From Scolanthus callimorphus (lineage: Eukaryota > Cnidaria > Anthozoa > Actiniaria > Edwardsiidae), in the NCBI GenBank assembly GCA_033964015.1, contig CM066915.1:3762575-3826574 (forward strand): a stretch of DNA of 64,000 bases. The letters are read 5' to 3'. The position numbers were made by a program, and so were the translations under genes. Under the pieces are notes generated by a model. It was not told where the DNA came from. It searched no databases and saw only the letters and a list, made by a program, of their open reading frames with translations. Of the stretch, positions 1 to 64,000 are shown piece after piece. Position 1 is the first letter of the stretch; the number at the start of each line of letters is the position of its first letter.

Positions 1-305
1 TAATAATTAGCCTGTACATAAATACTAATGAGTACAAGCTCTGATAGTCATAAATTTCGCAATGTGCCCAACATTAAGCTTGAAATATGAAACATTCACG
101 TTTTCTCGATTTTGCATGTCAAAAATTGGTTGCCATGGAAACTGGGCCGTTAACACTGGCATGTCATTTACACCAAAATTCCCAAGATAAATTTTAGGAA
201 AAGTCACGAAGTTTCACCATTGACCCAGTTAGTGCAAGCGGGCCTATTTCATGTGTTGAGTGGTAGAAAAGAACCCCTTTTATAATACTCCTAAAACGCC
301 CTGCG
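1..305. other. No gene seen
   Basis: AT-rich sequence without convincing coding signal, splice-bounded exon or repeat structure. The short open frames here lack recognisable motifs. Confidence 0.6.
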
Positions 306-781
306 TAACAGACTATGCTAGTCCGAAGGTGACAAAAAAACAAGTTTACTTTTTTATAACTACTTTGGAGTCTTTCACATCAAGTATCGTTTCCACGACA
401 ACAAGTCACTCGCATTTTATAAATCAGGATACTTTTTTATAACTTGTTTGGAGTCTTTCACATCAAGTATCGTTTCTATGACAACAAGTCATTCGCATTT
501 TTACAAATCAGGATACTTTTTTATATTTAGTTTGGAGTCTTTCACATCAAGTATCGTTTCTATGACAACAAGTCACTCGCCTTTTTACAAATCAAGAAGG
601 AATATGATAGTCCAAAGGTGACAAATCATGTAATACTTTAATAAGTAGTTATAAAAAAGTATATTCCTTCTTGATTCATTTGTAAAAATGCGAGTGAATT
701 GTTGTCATGGAAATGATACTTGATGTGAAAGACTCCAAAGTAAACTTGTTTTATTGTCACCTTCGGACTAGCATAACAGAC
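306..781. mobile_element. hAT-like MITE with 8-bp target duplication
   Basis: The outer 8-bp direct repeats TAACAGAC (306-313 and 774-781) flank an element at 314-773 whose ends are inverted copies of TGCTAGTCCGAAGGTGAC. Inside are three direct copies of a ~75-bp block (starting GGAGTCTTTCACATCAAG) and one inverted copy near the right end, so the DNA could fold into a hairpin. No ORF of note. TIRs with an 8-bp duplication fit a non-autonomous hAT element (family knowledge); the superfamily is inferred. Confidence 0.75.
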
Positions 782-847
782 GTTGCCCAGCAAGATAAAA
801 AACGCGGGGCCAGTCTATTAGCCGATATTCCCTCTACGGAAGGGGTC

Positions 848-1225
848 TGTTGCGCGGCCCCATGTGCCTGTGTGGATGATCCGGTCCCCAATAGAAGGAA
901 GCACACGAGAAGTAAATCACAAATGTACATATAATTCGAATATAAAGTATATACTAAACTAATAATAAACAACACGAAAACCAGACAAACTTTGAAAATC
1001 CGAAAACTTGGAAAATCCTTAATCCGCTTGATAACTTGATAACTCCAAAACTCGTAAACAACTTGATAACTCAAAGACTCAAACTCAACTCTTTTAGACC
1101 TTGAAAACGCCTATCTAAAATAACCCACGCGTGATACATGATATTTACAATAAACTGTCAATCAAGATGTCATTCAAAACTCAGCCAATCAAATATTAGA
1201 AATGAACAATTGAAGTAACACAACA
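848..1225 (-). repeat. Gypsy 3' LTR
   Basis: 378-bp LTR starting tgttgcgcgg and ending cacaaca on the plus strand. It is the downstream LTR because the coding region is on the minus strand. A purine-rich tract (plus-strand cctcccccctc, 1231-1241) lies next to it on the internal side and is the likely polypurine primer. Confidence 0.9.
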
Positions 1226-1428
1226 TGTTTCCTCCCCCCTCATTTTTTTTTTTTTTTGTCCTTTATATGGATATATCATTTCTCTAAAAATAAAGCGAAA
1301 AATGTTCATGACCGGAAGAACTGCCGCTCGATAAAGTTCTATAATACGTATAATACAAATTGAAAGTCCGCTTCAGAGTCCAGGTTAATGATTCGGATAA
1401 TGTACAATCCTTTTAGCAGGACGTTGTC

Positions 1429-2620
1429 TTAACTGGTATCTCCCTCTCCTCTCGGTACAATAGGTACTTTGTCAGTTTCATCGTTCGGTACTTCGTCGTT
1501 CCTCTCCCCTTCCGAATCACTGGTACTATCTGTATCCTCCTCTGATTCCTCGCCACTTCCAATATCGTCATTGAAATCTGCTGGCACTTTACGCAATCTA
1601 TCACGCGGTAAATATCGGCGTTTTTCATCACCAAAGTCAATCTCATAGCAAGGGTGCACACACTTAACTACGTTGAATGGACCTTTCCAGCGAAGACCCA
1701 ATTTATTTGCCTTAGATCTGGGGTCAAACACCAATACAAAATCTCCAAGTTCCAGATGTGAATTAATCTTCTTCCTGTCCGCATATGTTGCAGCATTTGC
1801 TTGCCGTAGATTCATCCTTTCCCTCGCAATATCATACATCAATGTCAACTCCTGTTTGAACCTCTCAAAGGAATAATGTCGGGCTTGCGAAGAACCATAT
1901 AATATGTCCAAAGGGATTGCAAGTTTACGCCCTCCAAACATGAGTTCTGCTGGACTATATCCCGTAGATGAATGAATAGAAGAATTGTATGCGTATGATA
2001 GCTCACGTAACCACAGATGCCATTCCGGTTTGGTTTCTTTTCCCTGTTGGCTGTTGATGTAGGTCCTAAGGTACTTCTTGATAACACTGTTTGATTGTTC
2101 TGTAAGTCCATTCGCCTGTGGGCGGTATCCACTTGTTCTTAATTTCCTTACACCCAACTGAGTCATCAAACACTGAAAGAGTTCTGCCTCATATGCAGGA
2201 TCTTGATCAGAATATAATTTCAATGGTATTCCAAAAGTCAGAAAATAATCAAATAAAGCTGTACTCGCTGTTGGTGCAGTTCTGTCTTTAAGTGGATAGC
2301 ACTTTACAAATTTACTATATTGATCATTAACAACTAAAATGTGTCTGTATCCCTCAGCGGTTACTGGTAAATCTACGATGAAATCAATTGAGATCAATTC
2401 TAATGGCCGATATGGCCAGTCTCTTACGCCTGTTTGTCCATGTATTTTGCCGCCAATGCGCGTTTTCTGACACAGCTCGCACTTTGATAAGAAACTCATG
2501 TACATTGTCATGCAATTTAGGCCACCAAAAGCGTTGCAAAACTCGCTGTTGTGTCTTCAAGATCCCAAAATGTCCAGCAGCCCAATCACAATGGGATAAG
2601 CGCAATATGTCAGCACGAAT
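1429..2620 (-). pseudogene. pol: Gypsy integrase
   Basis: The H2C2 zinc-binding part (H-C-D-W...H-F-G then C-E-L-C) spans a frame change near 2485, again beside an A-run on the minus strand. The catalytic core in 1429-2511 shows D (SIDFIVDLP), D (YSDQDPAY) and E (GLTEQSN), the retroviral-type DDE triad. The C-terminal region has a GPY/F-like GLRWKGPFNVV followed by an acidic tail. Integrase would join element cDNA to chromosomal DNA. Confidence 0.8.
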
Positions 2621-4140
2621 TTCCATAGGAGCCAAAAGAACATGATATCCCTGGTTGTTGAAAACAAGCGCATTATCTTGAACAGAAATACGATGTAGAG
2701 AGCGGCGATAATCCTTTGGAATAAGGTTAATGTCCTGCTGACCTTCCTCGAAATATTGAAAAGTCGTTTGTAACTCATTATCTTGACGTTGAAGGACAAT
2801 AAGTTCCACAGTGTTGTAAGCTTGATCAGTAAACTCAACAGCGTTACTAGAAATGGCAGTCCATGGAGTGCGGTCTTTTACGTTTCGACTCAAATAGTCC
2901 GCAACTACATTTTCCTTTCCGTCAAGGTACTCGATGCGCACATGAAGTTCCTCCAAATATTGAATCCAACGAAAACGTTTGTTTACTATATCTCTAAATG
3001 CTTTCAAATGAACTAGCGGTTTATGATCTGTATATACAATAAAGTCATTACCCAAAATGTACACTTCCGTCTGTTTTACCGCAAAATATACAGCTAGAAG
3101 TTCTTTATCGGTTACTGCGTAATTACGCTCCGAGGGTGCTAAGCGTTCTGCCACCAAACTTGATAGGCCTTATAATACCATTGTCCTCCTGTCCCAATAC
3201 ATAACCTATCGCAGTGTTACTCGCATCTGTCTGAAGAATGTAAGGTTTATCCACGTCAGGAAATGCCAAAAGGTCAGCGCTTGTCAAACATGCCTTAATA
3301 GCTTGAAATGCCGTCTCACAATTCTCGGTCCAATCAAATTTACAGTTCTTCTTTAGTAATCCGTTCAGTGGAGTGGCCTTGCCAGCAAAATCGGGAACAA
3401 ATTTCCTGTAATATCCAGCTAGTCCGAGAAAGCGACGCAATTGATCGGCGTTCTGAGGTCGCTCAAAACTAATAATGTCCTTGACTTACTTTGAATTGGC
3501 CTCACGCCGTCTTTCGAGATAACATGTCCTAAGAATTCAACTTCTGGCCTCGCCCACTGACATTATCCATGTTGATGCGTAAATTGCACTCTGCTAGTCG
3601 ATCCAGTACAAGCCCTACATGTATCAAATGCTCTTGCTCGCTCGCACTAAAAATAGCAATGTCATCAAAGTATGCAGCAACAAAGTCAGACATATCCTGA
3701 AAAATAGCAGAAATATTCTCCGCGAATGTAAACGGCGCTCCTAATAATCCCTGAGGCATTCTCTTCCAATGGTATTTAGCCCACGGTAATACAAATGCGG
3801 TCTTCTCCCGATCCTGTTCCCGAAGGGGTATTTGAAAGTAGCCACTCTTCAGATCAAGCACAGTAAATACTGATGATTTTCCCATGTTATCAATGATCTC
3901 ATCCGTTCTTGGAAGGGGAAATTGGCGAGCGATTGTTTTACTGTTTAATTTCCTATAATCAACACATAGGCAAATTTCACCACTACGTTTGACGATCGGA
4001 ATAATAGCAGAACCATAAGGAGATTGAGAAGGCTCTATAAAATCCTTACTCTCCAAATCTTTAATTAGAGTTGCTATCTTATCTCTTTGGCTGTATGCTA
4101 GGCGTCGTGGGGGCTCGTAAACAGGAAGGGCGTCATTCAA
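2600..4140 (-). pseudogene. pol: Gypsy reverse transcriptase and RNase H
   Basis: The frame 3529-4140 carries RT motifs including VDYRKLN, TVLDLKSGYFQIPL and the catalytic YFDD. The frame then breaks twice in short T-runs on the plus strand, near 3563 and 3486. The connection and RNase H regions follow in 3123-3440 (RFLGLAGYYRKFV, TDASNTAIGYVLGQ) and 2600-3157 (SERNYAVTDKELLA, YTDHKPL). Every catalytic block is recognisable, so damage is limited to frame changes rather than to loss of domains. Confidence 0.8.
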
Positions 4141-4142
4141 TT

Positions 4143-5356
4143 CTATGGTATGTTCGACAGGTACATTAGCGGGTTGACATTCCGGAATAGCCTCAATTTC
4201 TTTTGATATTCCCGTATCAGCCTTTGCACTTCACCAGGAATTTCAACTTGCGCTGCATTGACAGAAATAATATCCACCGATTCCTCTGTTACAGTTACTG
4301 TTTTTTGTGATTGCAATTCAGTTAACGTGCCCAGATGAGTGCCTTTGCGAATGGTCACGTCCGTACCGGAGTCATTGTAAACAGGCACTTGAATAATCTT
4401 ATCTTTCAAATCAAGCTTGAGATCCGTAACTGCTAAATCAATATCCAAGCTCCCCTCAAACAAAAATGGTGTATTCTGATCACGATCACGATTTATTTCC
4501 CTTATCTGTGCTGGAATCCAGTGCAATTCATTATTGTTAGGAATAACCGTAGCTTTGGACACTTGAATAAATGCACTAGGAATCGACGATTTCTCCTCTA
4601 AATATGGTATGTGAATCTGAGCTCCACCATCAGCTGGAATAAACGTAATAGAATGTTCGTCGTGGTCTCGTAGTGCCCCCTTAAATCGTAACTCAGAATG
4701 AATTCCAAAGATACATGTCGAGATATGTGGACTTACAAGGATAGGCTCGTATTCCATTAGATGTACTGAATTGTCAGCCTCTTAAATTTCAAGTTAAAGT
4801 GTGCAATACCGTCAAATCCAAACTGTTTCCCTGAGATTCCAACTCCCACTTTATCCACAGGAGAGAGTGGTGGCTTGGTAGACGACAAAGACCGATAAAC
4901 AGAAGTAGGGATCATGGTGTATTGAGACCCAGGGTCGTATAAGAACTCTAAGGGCGTATCAGCAACTGTAATCTCAAACTTGATCCTTGGCGCTCCCTCT
5001 AATTTCACTGTGTCTCTCGTATCATTTCGAGGCATATTCCCATCGCTAAAAGTCTCCCCGGCGTTAAAGTTTGCTCTCGAAGGCGGTGGTCCACGATCCA
5101 TACGATCAACAGGAAGCCCAGAATAATTGGGCTGTGACGGTGGCCCAGAATATTCGGGCTGGCGGCAAAATCTCATAATATGTCCTCTTAAACCACATCG
5201 ACGGCAGGTTTTTAGCTTATAACATGATGAGCGCGTATGTCCTGGTTTATTGCAGTGTTCACAAATTCCACTATAATTATATCCTCCACTATATCCTCCA
5301 TCATTGTTCTTACCGCCAGTGGACAATTTCTCGACAGTGTTCGCCAACCCTTCCAC
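4143..5356 (-). pseudogene. Gypsy nucleocapsid knuckles and protease
   Basis: The frame 4757-5356 contains two consecutive CCHC zinc knuckles (CEHCNKPGHTRSSC and CRRCGLRGHIMRFC) followed by a protease-like stretch with DPGS where the aspartic protease motif D-T/S-G would be expected. The frame then changes at 4757, at an overlapping stop and ATG, into a linker region (4143-4757) leading to reverse transcriptase. The altered D-P-G could be a family variant or a defect; I cannot tell which. Confidence 0.65.
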
Positions 5357-5366
5357 TATAGCTTTT

Positions 5367-5831
5367 CTAGGCGATCCATGCGGTCATTGTTGTAGGGGGC
5401 GGTGGCTCCCGCAGCAACTGGAATGTTTGTTGGGGCAAACGATGAGTGTTAAACTTCGATTGGGCAAGTTCTAAGATACCCTCTAAAGTTGCATTACCCG
5501 CAAGCTGCAAGATCCGTATAGGCTCTCGTATACCCTCATCTATAGAGTTTGTAACGTGATTGATAGCGATCAAATCGACAGCCTTTTCATCCCTAACATT
5601 GTAAAGTTCTTGGATAGTATTTCGCAGTTCAGTAGCAAAACCATTTATATTTGACCCTCTCTTAAACTGAAGGCTTCTTAATTTTGCCTCCAATGTACGC
5701 CTATAATCGTCGCCACAAAACTGCTTCTCTAGTGCTTTCTTGCATTCCGAATAGGATATCTTATCGTCAGAATCCGCGATGAGAGTGACAATAGCCGTAA
5801 AGGCCTTACCCTCGGTGGTGCACAACAACAA
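5367..5831 (-). pseudogene. gag: Gypsy gag, capsid region
   Basis: This frame encodes about 150 residues of capsid-like protein (helical, with a FCGDDYRR stretch). The N-terminal part of gag continues upstream in a different frame to about 6000, where FKGDNSQSFRVW can be read. The frame breaks again near 5365-5370, where the minus strand runs through an A-rich stretch and the CCHC region continues in another frame. Gag would form the particle that packages element RNA. Confidence 0.7.
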
Positions 5832-5977
5832 CTCCCTCCATTTTGCTTTGTCATGTCCCAGCGCAGAAACTTGGGCCTCAATTCAAGGATCCAAACCCGG
5901 AACGATTGTGAGTTATCTCCCTTAAACTTGGGATCTTTGGTAACCCAGGCATTATGTCGATGACCGCAGAAATCTGG

Positions 5978-5995
5978 ATCTCGGTGGGACCTCCA
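5978..5995 (-). promoter_or_regulatory. Gypsy primer binding site, tRNA-Gln-like
   Basis: Three bases inside the 5' LTR, the plus strand reads atctcggtgggacctcca. This resembles the 3' end of eukaryotic tRNA-Gln including CCA, so the minus-strand RNA would pair with that tRNA. The match is from memory of tRNA-Gln; the host's own tRNA is not in the window. Confidence 0.5.
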
Positions 5996-5998
5996 AAA

Positions 5999-6376
5999 TG
6001 TTGCGCGGCCCCATGTGCCTGTGTGGATGATCCGGTCCCCAATAGAAGGAAGCACACGAGAAGTAAATCACAAATGTACATATAATTCGAATATAAAGTA
6101 TATACTAAACTAATAATAAACAACACGAAAACCAGACAAACTTTGAAAATCCGAAAACTTGGAAAATCCTTAATCCGCTTGATAACTTGATAACTCCAAA
6201 ACTCGTAAACAACTTGATAACTCAAAGACTCAAACTCAACTCTTTTAAACCTTGAAAACGCCTATCTAAAATAACCCACGCGTGATACATGATATTTACA
6301 ATAAACTGTCAATCAAGATGTCATTCAAAACTCAGCCAATCAAATATTAGAAATGAACAATTGAAGTAACACAACA
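5999..6376 (-). repeat. Gypsy 5' LTR
   Basis: 378-bp LTR, nearly identical to 848-1225. It would hold the promoter and the R and U5 regions for the minus-strand transcript. The ORFs within it also occur in the other LTR and are not genes. Confidence 0.9.
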
Positions 6377-6615
6377 GGTCATTTTGTTTAGTAACCCCTA
6401 GGAAATTCTTGCTCTACCTCCTCGGAAATACCTACGGAAGAGCTTTTCTTGGGGTCACACCCCGTCGAAAAAAAACACGTAGGAGGCTTTTTATTATCGC
6501 ACACCCTTTGGAAGAACCTTTTCTTGGTTTGACCTCCTCGGAAAAGGTCATTTTGCTATACCCCCTCAGACAAAATCTTCTGTATTTGGGGTGCAGATAA
6601 AAAATAGAATGGCCC

Positions 6616-7387
6616 GTACCGAAAGAATGATCGTAGAGAGTAGGGAGGTAACTACCCGTATATTCCGCCTCAAAATGCGTATTCCGCCTAGAAAAAAAGG
6701 GGTAATTCCATGTCTACTATACTACTGCAGAGGATGCCGATGAACCCATTTCATTCTGCTCGAGCGCCTACAAAGACGAGCAGAAGAAGTCGAGGGGATG
6801 GACGTTAAAATAATGACGACTCTTGAGGGAACAGACATCCCCCCTCTTCCGATCCCCAGCTCTGTCTTTCAAGACAATTCGTCTTGCCAGGCGTTATGGG
6901 ACGGGAGAGCTGACACGCGCCTGGGACGAGTCGAGTCACGTGAATGAAACCCAATAGAATGAAGTGTCTGGTTACACACCGCATGCATCGTGCCTTGGAA
7001 TCCGTGGGTGAATCGAACACGGAGGCGAGAGAAACCGAGCAGAAAAGCGACTTTTTTTCATTGATATAAGCCTTTGGAATTTCATTCAATCATTTTAACT
7101 GCAATCCAATTCGACAGGGAATATAAATTTTGAAGAAAACCTACGAACATGCTTCAAAGTTTGCGGAAGACTTCGAAGAAGTGAAAGCGAAAGCGGAAAG
7201 GTGAGTGAGTGATTGGAAGAACAGAGAAAGCCTTCTGAAGTGTGTCGAACCATCCCTATTTCGTCGGGATTATCCCCCGCGAACGGCGTCAAACGTATTA
7301 TTTTCAAATGTTTGTTCAATAGACCAGAACTCGAAAAAGAATACACTACACTGGCAATCGAAGCTTGGGTTTGTCTAGACACGGTGT
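6616..7387. other. No gene seen
   Basis: Flanking DNA to the right of the split MITE. Short open frames on both strands lack motifs, and I see no TIR or tandem structure. Confidence 0.5.
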
Positions 7388-8239
7388 CAAAGGGATTCGG
7401 CAGGTCCAAAATGCATACCGGAAATGCAGACTGGAAATGCAGACCGGAAAATGCAAATAGATTGTCACTATGGCCCGATAGATAGCGCTAATCAAATCGT
7501 TTCTTTTCTATGGAAATTCCTGAAATTTGCGCGAAGATCGGAGATGAAAATGAAACTCCCTTGAGATGTAAAAGATAAAACAACCGTCTACATAGTAACG
7601 GCATCCTGACAGTTCGAATTAAGTTGTTTAACTGCAAATTTCTGCCTTTACCACAGTTTGTCAGTGTTGTAATAAAAATTATGTGCTAGCCATACCGTCA
7701 CACAATGAAATAAAACTGTTCTTTTGAGTTTTCAGAGAGAAGAGATCTGGGGTGCTTACCATTATGCCAAAATTCCCGGAAATTCCGTTTGGTAGATGGT
7801 AGATACATGGTACAGTCATTTTTTCGGTCATCCCGGTTCGAACGAGCGAAAAATTCCGGTTGGTTTGTCGAGACATAATGGTTCAAACCATTTCGGTTGG
7901 GTTGACCTGTCGTGAGAGGACTAACACCGAGAAATTAGTTTAAATCCCGAGTCCGTTGTACCGGAATGAAAGGACAACCTCAGAAGGTAACCATTCATTC
8001 CAACCGAGACTACCGAAAATTGACTGTACCATTTATCTCCCAACCGGAATTTTAGCATAATTAAGCACCCCTTTTGAGACACCCTTGCTCGTTCGAACCG
8101 GGATGACCGAAAAAATGACTGTACCATTTATCTCCCAACCGGAATTTCCGGGAATTTTGGCATAATGGTAAGCATCCCTGGTATGCATTTTCCGGTATGC
8201 ATTTTTCAGTATGCGTTTTGGACCTGCCGCAAAGCGATT
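7388..8239. mobile_element. TIR element with subterminal inverted repeats
   Basis: The element 7398-8229 begins CGGCAGGTCCAAAATGCATA and ends with the inverse (GGACCTGCCG). Flanks caaagggatt (7388-7397) and caaagcgatt (8230-8239) are a 10-bp duplication with one mismatch. Inside, blocks at 7750-7860 and 8090-8175 (taccattatgcc, cggttcgaacgag) are inverted copies. No transposase ORF. The duplication length suggests a Mutator-like non-autonomous element; that is inference. Confidence 0.65.
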
Positions 8240-8379
8240 TCACCTTGAATATTTAATACTCGATTTTTTCTAATTAGAAATTAATTAATTAATTAATTGA
8301 AAAACATATGGTGGTTAAAAATAGGGGGTTCTGGAACCCTCGGAGTTACCCTGCTATCAGGGTTTACACTGTACTATCA

Positions 8380-8800
8380 GCACAGGTGACCCAGGACAAT
8401 TGTTTGTGTACTACAACATTGTGGTAAGGGATGTTTGGACCTGTAAATTTTTAGGAAATTATCAATAAAAGTTACTGAAACTTACCATGTTGTTAGTTGT
8501 GGTTGTCCTTGATGCTCATGTGAAGTTTCATGGATTTATCTTCAATTCGCCCCCCCAAACAGAGAGAAAGACAGTCTTCTCTCTGTATGGGGGCGAATTG
8601 AAGATAAATCTGTGAAACTTCACATGAGCATCAAGGACAACCACAACTAACAACATGGTAAGTTTCAGTAACTTTTATTGATAATTTCCTAAAAATTTAC
8701 AGGTCCAAACATCCCTTACCACAATCCCCATATAAACCCTATATTACTGTCAATACTTCGATGTTGTAGTACACAAACAATTGTCCTGGGTCACCTGTGC
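8380..8800. mobile_element. Foldback (long palindrome) element A
   Basis: The arms are near-perfect inverted copies (gcacaggtgacccaggacaa at 8380; ttgtcctgggtcacctgtgc ending at 8800), meeting near 8550-8590. The right arm has ~35 extra bases (8724-8760). Each arm contains a splice-donor-like acatggtaagt read outward. The arm sequence is clearly related to the foldback at 13198-13459. Confidence 0.8.
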
Positions 8801-8829
8801 CATCAGGGCTACAACACTGCATCTCTCAC

Positions 8830-9146
8830 GTTGATTTAATTTATTCGCGATCCGGTGGTGCGCGTTGTTTTTCGGGGAAAAGACGGAATCGGTTGACTTT
8901 TTGTGCCTAACTATGAATCATAGAATATGTTGAGAATTCCGGGAGATTTGATGCTTTAACGTGGATCAGACTGGGAGATTCCAGGATAAAACCTGGAGAA
9001 TTGTCGGTGCCTAATGACGCAGCTTAAGGCTCTTCATCTGTGTTGATAAGAATCAGCTCCAATAGGGCATTTGCACTAACTGGGTCACGTGGGTCAAATG
9101 GCAAAATGGCCTACTGGGTCAAATGGCCTATTGTCAGAAATTGTAT
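8830..9146. other. No gene seen
   Basis: AT-rich flank with short repeats of the phrase 'gggtcaaatggc' near 9090-9130. No coding or mobile signal beyond that. Confidence 0.5.
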
Positions 9147-9336
9147 TGTGTGGTTCCAGAAATTATCCATACCCCCCTATGGAAGGGCATTGGAAATTCC
9201 GTAGGGTGGGAGGGTCAATTTACCTGATCATTTCCATACATATACTGTATTTTTCCTTGGAAATTCCAGAGGGTGGGGTGGTCACTTTCCAACACCCTTC
9301 CGTGGAGGGGGTACGGATATTTTCTGGAACCACACA
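9147..9336. mobile_element. 190-bp MITE
   Basis: TIRs TGTGTGGTTCCAGAAA (from 9147) and the inverse TTTCTGGAACCACACA (to 9336) enclose a GC-skewed core with tacccccctatgg and its partial inverse. No ORF and no clear target duplication. Confidence 0.65.
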
Positions 9337-9838
9337 TTTACAGTTTAGAAGATAGTCTAACGAGTATAGCATGTGAAGGAATGTTTAAAAGCTGACTATA
9401 TGAGGACTTCGGCTTCGGCTCAGACATTAACTCATTGTGCGGGCTTTGAAATCATGTCAAGTCCTCATATAGCCGCAGCGCCTTTTGAATTACTTAGAAT
9501 ACCCAATTATGCATGACCTAATTAGCCAACACATTCAGAGGGGAAATGAATGCTTAACATAACTGCTTTCATTTTTTAAAATGTCTCATGCACCTATCAA
9601 TGTTTTGCCACAGGATAAGGGAGGGGGCGACCCCACGGAATCACGTACAGGCAGCCCAAGTATATGTATCAGTCAATGGTTTATTGGTTGATTGGTACCG
9701 TTGTATATCAAAATACATAAGCATTAGGTTCCAATAAATGTGTAGTTAAAAACAAAATTGCAGATAAAGTTCAGTCCGGCGGGGCGAGGCGATGCCATTA
9801 CTGTTCACCCTTTACTGTTTTTTTTTCCTTTCAATTCC

Positions 9839-9855
9839 AGCGGTGACCATGCCCT

Positions 9856-9895
<40 letters not shown>

Positions 9896-10641
9896 GGGCT
9901 AGAGAAGATTCAAAATACCCCACGGTGGGAAAGACAAAAAATGACAAAAAATGGACAAATGCCCCTGCCTCCGAGACCAGAAAAAGACACTGAAAGATTC
10001 CATCACACTGCATTACAAAGCTTCACAACAAAATATTTCTGCTCAGAACTTCAACTCCATTCATTCTGTCCGTGCATTTATAATTCGTTTTTCAACTGTG
10101 TATTTAGTTTTCTCGTCTCTGAGCGAGTTCTCATTTCACTGAAAGCGAAACAAAATATAAAGTAAACAAGTGAAACAAATCTGTCTCAAATTATAATTGA
10201 AATTCTTCTTCTACTAAGGTATTACAATAGTAGACACACCTTCAAAAGTCTCCACTGATTTCTCTCGCCCATTCGCGGTTGTAGCCATTTGGCTACATAT
10301 TCCATTCATTTGCCGTCCCCGGCATCTCTCCATCTCAACACTAGAGTGGCGTATATGGGCCATGCTCAGCATTTTATTTTCTGTGACGTTATTTTCTGTT
10401 ACTGGGACATAGTAACTGCCAATTGGTAGTTATAACTGGTCAGGGAAGTGAACTGGTTCTGCAAAACGCAACGTGCTAAAGATTGTGAAAGAGAACCAAA
10501 ATTTTCCACCACCCTCCCCTGGAGAAAAAAAAATCCCGACCCCGAAGCCAGCCAAATTTGCAAAATTCCCCACCCCAGAGAACCCAGTGGTGTGCAAATG
10601 CCCCACGGGTCCGAGGGGGTGGGAGGGGCATGGTCACTGCT
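9839..10641. mobile_element. TIR element with long poly-C tract
   Basis: Inverted ends AGCGGTGACCATGCCC (9839) and GGGGCATGGTCACTGCT (to 10641). A run of 37 C residues (9857-9893) sits just inside the left TIR. The plus-strand ORF with a proline run is only translation of this C-run. Blocks such as aaattccccacc near the right end resemble sequence at 23130-23220 and 31150-31280. Confidence 0.55.
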
Positions 10642-11334
10642 TAAATTGAGTGATACATAATGGCTATAAAACGTTTATTCTGGCTTGGCAATTTATTGTG
10701 TTTATATGGCTTTGTATTGATAAACTCAATAAATTGCTATAAAATCGTGACTGAGTTCTGGTAAATTATGGCAACTAAAAGTAGAAGACTTACATGAAGT
10801 TGTCCTGATGTCTCATGATGTCCTTTCCTCGTCTAGAGGCTTTAAATAGTATTTTCCGAGGGTTCTACCAGACACACCTAACCCGAGGTGAAGGCTCACT
10901 ACAAGAATCTCGAACACCGTACATCGCGACCGAATTTCTTCGATAAATCGCCACTCGATCGGTGACCTAATCACACCAGGAGAACCGTCTTGCATACATG
11001 TTTCCTACAAAGCAGTGCTGTCTCGATTAAAACATCCGAACAAGGTGAATTTTGGTGTTTTTTCCGTAAAACTTCGACAAACCACTTTCACAGACTTGCG
11101 AAATCAAAGCCATTTGGCCCCTGGAAAACCGTTGCTCCAGTTACAGCGTTTTGGTAGCCAGGCCTTCTAGTTTGATAGCCAGGCCTTCTAGAAAAGCGTC
11201 ACTGTCACATGTAGGGGCAGGCTAAAGTTGCTCATTCACAATCCCTATGGGTACCCTACAGGAAATAAAAATCTAATGTTGACATTTTCAATGGCCAATC
11301 ACGTAGCGAGTTTGATCAACGACAGGGGCCATTA

Positions 11335-11744
11335 ATGTGGCCATTAAAACCAAATAGGGACAAGATTAAAACGCACCCCCCCCCCCCCCCCCCCCCCCTG
11401 GTGAAGTCTAGTCTAGGTTTAAACTCTACCTTATTGTCCTTTTTCTTGAAGGAAGAATCTTCATATGTAATTTTATTTTCTAGATGGGCTAACTCATCTT
11501 GCTATACTGCATGTTTGCTGTCATTGTACACAATGAAAGTGACAAGGATTACAGTGGATGACAAACCATGGTTGGTAGATCCCATACCAGACCACCCATC
11601 TGCATGGAAACCTGTAAGAAAGATAAAAAAGAGCAAAGCATACAGGAGAATGAGAGAACAGATCGTGCTGAAAGGATGGCCTGATCGTTGTGGTTTTGGA
11701 TCGAAGGTACAATGTTATTTCTTTGATATTTCGATGTTAGGGTC
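11335..11744 (+). CDS. Possible isolated exon, unknown protein
   Basis: I do not recognise this product. A plausible exon runs from acceptor ttttctag (ends 11482) to donor aag/gtaca (near 11706). Its frame has a basic stretch (WKPVRKIKKSKAYRRM) and RCGFGSK at the donor. It could equally be a remnant of a mobile element, because it abuts the 27-bp repeat at 11718-11744. A 23-C run lies upstream at 11376-11398. Confidence 0.25.
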
Positions 11745-12111
11745 TGTTATTAGACCAGAAACTCTATTTTCTGTAGCAGAGATGGTTTTGACATTTTTTT
11801 AAATTTAAGCCCCAAGCCATGTGATTTTCTGGACAGGATTCCAGCGAGACTTATCTTTATTGGCTAAGAAACCTAATTTAAGTAAATCAGCATGCACGTG
11901 CAACTGGCAGCTGGGCTAAATTATAATTCAGAGCTGCTACGAGTCAGTCGTCAATATAAATAACTGCTATTAAACCTCAGACCTCCATTTCTTTACAATA
12001 GGCTTGAATAATTTAGTAAATAGGTACCGAGCCGATGAAATACCAACAGGCAAAACTGAAAAATATCTTATAGAAACGTCAGAAAAAGACCATGCATGCG
12101 AATGGCAAATA

Positions 12112-12342
12112 TTATTTTCTATGGCCTTCAAAAATTTCAGTTAAGCGAGAATACCTGGTACATTTATTTACATGACGGAGATCAATAATAAGTCCCTTTT
12201 TACCGGACTTTTGGGTAGAAACAGATAAGGGATTAACAATGCATGGTCGATCAAAAACTTCTTCTATACAATTGTGCATTACAGCTAAATTAGATGTATC
12301 GCGATGCTCCAATTTTTCCAGTTTTATAGCCACCACAAACAC
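12112..12342 (-). pseudogene. Reverse transcriptase fragment, DIRS-like
   Basis: About 76 residues include NPLSVSTQKSGKKGLIIDLR followed by HVNK, which matches the first RT blocks (basic GK then DLR-x-VN) as found in DIRS-type elements. The rest of RT is missing. It lies downstream of the gag-like remnant on the same strand. Family assignment rests on motif memory only. Confidence 0.5.
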
Positions 12343-12473
12343 TTTATTACAACATGGCGGCCATGGCGCCGGGACCGTGAACGATGATCTTAGGGAGCAT
12401 GCTCACAGAACATGAGGCAGTGTTACACAGGGTACCCAGTCTATACAATGTAAACTAACCTAGCCATACTATG

Positions 12474-12580
12474 GCGTTGGGCAATTCTGCGCTGTCACTC
12501 AAAATGGGGGCGGGGCTACCACTTGTGATTTGCATAGCCCCGCCCCATTTTTGAGTGACAGCACAGAATTGCCCAAACAA
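12474..12580. repeat. Short palindrome
   Basis: The arms gggcaattctgcgctgtcac (12479) and its inverse (to about 12577) flank a ~15-base loop. The core contains ggggcggggct and its inverse. A fold-back MITE or hairpin; no ORF. Confidence 0.65.
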
Positions 12581-12756
12581 AAAATTGATTATTGGAATTG
12601 GAGCATCACGATACATCGAATTCCGCTGTAACAATTCATTAATTAATAGCTTCTTCAACAAATGCAGCTTCTTTCAAAGCTGAACTGTTATGTTTAGCTA
12701 CGGAATCAGTTGGCAGGTTACCAATATCAATTACCAATAGCTGTAATTTATAGCCA

Positions 12757-12886
12757 TAGAGCGGTTTTCACATGACTGTCGTGAAACCAATTAAAAAGTA
12801 ATTACATCAATTCTGAATAAAACCTATATGAGTAGTTACAAAGTAATTGCGAATTACTTACGACAGTCATCTGAAATCCGCTCTAT
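12757..12886. mobile_element. 130-bp MITE
   Basis: Inverted ends TAGAGCGGTTTTCACATGAC and the inverse (to 12886, tagagcggatttcagatgac when reversed) flank an AT-rich core with agtaatt repeats. No ORF. Confidence 0.6.
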
Positions 12887-13197
12887 TGAATTACATCTAA
12901 TATGAATTGTGGAGCTCTGATTTCTATCCATTGGTTATAGGATCTATGTAATCGTCCTCTTACGGATACAGCTTTCTGAACAGTCCAGTCGGTTAGTCAT
13001 TTAGAGATCATCGTTGACTTTTGCGAGGTTGAAATTTCCTGGACATTGTTTTTTCTAGTGACCAGGCGTACCACAAGAGAAACATAGGCCATATGTTAGT
13101 CACCCGCCTCAATTAGCCATAGTGCTATTTGCGGGTGACGCTCAACATAAATTTATTTTTATTATTGAATTGAATAAAATGATGATGATGGGACCCA

Positions 13198-13459
13198 TTT
13201 TGTGACTCGAAAATTTGTATGAAATTGTTAATAAAAATCCACGAAACTCACCTGGCTGTTAGAAGTGTTTGTCTTCATTGCCCTTGTGGAGTTTGAAAAA
13301 AATCATTTAACCTTACCTTCCTATTTATTGTGTATTAGTATAGGAAGGTTAACCGATTTTTAAACTCCACAGGGGCAATGAAGACAAACACTTCTAACAG
13401 CCAGGTGAGTTTTGTGGATTTTTATTAACAATTTCTTACAAATTTTTCGAGTCACAAAA
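13198..13459. mobile_element. Foldback element B, relative of element A
   Basis: Near-perfect palindrome with arms ttttgtgactcgaaaatttg (13198) and the inverse (to 13459). The arm interior aligns with the element at 8380-8800, for example aataaaaa, ctgttag and tgtttgtc against aataaaag, ttgttag and gtggttgtcc. A donor-like gccaggtgagt occupies the place of acatggtaagt in element A. Confidence 0.75.
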
Positions 13460-13479
13460 CATGAGCTTGAGTCCCCTGT

Positions 13480-13970
13480 CCTCTGAGTTGATTGAAACCT
13501 CTGAGTTGATACCTGTTGGACTGCCAAGCAGAAGGTTACTTGAGTAGGAGTCTAGGAGCTTTTCTGTGACTAGGAGCTTGCTGTGTAGAAAACGTTTTGA
13601 TGGCCTTAGCAGCTCTAGCTTCAGCTCTGTAGATTTTATTATCGTCTTCGTCCTCTGCAATATCGTGTTGCTTGTATTCGATGACTGTTTTCCAACCGTA
13701 CAGCGAATCAGCTAGTAAAAATAAGCTTCTGTATTATTTCCTTTATTGCAGATTTAACTTTTTCGAGGGCTTCTTTGGTTTTGTTGTAATCTTTTTGTTC
13801 AAGATAGTATTGGGCGTCTTCGAAGGACTCAAGAGTGCTTTTGTTGAACTTATACTGCTCTTCGTTGAATTTTTACTCTTTTGGCTTTTTGAAGGAAGGC
13901 GTCTCTGTGGTCTTAATTCTTTTAATTTCCATCATTTGTTCAGCGGCGATCTCTTCGTTAGCCCTGTTAA
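13480..13970 (-). pseudogene. Gag-like ORF, C-terminal part, of DIRS-like remnant
   Basis: Read on the minus strand, the frame gives an E/K-rich helical region (ANEEIAAEQMMEIKRIK, then FNKSTLESFEDAQYYLEQKD) followed by an [17 protein letters not shown] stretch and [16 protein letters not shown]. This layout resembles ORF1/gag-like proteins of cnidarian DIRS-type elements as I remember them. Stops and a frame change show decay. The N-terminal part lies on the far side of the 17.5-kb insertion, at 31481-31600. Confidence 0.55.
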
Positions 13971-14022
13971 GGGGTGTCGGAAAACCGAAGATGGGAAAAA
14001 CGAAGATGGAAGACCTAAGAGC

Positions 14023-14411
14023 CCTTTTGGGGTCTTCGTTTTTCCCATCGGAAAAACGAAGATCCTCGTATATTTTCTTTACTAAGCGTGTTTTTGACTT
14101 CAGTAACTATCCTATCCTCTCTCTTAGCCATTCGGGCTGCTTGCCGTGATTTAGGAAACTCTAGGGTGCTCGCTGTGATTTAAGAAACTCTTGGCGCATT
14201 ATTGGACAAAAATTATTTTGGGGTCTTCGTTTTTCCCATCGGAAAAACGAAGACCCTCGTGTATTTTCTTTACTAAGCGTGATTTTGACTTCAGTAAATA
14301 TTCTATCCTCTCTCTTTGTCATTCGGGCTGCTCGCCGTGATTTGGGAAACTCTAGGGTGCTCGCTGTGATTTAGAAAACTCTTGGCGCATTGTTGGAGAA
14401 AAATTATTTTA
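14023..14411. repeat. 190-bp palindromic-unit array, left part
   Basis: Two units of about 190 bp, each with the palindrome ggtcttcgtttttccc/atcggaaaaacgaagacc. Orientation is opposite to the larger part at 22051-23125. Confidence 0.8.
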
Positions 14412-14636
14412 CAGGGTCTGGATGGGGTTAACCGACTAGCGACAAACGGCCTAAAAAATAACCGACTGCCGACAAAACGGGGAAAACGTTACTGACTACC
14501 GACAAAAAAATATTTACTGACTACCGACATTTTATGATTGCCCGTATTATAAACTCTTCATTTCCATCGTCAACATACATAAATCCTAATAAAATATTCT
14601 TGCGAACTCGACATTTACGACACGCGTGCTTCTATA

Positions 14637-15116
14637 TAAAGCCCTGGCCAAATGAAACGCAAGTTCACGCAAGTCGATCCAAGTTGTGACTTGCACAGAC
14701 TTTTGTTCACTTTCGCTGAGGTGGCCAAACGAGATGCAAGTTTTGATGCAGGTTGAGTGGTTTGCATCTTTTAGACACTTTTAGCGCGCTAATGACGACA
14801 TGATCACGGCCACTTTCGAACACTAGAAAAATAAAGAAATATCACCCAGTTTCTTGAAAATAACAGGTAAAAATATAAGTGCAATATTTTCATGGCTTGT
14901 TTTGGTAATAATATTTCATTAATTTGGAAAAAAGGAAAAAAAAATGGAAACTTGCATCAACTTGCGTACACTTAAGATGTGGTGGCCAAACGAGACGCAA
15001 GTTGCGTGAAAATTTGTTCAAAGTGGACGCAAGTGAACACAAGTCATCGCAAGTCATCGCACGTTGGTGGCCAAACGAGCGCAAATCGACTTGCGCTTCG
15101 TTTGACCTGGGCTTAA
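14637..15116. mobile_element. Harbinger-type MITE
   Basis: The element 14640-15113 has ends AGCCCTGGCCAAATGAAACG and its imperfect inverse (GTTTGACCTGGGCT), with TAA duplications at 14637-14639 and 15114-15116. Internal repeats of gtggccaaacgag and acgcaagt. TAA duplications fit PIF/Harbinger. A 58-bp miniature of the same family is at 36420-36477. Confidence 0.75.
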
Positions 15117-15439
15117 GGCGTTTACAAGCAAGTATATGGCTTGCATGATCATGTTCCATGCTCAGCTAGCGGGAAACGTCGTGAACAGGCTCCCCACACA
15201 AAACACAACCATGAGCTGTGTAATGGTTAACAACTACTCCCCGAAGGGGAGGTGAATAGTGGTGGATGTATACCGAGACGCGTATTTACCAAATCAATAG
15301 AATAAAATACGGAGGTTAATAGACCCAAAACGCAGTATCACGCGCGAAACGAGCCGCCATTTTGAGAGTTTTCTCAAAAGAGTATTAACAATTATTCGCA
15401 CTCAGGCTCAGTGATTATTGTAGATTGTTATATAGCGAG

Positions 15440-15912
15440 TGCTCACTCCAACCGAGCGCGCGCTCTTATTGGCTAATTCAAGGTCACATGGTGAAGTACA
15501 AATCAAATATTCCCCGATCAGTCAATATTTCGAAAAATTATTGACTGGTCGGGGAATATTCCTTTCGCGCGTCGCATTTAAGAGCGGGAAAAAAGAGAAA
15601 GTTTATTGTAAACACGCGAGTCTTTTTAAAAACCTTTGCTAATTTTGATAAGTTTTTGCTAATGCAAGAAAATTGTGTTGTTTATGAGTGTTTTCCCTTT
15701 ACATGATGCAGTCGCGCGCAAACTTTGTAACTTCTCTTTTCATTCTTGAAATACATTTGTTTTGACTATAATTGCAGTATATTTTCTGCTTTCGGGAAAC
15801 ACCAGTTTTGTTTCCCTCGAATCTCAATGTTTCCTTCGACTTCGTCTCGGGAAACATCGAGATTCTCGGGAAAACAAAACTGATGTTTCCCTCGGGAGCA
15901 GTCATTAAGTGT

Positions 15913-15947
<35 letters not shown>

Positions 15948-15948
15948 C

Positions 15949-15979
<31 letters not shown>

Positions 15980-16570
15980 ATGGGCTATTGACTCAGAGGC
16001 CATGAGGGCGAGAGGAATAATTGTTTTAGTCAAATCACACTAGTAGGTCAATTTGTATTGCCAAAAAAATGTTTTTGCTCTGGTCATTTGCCATTTTCTG
16101 GCTTTCAAATCCGAAACGTTTCGCTACTAGTAGTAGGCTATAACTTAAAGCCTACTAGTAGCTCAACCAATCAGAACGCAGCATTAATAATAGACCACTA
16201 GTATGATTTGACTAATATTATATAGCTCGTGTTTATTCGATCAAAACGCGCGCTCTGATTGGTTCTATCATGGTCACGTGGTAAGGTACAAACTCAATGT
16301 AGCCCGCGCGGGCTACAATTCAAAAATTGTTGCCCGCGCGGGCTACATCGCCAGAGCGGAAAAATAAAAATAAAAACATGGACTATTTTAACCGTGTATT
16401 TTCTATTTGCTATATAATAAAACACTTAATGACTGCACTCTCGGGAAACAGCGAGTTTTGTTTTCCCTCGAATCTCGATGTTTCCCTCGACTTCGTCTCG
16501 GGAAGCATCGAGATTCTCGGGAAAACAAAACTCGCTGTTTCCCTCGAAAGCAGTCATTAAGTGTATAATA
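15440..16570. repeat. Cluster of palindromic modules
   Basis: Four palindromes in a row: 15505-15562 (aatattccccgatcagtcaa and inverse), 15788-15908 (gggaaacaccagttttg and inverse), 15920-16026 (gggctattgactcagag and inverse), and 16432-16563 (aatgactgcactctcggga and inverse). The second and fourth share core sequence. The CCAAT-type phrase gcgcgctctgattggt accompanies them at 16247. No ORF with motifs. Confidence 0.65.
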
Positions 16571-17414
16571 TTTACCTCGCCGCATAATTTTGCCAGTAAA
16601 TATCAGAGGAAAACGTCAGACGGAATAAATTAATTTATATTTACGCAACTTTGTGACAGCTAAAAGCGCAAGCTTGAAATCATTTTTCTCGTAAGCATTT
16701 TTCACACCAAACGTAGTTGCTTCTTTCGTGTTTTTCGGGATAGCATTTTTTTATTTCAAATGTTTCTTTTTCTCTTAATTCTGCAAATCTGTTTGCAGCA
16801 GCCATCTTGAAAAGAGCCATCTTGAAAAAGATCGCTGCCAGTAAATACAACTAGCAAATATTGCTGAATAAATTAACATTATTGGCCAATCAGCGCGCTC
16901 GAATCTCTATATTTAATGGAAAAATTATACCAATGTTGGATAGCTACTATTTCAGGAACCAATCAGAGCGCCTGAAATTGAAAAATCTCAGCACTTCTCT
17001 CAACAAGATATATGGAAAAGCGGAAGGTGCGAGCTCTGCTATGCGCCGTGCTACGTTTTGCTGGAGGGAGGAAGACCAAAACACGTACTCGCACGGTTGG
17101 GATTTTTCGGCCACTAGATGTGACGTTTATTTTTCAACTCGTAAATTATTGTAAATTGGATTACAGTAGTAACTGATTATTTACTGATTTGCAGCGCTTA
17201 CTGCTCAGAAAAATGCAAAATATCTTAAAAGAGACTGAGAGTAACTAACAAGGTTTTAAATTTTAAATTTTATTACTTTTGAATTATTAACTTAGATTTA
17301 CCGACTACTAAAAAGTTTAACTGACTACCGACAAATTACTGAAATTTTAGCTGACTACCGACAAATTAGTGAAATTTTAACCGACTACCGACATGCGGAC
17401 CCCCCCCCCCCCCC

Positions 17415-17743
17415 TGTTGCGTTTAGCCCCATAGCCATAGTAGTTACACAAGATAGCATACAAGAACTTGACAGGATATTCACATATATAACAACAACAA
17501 CTGATTTATTTCATATAGCTCAATCATATTTATATACAAGTTTCTAGGTGTATCAAGATTGGAATTCACGTACGATTATTTAGAGTTGCATTCTTTTGGT
17601 TCCGGCAAGTCCTACATAGGAAATTACATACAGGTATCATAATAATTGTGATAGCACTAATCTATCTAATCTAAAGTGGTGAATCATGACTTAGATAGAG
17701 TAATCAGATAATGGATACGTAATATCAGGCACGTATTCTAACA
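17415..17743 (-). repeat. Copia 3' LTR
   Basis: 329 bp, tgttgcgttt...attctaaca on the plus strand, inserted in a run of C (17400-17414). Confidence 0.92.
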
Positions 17744-17783
17744 CCCCCACTTGCTCTGATGTTACGAACCTTCAACAAAAAAA

Positions 17784-20700
17784 TTAATTTCCCATTATAA
17801 AAGTTTTGAACTTTTCCAGCTTAGCTTTTGTGGCTGGTTTTGTAAAAATGTCTGCTACATTGTCCTCAGTTGGGACATACTGAACTTTTACATTTCCACT
17901 TTGAATTTCTGATCTGATAAAGTGGTATTTGATGTCAATGTGCTTCGATCTTTGATGGTTAACTGGATTCTTAGCCAGATTAATTGCTCCCTGATTGTCG
18001 ACATGAATCGTTACTTCTTCAACCATAATACTCATGTCAGTACATAGCTGTTTAAAAAATTTAGCTTCTTGTGCAGCATTAGCTAGTGAAATGTATTCAG
18101 CTTCACAAGTAGATAAAGCTACAGTTTGCTGCTTGCGGCTTTTCCATGAAATTAACGGTCCATTCTCAGTCAACTGAAAATTATATCCAGTTATGCTGCG
18201 TCTATCTTTCACAGATGCTCCCCAGTCCGAATCACACGAGCCTGTAAGTATCAAGGCTGATTCCGATTTGCCAAATTTAAGGCCTTGTTCCCGTGAGCCT
18301 TTGAGATATCTCAGTACATGTTTTGCCATACTGAGATCTGACTGAGTTGGTTTTGCCATATTCTGTGAAAGTTTAGTCACAGTGTAACACAAATCAGGTC
18401 TAGTACCTGTCATTACATATATTAAACTCCCCACAATTGCTCTATACAATCTCGGATCATCCAATTCGCGCGCTTCTTCGTCGTTACTCTTTTCTGCTCC
18501 TAGAGCGCACGGCGTTGCCTTTGGTTTGCAATCTGACATTTCAAATTTCGAGAGGATTTTATCTATGTATTGTGTCTGGCTCATCTCGATTGAATCTTTG
18601 TTGCATTTGAAATTTGTTCCCAAAAACCACGAAAGTTTGCCAAGATCTTTCATTTTGAACTTTCTGCACAGAGCCTCTTTAACGCTTTCCAACAAAGTTA
18701 AAGTAGTTGCAGAAATTATGATATCATCTACCCAGATGATCAAAATAATCAATCCATTTTCCTCTGAATTTCTAGTGTACACGCATGGGTCTGCGAGCGA
18801 TTGAGAAAAGTTTTCACTTAGCAAATAGTTATGAAGCATGTTGTTCCAATTTCTCCCGCTTTGTTTCAAACCATATAGAGATTTCTTTAACTTACAAACT
18901 AGTTTCTCTCCGTTTTCTCCGCGCTTCTCAAAGCCTTCCGGTTGTTCCATATAAATTTCGCAGTCAATTGGCGCATTTAGATAAGCTGTCTTAACGTCCA
19001 TTTGATGAGTAATCATGTCATTCTGCACTGCTGTTTGCATAAGCATTCGTACTGAACTCATGCGAGCAGTAGGCGCAAACGTTTCCTGATAGTCTATGTC
19101 TGCGATTTGTGAATAGCCTTTAGCTACGTAGCGTGCTTTATGTGTCTCTTCTCTATTAGGTCCCGTTTTCACGGCAAAAACCCATTTCCCCCCCACTATC
19201 TGTCTACCCTCGGGTGGCGTGACTAACTCGAACGTGTCATTGTCAATTAGAGCTGTCATTTCGTCATTCATGGCCTTTTGCCATTTTGGCATCTCTTTTG
19301 AAATCAAAGCATCGTCATAAGTGGTCGGGATGTTCGCGACTCGATAACAGTAGTCTACAGTGTTGCTAACTTCGTCTAAGTCACTGTTCATTGCATATTC
19401 GTCAAAACGCTTAGGTTTGTTGCGAATTCGTCCGGGATAACGACGTTCTAGTTCGTGTTCAGTACTCTCAGACTCCGTCACGTCCTCCTCTTCTGTTGTT
19501 TGTTCTGTTACGTCAGTGTCAACAGTTGTAGGTGGGGTCGGTAACACACTCTCGTCTTCGTCTATCTTAGGCACGTAAACTTTGTTTTGTTCAAGAAATT
19601 TTACGCATCGCGCTCTTTCTACAACGTTTCTCTCCGGGTAATAAACAAGGTATGCCGGACTATCTCGGTCATAACCTACGAAAGTGCCTTCCTTACTGCG
19701 CGCTTCTAATTTCTTCGCGTTCTGAACATAGGCATAACACGTAGAGCCAAAAACATGCATCCTACTCACATCCGGTTTCTTTCCGATAAGGGCCTCATAA
19801 GGCGTTTTACCTAATCGCGCGTTAAAACAACGATTACGAATGTATGCGGCTGTCATTACTGCGTACGTCCACAATTCCTTAGGTAATTCAGACTCTAGCA
19901 AAAGACATCTCGCCATTTCAAACAGGCTTCGCCACATCCTTTCTGCAGTACCATTCTGGTGCGGAGAATGCGGCGCACTTGTCTCGCGCTTAATGCGATT
20001 TTTGCGAAGTAAAGACTTAAACTGTTTACTTGTAAATTCACCCCCGCCATCCGATCTAATGCGCTTTGGTTTACCAAATGGAGCGATGTCAGCAAGAAAC
20101 TTCTGCGTCGCTTCTAGAGTATCACTTTTCTGTTTCAGAAAATACACCATGTTAATACCGGTAAAATCATCTACAAAACACAAAGCATATCGGAAACCTC
20201 CCTTTGCTACGGGATCTATCGGGCCGGCCAAATCGCAATGCACAAAATCTAAAGGTGCTTTAGCCCTATCATCTGGCTTACGGCTCCGAGTTTGGCACAT
20301 TTTGCCTTGCGTACAAATAGCGCAATCGAGCTGTTCATCATTCGCAATTTTCATGCCTTCAACAACATTTTCCAATTTGCGTAAATCTTGAAAATTACAA
20401 TGACCCATAATTTGGTGCCACTGCATTAAAGAACTCGCATTATTGTTTGAAGATGAAATGCTGTTTAGGTAATACAAACGGCCTTTCTGCTCGACCTCAA
20501 ACATTGTGCCATCTGGTGCTTTAAAATACTTTGCGTCCTTATTAAGACTGACACTCGCGCCCTTTGCAATGGCAGCAGAAACTGAAAAAATGTTTTGGTT
20601 GTATGACGGAATGTACAGAGCATTGTTGAGAATAACATCTTGTAAATTTCCATTTACATCGAAAAGCTTTACTTTGGCATTCCCTTTTCCCAAAACTACA

Positions 20701-21677
20701 TTGGCCTTACTTCCATCTGCCAATTCAATGTAATGACCATTTGCGTCAAAATTTTCATCAAAACTCACAAATTTTTCCCGCTCTGTTACAATGTGGCTCG
20801 TAGCACCACTATCTAGTAAGAGATTAGTGACTTTCTTACCATTCCTATTTGTTATCTGTTCTTCACTAAAAGTAAAGGCGAAATCATGTTCGTCCTCCTC
20901 GGCACTCTTCTTTGCGGAGTCGCCTGATCTCTGTTGCCCTTGTGACTGACCTTGGGGCTTCCTGCTGCGACAGTCTCTTGTGTTGTGTGATACAGTCCTA
21001 CACTTTGCACACCATTTGCTAGACTCCTTGCTGTAGCAGTCAATACTTTTGTGGCCTTTTCTTCCACATTTGTAGCAGTTTCCCTGGAATTTTTGCTTTA
21101 AAGTCATGACGCTTTCCTCGTCATTCCCAGGGGTCCTTCGGCAGCTTTTCTCCGTCTCCTCATAGTTTCGGAGAGCTGTTTTAAACTCGCTGAAGGTCAT
21201 CGGTTTGTCCTTCTGCGCTGCCACCGTCGCGAAGGTTTTGTAGCCATCTGGCAGGCCTTTTAGAGCCATGGCTACCAGTAGCCCATCGCTTATTACTTCT
21301 TCGGCGGCTTTCAGGGCGGTAGATGCTTTCTCCGCTCGGGGGATGTAGTCCGTTGTAGACTCGCCATCCTTCATCGTCAGGGAAGTCAACTCAGTATATA
21401 GGGCAATTACTCTTGGCTTCCCCTTGCCCTGGTAGTGCTCTCGCAAGACACCTAGGGCTTTCCTGCCGTCGTTATTGGCCTCTCGTATCACGAGAGCCAA
21501 ACTTCTGTCGTCCAAGCACTGGACCAACTCCGCGAACGCATTTGCGTTCTTTTCTTCGTCAGGGGCCGTGGTTTCTCCTTCCTTTGGTATAACCACATCG
21601 TACAGCTTCTGGAGGCGCATGTAGCCAAGGAACTTTACTTCCCAGAGCTCGTACTTGCTTTCGTCTCCACTGAACAT
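17784..21677 (-). CDS. Copia gag-pol polyprotein
   Basis: The frame is open from 21770 to 17784 (1328 residues). I favour the ATG at 21677, which follows the primer site and gives MFSGDESKYELW, a usual Copia gag start. In 1328-residue numbering: gag ~30-230; CCHC knuckle CYKCGRKGHKSIDC ~232-245 and a second Cys/His cluster to 267; protease DSGATSH ~320; integrase zinc site H...H...CAIC ~451-486, then D513, D574 and E610 (DD35E spacing); RT with DVKTAYL ~926 and catalytic WVDD ~1013; RNase H with CDSDWG and TCEAEY. No stop or frameshift. The polyprotein would be cut by its own protease and act in cytoplasmic particles and the nucleus. Confidence 0.93.
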   Translation of the reverse strand: MFSGDESKYELWEVKFLGYMRLQKLYDVVIPKEGETTAPDEEKNANAFAELVQCLDDRSLALVIREANNDGRKALGVLREHYQGKGKPRVIALYTELTSLTMKDGESTTDYIPRAEKASTALKAAEEVISDGLLVAMALKGLPDGYKTFATVAAQKDKPMTFSEFKTALRNYEETEKSCRRTPGNDEESVMTLKQKFQGNCYKCGRKGHKSIDCYSKESSKWCAKCRTVSHNTRDCRSRKPQGQSQGQQRSGDSAKKSAEEDEHDFAFTFSEEQITNRNGKKVTNLLLDSGATSHIVTEREKFVSFDENFDANGHYIELADGSKANVVLGKGNAKVKLFDVNGNLQDVILNNALYIPSYNQNIFSVSAAIAKGASVSLNKDAKYFKAPDGTMFEVEQKGRLYYLNSISSSNNNASSLMQWHQIMGHCNFQDLRKLENVVEGMKIANDEQLDCAICTQGKMCQTRSRKPDDRAKAPLDFVHCDLAGPIDPVAKGGFRYALCFVDDFTGINMVYFLKQKSDTLEATQKFLADIAPFGKPKRIRSDGGGEFTSKQFKSLLRKNRIKRETSAPHSPHQNGTAERMWRSLFEMARCLLLESELPKELWTYAVMTAAYIRNRCFNARLGKTPYEALIGKKPDVSRMHVFGSTCYAYVQNAKKLEARSKEGTFVGYDRDSPAYLVYYPERNVVERARCVKFLEQNKVYVPKIDEDESVLPTPPTTVDTDVTEQTTEEEDVTESESTEHELERRYPGRIRNKPKRFDEYAMNSDLDEVSNTVDYCYRVANIPTTYDDALISKEMPKWQKAMNDEMTALIDNDTFELVTPPEGRQIVGGKWVFAVKTGPNREETHKARYVAKGYSQIADIDYQETFAPTARMSSVRMLMQTAVQNDMITHQMDVKTAYLNAPIDCEIYMEQPEGFEKRGENGEKLVCKLKKSLYGLKQSGRNWNNMLHNYLLSENFSQSLADPCVYTRNSEENGLIILIIWVDDIIISATTLTLLESVKEALCRKFKMKDLGKLSWFLGTNFKCNKDSIEMSQTQYIDKILSKFEMSDCKPKATPCALGAEKSNDEEARELDDPRLYRAIVGSLIYVMTGTRPDLCYTVTKLSQNMAKPTQSDLSMAKHVLRYLKGSREQGLKFGKSESALILTGSCDSDWGASVKDRRSITGYNFQLTENGPLISWKSRKQQTVALSTCEAEYISLANAAQEAKFFKQLCTDMSIMVEEVTIHVDNQGAINLAKNPVNHQRSKHIDIKYHFIRSEIQSGNVKVQYVPTEDNVADIFTKPATKAKLEKFKTFIMGN

Positions 21678-21687
21678 GAGCGTCCTC

Positions 21688-21701
21688 CTGGGCCCATAAC
21701 C
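21688..21701 (-). promoter_or_regulatory. Copia primer binding site, initiator tRNA-Met anticodon arm
   Basis: Directly next to the 5' LTR the plus strand reads ctgggcccataacc. This equals the anticodon stem-loop of initiator tRNA-Met (contains CAT), so element RNA would pair with the middle of that tRNA rather than its 3' end. Drosophila copia is known to prime from a 5' half of initiator tRNA-Met in this way. The site also lies inside the open reading frame. Confidence 0.8.
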
Positions 21702-22030
21702 TGTTGCGTTTAGCCCCATAGCCATAGTAGTTACACAAGATAGCATACAAGAACTTGACAGGATATTCACATATATAACAACAACAACTGATTTATTTCA
21801 TATAGCTCAATCATATTTATATACAAGTTTCTAGGCGTATCAAGATTGGAATTCACGTACGATTATTTAGAGTTGCATTCTTTTGGTTCCGGCAAGTCCT
21901 ACATAGGAAATTACATACAGGTATCATAATAATTGTGATAGCACTAATCTATCTAATCTAAAGTGGTGAATCATGACTTAGATAGAGTAATCAGATAATG
22001 GATACGTAATATCAGGCACGTATTCTAACA
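21702..22030 (-). repeat. Copia 5' LTR
   Basis: 329 bp, one base different from 17415-17743. The polyprotein frame stays open upstream through its inner end, with ATGs at 21770, 21725 and 21719, so the LTR could encode a short N-terminal extension. Confidence 0.92.
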
Positions 22031-22050
22031 CCCCCCCCATCCAGACCCTG

Positions 22051-23125
22051 ATTTCGGAAAAACGAAGATCCCAAAATATATATTTTTTCCAATAGTGCGC
22101 AAAGCGTTTCCTAAATCACGACCCGGATGTCTAAGAGAGAGCATAGAATAGTTTAAATACTAAAGTAAAAAACAAGCTAGTATTTAAGAAAATATACGAG
22201 GGTCTTCGTTTTTCCGATGGGAAAAACGAAGACCCTAAAATATTTTTTCTCCAATAATGCGCCAAGGGTTTCTTAAATCACGGCGAGCAGCCTAGAGTTT
22301 CCTAAATCATGGCAAGCAGCCCGAATGACCAAAAGAGAGGCATAGAATAGTTACTGAAGTCAAAATCACGCTTAGTAAAGAAAATAAACGGGGGTCTTCG
22401 TTTTTCCGATGGGAAAAACGAAGACCCCAAAATAATTTCTCTCCAACAATGCGCCAAGAGTTTTCTAAATCATGGCGAGCAGCCTAGAGTTTCCCGATCA
22501 CAGCAAGCAGCCTGAATGACCAAAAGAGAGGATAGAATAGTTACTGAAGTCAAAAACAAGCTTAGCATAGAAAATATACGAGGGTCTTAGTTTTTCCGAT
22601 GGGAAAAACGAAGACCCTAAAATAATTTTTCTCCAATAATGCGCCAAGGGTTTCTTAAATCACGGCGATCATCCTAGAGTTTCCTAAATCACGGCAAGCA
22701 GCCCGAATGGCAAAGAGAGAGGATAGGATAGTTGCTGAAGTCACAATCACGCCTAGTAAAGAAAATACACGAGGGTCTTCGTTTTTCCCATGGGAAAAAC
22801 GAAGACCCTAAAATAATTTTTCTCCAATAATGCGCAAAGAGTTTCCTAAATCACGACGAGCACCCTAGAGTTTCCTAGAGCACGGCGAGTAGCCCGAATG
22901 ACAAAGAGAGAGGATAGAATATTTACTGAAGTCAAAATCACGCTTAGTAAAGAAAATACACGAGGGTCTTCGTTTTTCCGATGGGAAAAACGAAGACCCC
23001 AAAATAATTTTTGTCCAATAATGCGCCAAGGGTTTCTTAAATCACAGCGAGCACCCTAGAGTTTCCTAAATCACGGCAAGCAGCCCGAATGACAAAGAGA
23101 GAGGACAGAATATTTACTGAAGTCA
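22051..23125. repeat. 190-bp palindromic-unit array, right part
   Basis: About 5.6 units (palindrome starts near 22199, 22391, 22582, 22771 and 22964), each the reverse complement of the units at 14023-14411. Spacer phrases such as caataatgcgccaag and gcagcccgaatgac recur in each. The array ends abruptly at gaagtcaaa, some 400 bp downstream of the PHD gene's stop. The same palindromic phrase is also in the TIRs, so the units may be transposase-binding repeats (inference). Confidence 0.8.
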
Positions 23126-23289
23126 AACCCCACGGGAATTTGACATGTTTAGCTTTTGAAATGTCAATTTCCCCACCCTTGGAGCTCCATTACGGATCAA
23201 ACTCCCGCCCCTGGGGATCCCAGACCAGTGTAAAGGCGTTCATGATATATTATAAGCCCAAAACCAGTCACTACCACTTTACAAAGTTG

Positions 23290-23295
23290 TTTATT
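23290..23295 (-). terminator. Candidate polyadenylation signal of PHD gene
   Basis: Minus-strand AATAAA about 220 bp beyond the stop at 23513, with T-rich sequence on both sides. No transcript evidence. Confidence 0.35.
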
Positions 23296-23512
23296 TCATA
23301 TCAACATTTTGACAAATAATGTACACTTGATGGCCCATGGCTCATACACTGTATCCACCTAACAAGTACGATTCTCATAAATGCTGTTCTGCTCTTCTTC
23401 TGTGTACAACGTTCCCAGCACCATACTGGTATTAAAACATAGTACACACACAAGGAGTTGACAAGTGCAATCGATTTCAATTTTGTATCTGCCCACAGTC
23501 ACAAACCTTACT

Positions 23513-23695
23513 TTACATTGTGTTAACAGCAACACAGAATGTGCAACTCCAGAACATTTGGTCATCCAAATCGTCTGAAGATGCACAGATTTGATGAAAC
23601 CAATGATCACAAGCATCGCACTGAATCCACTTGACAACCATTTCTCCATCTTGAAACTCCACAGGCTCTTCAAGTTTGCAGTATCCACAGAGTAC
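23513..23695 (-). CDS. Exon 8: PHD finger and stop
   Basis: After acceptor ttctaag the frame gives CGYC, CDAC, HWFHQIC and WSCTFC, the Cys4-His-Cys3 layout of a PHD finger, which in other proteins reads histone tails. The frame then ends. It joins exon 7 in phase 0. Confidence 0.75.
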   Translation of the reverse strand, partial: VLCGYCKLEEPVEFQDGEMVVKWIQCDACDHWFHQICASSDDLDDQMFWSCTFCVAVNTM

Positions 23696-26600
23696 CTTAG
23701 AAAAGGAAGTGTACACCTGGTATATTAGTACTTCAAACTTCATATAAATAAATCACTTGAAATTACATGGTGTGCTCAATCTACATAACTGTATGACATT
23801 TCTACACAATTCATTGCTTTTGTCGTCTTTTTGTGGCCATTCGTTATGAATGCTATGGCTTAATTCGGCAGTGCCCAGTATGCCCAAGCAACACTTTTTT
23901 ACTATACAGTAGTTTATGTATTCACCTTATTCGTGTTTCTTTTCCTTCTTTTTTTTTCTTTTCCTTTTTTTTGTATGACATTTCTACACAATTCATTGCT
24001 TTTGTCGTCTTTTTGTGGCCATTCATTAGGAATGCTATGGCTTAATTCGGCAGTGCCCAGTATTCCCAAGCAACACTTTTTTACTATACAGTAGTTTATG
24101 TATTCACCTTATTCGTGTTTCTTTTCCTTTTCCGAGTCTGGGCTGCCTTAGCAGCCCCTCTTTTGCGATTGTCTTGGACGGTTTGAAGGTGGTTAAACCA
24201 CAGCTGGACCTAACACAATAAACAGATCACAACCGATATACATGTCATGTAGACAATTTGTATTAATTCTGAAAAAAAAGGGATTCCATTTCTAGCATTC
24301 ATAAGTACCGATTTTAAAAATATGATATTTTTCTAATGTTATGATTACCTCGTCTGTGGGAAGGTTCACTTCTTTTGCCGCTTTTTCCAGGCTTTTGGGC
24401 TCCTTCTCAAACAGCAACTTCAAGACGTCACTCGGAGGTGCAAAGGCAACTTCATTCGAGGCTAATTCGCAATCGACCAACCGTTCATCAGGCTTCATGT
24501 AGTGCCCTGCGCATACAGTCTTGCCTTTACAATCTGCACAGTCCAGATTATCATATGGCCTGTTAAATAGACAGAAGCAATTAAGCCTATAAAAGTAGAA
24601 AGATAAGTCAATTGCCAAAGTTATGATTATTTGATTGACTGCTCTCTGGTTCTTAACTTACCTGTTTGGATCCACAACTGGAAGCGGAGTGAAGCTCAGG
24701 GGAGGCCCACCATCATACCACCTCTCCTCCTCGGCTGGTTTCCCCATCTTGCATAACGGGTGTATGCAGTCAGGTTGGTAGCACAGGAACAGGTGAAATA
24801 CATACTTTGGTGGCATCCCAGCCACGAGATGCCGATTTCGTAGCATCCAAATATCGTTTATCCATTTGTACGTCTCTGGGTGTTGATCTTTCAACCTTTT
24901 CAGGTCTGCTGCCTTTCCTTTCAGGTAGTCCTTTATCATATCTCTTAGCCCCTGGTAAGCTGTACTATCTGTCCCCTTATAAAGGTGGATCCGGGTGGTT
25001 GCACATGGAGATTTGCCAACCCTGCTAATGTAAATATCTATTGCATCACTGAGATTTTCTTTCAGTTTAATGTCATTGACCTTCCCGGTTTGGGTGTCCA
25101 GACAGGAACCATTGAGGGTTGATGGGATGAACAAATTGCTGTGACCAAGAGCAAGACACCCATTTTGTAACTCCACCCTGTTTCTGTTACTTGAGCCACT
25201 ATCTCTGGTGGTTACAATGAGCACTTTAGATGACTTTTCTAGGTGATACTTGGTCCACCAAAACTGTACCTCCTTGTGCGATGGCCCCTCATCGTGTCCT
25301 CCATCTACTCTGACACATATCTTGCTTTTCCTCTCCCCGGTCACATGATTATAAAACGCTGGCTCCACTTCCGGATTTTTCTCAATTTCATTGACATCAT
25401 GGGCATGCTGTGCAGGATTTTTATGGTGGAGTGGAACAGCTTTAACAATTCCAGCACACATCTCTGCTGTGGTGTTGGTACTAGAAAAATTGTAAGATGT
25501 TGTCTGACGTGTTGATGGGTACTTGTTAACATAGTCCGTTTTTGTTGTAAGCGGGACACCATCTTTCATGCATAAAGTTGCTCTCTTGTTATGGGTGGCT
25601 AAGGTATCCAATCGAAACCCCGCCTGGTCATCTCGGTTATGTTGAGAATATCTGTGCCATCCTTCAGCTGCAATAAATCCAGGGCCCTATAGAATGCTGA
25701 TGACCAGTGCTTATCGGGATTATATCGTATGGTAAAACCCTTTCTAGCTCGACGGCATGTGACATTGGCGAGACCTTTGTAGCGTTTTGCAGACAGTCTT
25801 CTCTTGTTTCTTGCAACACACAGTTGCACCACAGTCCCATAACCAAATTTCCTTTGATAAATTCTTTCTAGGTGCTCTTTTATCCTTTGGAAAGTTGCCT
25901 TTTTCTCCACCTTACGATTGCCATCAAATGTGAGGATCCCAGTTCTTCTCCAGCTATCTGCCCCAACTCCGGTGCTTTTCACATAATTTTCGATGGTAGA
26001 ACCGATATCTGGGCATTCTTTTAGAATTTTCCCAACATTCTTTCCTCTCCTTCTTCTTAGCAATCTAGCCTCTGCTATGCTTTTGGCAGCTTTGCGTCTT
26101 GCATTTATTCTTAACTGCTTTATCTTTCTTGAAATAATTTCACGTGCTTCAGGTTGCAATGGGTCATGAATGTTTCCCAAATCCTCACTTTCTTCTGTTT
26201 CAGATAGTATAATGTCATCATCCAATGCATTTGACTCATTTTCTTGTAGCCTTTCTGAAAGCAAAAATGCTTGTCTGCTTTGTTCTATGATAGACTCCTC
26301 CTTTTCATTCAATTTCAGTACATGTATTTCTCCACTAAAGTCTAGGAGGATCTGATCTATGACAGCTTTGGTGTACCCAGTGAGTTTTGTTTTAATAACA
26401 TCTACAAAAACAAACCAATTAAGTTCACATGCTCTTAGCAAGTCCATTAGTTCATGAGAATTCTGATATACCATTCCGGTATCTGTTACCTCTTTGTTGA
26501 GAAAGAGCTGATGACTTATTTCACTAGCTGCTGGGTTGCCATTACTTTTGGGCCATTCCATTTTTAAGCCGAACCCCCCCTACGGAAGAGCTCATTTTCT

Positions 26601-29600
26601 TTAGTAACCCCCTCGGAAAAAAGAGCCCTTTTTGGATTGCACCCCCTCGGAAAAACCCACGGAAGAGGAAGTTTTGTTATTGCACCCCCTCGGAAAAAAC
26701 CACGGAAGAGGCTTTTTCTTATTGTACCCCCTCGGAAATACCGACGGAAGAGCGTTTTTTTCGGTTTGACCCCTCGGAAATGGCCATTTTGCTATACCCC
26801 CTAGGAAAACTTCTTCCGTAGGGGGGGGTGCGGGTAAAAAATGGAATGGCCCTTTGTTCACTGCATTGATGTCTTGTTCAACAAATTCCCCACTAGTGAT
26901 TAATCCATCTCCTACATCCTCACGGCATCTGTTATTCACTGGTGAGTTGGCAAGCTGCTGTCCAAGTGCCCCAGTGCTCTCACTCTCATCTTCTGTATCT
27001 GTCTCACTTCCTTCTTCACTATCATCACTGTCTTCACTGTCTATTTCCACACCAAATGATGACAACAAAGCTCTCTCTTGTATATTTGCAATAGAGTCCA
27101 TTGCCTCCCTAATTTCTCTGGCTTCTCGAAGAGCATTTTCCACCCTCATCTTCCTGCTTTGTATATCATCAAAACCATAGTTCTGTCTTAACTGTGAATT
27201 GCTTTGCCCTGTGATGCAGTAGCAACAGCATAGGTGATTCTCTCTCGTTCTGAATCTGATTCAGCTAAAGACAAAACTTCCTTAATGCAACCTACTACCC
27301 TGGCGTTTGTCTCTTGACAAGAGTTGCTCTTACTTTCTGCTTTGCCCAGATGCAGCAGCAACAGCATAGGTGATTCTCTCTCGTTCTGAATCTGATTCAG
27401 CTAAAGACAAAACTTCCTTAATGCAACCTACTACCCTGGCGTTTGTCTCTTGACAAGAGTTGCTCTTACTTTCTGATCTGGACAAAAGGCTTCTAGCCAA
27501 TTCTAAGTTATTGTCCTTTGCTACAAGGAAAATAGCTTGGCTGTTATTTTCTTTTATTCTGATGGCAGCAACAGGGAGTTGTAGCAGTTTCCTTTTGGCA
27601 TCACTGGACTTATACTTAACACCAGGGCTGGTACACATAGAAAATGCCTCGTTAAGTCTAATGTATCCATCATCTTCTATGCGTTTTGCAACAGCTATTA
27701 GCCCACTGCATGGCTTGCAAGGCTGCATGGCATGCTCAGTAATACAGATTTTATCCTTTGTGGCAACAAAACGTGCTAAAGTGAAACCTTCTAGTGTTGA
27801 AACATCAGTAAAATCATCAAGTTTGACATATTGGGAAAGTGTCTTAAAACTCTTGAACAAAGTTACATCATTGTCAATCCCCCTCAAATAATTATGAGGG
27901 GGGTTTCCTGAAAATCCTGCATGGATGTCTCTTTAGGATCAGCATGGCTAGTGTGCTGGGGACCAGGTGCTTTCTCTTTCACTGGCAATAGTGGAACTTG
28001 GGAAGTCATAGGCTGGGAAGACACTTCAGGAGTATTGCTGAGGTTTGTAGTTGTAGGACTTTCATGCTCGGGAACCACAGAAGTAGATGTCTCATTGGGG
28101 CTGCTGATACCGTTCTTGAATGCTTCAAAAACAGACTGATTTGACACTTTCTGATCAACAGTAGTTTTCCGCTTATTTTTGTACCATTTGGACCTCTTTT
28201 CCTTTCTCTGAAACCCCTTGAGCTCTGTCTGGTTTTGAAAAACCTCTTTCCTTAAGACTGACATTTCCTTTTGCAGTCGGTCACAGGTCTCCCAATCTTT
28301 TGCAGCCTGGGCCTTGCTTTGATGAAGTTGTTTATATTTCATTTGTTGCGTCTTCCCTTCAATATCTTCTAGAAGTTGAGAAATGTGTTGTTTTCTAAAT
28401 TCTTCTGAAGAATGTGCTTTCTTTGGGGCGACTGGTTCATCAACACATCTGGATCGTGATTTTCCTTTTTTAAACACAGAGATACTTCCAAGTCTTACAG
28501 ACTCCTTTGCTTGGTTATAGAGGACATCCCTCTTTTTGAGAAGACTAGGATTCTCAACAGCCAGTTTTCCAGCTGCTTCATTTACTGACAATTCATATGG
28601 TGTTAATGCTTTGTCTCTGGACACATTTCCATAAATCCTGGCTGCCATTATCACCTCTTCTACTGTATCATTTACTGTTTCCTAGGATATACAACAATAT
28701 GATAGAATAAATGACAATAATTGGTAAAAGATCATAATAAAAAATAAATTGGCATCATGGGTAATAAGTAGAAGTCGTGCCTAAAATTATAACAGTTTGT
28801 ATGAGAATGGAAGAGGGTCTGATGCCCGTTCTTAATTTGCATAGATTGATATTTTTAATTTTATTTCTTTGTTTTCTTGATCTTTGGAATTCCACATCTG
28901 ATCAAACACACTGTCATGTTTTTATATACCTACTATGTGAAAAGAGGGAGAGAGAAAAATACTAAAGTAGACTAATGTGACAGAAATCTAGAAATGTGAA
29001 CAGGGTGGAACACCAAATGAAATATATTCCAGACATTTGCTTGATTCCACTAATTTATCATTCCCTCAAGGATTGTACCTCCAGGACTGTATCTAAAATT
29101 CCCTGGCTCGAAAACAAAATGAGCAGTAGTACAGTTACCTCTTGTCTTGCAGGACATATCAGGCACCCAGTAATGTGGACAAGAGCAAGCCCCAGTGTTA
29201 AATTTAATGACTAAATATTGTCCCCCAGTTTACAGCAGATATAAAATCCCCCCAATAATGTCTACTACTCCAGGGGCGTAGCCAGGGGTGGGGGGTCACA
29301 ACCTTCATGTTTACTGTATTTTTCATCCCCAAAGGGGGGGTCAGGACCCAGGACCCCCAACCCCCTAGCTAGGCCCCTGCATCCACCCCTTTTCCCAAGC
29401 TGCAGGAGGACCCTGTTTCAGCAACCACCATGGAAATACTTCTATGCTTAAAGCAAGGCTCAACCAAAAGGAATAACACAAACCTTTCACTGTAGGGCCA
29501 ATCTGCACCTTTCCCCCAGTTATCACAAGTGTAGCTTGTTGAGATGTTGAACCAGCTGATTATAAGAAAAAAAGTTTGTTACTATGGTTTTGTTAAATTC

Positions 29601-31051
29601 TGATGTTACTTTTGCTATTAAAAAGCTTATTTCATTTTACTGCTAAAAAGGGAGCAACCATCAAGAAGACCACACCAAATTGAGGATGGAAATAAATTTT
29701 TATTGTCATTTCCTTGGCTATAAAGCTTTTACATGACAGGCCTAAATATCGTGAGCCCTATAAATAAACCATTTGCATTAAAACTAACCTGAATTTGTTG
29801 TTGAAGTAGAAACTGTGCCTTGATTACTGTTGGCATTATTTATTGGTGCATTAGACACAGAACTTGATGGCTGTAAACATTTGTCAAACAAACAAGATTA
29901 GCACCTGGGAAAAATAGGATCAAAACTTCAAAAGAGAACAGATTAATTAGTTATTATCATCTTAGAAATACATAGCTGCTCTCTGCTTACATGACTGTAA
30001 AAGTAAAATAAATTATTTCATTGTGATAATCATAGACATGCATACAGTCAAACATTTTGTAGAGCTATGACAGGTGACCCAGGCTCAGTATTTGAATCGC
30101 AGCATACAATGTCTATATGGGGAATTAGAGATAATCTATATGGGGTGATCTTTGGGTATAAAAATGTCTAAGAAATATGCTCACCTTTGCAATAACACGC
30201 AGCTTTGCTTTATCCTCAATGGCAGCACTGGCCTCCAAGTCTATAAACTCCTGCCATTCTTTGTTGTAAATTTGGACAAGGACTTCCCCGTCAATACCAA
30301 ATGCATTCTTTATAGCCAATAGCCAATTATTTTCTCCAAGTAAGATAATTTTCCGCCTCTCACCAAACTCAACAATAACCTGAGAATAAAGACATACTTT
30401 TTCAAAATCCATGTCAAAAAGGTTCACCTTGAATCTTTGTCAAAAATCACTATTCAAAATCTATCACATTCTTATTGTTAATAATAAATATAGGACAAAG
30501 TCAACCTAAAACATCAAACGAATGGAAAAATACAACTCGAATTTTAGATAATGTTTCCTTGATCATGTTGAGAAATTAGGAAAAATATTTCAATGTGGGA
30601 TTGCAAAGATTTTGGTGGATACAAATTTCAGCGCAGCCACAAGGAAATGTTCGTTTCAAAGCACCCGAAATGAGAATTATTACAGTATATATTATTCGTC
30701 TCAAGTCTTTGCAATTCTGTTTCTATGATTGCATTTTCTAAACAGGATTCTAAAGTACATCCAGATTGAAATTATCAACTCAGGTTATCAAGGCATGAAA
30801 TATAAACTTTTGACTTTTCGCCATGACTACATGAAGAGAATCTATAAAACGAAACGAGTGGTGAAAACTAATGCTAAAAAGCAGGACATTTTCACAAAGA
30901 AAATTGAGTTTTTCTAGGAAAATTCTCCGAAAATATAACCAAGAATAATTACTTGACACAAATCTTCAAATCCAGATTACGGAAGGATGTCTAAAATCAC
31001 AATTTTGTCTTTTAAAAAACATCAAGAAGATATTACCTTTCGTTCTGCCAT
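23513..31051 (-). CDS. PHD-finger, transposase-like multi-exon gene, disrupted
   Basis: Eight exons join in frame on the minus strand: 31051-31037 (MAERK), 30379-30185, 29870-29789, 29555-29484, 28674-24662, 24559-24349, 24209-24108 and 23695-23513. Domains in order: a ubiquitin/PB1-like module; a Ser/Thr-rich linker; a coiled coil (SEEFRKQHISQLLEDIEG onward); an acidic stretch; a central domain with VDGGHDEGPSH and TTRDSGSSNRNRVELQNG; a Cys cluster; a basic segment; a PHD finger. Exon 5 is broken by a G-run frameshift, a 136-bp tandem duplication, a MITE and a 1-base frameshift near 25610. Its position inside TIRs suggests it is the element's transposase; a captured host gene is the alternative. 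Function unproven. Confidence 0.65.
24108..24209 (-). CDS. Exon 7 of PHD gene, basic segment
   Basis: 34 codons: VQLWFNHLQTVQDNRKRG, then AAKAAQTRKRKR, a likely nuclear localisation signal. Donor aag/gtgaat. Its last ~20 bases and donor are repeated in the next intron at 23926-23947 as part of a ~157-bp duplication (23791-23947 and 23973-24129). Confidence 0.65.
24349..24559 (-). CDS. Exon 6 of PHD gene
   Basis: Acceptor aacag and donor gag/gtaatc. It joins exon 5 in phase (GATCCAAACAG + GCCATAT) and encodes a Cys-rich CADCKGKTVCAGHY, then a helical segment ending LPTDE. Cysteine spacing suggests a zinc-binding site. Confidence 0.65.
24662..28674 (-). pseudogene. Exon 5 of PHD gene: coiled coil to DDE-like domain, with lesions
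   Basis: Open segments are 27887-28674 (coiled coil), 27330-27887, 26856-27149 (acidic), 25611-26549 and 24662-25611 (central domain). The frame changes at a G-run near 27896-27902, at a tandem duplication (27202-27337 against 27340-27473), at the MITE 26550-26852, and by one base near 25610. Coding sense on both sides of each lesion is clear. Conserved acidic residues in VDGGHDEG could be a catalytic site, but I cannot place a full DDE triad. Confidence 0.6.
26547..26855. mobile_element. GGGCC MITE inserted in exon 5 of the PHD gene
   Basis: The element 26550-26852 has TIRs GGGCCATTCCATTTTT and inverse. TTT is duplicated at 26547-26549 and 26853-26855. Removing it and one TTT joins the coding frame exactly (DINAVNK to SNGNPAA). 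Internal repeats of cccctcggaaa and acggaagag match the split copy at 817-6615. Confidence 0.85.
28700..29480. other. Intron 4 of PHD gene
   Basis: Between exon 4 (29484) and exon 5 (28674). AT-rich, with GC-rich remarks at 29270-29370 (aggggggtc phrases) and no further exon that I could support. Confidence 0.5.
30185..30379 (-). CDS. Exon 2: ubiquitin/PB1-like module of PHD gene
   Basis: 65 codons between acceptor ctcag and donor aag/gtgagc, phase 0 on both sides. It continues from MAERK of exon 1 (ATG at 31051) to give a beta-rich start (VIVEFGERRKIILL), a helix with LLAIKNAFGI, and ending KAKLRVIAK. The pattern looks like a ubiquitin-fold interaction module; the name is by pattern only. 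Confidence 0.6.
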
Positions 31052-31254
31052 CGTTCTCCACGAGAATGCCGAGAAGAGAAAGACGCAGGAATATTGTCTC
31101 CAGGTGGTTTCTGGGTTTTTTCCAAGATGGCGGAAGCCAGTTCCCAGGACTCTTCCAGATGGCAATCGAGTCAAATTTCCCACCCTGGGGACTGCTGTAG
31201 ATGTCAAAATCACCACCCTCGGAGAGCTTTAAAAAGTCAAATCCCCCTGGGTTG

Positions 31255-31271
31255 CCCCCCCCCCCCCCCCC
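31255..31271. repeat. Poly-C run near right TIR
   Basis: 17 C residues, among degenerate copies of gtcaaatttcccaccctggg (31159, 31203, 31233). Similar phrases occur at 23130-23220 near the array end, perhaps subterminal repeats of the element. Confidence 0.5.
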
Positions 31272-31480
31272 ACCCTGGGGCAAACCATTGATAGGTGCAT
31301 TAGCTCGTCCATGTTTGCTAAAATTAAGTTACATGAAATCACGAAGAGCAGAGGGCAGGAACACGAGTACAGTCACATTTCATGGGGGTCTTCGTTTTTC
31401 CTTTTGGAAAATCGAAGAGGGCTCTTAGGTCTTCCATCTTCGTTTTTCCCATCTTCGTTTTTCCGACACCCCCCTGTTAA

Positions 31481-31600
31481 GGCCAGAGATGCTCGAAGAA
31501 ATCAATGCAGTCATTTGAGAAATAAGTTCATGATTGCTCGCTTGAATAATGTCTCTGAATTGGCCTACATGGCGTTGACTGTGTGAAGGCTGATCCTAGA
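31481..31600 (-). pseudogene. Gag-like ORF, N-terminal part
   Basis: On the minus strand an open frame reads through FRDIIQASNHELISQ and TALISSSISGLNR. It continues in the same frame into ANEEIAAEQ at 13970 once the insertion and one 8-bp duplication are removed. The split frame itself is evidence for the insertion. Confidence 0.6.
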
Positions 31601-31765
31601 ATGAGTCAAAACTCTAACGGTCTATGTTTTACAAGGTGAAATACCCGTGATGCAATGCATATTCCCAGTCTTCTGAACCGTGCCAGCAAAATATGGATTT
31701 ATGTCAATTTCATTCCTCAAAGACACAATTAATTACATTTTCTTTGATATTTCGATGTTAGGGTC

Positions 31766-32781
31766 ATCCACATCAAATCAACCAAAACTTTAAATTACCC
31801 CTCTCCAATTTCCATAAAAATCACATTTTGATTACCTTTTAAAGTATCGGTCAGGGTAAATAATTAAAAATCCATAAAAATTACTTTGTTCCTAGAAAAC
31901 TGTTTTCCTAGGCTTCAACAATAGCCCATTCTTTTGTATTGCCCGCCATTAATTTTCTGCATTTTAATGAACTTTACATACTTTTTCTAGCACTCAAATT
32001 TTAGGTGAAATTTTCACCTTCGAGAAGCTCCTGACCTCGCACGATTTTAAGATATCGGCGTCAAATTTTCTGCGTCTTAGAAGATGATAACACCTAACAA
32101 ACGTGTGAGGGAATTCTTACGAAAATTGAAAAAAAAATGTGACTTTCAACTTTGCGACCTAATATTTTCGCGAATATACCAAAATATCAAAAATCTTTCA
32201 CACGGTTCGGTTTTTCAGATCATATTAAAATCCGACAAAGTGTGAAATTGTGCAACAAGACGCTAATGCTCTAGAGCTTCTCAAGTAAACAAGGTAGTTT
32301 TTAGTTCGGGGTCGTTAAAATATAAGAAAAATGAGAAATTAGATAGAACAATCTTTTAGCTTTAAAACGATGTATAACTGATTATCATAGCATAAATTGC
32401 ACGCGACGAGAATTTTTTTTACGTAAGCACGTCATTTTTCCTTTACCGAGACCTTAAGGTCAGTAACTAGATTCCAAAATTTCAGCATCAACAATGATAT
32501 AGTTTTCGAGATACAGGCACATGAAAGTTTTTGGCAGTGCCCATTTTGTATTTTTGCTGTCAGTGATACTCCAATTTCTGGCATCTCTACTCTTATCATA
32601 ACAAACTGCAATATACTATTTGTTTGTCTATATGTTATGTAATATTCATACTTCCCAAAACATCCTATAAAGCCACCGTAAGTCTTTGAATGTGATGTTT
32701 TGTCCTCCAAACATTCAGGACAAATACATATCATTATTTCAAGGTGATTTTTTCTTCTTTACTGAATGGTTAAGAAATTCT
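31766..32781. other. No gene seen
   Basis: AT-rich flank right of the 27-bp repeat. No exon or repeat structure that I can support. Confidence 0.5.
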
Positions 32782-33030
32782 GGGGTGGAAGCTGAATAAT
32801 GAATAATGAATAACGGGTCTTACGAACAAATGAATAATGAATAATTGAGTCGAAAAGTCGAGGAATAATGAATAAGAAGTTCCTACAAATGAATAATGAA
32901 TAATGGTTGTGTTGTGTTAATGAATAATGAATAACACCTAAATAATGAAAAGAAGGAATAATGAATATATTGAAGAAACATGTCAAAGAATAAGGAATAA
33001 TTAGGGTCCACTTATTCAGCTCCAACCCCC
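32782..33030. mobile_element. MITE made of gaataat repeats
   Basis: Ends GGGGTGGAAGCTGAATAAT and inverse TTATTCAGCTCCAACCCCC; the interior is almost wholly the phrase gaataatgaataa. No ORF. Confidence 0.6.
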
Positions 33031-33308
33031 GATTTTTTTATTCAGTAACTCCCTTCTTTAGCGTGATTCTCATCTCCCAGAAATAAGAATATCATTAACC
33101 TCGTAGAATTTCCTTCCATAGCCTTAATAGCACTGAGTATAATGAACGTGCATCATAGCTTAAATTATGGCCCGGTATGAATGTCTTCCGTGGATACCTT
33201 TTCGAAACTATGTACCTGTTTATGAAAATACCTGCTTGATTTCTTGCTATTGTATTGTTTTGTTGTCATACATCAGAACTGTGCTGCAAACAACGTAGTT
33301 AGTCTACA

Positions 33309-33569
33309 TACACCTGTTTCAAATAACGTTGCTCTGCAAAACGTAAAACCATGAACCATGCTTCATCAGTCGTAATGGTAATTCCTGCCTAAAACGAAGC
33401 GGTTCACGCCAAATTTTGTCTCAAAGTAGTAAACTAAGTGCCATTGGGTGGTGTTAGTTTAGTTTGGTTTGCCAAACTCGAGGAAAATACTAGAAAATAG
33501 CGTCTTCATTATGATGCATTGTTCATGGTTCTACGTTTTGCAGAGCAACATTAATTGAAATAGGTGTAT
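33309..33569. mobile_element. Foldback MITE
   Basis: Arms acacctgtttcaaataacgt and ttgctctgcaaaacgt with inverse copies ending at 33569. About 260 bp with a ~140-bp spacer. Confidence 0.6.
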
Positions 33570-34330
33570 ACGTGTAATTATTAAAAGGTGTTGTTTTGAT
33601 AATAGAAAAAGAAATGGAAAAGGGATAAAGAGAATGAGGAGAATAACAAGAAGACCCACAGTGTTGATCAGGCTGAATTTGAGGTACGTGAAAGTCAGTG
33701 ATTTAGATGTTTTAACACCACCTGAAGCCAGGGACTGGTTCCTTAATTCAGCCAAAACCCGCAATTCTCATATCATCTAATGAAATCTCTGAAATCCTAC
33801 ATGTATATGTGCCACTGTACGTTATTTGAAACTTGCTGAACTCCACAGAATTTGGCGCAGAAGTACTAGACATCATACTCTAAAACACTACCCCGTTTAG
33901 TTTGCCAGAGGTTGAAAGAAAAATAGTTTTTGAGGGCTCAAAACACAAATAAGAAGGTGCAGCCGCAAATTATACTGTATTCAGTCAAAAGTGTTTTCCT
34001 AAAATACCTAACACGCCTTGACACTGACGTGACAAAACGGAGCCCGAAGTACATGTAAGGAACTTACTCATTAAAGAGGTAGTCCGGCTAAGAAATTCCT
34101 GGCTAAAATGCATATAACCCAGGAGATAGTCAAACTTTGATAAAAAGCTAAATGGCTGAGCAACAAGAGTTTAATATTTTTGTTGCATCTTTGGAAGTAC
34201 AATGTATTATAGGTTTCTTGTGTAAGTTTCTTATTTAAATTGTTAACATCTTCCCTGTGATGTGGCTGTAGGTTTTCTTTTGTGGTTGGCACTCTTTGTC
34301 TTGTAACAAAATGTTGTTTTATTGTTGCAG
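33570..34330. other. Upstream flank or 5' intron of NLR gene
   Basis: The first supported NLR exon starts at an acceptor (34330/34331), so an upstream exon may lie here or beyond. I could not identify it. Confidence 0.4.
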
Positions 34331-34481
34331 GAGATGTTGAAGGATTTTCAGGCGCTGAACGAAACACAACCAGTATCATACAAGCCTTTAAAACCCGCAC
34401 AGAAAATGGCCAATCCAAAAATAAGGGCAACAAGTGCTGTTCAGTCCATTCAGGGATATTGCAAGATATTTCAACACTATG
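34331..34481 (+). CDS. NLR N-terminal exon
   Basis: Acceptor ttgttgcag, donor tatg/gtaagt, 151 nt. Encodes EMLKDFQALNETQ through SIQGYCKIFQHY; no domain recognised. Phase 1 at the donor fits the next exon (G + AA gives Glu). Confidence 0.65.
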
Positions 34482-37400
34482 GTAAGTTCACAGTTGGTGG
34501 AGAGAGCTGTAAATAAGTGCTGGTTAGGTCTTGCTATGGCACTAGCTTTATGTCTGGCCCTAGTTCAGTGCGACCACAGGAAACAACAGAGCCGCGAAGG
34601 AGAGTTCAGGAACTTGACTTGACTGGCCCTTACTCACAAGCATAGGCTTGTGTGTGCTATGAAAGGTTAATATTATGTCATTCCTTTAACGCACAGTATC
34701 AAATTCTGCATCATGATTGGTTCTTATAGCACACACTCACAGGCCAGATCTTCCTATCTCTGACGATATTTACTAAATAAACCCCTTCTGGCGGCTGTAA
34801 TATCGGCGGATAATGTCCAAGGATGAAACATGGTACGAAAAATGAACAGTTGGCCGAGAAGCGAAGCTTCGAGGGCAACTGTGAAATTTTGAGGACCATT
34901 TTGAAGGGGTTTATTTATTTTATATCCCAAGCGACTTCACTGAAAAACTCGAGCGGAAAAAAACATTGTGAACGTGAGAAAACCACTAAACTGCAGTATG
35001 GCGCGAAAAGGCAAATCGTAAGCGGTGATTGGCTAAGACATTTTTATTCGAGCTGTGATTGGTTGACACAAAAACTGTCAATCAAACCCTAACGTGGGGC
35101 TAGAAGAAATCAGAGCGAATTTACAACGCACAAGTTCTAGTGCTTTCCCGAGTGCTTTTCTACAGAAATCTAGCTCAGATTTCGCGTTTTCAGGTCTAAT
35201 TCCTTGCCGGACTGTTAATTAATTGTTCTGCTTCGAACTGAAGTATAAATTACAGCCGTGAAATGCAGAGTTGGAAAATTTTAGCGCTACTGATCGAACT
35301 TGGAAGTCGGCTTGTTAGACTACACTCGTGTAGTGGTTGAATTTTGGTTGAGCTGATTGCAAGTTGTTTTTCTATTTGCCAAGCTACGACAAAATGGTAA
35401 GTTTAAAAACAATTCTTTTATCGTAATTTTGCTCTTTTTTGTTTAGTTCTTTCATTTTTTTCGCGAATGTCAAACCGAATTAACTTGAATTGAAACAACA
35501 ACAAAAAACTAAGCTTAACAACTTTGTAAACCATTCAAAACATTCACGGCCTGTTTAGTTTACTTTTTTGTGTTTCCGGTGTCGCCTCAGCCACCAATTT
35601 CCGTATTTCATCAACATTCTTACAAAAACCTTGGTTGCTTGTTTTCCATTATTTTTTAGACAGAAAATATCCAGTTTTTGCTTAAAACATTTCTCCCAGG
35701 ACGGATATCACTTCCGACGGACAATATCGTCTGATATCTGTCCTGTGAAAATGCACCACGTGATACGTTTCGACCAATGAGCGCGCGTTAAAATTGATCA
35801 CTGGGATATAAACACTGATAGTACCATTTTGTCACTTTGGTTGCCATGTTGCACATGGTTTTAATCAAATTTACTGATTTGTTCCGGCTTCAGGATGATC
35901 GGTTTCAGTAAAAAACTGTGGCCTGAGCCTTGAAATTGTTTACCTTGGCCTTTCAGCTTTCCGGTTAAATAAGATATGTTAATTTAAATGTACTATTTAT
36001 TCTATTTTTTGCAGAAACATTTGGGAGCAAAGAGATAGAGAGACAACTTAAGCAGCAGCAAGGAAGGCCTTCCATATTTGGATGTCTTAACCCTGATGAC
36101 CCATGTAAACTTCTGCGCTGTGGTGACATCCACCCAAACCCAGGTCCCCCTACGGTCAGTATAATAACAATTTGAAACGCCCCCCTCCCCCCGCGCTTTG
36201 TTGATTTTGATCCCCAAATAGTACCAACAGGACGTATTTTCCTTTGTAATTGTCTCTCGTTTTTTTTACGAGGGAAAATACGTTGAAATCCAGGCTACCA
36301 ACAAGTCTGATTTAGAACGGACCTCGAACAGGTACCTATCTGAAAAAAAAAGTTTCGAATCCACCTGATCTCACCTCACGGCGAGCGAAGGATTGTTTGT
36401 CAAAACGAAAAGCTCCTAAAGCCCTGGCCAAGCGAAACGCAAGTTCACGCAAGCTTGCGTTTCGTTTGGCCAGGGCTTAAGTCCAGGGAGGGATCCCCGA
36501 ATGTTCACAATGGGAAGCAAAACCTAGATTTTACCGACATATCGGAAATTACCAAAATTAATGAAATGTCTAACTTCGCCATATTTCTATTTATAAGCTC
36601 AAGATTCCGTATACAAAGAGTTTGTGCGACCAAAAGCTTTAACAAAATTTGAAGAATATGACTTTTAGATATGATCGAGCAAAGTTTGCATAATTCCTGA
36701 TCAAAGTACTAATTCTCCTATAAAATGGCACAGAAACCAAAGTTTAAAGCCAAATATCTCAAACACGGATCCATTAGAAAAAAGTCAATTTTGATATTTT
36801 GTTTTCCATCAAATGAGGAGTCTGTATGCAAAAAATCAAGCTTATCTGAGTTAACCCGACCTTACTATTTGAAATCTCGTGATTTTATCAGGGTTTTTCC
36901 GCTCTGTCGATTTTACCATCATACAAGTCAAAAGCAGTTTTCATTTGATATAAGGCAAGATTTTTTGAGTAGATGGAATAGTTTTTATGCTCAGATGCAA
37001 TGATTTTTAGAATCTGTTTGGAACGCTTGGCGAAGCTACAAAAGTCGCTGTGATTGGCTAATTTGAGAGCAAGGAATCAGCTGTAGTTTACCCCCTAAAA
37101 GGTACTAGAGGCCTGGTGTTTCGCCTACAACAATCAACTTCGTTTTTAAAATTTATTGGAGTTATAATGCCTATGTAAATATTTTTACTCGGTTCCAATA
37201 AAAAATCTATCTATCAACTTGGTTTCATCGTGACAGAAAGTCGTTCGACTACCCTACAAGTGCCAGGATTGTTGGATAGTTTGAATGGTGGAACAGAAAA
37301 ACACGAAATCCTCAAACCAAAGTAACTTTTTTGAAAATACACAGCAGGGGCGGATTTAGGGAGAATTCCCATATTTACGGTATTTGCTGAAGGAAATTTG

Positions 37401-40400
37401 TCCGCCCTTTCTGAAACTCTGAAACCGCCCCTGCACAGCGCAAAACATAACGGCGTAAGAGTACAAACCAAGTGTAACATCTTTACCACAATATGGCCAC
37501 TAAAAAGCGACATTCAAAAATCTTTATACACATTTGATTCCTTTTTTAGAAACGTAAGTCGATAATTAACGCAATCATTAATGAGATAGTTCTGGACCTC
37601 GTATCTGTCACTTGTCTGGTCACTTGTCTGGTCACTTGTCTGGTCACTTGTCTGGTCACTTGTCTGGTCACTTGTCTGGTCACTTGTCTGGTCACTTGTC
37701 TGCTGGTGTAGTGCGACCGCTACTTGAGGAAAAAAATGTACGTTTGCTTTTTTAAAACCATATCTAGAAAATTTGACTACTAAAATTCTCTGGAAAACGG
37801 GCAATCTTTTCTAAGTGCTACTCCAGCCTAAGTCTGATAAGTTAAAAAAATGTAATTCAGTAGCAGGACTTGCTCTATTGATGATGCTATAATTTATAGA
37901 ATATTATAAAATAAGTAACATAGTAGGCGCGCTCTGATTGGTCGAGAGCTGTGTATTCTCACATTATAAACGCACGGTAGATACATTTCTATTTTATAAA
38001 AGCAAGAAAAAACGGATTTCAATGGTTCATTTAAGCGATAAAAAGATGAGCGGATTTCAGTGGTGTATAACGTGAAAAACGCACGAGGGAAAGTGGAAAA
38101 ATACGATAATCAACGTTTGAAACTCACGAGCCATAATTAAACCACAGAAATCCGCCGGTTTGTATTGCTTAAGGTAGTAGAGATACTAGACCAACTGTAC
38201 TCATGGTCCTAGCAACAGTGTTAAACTTCGCATATTCGTTTCCTGCAGGCAAAAAGGCCACGTCTAGATTTGCTGCCTGATAATTGGAAACGCTGGACTG
38301 TAGTTGGAACTGCCCTTATCCACGTGGTAATGCCCCGCCTACTACCTTATATTGATATGGAACTACAGACAGCATTCAACACCTATAAACCAAGTCACCC
38401 GTCCTACATTGTTTGGGCAAAATCATTCCTGAGACCACATATGGCCAAATTTACTGCCTTCAATGAGGAATGCGATCCAAGCGGAGTGCTGAATCTCTTT
38501 TCGTTTGTGAGAGACGGGCCAAGTTCTTACCATTTCTCTACTGCTATACGTGATGCTGCTAGATTGGTTCGCGATGAAGTCCGAAATCCTTGGGCACACT
38601 GCAATTTGAATGAGTGGGATGACAGCAGGTTCCAGGACAGCTTTAAGTTTATGGATCAACTGCTAAGGGAATGTGGCCTGACAAGTGCAGCGGATGAGCT
38701 GGATGACTGGCGACAAGGAGGTACGCAATATGTCTTATAATATGCTAATATAAGGGCATGTGGTCTGACAAGTGCAGCGGATGAGCTGGGTGACTGGCGA
38801 CAAGGAAGTACGCAATATGTCTTATAATATGCTAATATAAGGGCATGTGGTCTGACAAGTGCAGCGGATGAGCTGGGTGACTGGCGACAAGGAGGTACGC
38901 AATATGTCTTATAATATGCTAATATAAGGGCGTGTGGCCTGACAAGTGCAGCGGATGAGCTGGGTGACTGGCGACAAGGAGGTACGCAATATGTCTTATA
39001 ATATGCTAATATAAGGGCGTGTGGCCTGAGAAGTGCAGCGGATGAGCTGCATGACTGGCGACAAGGAGGTACGCAATATGTCTTATAATATGCTAATATA
39101 AGGGCATGTGGTCTGACAAGTGCAGCGGATGAGCTGGGTGACTGGCGACAAGGAAGTACGCAATATGTCTTATAATATGCTAATATAAGGGCATGTGTTC
39201 TGACAAGTGCAGCGGATGAGCTGGGTGACTGGCGACAAGGAGGTACGCAATATGTCTTATTATATGCTAATATAAGGGCATGTGGTCTGACAAGTGCAGC
39301 GGATGAGCTGGGTGACTGGCGACAAGGAGGTACGCAATATGTCTTATAATATGCTAATATAAGGGCATGTGGTCTGACAAGTGCAGGGGATGAGCTGGAT
39401 GACTGGCGACAAGGAGGTACGCAATATGTCTTATAATATGCTAATATAAGGGCATGTGGTCTGACAAGTGCAGCGGATGAGCTGGGTGACTGGCGACAAG
39501 GAGGTACGCAATATGTCTTATAATATGCTAATATAAGGGCATGTGGTCTGACAAGTGCAGCGGATGAGCTGGGTGACTGGCGACAAGGAGGTACGCAATA
39601 TGTCTTATAATATGCTAATATAAGGGCGTGTGGCCTGACAAGTGCAGCGGATGAGCTGGGTGACTGGCGACAAGGAGGTACGCAATATGTCTTATAATAT
39701 GCTAATATAAGGGCGTGTGGCCTGACAAGTGCAGCGGATGAGCTGGATGACTGGCGACAAGGAGGTACGCAATATGTCTTATAATATGCTAATATAAGGG
39801 CATGTGGTCTGACAAGTGCAGCGGATGAGCTGGGTGACTGGCGACAAGGAGGTACGCAATATGTCTTATAATATGCTAATATAAGGGCGTGTGGCCTGAC
39901 AAGTGCAGCGGATGAGCTGGGTGACTGGCGACAAGGAGGTACGCAATATGTCTTATAATATGCTAATATAAGGGCGTGTGGCCTGAGAAGTGCAGCGGAT
40001 GAGCTGCATGACTGGCGACAAGGAGGTACGCAATATGTCTTATAATATGCTAATATAAGGGCATGTGGTCTGACAAGTGCAGCGGATGAGCTGGGTGACT
40101 GGCGACAAGGAAGTACGCAATATGTCTTATTATTATATGGCTAAGATACTACGCGCGCTCTGATTGGCTGTTGACAGGCTTGTATTTCCCCGTACAAGCC
40201 GTGTCCGATACGGATTTTTCCCGCCGGTGTGCTTGTTTACATTTTTAAGCAAAAAGCCATATAATAAAACTCTTATTAACCTCACTTGCTCGGTCCGTAC
40301 AGTAAAATATCAGCCCTCGATCGTTTTGTTTTTGTACAAACCTCGCCGAAGACGGCTCGGTTTGTACAAAAACAAACGATCTCGGGCTGATATTTTACTG

Positions 40401-43400
40401 TACGGACCTCGCGCTTGGTTAATAAGTAGTTATAATATGCTAATATAAGGGCATGTGTTCTGACAAGTGCAGCGGATGAGCTGGGTGACTGGCGACAAGG
40501 AGGTACGCAATATGTCTTATTATATGCTAATATAAGGGCATGTGGTCTGACAAGTGCAGCGGATGAGCTGGGTGACTGGCGACAAGGAGGTACGCAATAT
40601 GTCTTATAATATGCTAATATAAGGGCATGTGGTCTGACAAGTGCAGGGGATGAGCTGGATGACTGGCGACAAGGAGGTACGCAATATGTCTTATAATATG
40701 CTAATATAAGGGCATGTGGTCTGACAAGTGCAGCGGATGAGCTGGGTGACTGGCGACAAGGAGGTACGCAATATGTCTTATAATATGCTAATATAAGGGC
40801 ATGTGGTCTGACAAGTGCAGCGGATGAGCTGGGTGACTGGCGACAAGGAGGTACGCAATATGTCTTATAATATGCTAATATAAGGGCGTGTGGCCTGACA
40901 AGTGCAGCGGATGAGCTGGGTGACTGGCGACAAGGAGGTACGCAATATGTCTTATAATATGCTAATATAAGGGCGTGTGGCCTGACAAGTGCAGCGGATG
41001 AGCTGGATGACTGGCGACAAGGAGGTACGCAATATGTCTTATAATATGCTAATATAAGGGCATGTGGTCTGACAAGTGCAGCGGATGAGCTGGGTGACTG
41101 GCGACAAGGAAGTACGCAATATGTCTTATAATATGCTAATATAAGGGCATGTGGTCTGACAAGTGCAGCGGATGAGCTGCATGACTGGCGACAAGGAGGT
41201 ACGCAATATGTCTTATAATATGCTAATATAAGGGCATGTGGTCTGACAAGTGCAGCGGATGAGCTGGGTGACTGGCGACAAGGAGGTACGCAATATGTCT
41301 TATAATATGCTAATATAAGGGCGTGTGGCCTGACAAGTGCAGCGGATGAGCTGCATGACTGGCGACAAGGAGGTACGCAATATGTCTTATAATATGCTAA
41401 TATAAGGGCATGTGGTCTGACAAGTGCAGCGGATGAGCTGGGTGACTGGCGACAAGGAAGTACGCAATATGTCTTATAATATGCTAATATAAGGGCATGT
41501 GTTCTGACAAGTGCAGCGGATGAGCTGGGTGACTGGCGACAAGGAGGTACGCAATATGTCTTATAATATGCTAATATAAGGGCATGTGGTCTGACAAGTG
41601 CAGCGGATGAGCTGGGTGACTGGCGACAAGGAGGTACGCAATATGTCTTATAATATGCTAATATAAGGGCATGTGGTCTGACAAGTGCAGGGGATGAGCT
41701 GGATGACTGGCGACAAGGAGGTACGCAATATGTCTTATAATATGCTAATATAAGGGCATGTGGTCTGACAAGTGCAGCGGATGAGCTGGGTGACTGGCGA
41801 CAAGGAGGTACGCAATATGTCTTATAATATGCTAATATAAGGGCATGTGGTCTGACAAGTGCAGCGGATGAGCTGGGTGACTGGCGACAAGGAGGTACGC
41901 AATATGTCTTATAATATGCTAATATAAGGGCATGTGGTCTGACAAGTGCAGCGGATGAGCTGGGTGACTGGCGACAAGGAGGTACGCAATATGTCTTATT
42001 ATATGCTAATATAAGGGCATGTGGTCTGACAAGTGCAGCGGATGAGCTGGGTGACTGGCGACAAGGAGGTACGCGATATGTCTTATAATATGCTAATATA
42101 AGGGCATGTGGTCTGACAAGTGCAGCGGATGAGCTGGATGACTGGCGACAAAAGGAGGTACGCAATATGCCTTATAATATGCTAATATTAGGGCGTGTGT
42201 TCTGACAAGTGCAGCGGATGAGCTGCATGACTGGCGACAAGGAGGTACGCAATATGTCTTATAATATGCTAATATAAGGGCATGTGGTCTGACAAGTGCA
42301 GCGGATGAGCTGGGTGACTGGCGACAAGGAGGTACGCAATATGTCTTATAATATGCTAATATAAGGGCATGTGGTCTGACAAGTGCAGCGGATGAGCTGG
42401 GTGACTGGCGACAAAAAGGAGGTACGCAATATGTCTTATAATATGCTAATATAAGGGCATGTGGTCTGACAAGTGCAGCGGATGAGCTGGGTGACTGGCG
42501 ACAAGGAGGTACACAATATGTCTTATAATATGCTAATATAAGGGCATGTGGTCTGACAAGTGCAGCGGATGAGCTGGGTGACTGGCGACAAGGAGGTACA
42601 CAATATGTCTTATAATATGCTAATATTAGGGCGTGTGTTCTGACAAGTTCAGGGGATGAGCTGGATGACTGGCGACAAAAAGAGATACGCAATATGTCTT
42701 ATAATCTGCTAATATTAGGGCGTGTGTTCTGACAAGTGCAGCGGATGAGCTGGATGACTGGCGACAAAAGGGGGTACGCAATATGTCTTATAATATGCTA
42801 ATATAAAGGCGTGTGTTCTGACAAGTGCAGCGGATGAGCTGGGTGACTGGCGACAAAAAGGAGGTACGCAATATGTCTTATAATATGCTAATATAAAGGC
42901 GTGTGGCCTGACAAGTGCAGCAGATGAGCTGGGTGACTGGCGACAAAAAGGAGGTACGCAATATGTCTTATAATATGCTAATATAAGGGCATGTGGCCTG
43001 ACAAGTGCAGTGGATGAGCTGGGTGACTGGCGACAAAAAGGAGGTACGCAATATGTCTTATAATATGCTAATATAAGGGCATGTGGTCTGACAAGTGCAG
43101 CGGATGAGCTGGGTGACTGTCGAAAAAAAGGAGGTACACAATATGTTTTATAATATGCTAATATAAGGGCATGTGGTCTGACAAGTGCAGCGGATGAGCT
43201 GGGTGACTGGCGACAAGGAGGTACGCAATATGTCTTATAATATGCTAATATAAGGGCATGTGGTCTGACAAGTGCAGCGGATGAGCTGGGTGACTGGCGA
43301 CAAGGAGGTACGCAATATGTCTTATAATATGCTAATATAAGGGCATGTGGTCTGACAAGTGCAGCGGATGAGCTGGGTGACTGGCGACAAGGAGGTACGC

Positions 43401-46400
43401 AATATGTCTTATAATATGCTAATATAAGGGCGTGTGTTCTGACAAGTGCAGCGGATGAGCTGGATGACTGGCGACAAAAAGGAGGTACGCAATATGCCTT
43501 ATAATATGCTAATATAAGGGCGTGTGGCCTGACAAGTGCAGCGGATGAGCTGGGTGACTGGCGACAAGGAGGTACGCAATATGTCTTATAATATGCTAAT
43601 ATAAGGGCGTGTGGCCTGACAAGTGCAGCGGATGAGCTGGGTGACTGGCGACAAGGAGATACGCAATATGTCTTATAATATGCTAATATAAGGGCGTGTG
43701 GCCTGACAAGTGCAGCGGATGAGCTGGGTGACTGGCGACAAGGAGGTACGCAATATGTCTTATAATATGCTAATATAAGGGCGTGTGGCCTGAGAAGTGC
43801 AGCGGATGAGCTGCATGACTGGCGACAAGGAGGTACGCAATATGTCTTATAATATGCTAATATAAGGGCATGTGGTCTGACAAGTGCAGCGGATGAGCTG
43901 GGTGACTGGCGACAAGGAGGTACGCAATATGTCTTATAATATGCTAATATAAGGGCATGTGGTCTGACAAGTGCAGCGGATGAGCTGGGTGACTGGCGAC
44001 AAGGAGGTACGCAATATGTCTTATAATATGCTAATATAAGGGCATGTGTTCTGACAAGTGCAGCGGATGAGCTGGGTGACTGGCGACAAGGAGGTACGCA
44101 ATATGTCTTATAATATGCTAATATAAGGGCGTGTGGCCTGACAAGTGCAGCGGATGAGCTGGATGACTGGCGACAAGGAGGTACGCAATATGTCTTATAA
44201 TATGCTAATATAAGGGCGTGTGGCCTGACAAGTGCAGCGGATGAGCGTGGTGACTGGCGACAAAAAGGAGGTACGCAATATGTCTTATAATATGCTAATA
44301 TAAGGGCATGTGGTCTGACAAGTGCAGCGGATGAGCTGGGTGACTGGCGACAAGGAGGTACGCAATATGTCTTATAATATGCTAATATAAGGGCATGTGG
44401 TCTGACAAGTGCAGCGGATGAGCTGGGTGACTGGCGACAAGGAGGTACGCAATATGTCTTATAATATGCTAATATAAGGGCATGTGGTCTGACAAGTGCA
44501 GCGGATGAGCTGGGTGACTGGCGACAAGGAGGTACGCAATATGTCTTATTATATGCTAATATAAGGGCATGTGGTCTGACAAGTGCAGCGGATGAGCTGG
44601 GTGACTGGCGACAAGGAGGTACGCGATATGTCTTATAATATGCTAATATAAGGGCGTGTGTTCTGACAAGTGCAGCGGATGAGCTGGATGACTGGCGACA
44701 AAAAGGAGGTACACAATATGTCTTATAATATGCTAATATTAGGGCGTGTGTTCTGACAAGTGCAGCGGATGAGCTGGGTGACTGGCGACAAAAAGGAGGT
44801 ACACAATATGTCTTATAATATGCTAATATAAGGGCGTGTGGCCTGACAAGTGCAGCGGATGAGCTGGATGACTGGCGACAAAAAGGAGGTACGCAATATG
44901 TCTTATAATATGCTAATATAAAGGCGTGTGTTCTGACAAGTGCAGCGGATGAGCTGGGTGACTGGCGACAAAAAGGAGGTACGCAATATGTCTTATAATA
45001 TGCTAATATAAAGGCGTGTGGCCTGACAAGTGCAGCAGATGAGCTGGGTGACTGGCGACAAAAAGGAGGTACGCAATATGTCTTATAATATGCTAATATA
45101 AGGGCATGTGGCCTGACAAGTGCAGCGGATGAGCTGGGTGACTGGCGACAAAAAGGAGGTACGCAATATGTCTTATAATATGCTAATATAAGGGCATGTG
45201 GTCTGACAAGTGCAGCGGATGAGCTGGGTGACTGGCGACAAAAGGAGGTACACAATATGTCTTATAATATGCTAATATAAGGGCATGTGGTCAGACAAGT
45301 GCAGCGGATGAGCTGGGTGACTGGCGACAAAAAGGAGGTACACAATATGTCTTATAATATGCTAATATAAGGGCATGTGGCCTGACAAGTGCAGCGGATG
45401 AGCTGGGTGACTGGCGACAAAAAGGAGGTACGCAATATGTCTTATAATATGCTAATATAAGGGCATGTGGTCTGACAAGTGCAGCGGATGAGCTGGATGA
45501 CTGTTGACAAAAGGAGGTACGCAATATGTCTTATAATATGCTAATATAAGGGCGTGTGTTCTGACAAGTGCAGCGGATGAGCTGGATGACTGGCGACAAA
45601 AAGGAGGTACGCAATATGCCTTATAATATGCTAATATAAAGGCGTGTGTTCTGACAAGTGCAGCGGATGAGCTGGGTGACTGGCGACAAAAAGGAGGTAC
45701 GCAATATGTCTTATAATATGCTAATATAAAGGCGTGTGGCCTGACAAGTGCAGCAGATGAGCTGGGTGACTGGCGACAAAAGGAGGTACGCAATATGTCT
45801 TATAATATGCTAATATAAAGGCGTGTGGCCTGACAAGTGCAGCAGATGAGCTGGGTGACTGGCGACAAAAAGGAGGTACGCAATATTTCCTATAATGACA
45901 TGTTACCATTAATATATGAAGCCCACCGTGTGTCATGAGAGAAACTGAGAAACTAAGAGCGAAGTTCTCTCGTTAACCCAAAATTTGTAAATGGTTTGTA
46001 AAATTACTTGAGATTAGTTGTGTGATAAGTCTGTCCATGATTAATTACGCATCGTGGCCTATAACTGGAAGTTGTGACGATGTCTCATAGAACAAGGATG
46101 AGGGTATACAGTGGTACACTTGGAAATATCATATATATGAAGTACCTAGTCTAAAGGAACTCCCAGCCGCGGTAAATAACATATTCTATTTATTTCTGCA
46201 GTTGAGGGTCTAGACATGGTCACCCAAATAGCCGGCGTGATGGAGACTGTAGAGAACTGGAAGACTGTAGCCAGAGAGGACATGGATACGATCCAAGAAA
46301 CCTTAAATCGGATTTATGATTCACAGAAAAGCCTTGAGGGGGGACAAGAGAATATAAACAAAGGGCAAAATGAGATGAAGAAAAATCAGGAATGTATGAT

Positions 46401-49400
46401 GGGAATGATAATGGAAGTACAGGAAAAACAAGAAGAGATCAAGAAGGGGCTTCAGAGGCAAGAAGGCGAAGCTAAATCAAGAGAAGACCCAGGTATGTTT
46501 GAAACATTAAAATGTTGTATATAAAAGATGAGAAAAAAAAACAGCGACGTCCCCGGATCCTTAAGGATGCTGGTCTCTCTAAAGATAAGTAGAATAACGA
46601 AAAGAGAGACAATTGATTGTAACCGCCTTGAAGAAGGACTGAGTAAAGAATCCGAAACTTTGGCACTAATAACTCCGTTAGTCTCTCGTGAGTCCACAAC
46701 ATTTTGACCACTTTATTACGTCATTCCGTGGTATACAAGAGGACTTACCACGGAAAAACAGAGGACATTGTTACGTTTGTTGGGAGGATCGCAGTTTTTC
46801 CGATTCACCCTATCAGAGAACTAAAACAAAGTAAATATTATCAAGGTATAATATCACTACTGCTAGTAGTATAGTAGGTATGGAATTACCCTTTTTTAGG
46901 GGGAATACTGATTTCTGAGGAGGAATATATAATGAGCTTGGTGACGTCATTGTTTTCGGAAGGATTAGGGGTGGGAAGTAAAGACAATAGAGAATTAGTC
47001 TTTTGTTCTCTAGAACAATAAAGGAAAACAAAGGAATATATAATGATCGTCGTAACGTGTTTTTTTTTCCGGAAGGAATATTAGGGGTCGGAAGTGAGGA
47101 CAATAGGGGGTTAGTCTTTTGTTCTCTGGAACAATAGAGAAAAGCGTGCGCAGGAATATATAATAGCTTGGTGACGTCATTGTTTTCGGAAGGATTAGCG
47201 ACCAGACAATAGGCGATTACTCTTTTGTTCTCTAGAACAATAGAGGAAAACGGAGAACAATATAGTGCAGCTAAGCTAGAGAAGGGAGTCATCTCGAAAA
47301 CAATAGAGGAAAACAGAAGAAAATATAGTGGATAGAGTACAATGGGGTGGTCGCAACATACAGAAGTTCTCAGACATACAGAAGTAATTTCCTAACCAAG
47401 TTAGGTTGCCGGCCAAAGGTTTACCCCTTGGTTACCCAGTGGTCATAAATGTCCATCCGTATAGGGTTCTAAAAGGGTTCTCTGAAGATGTGGAGGAGAA
47501 GTGCTATTCTGTAACGAGGAGGGGCACCCCCAAATCTCTAGAAATACGCAAACAAAGGGACATTATGAAAATGTTTTCCTGATATCCTACGCCGCTGCGG
47601 GCATCTTGTGGCCGCTACGGGCGTCCTTGCGGGCGGTCTTGCGGGTGTCTTGGTATATATGTGTGGTATCCTCGTATTACAATAATCTCGCAGTATTACA
47701 ATGACTATTATTGCAATACAATCAGTCTTTGCTTGGAAAATTAATTAACCGGACCCCGATATAACGATATTTTCAATGGCTTAGCTTTTATATCGTTTAA
47801 TCGCGAGTTCGTATACAATAATACCCCAATTTTACAATACAGTTTTCCTGCTCCCGTGGCACATCGTATAATCGGGAATCCAGTGTATTATTGTTATTAT
47901 CATTAGACCGCCGCAAGCTCGTTAATTCCGCGTGATGACGCTCATTAATTCAACCGCCAAGCTCATTATGTATTCCGCCTTAAAATTTGTATTCCGCCGC
48001 AGTAAAGAGCAAAAGAATACCTTTGTCAAAAGAACACCTGCGTCAACAACAAACCGTAAGCTCATCAATTCCGCGTGGTGACGCTCATTAATTCAACCTC
48101 AAGCTCATTATGTATTCCACCTCGAAATTAACAGTCCCCTCACTTTAAAAGAGTCTGCCTAATGGTCGCGGGTAAAAGGTGCGGATTCGGGTGCGGGTAA
48201 AAGGTGCGGATGCGGGTGCGGGTAAAAGGTGCGGATGCGGGTGCGGGTAAAAGGTGCGGATGCGGGTGCGGGTAAAAGGTGCGGGTCTTGGAAATTGACT
48301 AAAAATACCAAGTCAGGCACAGGCTTCTTCGGGCACTTAATAAAGCTGTATTTTTGTACCAGGTACTCGTTTCGTAAGCTCCTGTTCTACAATACTTTAC
48401 TCTACTTGAAGGATTATATAACGGGATGTTCCCAGTTCGTTATTGCTTTTACCGGCGAGTTTTGAGATTCATACAGTCTTTTTTCTTTCATGCTTTTTCT
48501 GACTGAAAGTAAAATACGGAAAAGGTGATTCATTATTCTCCTGAGCGGCTTTTCAGCTTGGCTTGGAAGGCAGAAAGGTGAATGATCTGCTCAAACATAG
48601 ATATGATATTACAGTACTCCCTCGCCAATTCATTACGTAGTTCACTCTCAACAAGTGAAAAAATAAGACATTACGGTTTCCAGTTTCTTGCTCCGCTGGT
48701 TCTTGATAAACGAACGTTGTGTAGGTTGTCGTGTAATGGAGCTCCAAATAATTCTAAATAATGAATGCTCCGTATTAAGACCGCTTCAACTGGCTTCAGC
48801 GTCAGCTTTTGTTGTTTTCTTTGGCACCATATACAATGAGGGAAAGTGTATCATAGGTAAGCGATAACGTTTTAGGCAACTAAGCAGGGGCTGACGAATT
48901 ATGAATTACGCCAAAATACAACTTTACTAAGTGCCCGAAGTAACCAGTGTCTGATTTGCTATTTTCAGACAATTTCCAAGACCCGCACCTGTTACCCGCA
49001 CCCGCACCTTTTACTCGCGTCCATCGTCCTGCGACCATTAGGCAGACTCACTTTAAAACAAAGGAACACCTGTGTAAACAATCTTGGTGTATTCCGCTAC
49101 AGTAAAGAACAAAAGTTTCCCTTATTGTTCTAGAAACAAAAAGACTAATCCTATCTTCACTTCCGGACCCTAAGCCGCGGATCCAGGGGTGGTTCCGTGG
49201 GTTCAAATAGAACCACCCTTTTGAGACGAGAAAAAAAAGCCTCACATTTAAACTCACCTTGAAATAATAATAATATACACAAATGAATATCCAGAAGCGC
49301 TGTGGCCGTAGTTGACACTAAAAAATAGGGTCGTGGTTACCCTAGGCGAGCGCACGTCTCACGTTTCGCATAGCTAAGTGTGCTTTATTTTGAGCGGCAG

Positions 49401-52397
49401 TTCTTTTTTTTTTAAGCAAAATGATGCTTTTCCTTAGGGTCAGACAATTTGAGGGGTTGTTATTGGGTGACTTTGGTAGTTATCAAAATGGAACCACCCT
49501 TTGAAAAATCCTGGATCCGCCACTAATCCTTCTGAAAACAATGACGCTGATGATATATTCCCTCCCTGATTCCATACCTACTATAATATTAATGCTTGGC
49601 TTTCCCCGCTTTCAGAGCGACGCATCAGGCAACTAGAGGAGCAGTTTAAAGAGAAAATCTCGGACGACACTAATACGCTGGAACGGTTTTTATCATCACC
49701 AGAGATGCCAGATATCAAGCTTGATAAAATCTACACAAACCCAGTTATTCAAAAGGACCGTAAGGCACACGACTTGAATAATAAGGAAAGAAGCGAGGTG
49801 CTAGGAGAGTATCCTCGGGCCATGCCAGGCTCTCGCATTAAAACAACGGAAGAGCTGTTCCGTCAAGGTGCGAAGACAATACTGTTGACTGGTCGAGCGG
49901 GCATCGGAAAAACACTATTTGTACAGAAGATAGCAAGAGACTGGGCTAGAGGTAAACTATTTAACGACGGAAGATATAAATTTGTCTTCTTATTCTCGTT
50001 TAGGCAGCTGAATTTGATCGACAAGGATTTGACACTTTATGAACTTCTCAACTGTGCCTCGTTCAGCCCTGAAATAGAAGAAGAAATGCTAACGGTCATA
50101 TGTCAAAACCCCAAATCTGTCCTTCTTTTGATGGACGGCTACGATGAATTCAAATACCCCTTTAACAACAAAATTGAAGTATCACAAAAAGACGGGAGGA
50201 TGAGTGTCTCGACTTTGTGCTCAAAAATAGCGTCTGGAAAACTTCTGCCTGGTGCTACTGTTGTGTTCACTACTCGTCCCGAAGAAAGTAAGCAACTGAA
50301 AGAAACGGTTCGCTTTTGCTTTGAAATTGAGGCGGAAATTCTTGGATTCACAAAAAAGAAAGTCAAAGAATACATTACGCACTTCTTTCAAAATTCCAAA
50401 AAGAAAAATGCTGTGTGCAATCACATAACAAGTAATGAAAACCTTTTAGGGTTTTGCTACGTTCCGGTTAACTGTTACTTTACGTGCTTGTACCTTGAAT
50501 GGAACAATTCTTCAGAGCTACCAATAACTGTTTCTGGCATTTATGAAGGAGTTCTGCAAATGTTTCTTCGAAAACATCACCCTGACTACAGAAGCAAACA
50601 CGAAGATGATGGAAGCTCTGAACTGAATCCTACGGTTAAAAACATGCTAAATAATTTAGCTGAGCTGGCTCTCTTGTTTCTGGATACAAACAACTACGTG
50701 TTCACAAAACGCGATCTCGAGAACTCTGGTTTGACCGAGGAAGAAATTCAACAACTCATCACCGGTGGCCTTATCCATTGCATGCCTGCCGTCAGAACCC
50801 GTGTCTTCACTACGGAGTCACAATATTGCTTCATTCATCTGACCCTACAAGAGTTTCTGGCCGCTGGAGCTCTGTTGGAGAAGAGGGACATAGAGCGAAT
50901 TCAGAAGTACAGAAACCCTGTTGTGCTACAGTTCATGTGTGGTATTCTGCGAAGCACCCGCAAAGACGAAAAAAGGGCTGAACTGTTAGACGCGATCGTG
51001 ACAACGCTGTGGGGCCGCGATCAACTTTCAGCAATCAACTGCATGTACGAATATCAAGATAAGCGTTATGCAAGTAACTTCCTTGAAAGTGTGAAGACTG
51101 TTCAACTTAAACTGGAGAATGGTATCAATGTTTCAGACTGCATGGCGTTGTCTTTCATCCTAGTTTGCGGCGCTAGCTCTCTGAAAGATGCAACACTATT
51201 GCGGAAAATACCTGCTACAGGTGTTAAACATCTAGGGAAAGCACTTTGCAGTGAAAAGTGCCCTCTGAGTACATTACAGCTATATCTTGATGCAGCGGGA
51301 ATCAGACATTTAGCTGAAGCTCTAGGCAGCGAACATTGCAGGCTGACAACGCTACGGTTAAGAACCGCGGAACGAGGCAAAGAAGGCGTTGAACACTTAT
51401 GCAAGAGACTAACTAGCGACAACTGCAAACTAACCGCGCTACAGTTATCGTATAACAGAATAGATTATGCCGTAGAAGAACATGTAGGGAATGCTCTCAG
51501 TAGCGGTAAGTGCAGTTTAACAAAATTAGATTTACGTGCTAACAAAATAGGGCATGAAGGGACTGAATTTCTATCAAAAGCACTCGCGAGTGGCGGATGT
51601 CGCCTGGAAGACTTAATGTTAACTGACAATAATATAGGCGATAAAGGTGCTGAACATCTAGGGAATGCTCTCAGAAGCGGTAAGTGCAGTTTAACAAAAT
51701 TAGATTTATTTAATAACCACATAGGGCATGAAGGGGCTGCTTTTCTATCAGAAGCACTCGCGAGTGGCGGATGTTGCCTGGAAAACTTAAAGTTAGGAAG
51801 CAATAATATAGGCGATAAAGGTGCTGAACATCTAGGGAATGCTCTCAGTAGCGGTAAGTGCAGTTTAACAAAATTAGATTTATTTGGTAACCACATAGGG
51901 CATGAAGGGGCTGCTTTTCTATCAGAAGCACTCGCGAGTGGCGGATGTTGCCTGGAAGAGTTAGATTTAAGTCACAATATAATATAAGCGATAAAGGTGC
52001 TGAACATCTAGGGAATGCTCTCAGTAGCGGTAAATGCAGTTTAACAAAATTAAATGTTGATTTTAACAACATAACTGCTGGGGGGGCTGCTTTTCTATCA
52101 AAAGCACTCGCGAATGGTGAATGTCGCCTGAAAAACTTACGTTTAGGAAACAATAATATAAGGGATGAAGGGGCTGCTTTTCTATCAGAAGCACTCGAGA
52201 GTGGTGAATGCCGTTTGGAAGAGTTAGAATTAGATCACAATAATATATGCGATAAAGGTGCTGAACATCTAGGGAATGCTCTCAGTAGCGGTAAGTGCAG
52301 TTTAACAAAATTAGATTTATATAGTAACAAAATAGGGGAAGAAGGGGCTGCTTTGCTATCGAAGCACTCGAGTGACAATTGTCGTCTGAAAATTTGA
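34331..52397 (+). CDS. NLR: 2A-like, HEPN, coiled coil, NACHT, LRR
   Basis: Five exons join in phase: 34331-34481, 36015-36154, 38249-38720, 46202-46492 and 49616-51987; LRR coding continues out of frame to 52397. In animals, NACHT-LRR proteins are cytoplasmic immune sensors that oligomerise with ATP. Seen here: a 2A-like GDIHPNPGP, a HEPN-type RNPWAH, a glutamate/lysine-rich coiled coil, Walker A GRAGIGKT, Walker B LLLMDGYDE, and ribonuclease-inhibitor-type LRRs of 28 residues. The first ATG is at 34334, but an acceptor precedes it, so the 5' end is open. The intron after exon 3 is a large minisatellite. The stop at 51987 truncates the LRRs. Confidence 0.85.
35244..35396 (+). promoter_or_regulatory. 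Possible alternative promoter and ATG/GT first exon
   Basis: A TATA-like tataaat (35244-35250) precedes an ATG at 35394-35396 that is followed at once by gtaagt. Spliced to the phase-0 exon at 38249 it would start M-AKRPRLDLLPDNW, giving an NLR without the 2A-like exon. Joining to 36015 instead gives an early stop. Inferred from sequence only. Confidence 0.4.
36015..36154 (+). CDS. NLR exon with 2A-like motif
   Basis: Acceptor tttttgcag, donor acg/gtcagt. Encodes ETFGSKEIERQLKQQQ, then CKLLRCGDIHPNPGPP. The end matches 2A-type ribosome-skipping peptides (D-x-E-x-N-P-G-P) except His in place of Glu. 2A-like motifs are known in sea urchin NLRs and in some non-LTR retrotransposons. Confidence 0.75.
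36420..36477. mobile_element. 58-bp miniature Harbinger-type MITE
   Basis: Arms of 24 bp (AGCCCTGGCCAAGCGAAACG... and inverse) around a 9-base spacer, with TAA duplications at 36417-36419 and 36478-36480. Same ends as the 474-bp element at 14640-15113; almost nothing but TIRs remains. Confidence 0.8.
36481..37600. other. NLR intron, no exon seen
   Basis: Part of the intron between 36154 and 38249. AT-rich with short open frames and no motif. Confidence 0.5.
37606..37703. repeat. 12-bp tandem repeat
   Basis: About eight copies of tcacttgtctgg in the NLR intron. The S-D-Q-T repeat read on the minus strand is an artefact of the period. Confidence 0.85.
38249..38720 (+). CDS. NLR HEPN-like exon
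   Basis: Acceptor tttcctgcag and donor ggag/gtacgc, 472 nt, phase 0 to 1. Starts AKRPRLDLLPDNWKRW; carries RNPWAH (38582-38599), the R-x4-H signature of HEPN domains, in a helical region similar to the DZIP3-type HEPN found at the start of many cnidarian NLRs (from memory). HEPN domains can be RNases or RNA binders; activity here is unknown. Its last 53 bases are the exonic part of the 87-bp repeat that follows. Confidence 0.7.
38668..45896. repeat. 87-90 bp minisatellite, about 80 copies, with splice donors
   Basis: Tandem units of 87 bp, or 90 bp where an aaaaagg run is longer. Each has ~50 bases copied from the 3' end of the HEPN exon, the donor ggag/gtacgcaatatg, and ~35 bases of intron. 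Variants recur in blocks (for example near 39180 and 40440; 42780, 44920 and 45640), so growth involved multi-unit exchange. A 300-bp MITE interrupts at 40131-40430. Because 87 and 90 are multiples of three, both strands show long false ORFs. Confidence 0.95.
40131..40430. mobile_element. 300-bp palindromic MITE in minisatellite
   Basis: Inserted with a TAT duplication (40128-40130, 40431-40433). One end is tattatatggc, the other ttaataagtagt. Contains gcgcgctctgattggc and a long palindrome (ggtccgtacagtaaaatatc and inverse). Same family, opposite orientation, as 54880-55976. Confidence 0.75.
46202..46492 (+). CDS. NLR coiled-coil exon
   Basis: Acceptor tttctgcag, donor cccag/gtatgt, 291 nt, phase 1 to 1. 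Begins (V)EGLDMVTQIAGVMETVENW and continues as a Q/E/K/N-rich heptad-like helix (NKGQNEMKKNQECMMGM...QEKQEEIKKGL). Likely a dimerisation linker between HEPN and NACHT. Confidence 0.75.
46915..47260. repeat. ~120-bp imperfect repeats with CRE-like sites
   Basis: About three copies of a block with ggaatatataat, tgacgtcattgttttcgga and cttttgttctctagaacaat, in the intron before the NACHT exon. Related pieces lie at 49100-49160 and 49527-49570. Confidence 0.6.
48142..49058. mobile_element. 899-bp MITE with 9-bp duplication
   Basis: The element 48151-49049 has TIRs GAGTCTGCCTAATGGTCGC and inverse, and 9-bp duplications actttaaaa (48142-48150, 49050-49058). A 25-bp tandem repeat (gtgcgggtaaaaggtgcgga, ~5 copies, 48170-48285) lies inside the left TIR. 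Nine-base duplications suggest Mutator-like ancestry. Confidence 0.8.
49171..49526. mobile_element. 350-bp Harbinger-type MITE
   Basis: The element 49174-49523 has ends GCCGCGGATCCAGG and inverse CCTGGATCCGCCAC, with TAA at 49171-49173 and 49524-49526. The joined flank matches repeats at 46960, which confirms the insertion site. Confidence 0.75.
49616..51987 (+). CDS. NLR NACHT-LRR exon
   Basis: Acceptor ccgctttcag, phase 1, starting ERRIRQLEEQFKEKISDD. From the Met at 49705: P-loop GRAGIGKTLF at residues 63-72, Walker B LLLMDGYDE at 140-148, TTRPEE sensor near 190, winged-helix region to ~400, then LRRs from ~510. LRR pairs are a 168-bp DNA repeat (LTKLDL, IGHEG, LSEALASGGC / LGNALSSGKC). 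The frame ends at 51987 after SHNII because of an apparent 2-bp gain in an at-rich stretch (aatataatata); LRR coding goes on in another frame. Confidence 0.9.
51990..52397 (+). pseudogene. NLR LRR tail, out of frame
   Basis: The frame after 51987 encodes about five more LRRs (ISDKGAEHLGNALSSGKCSL and variants), ending at 52397 with DNCRLKI. Either the receptor lost its last repeats, or the 2-bp change is a sequence error or allele. Confidence 0.75.
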
Positions 52398-53740
52398 CAT
52401 TTTCCTTAACTCTTATTTTCATCCACTTACGTCAGATATCCAAATCAGCCTGTGAAAGGCTCTGCCTCCGTGTAAGAACCTGTGTATTGTTCACGAGTTG
52501 CGCTACAAAGCCAAAAGCCTCTTGCTTAGTAGAACGAATCATGATGAAATAATAACTGAACACAATGGTATCCTCTGGAAATGGTTCTTACACGGAGGTA
52601 TACCCCTGTGAAAAGGAGAGTGTCGAGAACAAAGCGCCAAGTAAATACACTTGCCAATCAGATGGCGACGATTGGCAGTCGTTGTTATGGGCTTCCTGTG
52701 GTATACGGCATCACGAACCACAGGAGGCACTTCAAGGAACCGACTCACCCTACCCATAATGCACTGCGCCAACGCCATTTTTGGTATCAAAAATGTCTAT
52801 TTTGTTCCGTTCAGCCCGTTTGCGTAAATACGTGAGAAATACTTGTTTTGCATTCATACAGCTCTGGTGCAATGAACAGGGTTCGAAATTGCGACAGGAT
52901 CAGCCGCCACCTTTGCGACGAAAAATATCAGGCAGCAAGTGCAAAATATCGACCGGTTTTGTAGATATTCCTTGATTAAAGTTCGCCCTCGATGCTTAGC
53001 GACTAAAACCTCTCTGTTTGCGACTAGGACTCACCAAACTAGTCGCCAAATTGCGACCTTAAATATCTTAATTTCGAGCCCTGATCAATCATATAAACAA
53101 AAACAAAGCAATTTATTATGAGCAGAAGGAGCCAGCCCTTTTAACTGGCAGCGACTGCGGGGACGGTAAATTTCATTCGACAGTCGGCTGAAATCCGCAC
53201 CATTTATCCAATTCAAGCTATCGACGAAGTATGCCTTGTAAAAAGGTTGTCTTGTATTTTATTCTTTTGGAAGAAAAGAAAAACAAGAGGATTGCATTGG
53301 GTAACTATGGTGATGGGGTTGTGGCTTTCACTATAGCGCTGTTCACGCTGACGTCATCCATTGTTATTAAAATGTGCCAACCAGAGATCGATTGATGAGC
53401 AGAACAAAAGTGATATTCAATCTACGGTTGGCACATTATAGCAATAGCAATTACAATAGCAATGTTGATAAACAGTGAATTGCGCTATATGCTTAGGCTA
53501 AAATTAGTGAGACCGGAGTTGAGTAAAATAAACGTTTCACTTTCTCGTTTAGTGTCGTAGTGTATAAGTGGCCGGTTAATAGAAAAAAAGTTAAGTTTTG
53601 AGACATCACAAAATAGAACGAGTAGTTTACTCGTGTTTACGACATTGTACTAATTAAAGAACGGCATATTAAACTAGTAGTTTCTTGTAGCAGAAAGTGA
53701 ATCTGGGTTATTCAAAAAAGCAGGGGATCCTACCTGTTTC
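52398..53740. other. No gene seen
   Basis: Downstream flank of the NLR. A small palindrome with aaaatgtgccaacc and inverse lies at 53369-53451. No exon supported. Confidence 0.5.
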
Positions 53741-54117
53741 TTCAGGCGCGATCAAATGGCGATGAGGGTTGATGAGAGTTTTCCCGTTTGATCGCACTCA
53801 TTCACTTTCATCCGCTCTCATGCACTTTGAACGCTTTGAGTTGTTGACCGTTTGATCGCGCGGATGAGAGTTTTTCAGTCAGAAGTTGCCGCCAAAAGAA
53901 CTGCAGATTCATTTGGTTCCTGAACTGCAGTAGGCTTTCATCCGCGGACAGGAACTGGATGCTAGTGCTCACGCTGACTCTTATCAACTCTCATCGCCGT
54001 TTGATCGCTTCTCGTGCGAGTAGATGAGAGTGGATGATAGTTGGAACTCTCATTAGCTCTCATCGACTCTCGTCACCATTTGATCGCTTCTCGTGAGAGT
54101 AGATGAGAGTGGATGAT

Positions 54118-54499
54118 AGTTGTGTTGGAAAATATGCACTCTTAGCGAACTTTCCAGATCCACGGAGAATGGACTATTTCAGACTATTATCAGTGACTCA
54201 TGATGACTCAGCATGATTAAAAGCAATCTAGATATTTCCGGAATGTTCCATGCAGTATCCGTGCACTTACAATATTTGTAACATGTAATGGATCTATTTT
54301 AGGAACAATACAATGATGTAATGTTTACCTCTTCTAGAACATTCCGTGGCTATGTATATAAGTTGTACGCTCTCGGACATTTCTTCACTTGTGTTAACCT
54401 GCCCTTGTGTGAAAGGCACCACTGCTGATTAACGACTGAATATTGAAGAATCAAGACGTCTTCATTTCCGTTCAGACAACCAATTTTTTCAACAAGTTG
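54118..54499. mobile_element. Solo LTR, copy 1
   Basis: 54123-54494 (372 bp), TGTTGGAAAATATG...TTTTTTCAACA, with AGTTG duplicated at 54118-54122 and 54495-54499. No internal retroelement sequence. Contains a TATA-like ctatgtatataag. Confidence 0.7.
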
Positions 54500-54573
54500 G
54501 AACTCTCATTAGCTCTCATCGACTCTCGTCACCATTTGATCGCTTCTCGTGAGAGTAGATGAGAGTGGATGAT

Positions 54574-56052
54574 AGTTGTGTTGGAAAATATGCACTCTTA
54601 GCGAACTTTCCAGATCCACGGAGAATGGACTATTTCAGACTATTATCAGTGACTCATGATGACTCAGCATGATTAAAAGCAATCTAGATATTTCCGGAAT
54701 GTTCCATGCAGTATCCGTGCACTTACAATATTTGTAACATGTAATGGATCTATTTTAGGAACAATACAATGATGTAATGTTTACCTCTTCTAGAACATTC
54801 CGTGGCTATGTATATAAGTTGTACGCTCTCGGACATTTCTTCACTTGTGTTAACCTGCCCTTGTGTGAAAGGCACCACTAACTACTTACTAACCGAGAGT
54901 GAGGGCATTACGTGAAATATCAAACTGAGGTTTTGGCGTATCGACCGAGCGATAGCGAGGTTGATACGCCAAAACCGAGGTTTGATATTTCACGTAATGC
55001 CCGAACGGTCGAGGTTAGTAAGTTGTTTATTATATGGCACTTTTTCTACAAACTTTTTACGAACCGGAAGTCGCCTCGTTCATTTTCCCGCCGAAATAAC
55101 TCAGACACGCGCCCGCGTCGCGCTCGAGTTCAGAGTTTTTCATTCTCTGAGTCAAACTGATAGAACAAACCCGTGTGTACAAACCACGCCAGACTTGATC
55201 TAATGTAATCAATCTCATATGGATGTCAAATACTTCGGAATCCTTTCTTTTACAGATATTTTATAATGTTGTTTAGTCATTTGTGAGAAACTTTCGAGGG
55301 AGTTACAGACGTTTCAAACGGCAAGCAACCGGGAAGCAAGTCTTCGACGTCAGCTCAACTTTTTAGCACCATTGGGGAAAACATTGCTTCTTTTGCACTA
55401 GGAAAAGGCCTTTAATAAATACGGAAGAAGAGTTAAACCTGAAGAAGATAGTCACAAGCTATCCTCCAGAAAATTGCAATGGTTATTTTAGCCGGCTTTT
55501 GTGCAAAAGCAAACGTCAAGTAAGAATGAATTTAACTCGAGGAGATGGAGAGAGAAAAGAAATGAACGACTTCACTATCAGTATCGGTAAGCACAAAGTT
55601 TGAACTCGCTTTCTGTTATTATTTTTAGTTCTCAAGTTTTTTGAATTCCCATTAAATTTTGACTTTACATGTAGCTTTAAGTTCTCATTTTCTCCGGATA
55701 GACTCGAATTTCTTAGGGTAACTTTTTGGCTTCTGATATTCAGGCCTTTCTTTTCCTCTTGTCACAAGTTAGATTTGTGTTATACTGTGTCATGTATTCC
55801 TTGTTGTGAATTTCGCTGAAAATCTTTTTGAATTTGTGTTCAAGGAGATGAATGCTTGTCAGTCGTGAATTGCGAGCGGGCATTAAGAATTTCCATAATG
55901 CCCGTGGGCATTACGGAGAGTTACGCCCGCTCGTTAGCCAATCAGAGCGCGCGTACTATCGTTGCCATATAATAATGCTGATTAAAGACTGAATATTGAA
56001 GAATCAAGACGTCTTCATTTCCGTTCAGACAACCAATTTTTTCAACAAGTTG
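54574..56052. mobile_element. Solo LTR, copy 2, split by a 1.1-kb MITE
   Basis: Nearly the same sequence and AGTTG flanks as copy 1, interrupted between ccact (54879) and gctgatt (55977) by a 1,097-bp element. That element begins aactacttactaacc and ends gccatataataat, contains a palindrome at 54910-55005 and ccaatcagagcgcgc near its right end, and is the long form of the family at 40131-40430. Confidence 0.7.
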
Positions 56053-56330
56053 GAACTCTCATTAGCTCTCATCGACTCTCGTCACCATTTGATCGCTTCT
56101 CGTGAGAGTAGATGAGAGTGGATGATAGTTGGAACTCTCATTAGCTCTCATCACCGTTTGATCGCTTCTCGTGAGAGTAGATGAGAGTGGATGATAGTTG
56201 GATCTCTCATTAGCTCTCATCAACTCTCATCACCGTTTGATCGCTTCTCGTGAGAGTAGATGAGAGTGGATGATAGTTGGAACTCTCATTAGCTGTCATC
56301 GACTCTCATTACCGTTTGATCCCTGCTTTA

Positions 56331-58083
56331 CACTTTAATATATATATTTTGTAAGTATAGGTAATCGTACGACTTCGAGTTCAATTTGGAAAATTGCACG
56401 AGTGGGTTTTCCAAAAAGTTTCAAAATTGCACGAGCCGCATGAACGAGAATAGTCGTATGATTACTTATTAACATATAGATGCAAAAATGTCCAGAGAAA
56501 TAAGACAGTAGGTTTGCAGCGGTCACAAATGCACCAAACGCGTGCCAAACAAACGAGCAAGGTTTTACAAAATTTCATACAAGAAGCAGGTGGAACTCTG
56601 TTTTGTCCAGAAATGCAACAAGGCCAGTCCTTTAGAGTCTTTACCACTAAAAGAGGAAAACTAAATAATACTAAAATTAGGGAAACTAAAATTCGGGAAA
56701 CTAAATGATAACAATTCACCTGCAATAGGAAAATTGAATCACTTATATGTTTCTGGAATTAGTCAATCAGCTTCATGAAATACTGGCCACTCATTAGTGC
56801 AATTACCTTTTTGGAGTGCAAATTACTTTTGTAATTGCACTGCTCTAGACCAATCACAACCGAAAACATTTTTTGCATCTATATTATTAGCTCTGTTAAT
56901 TTGACATTTAATGTATTTTTTTACTTTTTAATTTAAAGGTTGTAGCTACTTTCAATTTCGTTGTGTTATTAATATGTTCTTGATGTTTTTGAATAGAAGT
57001 TGTTAAATTTCTTGCTGCTTTGCAAACATTGATAGATGGAAGTTTGAACGTAAGAAAGATTTCTTTGTAATATAGGATCAGTTGTGTTACGATAAACCTA
57101 ATAAAGTTCAGTTGTATTATGCATGATACATTTGAATTTTAAAAAAGCTGAAACAGTATTGTAAAGAAAAAGAAAAAAAAACTTTACTTATTGATTTTCA
57201 TAAACCCTTGGAATGAACAATTGCACACTGGCTCAGTTACCACTGATTTCACTGATACGTGGTCGCCGTTTTCATATTGAGTAGTTGGGTGATAAAATTG
57301 TAGCGCTTGCAATTCGAGGGATTGGAGTGGACTTGGACACTGGCCCGAGTAGAGGGAGACGGCCGGTTCATTACCAAAGAAACAAAAAGAAATATCGATT
57401 TTTATCGCACGTACGCGTCAACTCACTAATGTAAACTAGGCGCAACTCAGCGCGATCTGCCGCGATTTTTGTCGCGTGGATGTCACGGAGATTTCAAACA
57501 TGCTCGAAACTCTTTGCAACTTGATGCGATTTGAAGAAACGAGAGCACAGAAATCGCACCGGATTTGCATCTCGTTTGCACTAGAGAGTTGGAATTGCAA
57601 CTCAGCGCGAGAAAAATCGCCGCGACAAATGCAACAAAAATCGCAAGTGTAAACCGGCCCCTTGGTAAAAGCAGCTGATCCAAGTCACACCCCCCCCCCC
57701 CCCCCCCCCCCCCTTCTCCCCGGTAATTCCGCAGCTGATCCGGATTGGTCTATGTATGACTCATCACCTTGGCCGATACTCTTGATCCGCAAGTCTGTGG
57801 TCATATGTGAGAAATGCGATGATTTTTTTAGAGGTGGTATAATAAAGGTTTAGATATTTACGATGTTCACTTACGCTCTCATGCTTTTCATCGTGATACT
57901 GAATTAGATAATGCATTGAATTATGGATTAAATATAGACTCTATAGAGAATCACGTCTGACCCATCTTGACTGTTATTGTGATTCAGTTTTCTCGCGCAG
58001 GTTCGCGTATCGGGCTGCCTGTGGTTTTTAAATTTCGTCTCAGGCCCTTTGGCAGAGAAATTGCGGAAATGGTTTTAATAGAC
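56331..58083. other. No gene seen; poly-C at 57690-57713
   Basis: AT-rich DNA with a palindromic patch at 56360-56470 (cgtacgac / gtcgtatg), a block of ctcagcgcgat repeats at 57430-57620, and 24 C residues. No exon supported. Confidence 0.5.
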
Positions 58084-58962
58084 CAGGGGCCCGTTTCTCC
58101 AAACGCCCGGTAGTGAACGGGCCCGTAAAACTTATCGGGAGAGTTTACGGGGAAGTTTATCGGGTACGAGCGAGCGTTTCTCAAAGCTCCCGGTAACCTC
58201 CCGATAGTTATCGGGGCCCCGGAATCAAATTTATAATTTCCGGATATTACAAATAACTTACCCCAAAAATCCATAATTAACGAAAAAGTCAGCAATTTGT
58301 CGACACTAGATTACAAAGTGTACCGCTAAGTTTGTATTTCCAGCGAAAAAAGTAAAGAAATCAGCTAAAATGTACGAAAACAAGAGCAATTTGTAGTGAA
58401 ATTGTGCACTGAGATTGAACATTTGTTTACATTCTTGCAATCAACACGTCAAACTGATTGACAGCTAAGCTGTCAAACGAATCGTTTTGATTGGTTAATA
58501 AGCGAGATGGTCGCATCTGATTGGCTAAAACTCTCCCAGTTTATCGGAATGGCGGGAAAAACAATCCCGGTAAGTTTACGGGAAACCATGGCACTGCGAA
58601 GCAAGAACTTTTCGAGGCAAAACGAGACATGCCAGAAAATGGTTAGTTTTGAAGGAAAAAAAGGTAAGTTTTCGGTAATTTTAACTTGGCAGAGTCTAGT
58701 TGAATAACTAGGCTTTACCTAGAGTGAAAAATTTCAGGAAAACAAATCAATTTTCGACCTTATTTTAAGACTTCAAAATGCGCTTCCCGTTAATTAACGG
58801 GAGGTCAAGAGCTCCCGTAAAAAATCAGCCGATTTAACGGGAACTTTTACGATTTCGAAAATAACGGGAGTTTTGAGAAACAGTTAAAATATATCGGGAG
58901 GTGTTAACGGGTAGGTTAACGGGCCCGATAAGTTACCGGGCGTTTTGAGAAACGGGCCCCAG
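58084..58962. mobile_element. CAGGGGCCCG-ended MITE
   Basis: Ends CAGGGGCCCGTTTCTC and inverse (GAGAAACGGGCCCCAG), with subterminal repeats of cgggaggtt and acgggcccg. About 880 bp, no transposase. hAT-like end; no clear 8-bp duplication. Confidence 0.7.
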
Positions 58963-60302
58963 GTCCGAATTACGCTCCAATGCTCACAAGACAAAAGCTT
59001 CAAATTGAGGCTTTCTCCAAGTTCTAATACATTTTAGTCCAGTCAATCTGTGGTTCAAGATCAAACTAATTGCAACAGAATTTCTGTCACTGCTAAAGGA
59101 TGGTGGTCCTAGATAACATACTAAAAATCCCAAAAAATCCCTTCGGTGGAACAACCTCAAATTAAGGGATGAAAATTCGAGCTTAAACCACAGGGTACCC
59201 GCGTCGAGTAAACGCATAATGTTGACAAAAAAAGGACATTCTGAATACAATTTGATGGTTTTCCGATAATTCTGACCAAGAGAGCTACAAACTTGTTAAA
59301 ACTACGGATGTAACCATTTTTACTCCTAAATTAGGCATTTTAGCGTTCCACAGGGTACCCATTGTCGGAAAAGTTTAACACTTTTCTTTTGCAATTTTCT
59401 TACTACCTTTTCTATCGAAACCCTAAACCTACTAGCTAAATAAGAAAGTACAACAGATTTCAGCCGATTCTTTGTTAAGTAATCATCCATGCAAGAAGGA
59501 ACCGAAACTCCATTGTTCTACGGCATTCAGGGTTCCCCACATAAGGATGTGTCCAATTATTTTACCACAGAAAGTTGTCATAGTAACATAATACAAGTGA
59601 AACAATTATTGATTTCGGCTTGCTTGAGAAAATATGGCGATAATAACTCTCCAGACCAATCAGATTAAAGAAAAACAAAGGAAAGAGAATCACTATTTTA
59701 CGCTAGGTTCCCCATATACGAAGTCTTTAAAAATCGTATATCCTGTATATGAGTACCACATGTGCTTATATCTTACCATAAATCCTGAGAAAAGTATTTC
59801 TTTCATGGTAATTTTACCAATTTTTGTGTCTAAGCCAATGAAATTGCCGATATTTTCAATAGAAAATAATTGCATTCCAGCATGCTCTCCCGTTGGCTTG
59901 GGTAGTTCTTGGACCATTACTTAATTTCGTTTCACTTTAAGAGGAAACATCTTTTTGCGCCGTGGCCAAACTGCGAATTAACGTCTGCAGATTCTGAGAT
60001 TGCGAAGGTTATGTACTCTAAAGCTAAGACAGCCCTTTGCTGTTGTTCTTTTTATTTCGCTTTTGCACATTTCTGTGCGACTGCAAGAATCCTGAAAGCA
60101 CCATAGGCTCTCAGGCCAGTCATTAGTTCCAGTGTTTGTATACAAAGTCGGGGCTTCCTCGTCTACAAATTTATCGCCTGCCGTTAACATGGAACATTTT
60201 TGGGCTGGAGAAAGATAAAATCCCTCGAAAGGTAAAATCCCCAGAAAGAGATGACCACAAGAAATTTCGAAGGAGTTATTGCAGTCCGACCTGCTCCCAG
60301 TC
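58963..60302. other. No gene seen
   Basis: AT-rich DNA with short phrases such as cacagggtaccc at 59190 and 59350. No coding or mobile structure supported. Confidence 0.5.
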
Positions 60303-60378
60303 TGACCTGATAGCTCAGCTGGTAGAGCATCGGATGTACAATTCTGAAGGTCGTGGGTTCGAATCCCTCTCGGGGTCA
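60303..60378 (+). tRNA. tRNA-like gene, copy 1
   Basis: Box A TAGCTCAGCTGG and box B GGTTCGAATCC are intact, and a T7 run follows as Pol III terminator. The acceptor and T stems each have a mismatch, and the anticodon loop seems to have eight bases (TGTACAAT), so the anticodon cannot be fixed. It lacks one base before box A compared with copy 2. Could be a true tRNA variant, a tRNA pseudogene or the head of a SINE. Confidence 0.5.
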
Positions 60379-60593
60379 GAGATTTTTTTCTCTTTCTCCG
60401 CTTACTAGGGCTGACGCTCAGGAGCACACATGGGACCATTTCATTAGCACGTTAGCTTTCACACAAGGTTAATTCCTTATCTCCACTCTGTTGAACTTAG
60501 TGCTACGCGGCCACAGGCTTGCCTGAACATCTACATATATTCACTTCATTACCGCAAACATAACATCTAATTTACCCCGACCTGCTCCCAGTC

Positions 60594-60671
60594 TGACCTG
60601 GATAGCTCAGCTGGTTAGAGCATCGGATGTACAATTCTGAAGGTCGTGGGTTCGAATCCCTCTCGGGGTCA
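60594..60671 (+). tRNA. tRNA-like gene, copy 2
   Basis: Second unit of a ~292-bp tandem repeat, with D-arm GCTCAGCTGGTTAGAGC and a T-run after cggggtcagaga. Best formed of the three. Same odd anticodon arm. Confidence 0.55.
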
Positions 60672-60885
60672 GAGATTTTTTCTCTTTCTCCGCTTACTAG
60701 GGCTAACGCTCAGAAGCACACATGGGACCATTTCATTAGCACGTTAGCTTTCACACAAGGTTAATTCCTTATCTCCACTCTGTTGAACTTAGTGCTACGC
60801 GGCCACAGGCTTGCCTGAACATCTTCATATATTCACTTCATTACCGCGAACATAACATCTAATATTCCCCGACCTGCTCCCAGTC

Positions 60886-60962
60886 TGACCTGGATAGCTC
60901 AGCTGGTAGAGCATCGGTTGTACAATTCTGAAGGTCGTGGGTTCGAATCCCTCTCGGGGTCA
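60886..60962 (+). tRNA. tRNA-like gene, copy 3
   Basis: Third unit. Differs by tcggttgtac in place of tcggatgtac in the anticodon arm. Boxes A and B and the T-run are kept. Confidence 0.5.
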
Positions 60963-61223
60963 GAGATTTTTTTCTCTTTCTCCGCTTACTAGGGCTGACG
61001 CTCAGGAGCACACATGGGACCATTTCATTAGCACGTTAGCTTTCACACTATTTATTTATTTATTTTAGAGACTCTACACGTGACTGGAAGGAATAAATAA
61101 ATAAATAATGTCACGTGAAGGGGGCGAGTAAACGGACACAGGAGGTCCCGACGAGACACGCCCCCAACACTTAACGGGTTACAATGACAATACAAAAATT
61201 ATAAAATGTAAATATATATATAT

Positions 61224-63488
61224 GAGCGCTGGCAACTGAAAAGGGAGACATCACTTCGAGGTCAAAATAACCCCCATTTCGCTATTCTTCCCAGTCGCCT
61301 GTGAAACCTTCTTTTCAGTTGCGCGCGCTCATCTCATCAATCGCATCTCCTTTCCCAGAGCTGTTTTGCTTGCAATAGTGGCACGCAAGCCCTTACTGAG
61401 GCTGATATGTCGTCATTCAATGCTTTGAGTGGAGTTGCGCGAAATGAGAAGAGTCGTATTTCTAGCCCTTATTTCCCGCTTCTTATTCTAGTCAATTTCA
61501 GGGTACGAAGTCGCTCTGGGATAGCATCGCATGGATTCGGGGGGAGCCTTAGTTCGTTCGGCGAGCTCTTTACCAAGAAACAGGCGTGGTGCCGTTTGCC
61601 AAGGCCTCTTATACCAAGCCTCTTAAGCGCAGAGTCATGACATCGCGTTAGTAGGCTGTCAGAGGGAAGACGAGAATGCAACATGAGCGCTGGCAACTGA
61701 AAAGGGAGACATCACTTCGAGGTCAAAATAACCCCCATTTCGCTATTCTTCCCAGTCGCCTGTGAAACCCCCTTTTCAGTTGCGCGCGCTCATCTCATCA
61801 ATCGCATCTCCTTTCCCAGAGCTGTTTTGCTTGCAATAGTGGCACGCAAGCCCTTACTGAGGCTGATATGTCGTCATTCAATGCTTTGAGTGGAGTTGCG
61901 CGAAATGAGAAGAGTCGTATTTCTAGCCCTTATTTCCCGCTTCTTATTCTAGTCAATTTCAGGGTACGAAGTCGCTCTGGGATAGCATCGCATGGATTCG
62001 GGGGGAGCCTTAGTTCGTTCGGCGAGCTCTTTACCAAGAAACAGGCGTGGTGCGGTTTGCCAAGGCCTCTTATACCAAGCCTCTTAAGCGCAGAGTCATG
62101 ACATCGCGTAAGTAGGCTGTCAGAGGGAAGACGAGAATGCAACATGAGCGCTGGCAACTGAAAAGGGAGACATCACTTCGAGGTCAAAATAACCCCCATT
62201 TCGCTATTCTTCCCAGTCGCCTGTGAAACCCCCTTTTCAGTTGCGCGCGCTCATCTCATCAATCGCATCTCCTTTCCCAGAGCTGTTTTGCTTGCAATAG
62301 TGGCACGCAAGCCCTTACTGAGGCTGATATGTCGTCATTCAATGCTTTGAGTGGAGTTGCGCGAAATGAGAAGAGTCGTATTTCTAGCCCTTATTTCCCA
62401 CTTCTTATTCTAGTCAATTTCAGGGTACGAAGTCGCTCTGGGATAGCATCGCATGGATTCGGGGGGAGCCTTAGTTCGTTCGGCGAGCTCTTTACCAAGA
62501 AACAGGCGTGGTGCCGTTTGCCAAGGCCTCTTATACCAAGCCTCTTAAGCGCAGAGTCATGACATCGCGTAAGTAGGCTGTCAGAGGGAAGACGAGAATG
62601 CAACATGAGCGCTGGCAACTGAAAAGGGAGACATCACTTCGAGGTCAAAATAACCCCCATTTCGCTATTCTTCCCAGTCGCCTGTGAAACCCTCTTTTCA
62701 GTTGCGCGCGCTCATCTCATCAATCGCATCTCCTTTCCCAGAGCTGTTTTGCTTGCAATAGTGGCACGCAAGCCCTTACTGAGGCTGATATGTCGTCATT
62801 CAATGCTTTGAGTGGAGTTGCGCGAAATGAGAAGAGTCGTATTTCTAGCCCTTATTTCCCGCTTCTTATTCTAGTCAATTTCAGGGTACGAAGTCGCTCT
62901 GGGATAGCATCGCATGGATTCGGGGGGAGCCTTAGTTCGTTCGGCGAGCTCTTTACCAAGAAACAGGCGTGGTGCGGTTTGCCAAGGCCTCTTATACCAA
63001 GCCTCTTAAGCGCAGAGTCATGACATCGCGTAAGTAGGCTGTCAGAGGGAAGACGAGAATGCAACATGAGCGCTGGCAACTGAAAAGGGAGACATCACTT
63101 CGAGGTCAAAATAACCCCCATTTCGCTATTCTTCCCAGTCGCCTGTGAAACCCCCTTTTCAGTTGCGCGCGCTCATCTCATCAATCGCATCTCCTTTCCC
63201 AGAGCTGTTTTGCTTGCAATAGTGGCACGCAAGCCCTTACTGAGGCTGATATGTCGTCATTCAATGCTTTGAGTGGAGTTGCGCGAAATGAGAAGAGTCG
63301 TATTTCTAGCCCTTATTTCCCGCTTCTTATTCTAGTCAATTTCAGGGTACGAAGTCGCTCTGGGATAGCATCGCATGGATTCGGGGGGAGCCTTAGTTCG
63401 TTCGGCGAGCTCTTTACCAAGAAACAGGCGTGGTGCCGTTTGCCAAGGCCTCTTATACCAAGCCTCTTAAGCGCAGAGTCATGACATC
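61224..63488. repeat. 461-bp satellite, 4.9 units
   Basis: Units start (gagcgctggc) at 61224, 61685, 62146, 62607 and 63068; the last lacks ~40 bp. Copies look about 99% alike. Each has inverted ends (gagcgctggcaactgaaaag and cttttcagttgcgcgcgctc). The base in gtggtgcSgttt alternates c, g, c, g, c along the array. Small ORFs of 75-77 residues on both strands recur, with no motif. Confidence 0.92.
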
Positions 63489-64000
63489 AGGATCAGCATG
63501 CTGCACGCAATGCATTGTGGGCCTAGGGCGCGTAGATTCAATTTTGAAAAGGGCCTGCTTTGCAGCTTAAAGCAAAGACAGCTCTCGTTTCATATCTTCA
63601 AACGAGGACAAAAATGCTCAATTATTAGAAAACAAAGAGTCGAAAAACGTAAAGACAGCATGCAAGAGTGAACCTCGCAGTTGATTTACTCGAGCAAAGT
63701 TGAATGAGCCAGAAGAATTTGCTTGAAATTGTTTGAAAGAATAATCAACTTAGTTCATCGCGAAAGTAGTTACTGAATCAATGTATAATAAAACATCTAT
63801 TGGTTTCGGTTTTTGTGTTACCTGGAATAAATTGAATAAACAATGTCTCGTGGATTCTTGCATGCTCACCTCATCCAATAATTGCTTAATATTGAGAAAC
63901 ATAACACGGCCGATTTCACGAGACAAACATAATCCGGATGATTTTTTTATCATCCGCCTCAGTCGGTACGTTTAATGAATTTAACTCAAGTGTAATCGTA
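63489..64000. other. No gene seen
   Basis: AT-rich flank. Short open frames only; a small inverted phrase ggatgattttttatcatcc near 63936. Confidence 0.5.

Follow-up and report, generated by a model that had tools for sequence, protein, structure and literature searches.

What is the 17.5-kb unit that lies between inverted repeats on contig C5 of Scolanthus callimorphus: one giant transposon with a gene of its own, or several elements lodged in one another? The question arises in a 64,000-nucleotide stretch of DNA (the window; C5:3762575-3826574), in which a sequence-only reading had recognized one large transposon carrying a spliced PHD gene. We find a nested stack instead, very probably composed of a foldback transposon, a CAGGG-ended element containing a Ty1/copia retrotransposon, and an unrelated gene-bearing DNA transposon. 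This assignment is built on direct observation of the element ends and their duplications, of MITEs and relatives, of empty sites and of three copies of the stack.

The outer ends, GGGTGTCGG and CCGACACCC, form a 58-bp inverted pair with 97% identity, in agreement with the matching TIRs first noticed in the letters. The word GGGGTGTCGGAAAA occurs exactly at 13971 (+) and 31472 (-) and at no other site in the window with up to 2 mismatches. Both the inverted and the direct repeats described earlier are real, but the duplication had been taken as 8 bp. The 8-mer CCTGTTAA is indeed present on both flanks, with 3 occurrences when considered alone, which is its chance frequency; the perfect direct repeat, CCCTGTTAAG (13962-13971 and 31472-31481), spans 10 bp, which rules out an 8-bp duplication and sets the limits of the outer element at 13972-31471. 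A search of the genome (597 Mb, 302 contigs) gives 34 exact 14-mer ends (12 forward, 22 reverse) versus 3 for a reversed-pattern control, so that other copies with these ends do exist, as had been expected. The stretches examined cover 23 of the 34 ends, the window's own two included. Among 15 two-ended copies (the C5 trio counted once; L022 and L025, whose second end is unassigned, and one further end pairing of L009 left out), ten, at 10 different sites and 1.8 to 7.6 kb long, are directly adjoined by a perfect 10-bp duplication. In the other five, L020 and L021, which have common flanks, match at 9 of the 10 duplication bases, in L017 a perfect 10-mer is set off from the end by a 3-bp spacer, and L027 and L009 have no adjoining duplication. 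When left and right flanks are paired across different copies, agreement at 8 or more of the 10 bases is found in 2 of 210 pairings, both of them cross-pairs of L020 and L021. The first base of the 14-mer is part of the repeat, the end apart from it being GGGTGTCGGAAAAACGAAGATGG, and the sample is biased to C at that base; the opposite side is unselected and still matches.

The whole stack is present on C5 near 3.776, 3.906 and 4.060 Mb with identical flank words, the left flanks being 97.5% identical over 472 bp and the right flanks 100% over 500 bp. These three stacks are one insertion, copied by duplication. The empty site that the sequence-only reading had called for is found in a C7 paralogue (L037), in which a single ACCTCGTAAG stands at the place of the window's two copies of CCCTGTTAAG, albeit with 3 mismatches to the 10-mer. 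In a second paralogue, on C5 near 3.644 Mb (L036), the element is missing, as are 12 bp at the target (about position 837); this gap may be the scar of an excision or a simple deletion. The same reading had relied on a reading frame that rejoins in phase when the element is removed. The longest stop-free stretch across the join does occur at the true offset, with 70 codons versus 50 and 38 on the minus strand and 147 versus 124 and 126 on the plus strand; the argument is nevertheless weak, and the empty sites are the stronger evidence of insertion.

The outer element is a foldback transposon, which we read as non-autonomous. A clean copy (L015) measures 2499 bp, with 982-bp arms that are 99% complementary and without the gene; its arms are made up of a terminal unit of about 170 bp, a unit of about 300 bp, and subrepeats with the same 191-bp period as those of the window. 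In the window, the left-arm remnant (13972-14411) retains the terminal repeat and two 191-bp subrepeats, the right arm contributes inverted 191-bp subrepeats (22051-23127), and the right terminal unit occupies 31300-31471. The foldback thus accounts for just about 1.69 kb of the 17.5-kb unit, in place of the transposon of about 9.9 kb that had been estimated after removal of nested insertions. The window's TIR looks short because this copy has lost about 1 kb of its left arm, which is kept in its siblings L011 and L013.

As to family, the outer element best fits the Mutator-like foldbacks, an assignment that we infer, since the enzyme was not found in the foldback copies examined. Mutator-like elements are described, in the available text of PMC6446971, as having long TIRs and duplications of 8 to 11 bp; the 982-bp arms (99%) and the perfect 10-mer of 10 of the 15 copies agree with both features, whereas the transposase of that family was not found here. 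None of the 7 scanned ORFs of foldback stretches encodes a transposase, Mutator-like or other, and 2 of the 7 match reverse transcriptase. Reverse-transcriptase fragments also lie inside the 7.6-kb foldback copy L010, as another nested insertion. The Mutator/Foldback family Tm1 of root-knot nematodes, as far as the accessible part of PMC3169594 describes it, has long subrepeat arms and duplications of 8-10 bp, mostly 9. It resembles the outer element, by description and not by sequence, in its variable-length, foldback-like composite arms, its MITE-like forms and its nested insertions; the outer foldback differs in its 10-bp duplication and in that no transposase-bearing copy was found. Membership in another superfamily with duplications of near length (Merlin, hAT or P) is a rather unlikely alternative to the Mutator-like one. 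The 8-bp duplication of hAT does not agree with a perfect repeat of 10 bp, no longer. The foldback ends begin with GG, as in Merlin, and the ORF scan is in keeping with an origin outside the Mutator-like elements, but Merlin duplications are 8 or 9 bp (PMC8101967), and the combination of long subrepeat arms with 8-10 bp duplications is already known in Tm1.

Within this Mutator-like foldback candidate lies the CAGGG-ended element (14412-22050), whose ends, CAGGGTCTGGATGGGG and CCCCATCCAGACCCTG, we take to be hAT-like. It has no clear duplication; its flanks are C-runs, in which a duplication would not stand out. Inside it is a Ty1/copia retrotransposon on the minus strand (17415-22030), with a gag-pol frame at 17784-21797 (minus strand) and LTRs at 17415-17743 and 21702-22030 that are 99.7% identical over 332 bp. 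The window also holds tandem repeats of other kinds: a large array of 87-bp units, about 96% alike, at 38664-45896, interrupted near 40130-40430; tandem 292-bp units at 60304-60962 that contain three tRNA-like genes, for which ARAGORN reports an anticodon of four bases and names no amino acid; and, at 61222-63488, about 4.9 repeats of a 461-bp unit that are 99% alike.

The gene, which had been read as belonging to the outer element, lies in a block (23128-31299, minus strand) that is a transposon in its own right; by comparison with the MITE stretches examined, its ends fall at 31299 and a little to the left of 23128. At 31299 the block ends with the TIR TGCACCTATCAATG, in the context TGCACCTATCAATGG, and is followed by a TTA target copy (31300-31302) and unbroken foldback sequence; L015 there reads CCAAGTTAGCTCG. 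The 20-base end is found at 144 genome sites with up to 2 mismatches, the reversed-pattern control giving 0. In a sample of 20 stretches, drawn from about 100 listed end sites, both ends are present in 19, and 16 of these measure 337-486 bp. A 3-bp duplication flanks 18 of the 19 (TAA in 10, TTA in 7, TCA in 1) and is lacking in the remaining one, and longer or shorter repeats were not seen among them. All 20 stretches match part of window 23128-23247, and all except L055, which matches its last 69 bp alone, match the 5' end of the gene block far past the TIR; the other terminus lies 32-59 bp past the 3' match in 19 of the 20. Since the matches involve both ends of the block, these MITEs derive from the gene-bearing element by internal deletion. 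The far terminus of the gene transposon, past 23128, is missing from the window together with the foldback's unit of about 300 bp; both gene-block junctions of the window recur in the siblings L012 and L014. Because none of the three stacks retains the left terminus of the inner transposon or its left TTA, the nesting rests on one junction together with the MITEs and the relatives. A lone TIR end of the same family, TGCACCTATCAATG, stands at window position 9589 and is probably a decayed relic.

These boundaries bear directly on the model of one large transposon, in which the spliced PHD gene would be the element's own transposase and gene-less copies would be deletion derivatives. All three C5 copies do have the gene between both outer ends, with the duplication outside, but they share their flanks and represent a single insertion; the outer duplication is 10 bp long and that of the gene element's MITEs 3 bp; in the MITEs, one end of the gene block is joined to the other with no foldback sequence at the boundaries; and the relatives of the gene element have other TIRs. 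Gene-less outer copies, which the sequence-only reading had itself named as contrary evidence, are what we find: among 20 stretches (L009-L028, up to 10 kb each), the gene matches just in the siblings L012 and L014. We therefore consider this model very unlikely. The presence of the gene block's ends in MITEs flanked by 3 bp leads us to reject the PHD gene as the foldback's own.

What, then, does the gene of the inner transposon encode? Its main frames lie on the minus strand within 24130-28681 (27884-28681, 27330-27932, 25599-26579, 24658-25686, 24292-24657 and 24130-24210), and the PHD finger exon is at 23516-23695 on the same strand (Pfam PHD, E 6e-05, 23.4 bits, just below the cut-off of 24). 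The window's copy is damaged, with its core split over two frames, and the region contains tandem duplications at 27200-27475 and 23790-24129. By its predicted fold, the product resembles a DDE transposase, which also has homeodomain-like and PHD parts. Its predicted core is RNase H-like, with the conserved acidic residues located on that predicted fold; the first 34 of 50 VIA rows are DDE enzymes, at a modest Z of 8.9, and the nearest solved folds are those of SETMAR and Mos1 (Tc1/mariner). With Foldseek, neither model has a match that reaches E <= 0.001 versus PDB, nor does the second versus viral models, and the first rows include unrelated proteins (NurA, Argonautes, herpesvirus terminase nuclease); a profile search of PDB sequences returns weak homeodomain and LAG1 matches alone, at E 0.36 or worse. 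Judged from the predicted structure, the protein would be the catalyst of its own family's transposition. Among 60 family members, PHD is found in 20 and a homeodomain in 14. No catalytic family appears in NCBIfam or among the Pfam families listed (25 of 50). The closest named match is from Montipora capricornis (P0004, 70% identity), and named family matches come from Montipora, Paramuricea and Dendronephthya. Many relatives (P0149-P0173), located on short contigs, have equal score and length, mostly 949 aa, as would be seen with a single organism rich in young copies.

In the genome, 26 segments match the protein core. Copies on C10, C11 and C5 (11.81 Mb) are 98.7-99.1% alike and have 60-61% identity to the window protein. 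The TIRs of the C10 and C5 relatives start with TGCATGTATCAATG and, read from the flanks, are accompanied by TAA duplications; beside the C5 relative its own target occurs again, inverted and unoccupied, and the C11 relative shows a single end. The open frame of these relatives reaches 1148 codons in C10 and 1333 in C11 and contains a 60-bp coding minisatellite (about 5026-5598 in L029, the same stretch in L030 and L032). Minisatellite copy number varies among these three otherwise nearly identical loci. No close full-length two-ended copy of the window's gene subfamily was found in the genome; a C101 segment (94%) was discarded as a second full copy, being a fragment that spans window 24581-27921 alone. 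That the gene is a captured host chromatin factor, as the name 'Chromatin modification-related YNG2' of relative P0129 and the PHD and homeodomain counts might suggest, is scarcely credible against acidic residues conserved on an RNase H-like predicted fold, nearly identical relatives of which two have both TIRs and TAA duplications, and MITEs that bear ends of the same type.

The placement of this PHD transposon among superfamilies was considered on the same features. PIF/Harbinger elements make a 3-bp TWA duplication, as seen here in 17 of 19 stretches (TAA or TTA), but the Harbinger nuclease is absent among the Pfam families listed (25 of 50) for the 60 members. Tc1/mariner elements provide the solved folds nearest to the predicted core, at the modest Z given above, and duplicate TA (PMC7386202, in the part available); the PHD transposon differs by its 3-bp target and its homeodomain-like and PHD parts. 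Rehavkus, as described in the accessible text of PMC6446971, has a PHD finger in its transposase, a 9-bp duplication and a minisatellite before the 3' TIR. The PHD finger and the minisatellite are points of likeness, whereas the PHD family has a 3-bp duplication and, in its C10, C11 and C5 relatives, a minisatellite within the reading frame. Three further candidates were set aside, each on the portion of its source available: the coral CMITE elements, another family with TTAA duplications (PMC2872659); KolobokP, in whose text the word PHD is absent (PMC9587614); and IS481EU, from parabasalids and with other duplications (PMC10045372). For Zator, the available portions of PMC4455052, PMC7386202 and PMC8533490 give neither duplication length nor alignment. 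No published description of the PHD transposon or of the foldback was found in the literature accessible outside Repbase Reports and most subscription journals. We tentatively suggest, at less than even chances, that the PHD transposon represents an as yet unnamed animal cut-and-paste superfamily, with TWA duplications, TGCA-ended TIRs that include G-rich stretches, a DDE transposase of mariner-like fold of about 1000 aa with homeodomain-like and PHD parts, and many MITEs of about 400 bp, in which the PHD may steer insertion by histone marks.

Based on the above data, we propose an order of events, which we infer, as we do the foldback's enzyme. A non-autonomous foldback would have inserted at CCCTGTTAAG, making a 10-bp duplication, mobilized by a transposase from another source, most likely of Mutator-like type. 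The CAGGG-ended element would then have entered the foldback and would itself have been hit by the Ty1/copia retrotransposon, and the gene-bearing DNA transposon would have entered a TTA in the foldback's right arm with 3-bp duplications. A deletion would have taken the inner transposon's far terminus along with a piece of about 300 bp of the foldback arm, and the host segment would have duplicated afterwards, so that the stack is now present three times. The PHD gene would serve its own family and the MITEs, not the foldback.

What appeared to be a giant transposon of 17.5 kb is thereby resolved into an ordered stack, and its gene is assigned to its real owner, a multi-copy family whose catalytic part is matched by none of the libraries searched. 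The exact ends, 3-bp target and MITEs of the PHD transposon make its mobility directly testable. Since the catalytic part of the family goes unrecognized and one of its proteins bears a chromatin-factor annotation, coral genomes may contain transposons of this kind that are taken for host regulators.
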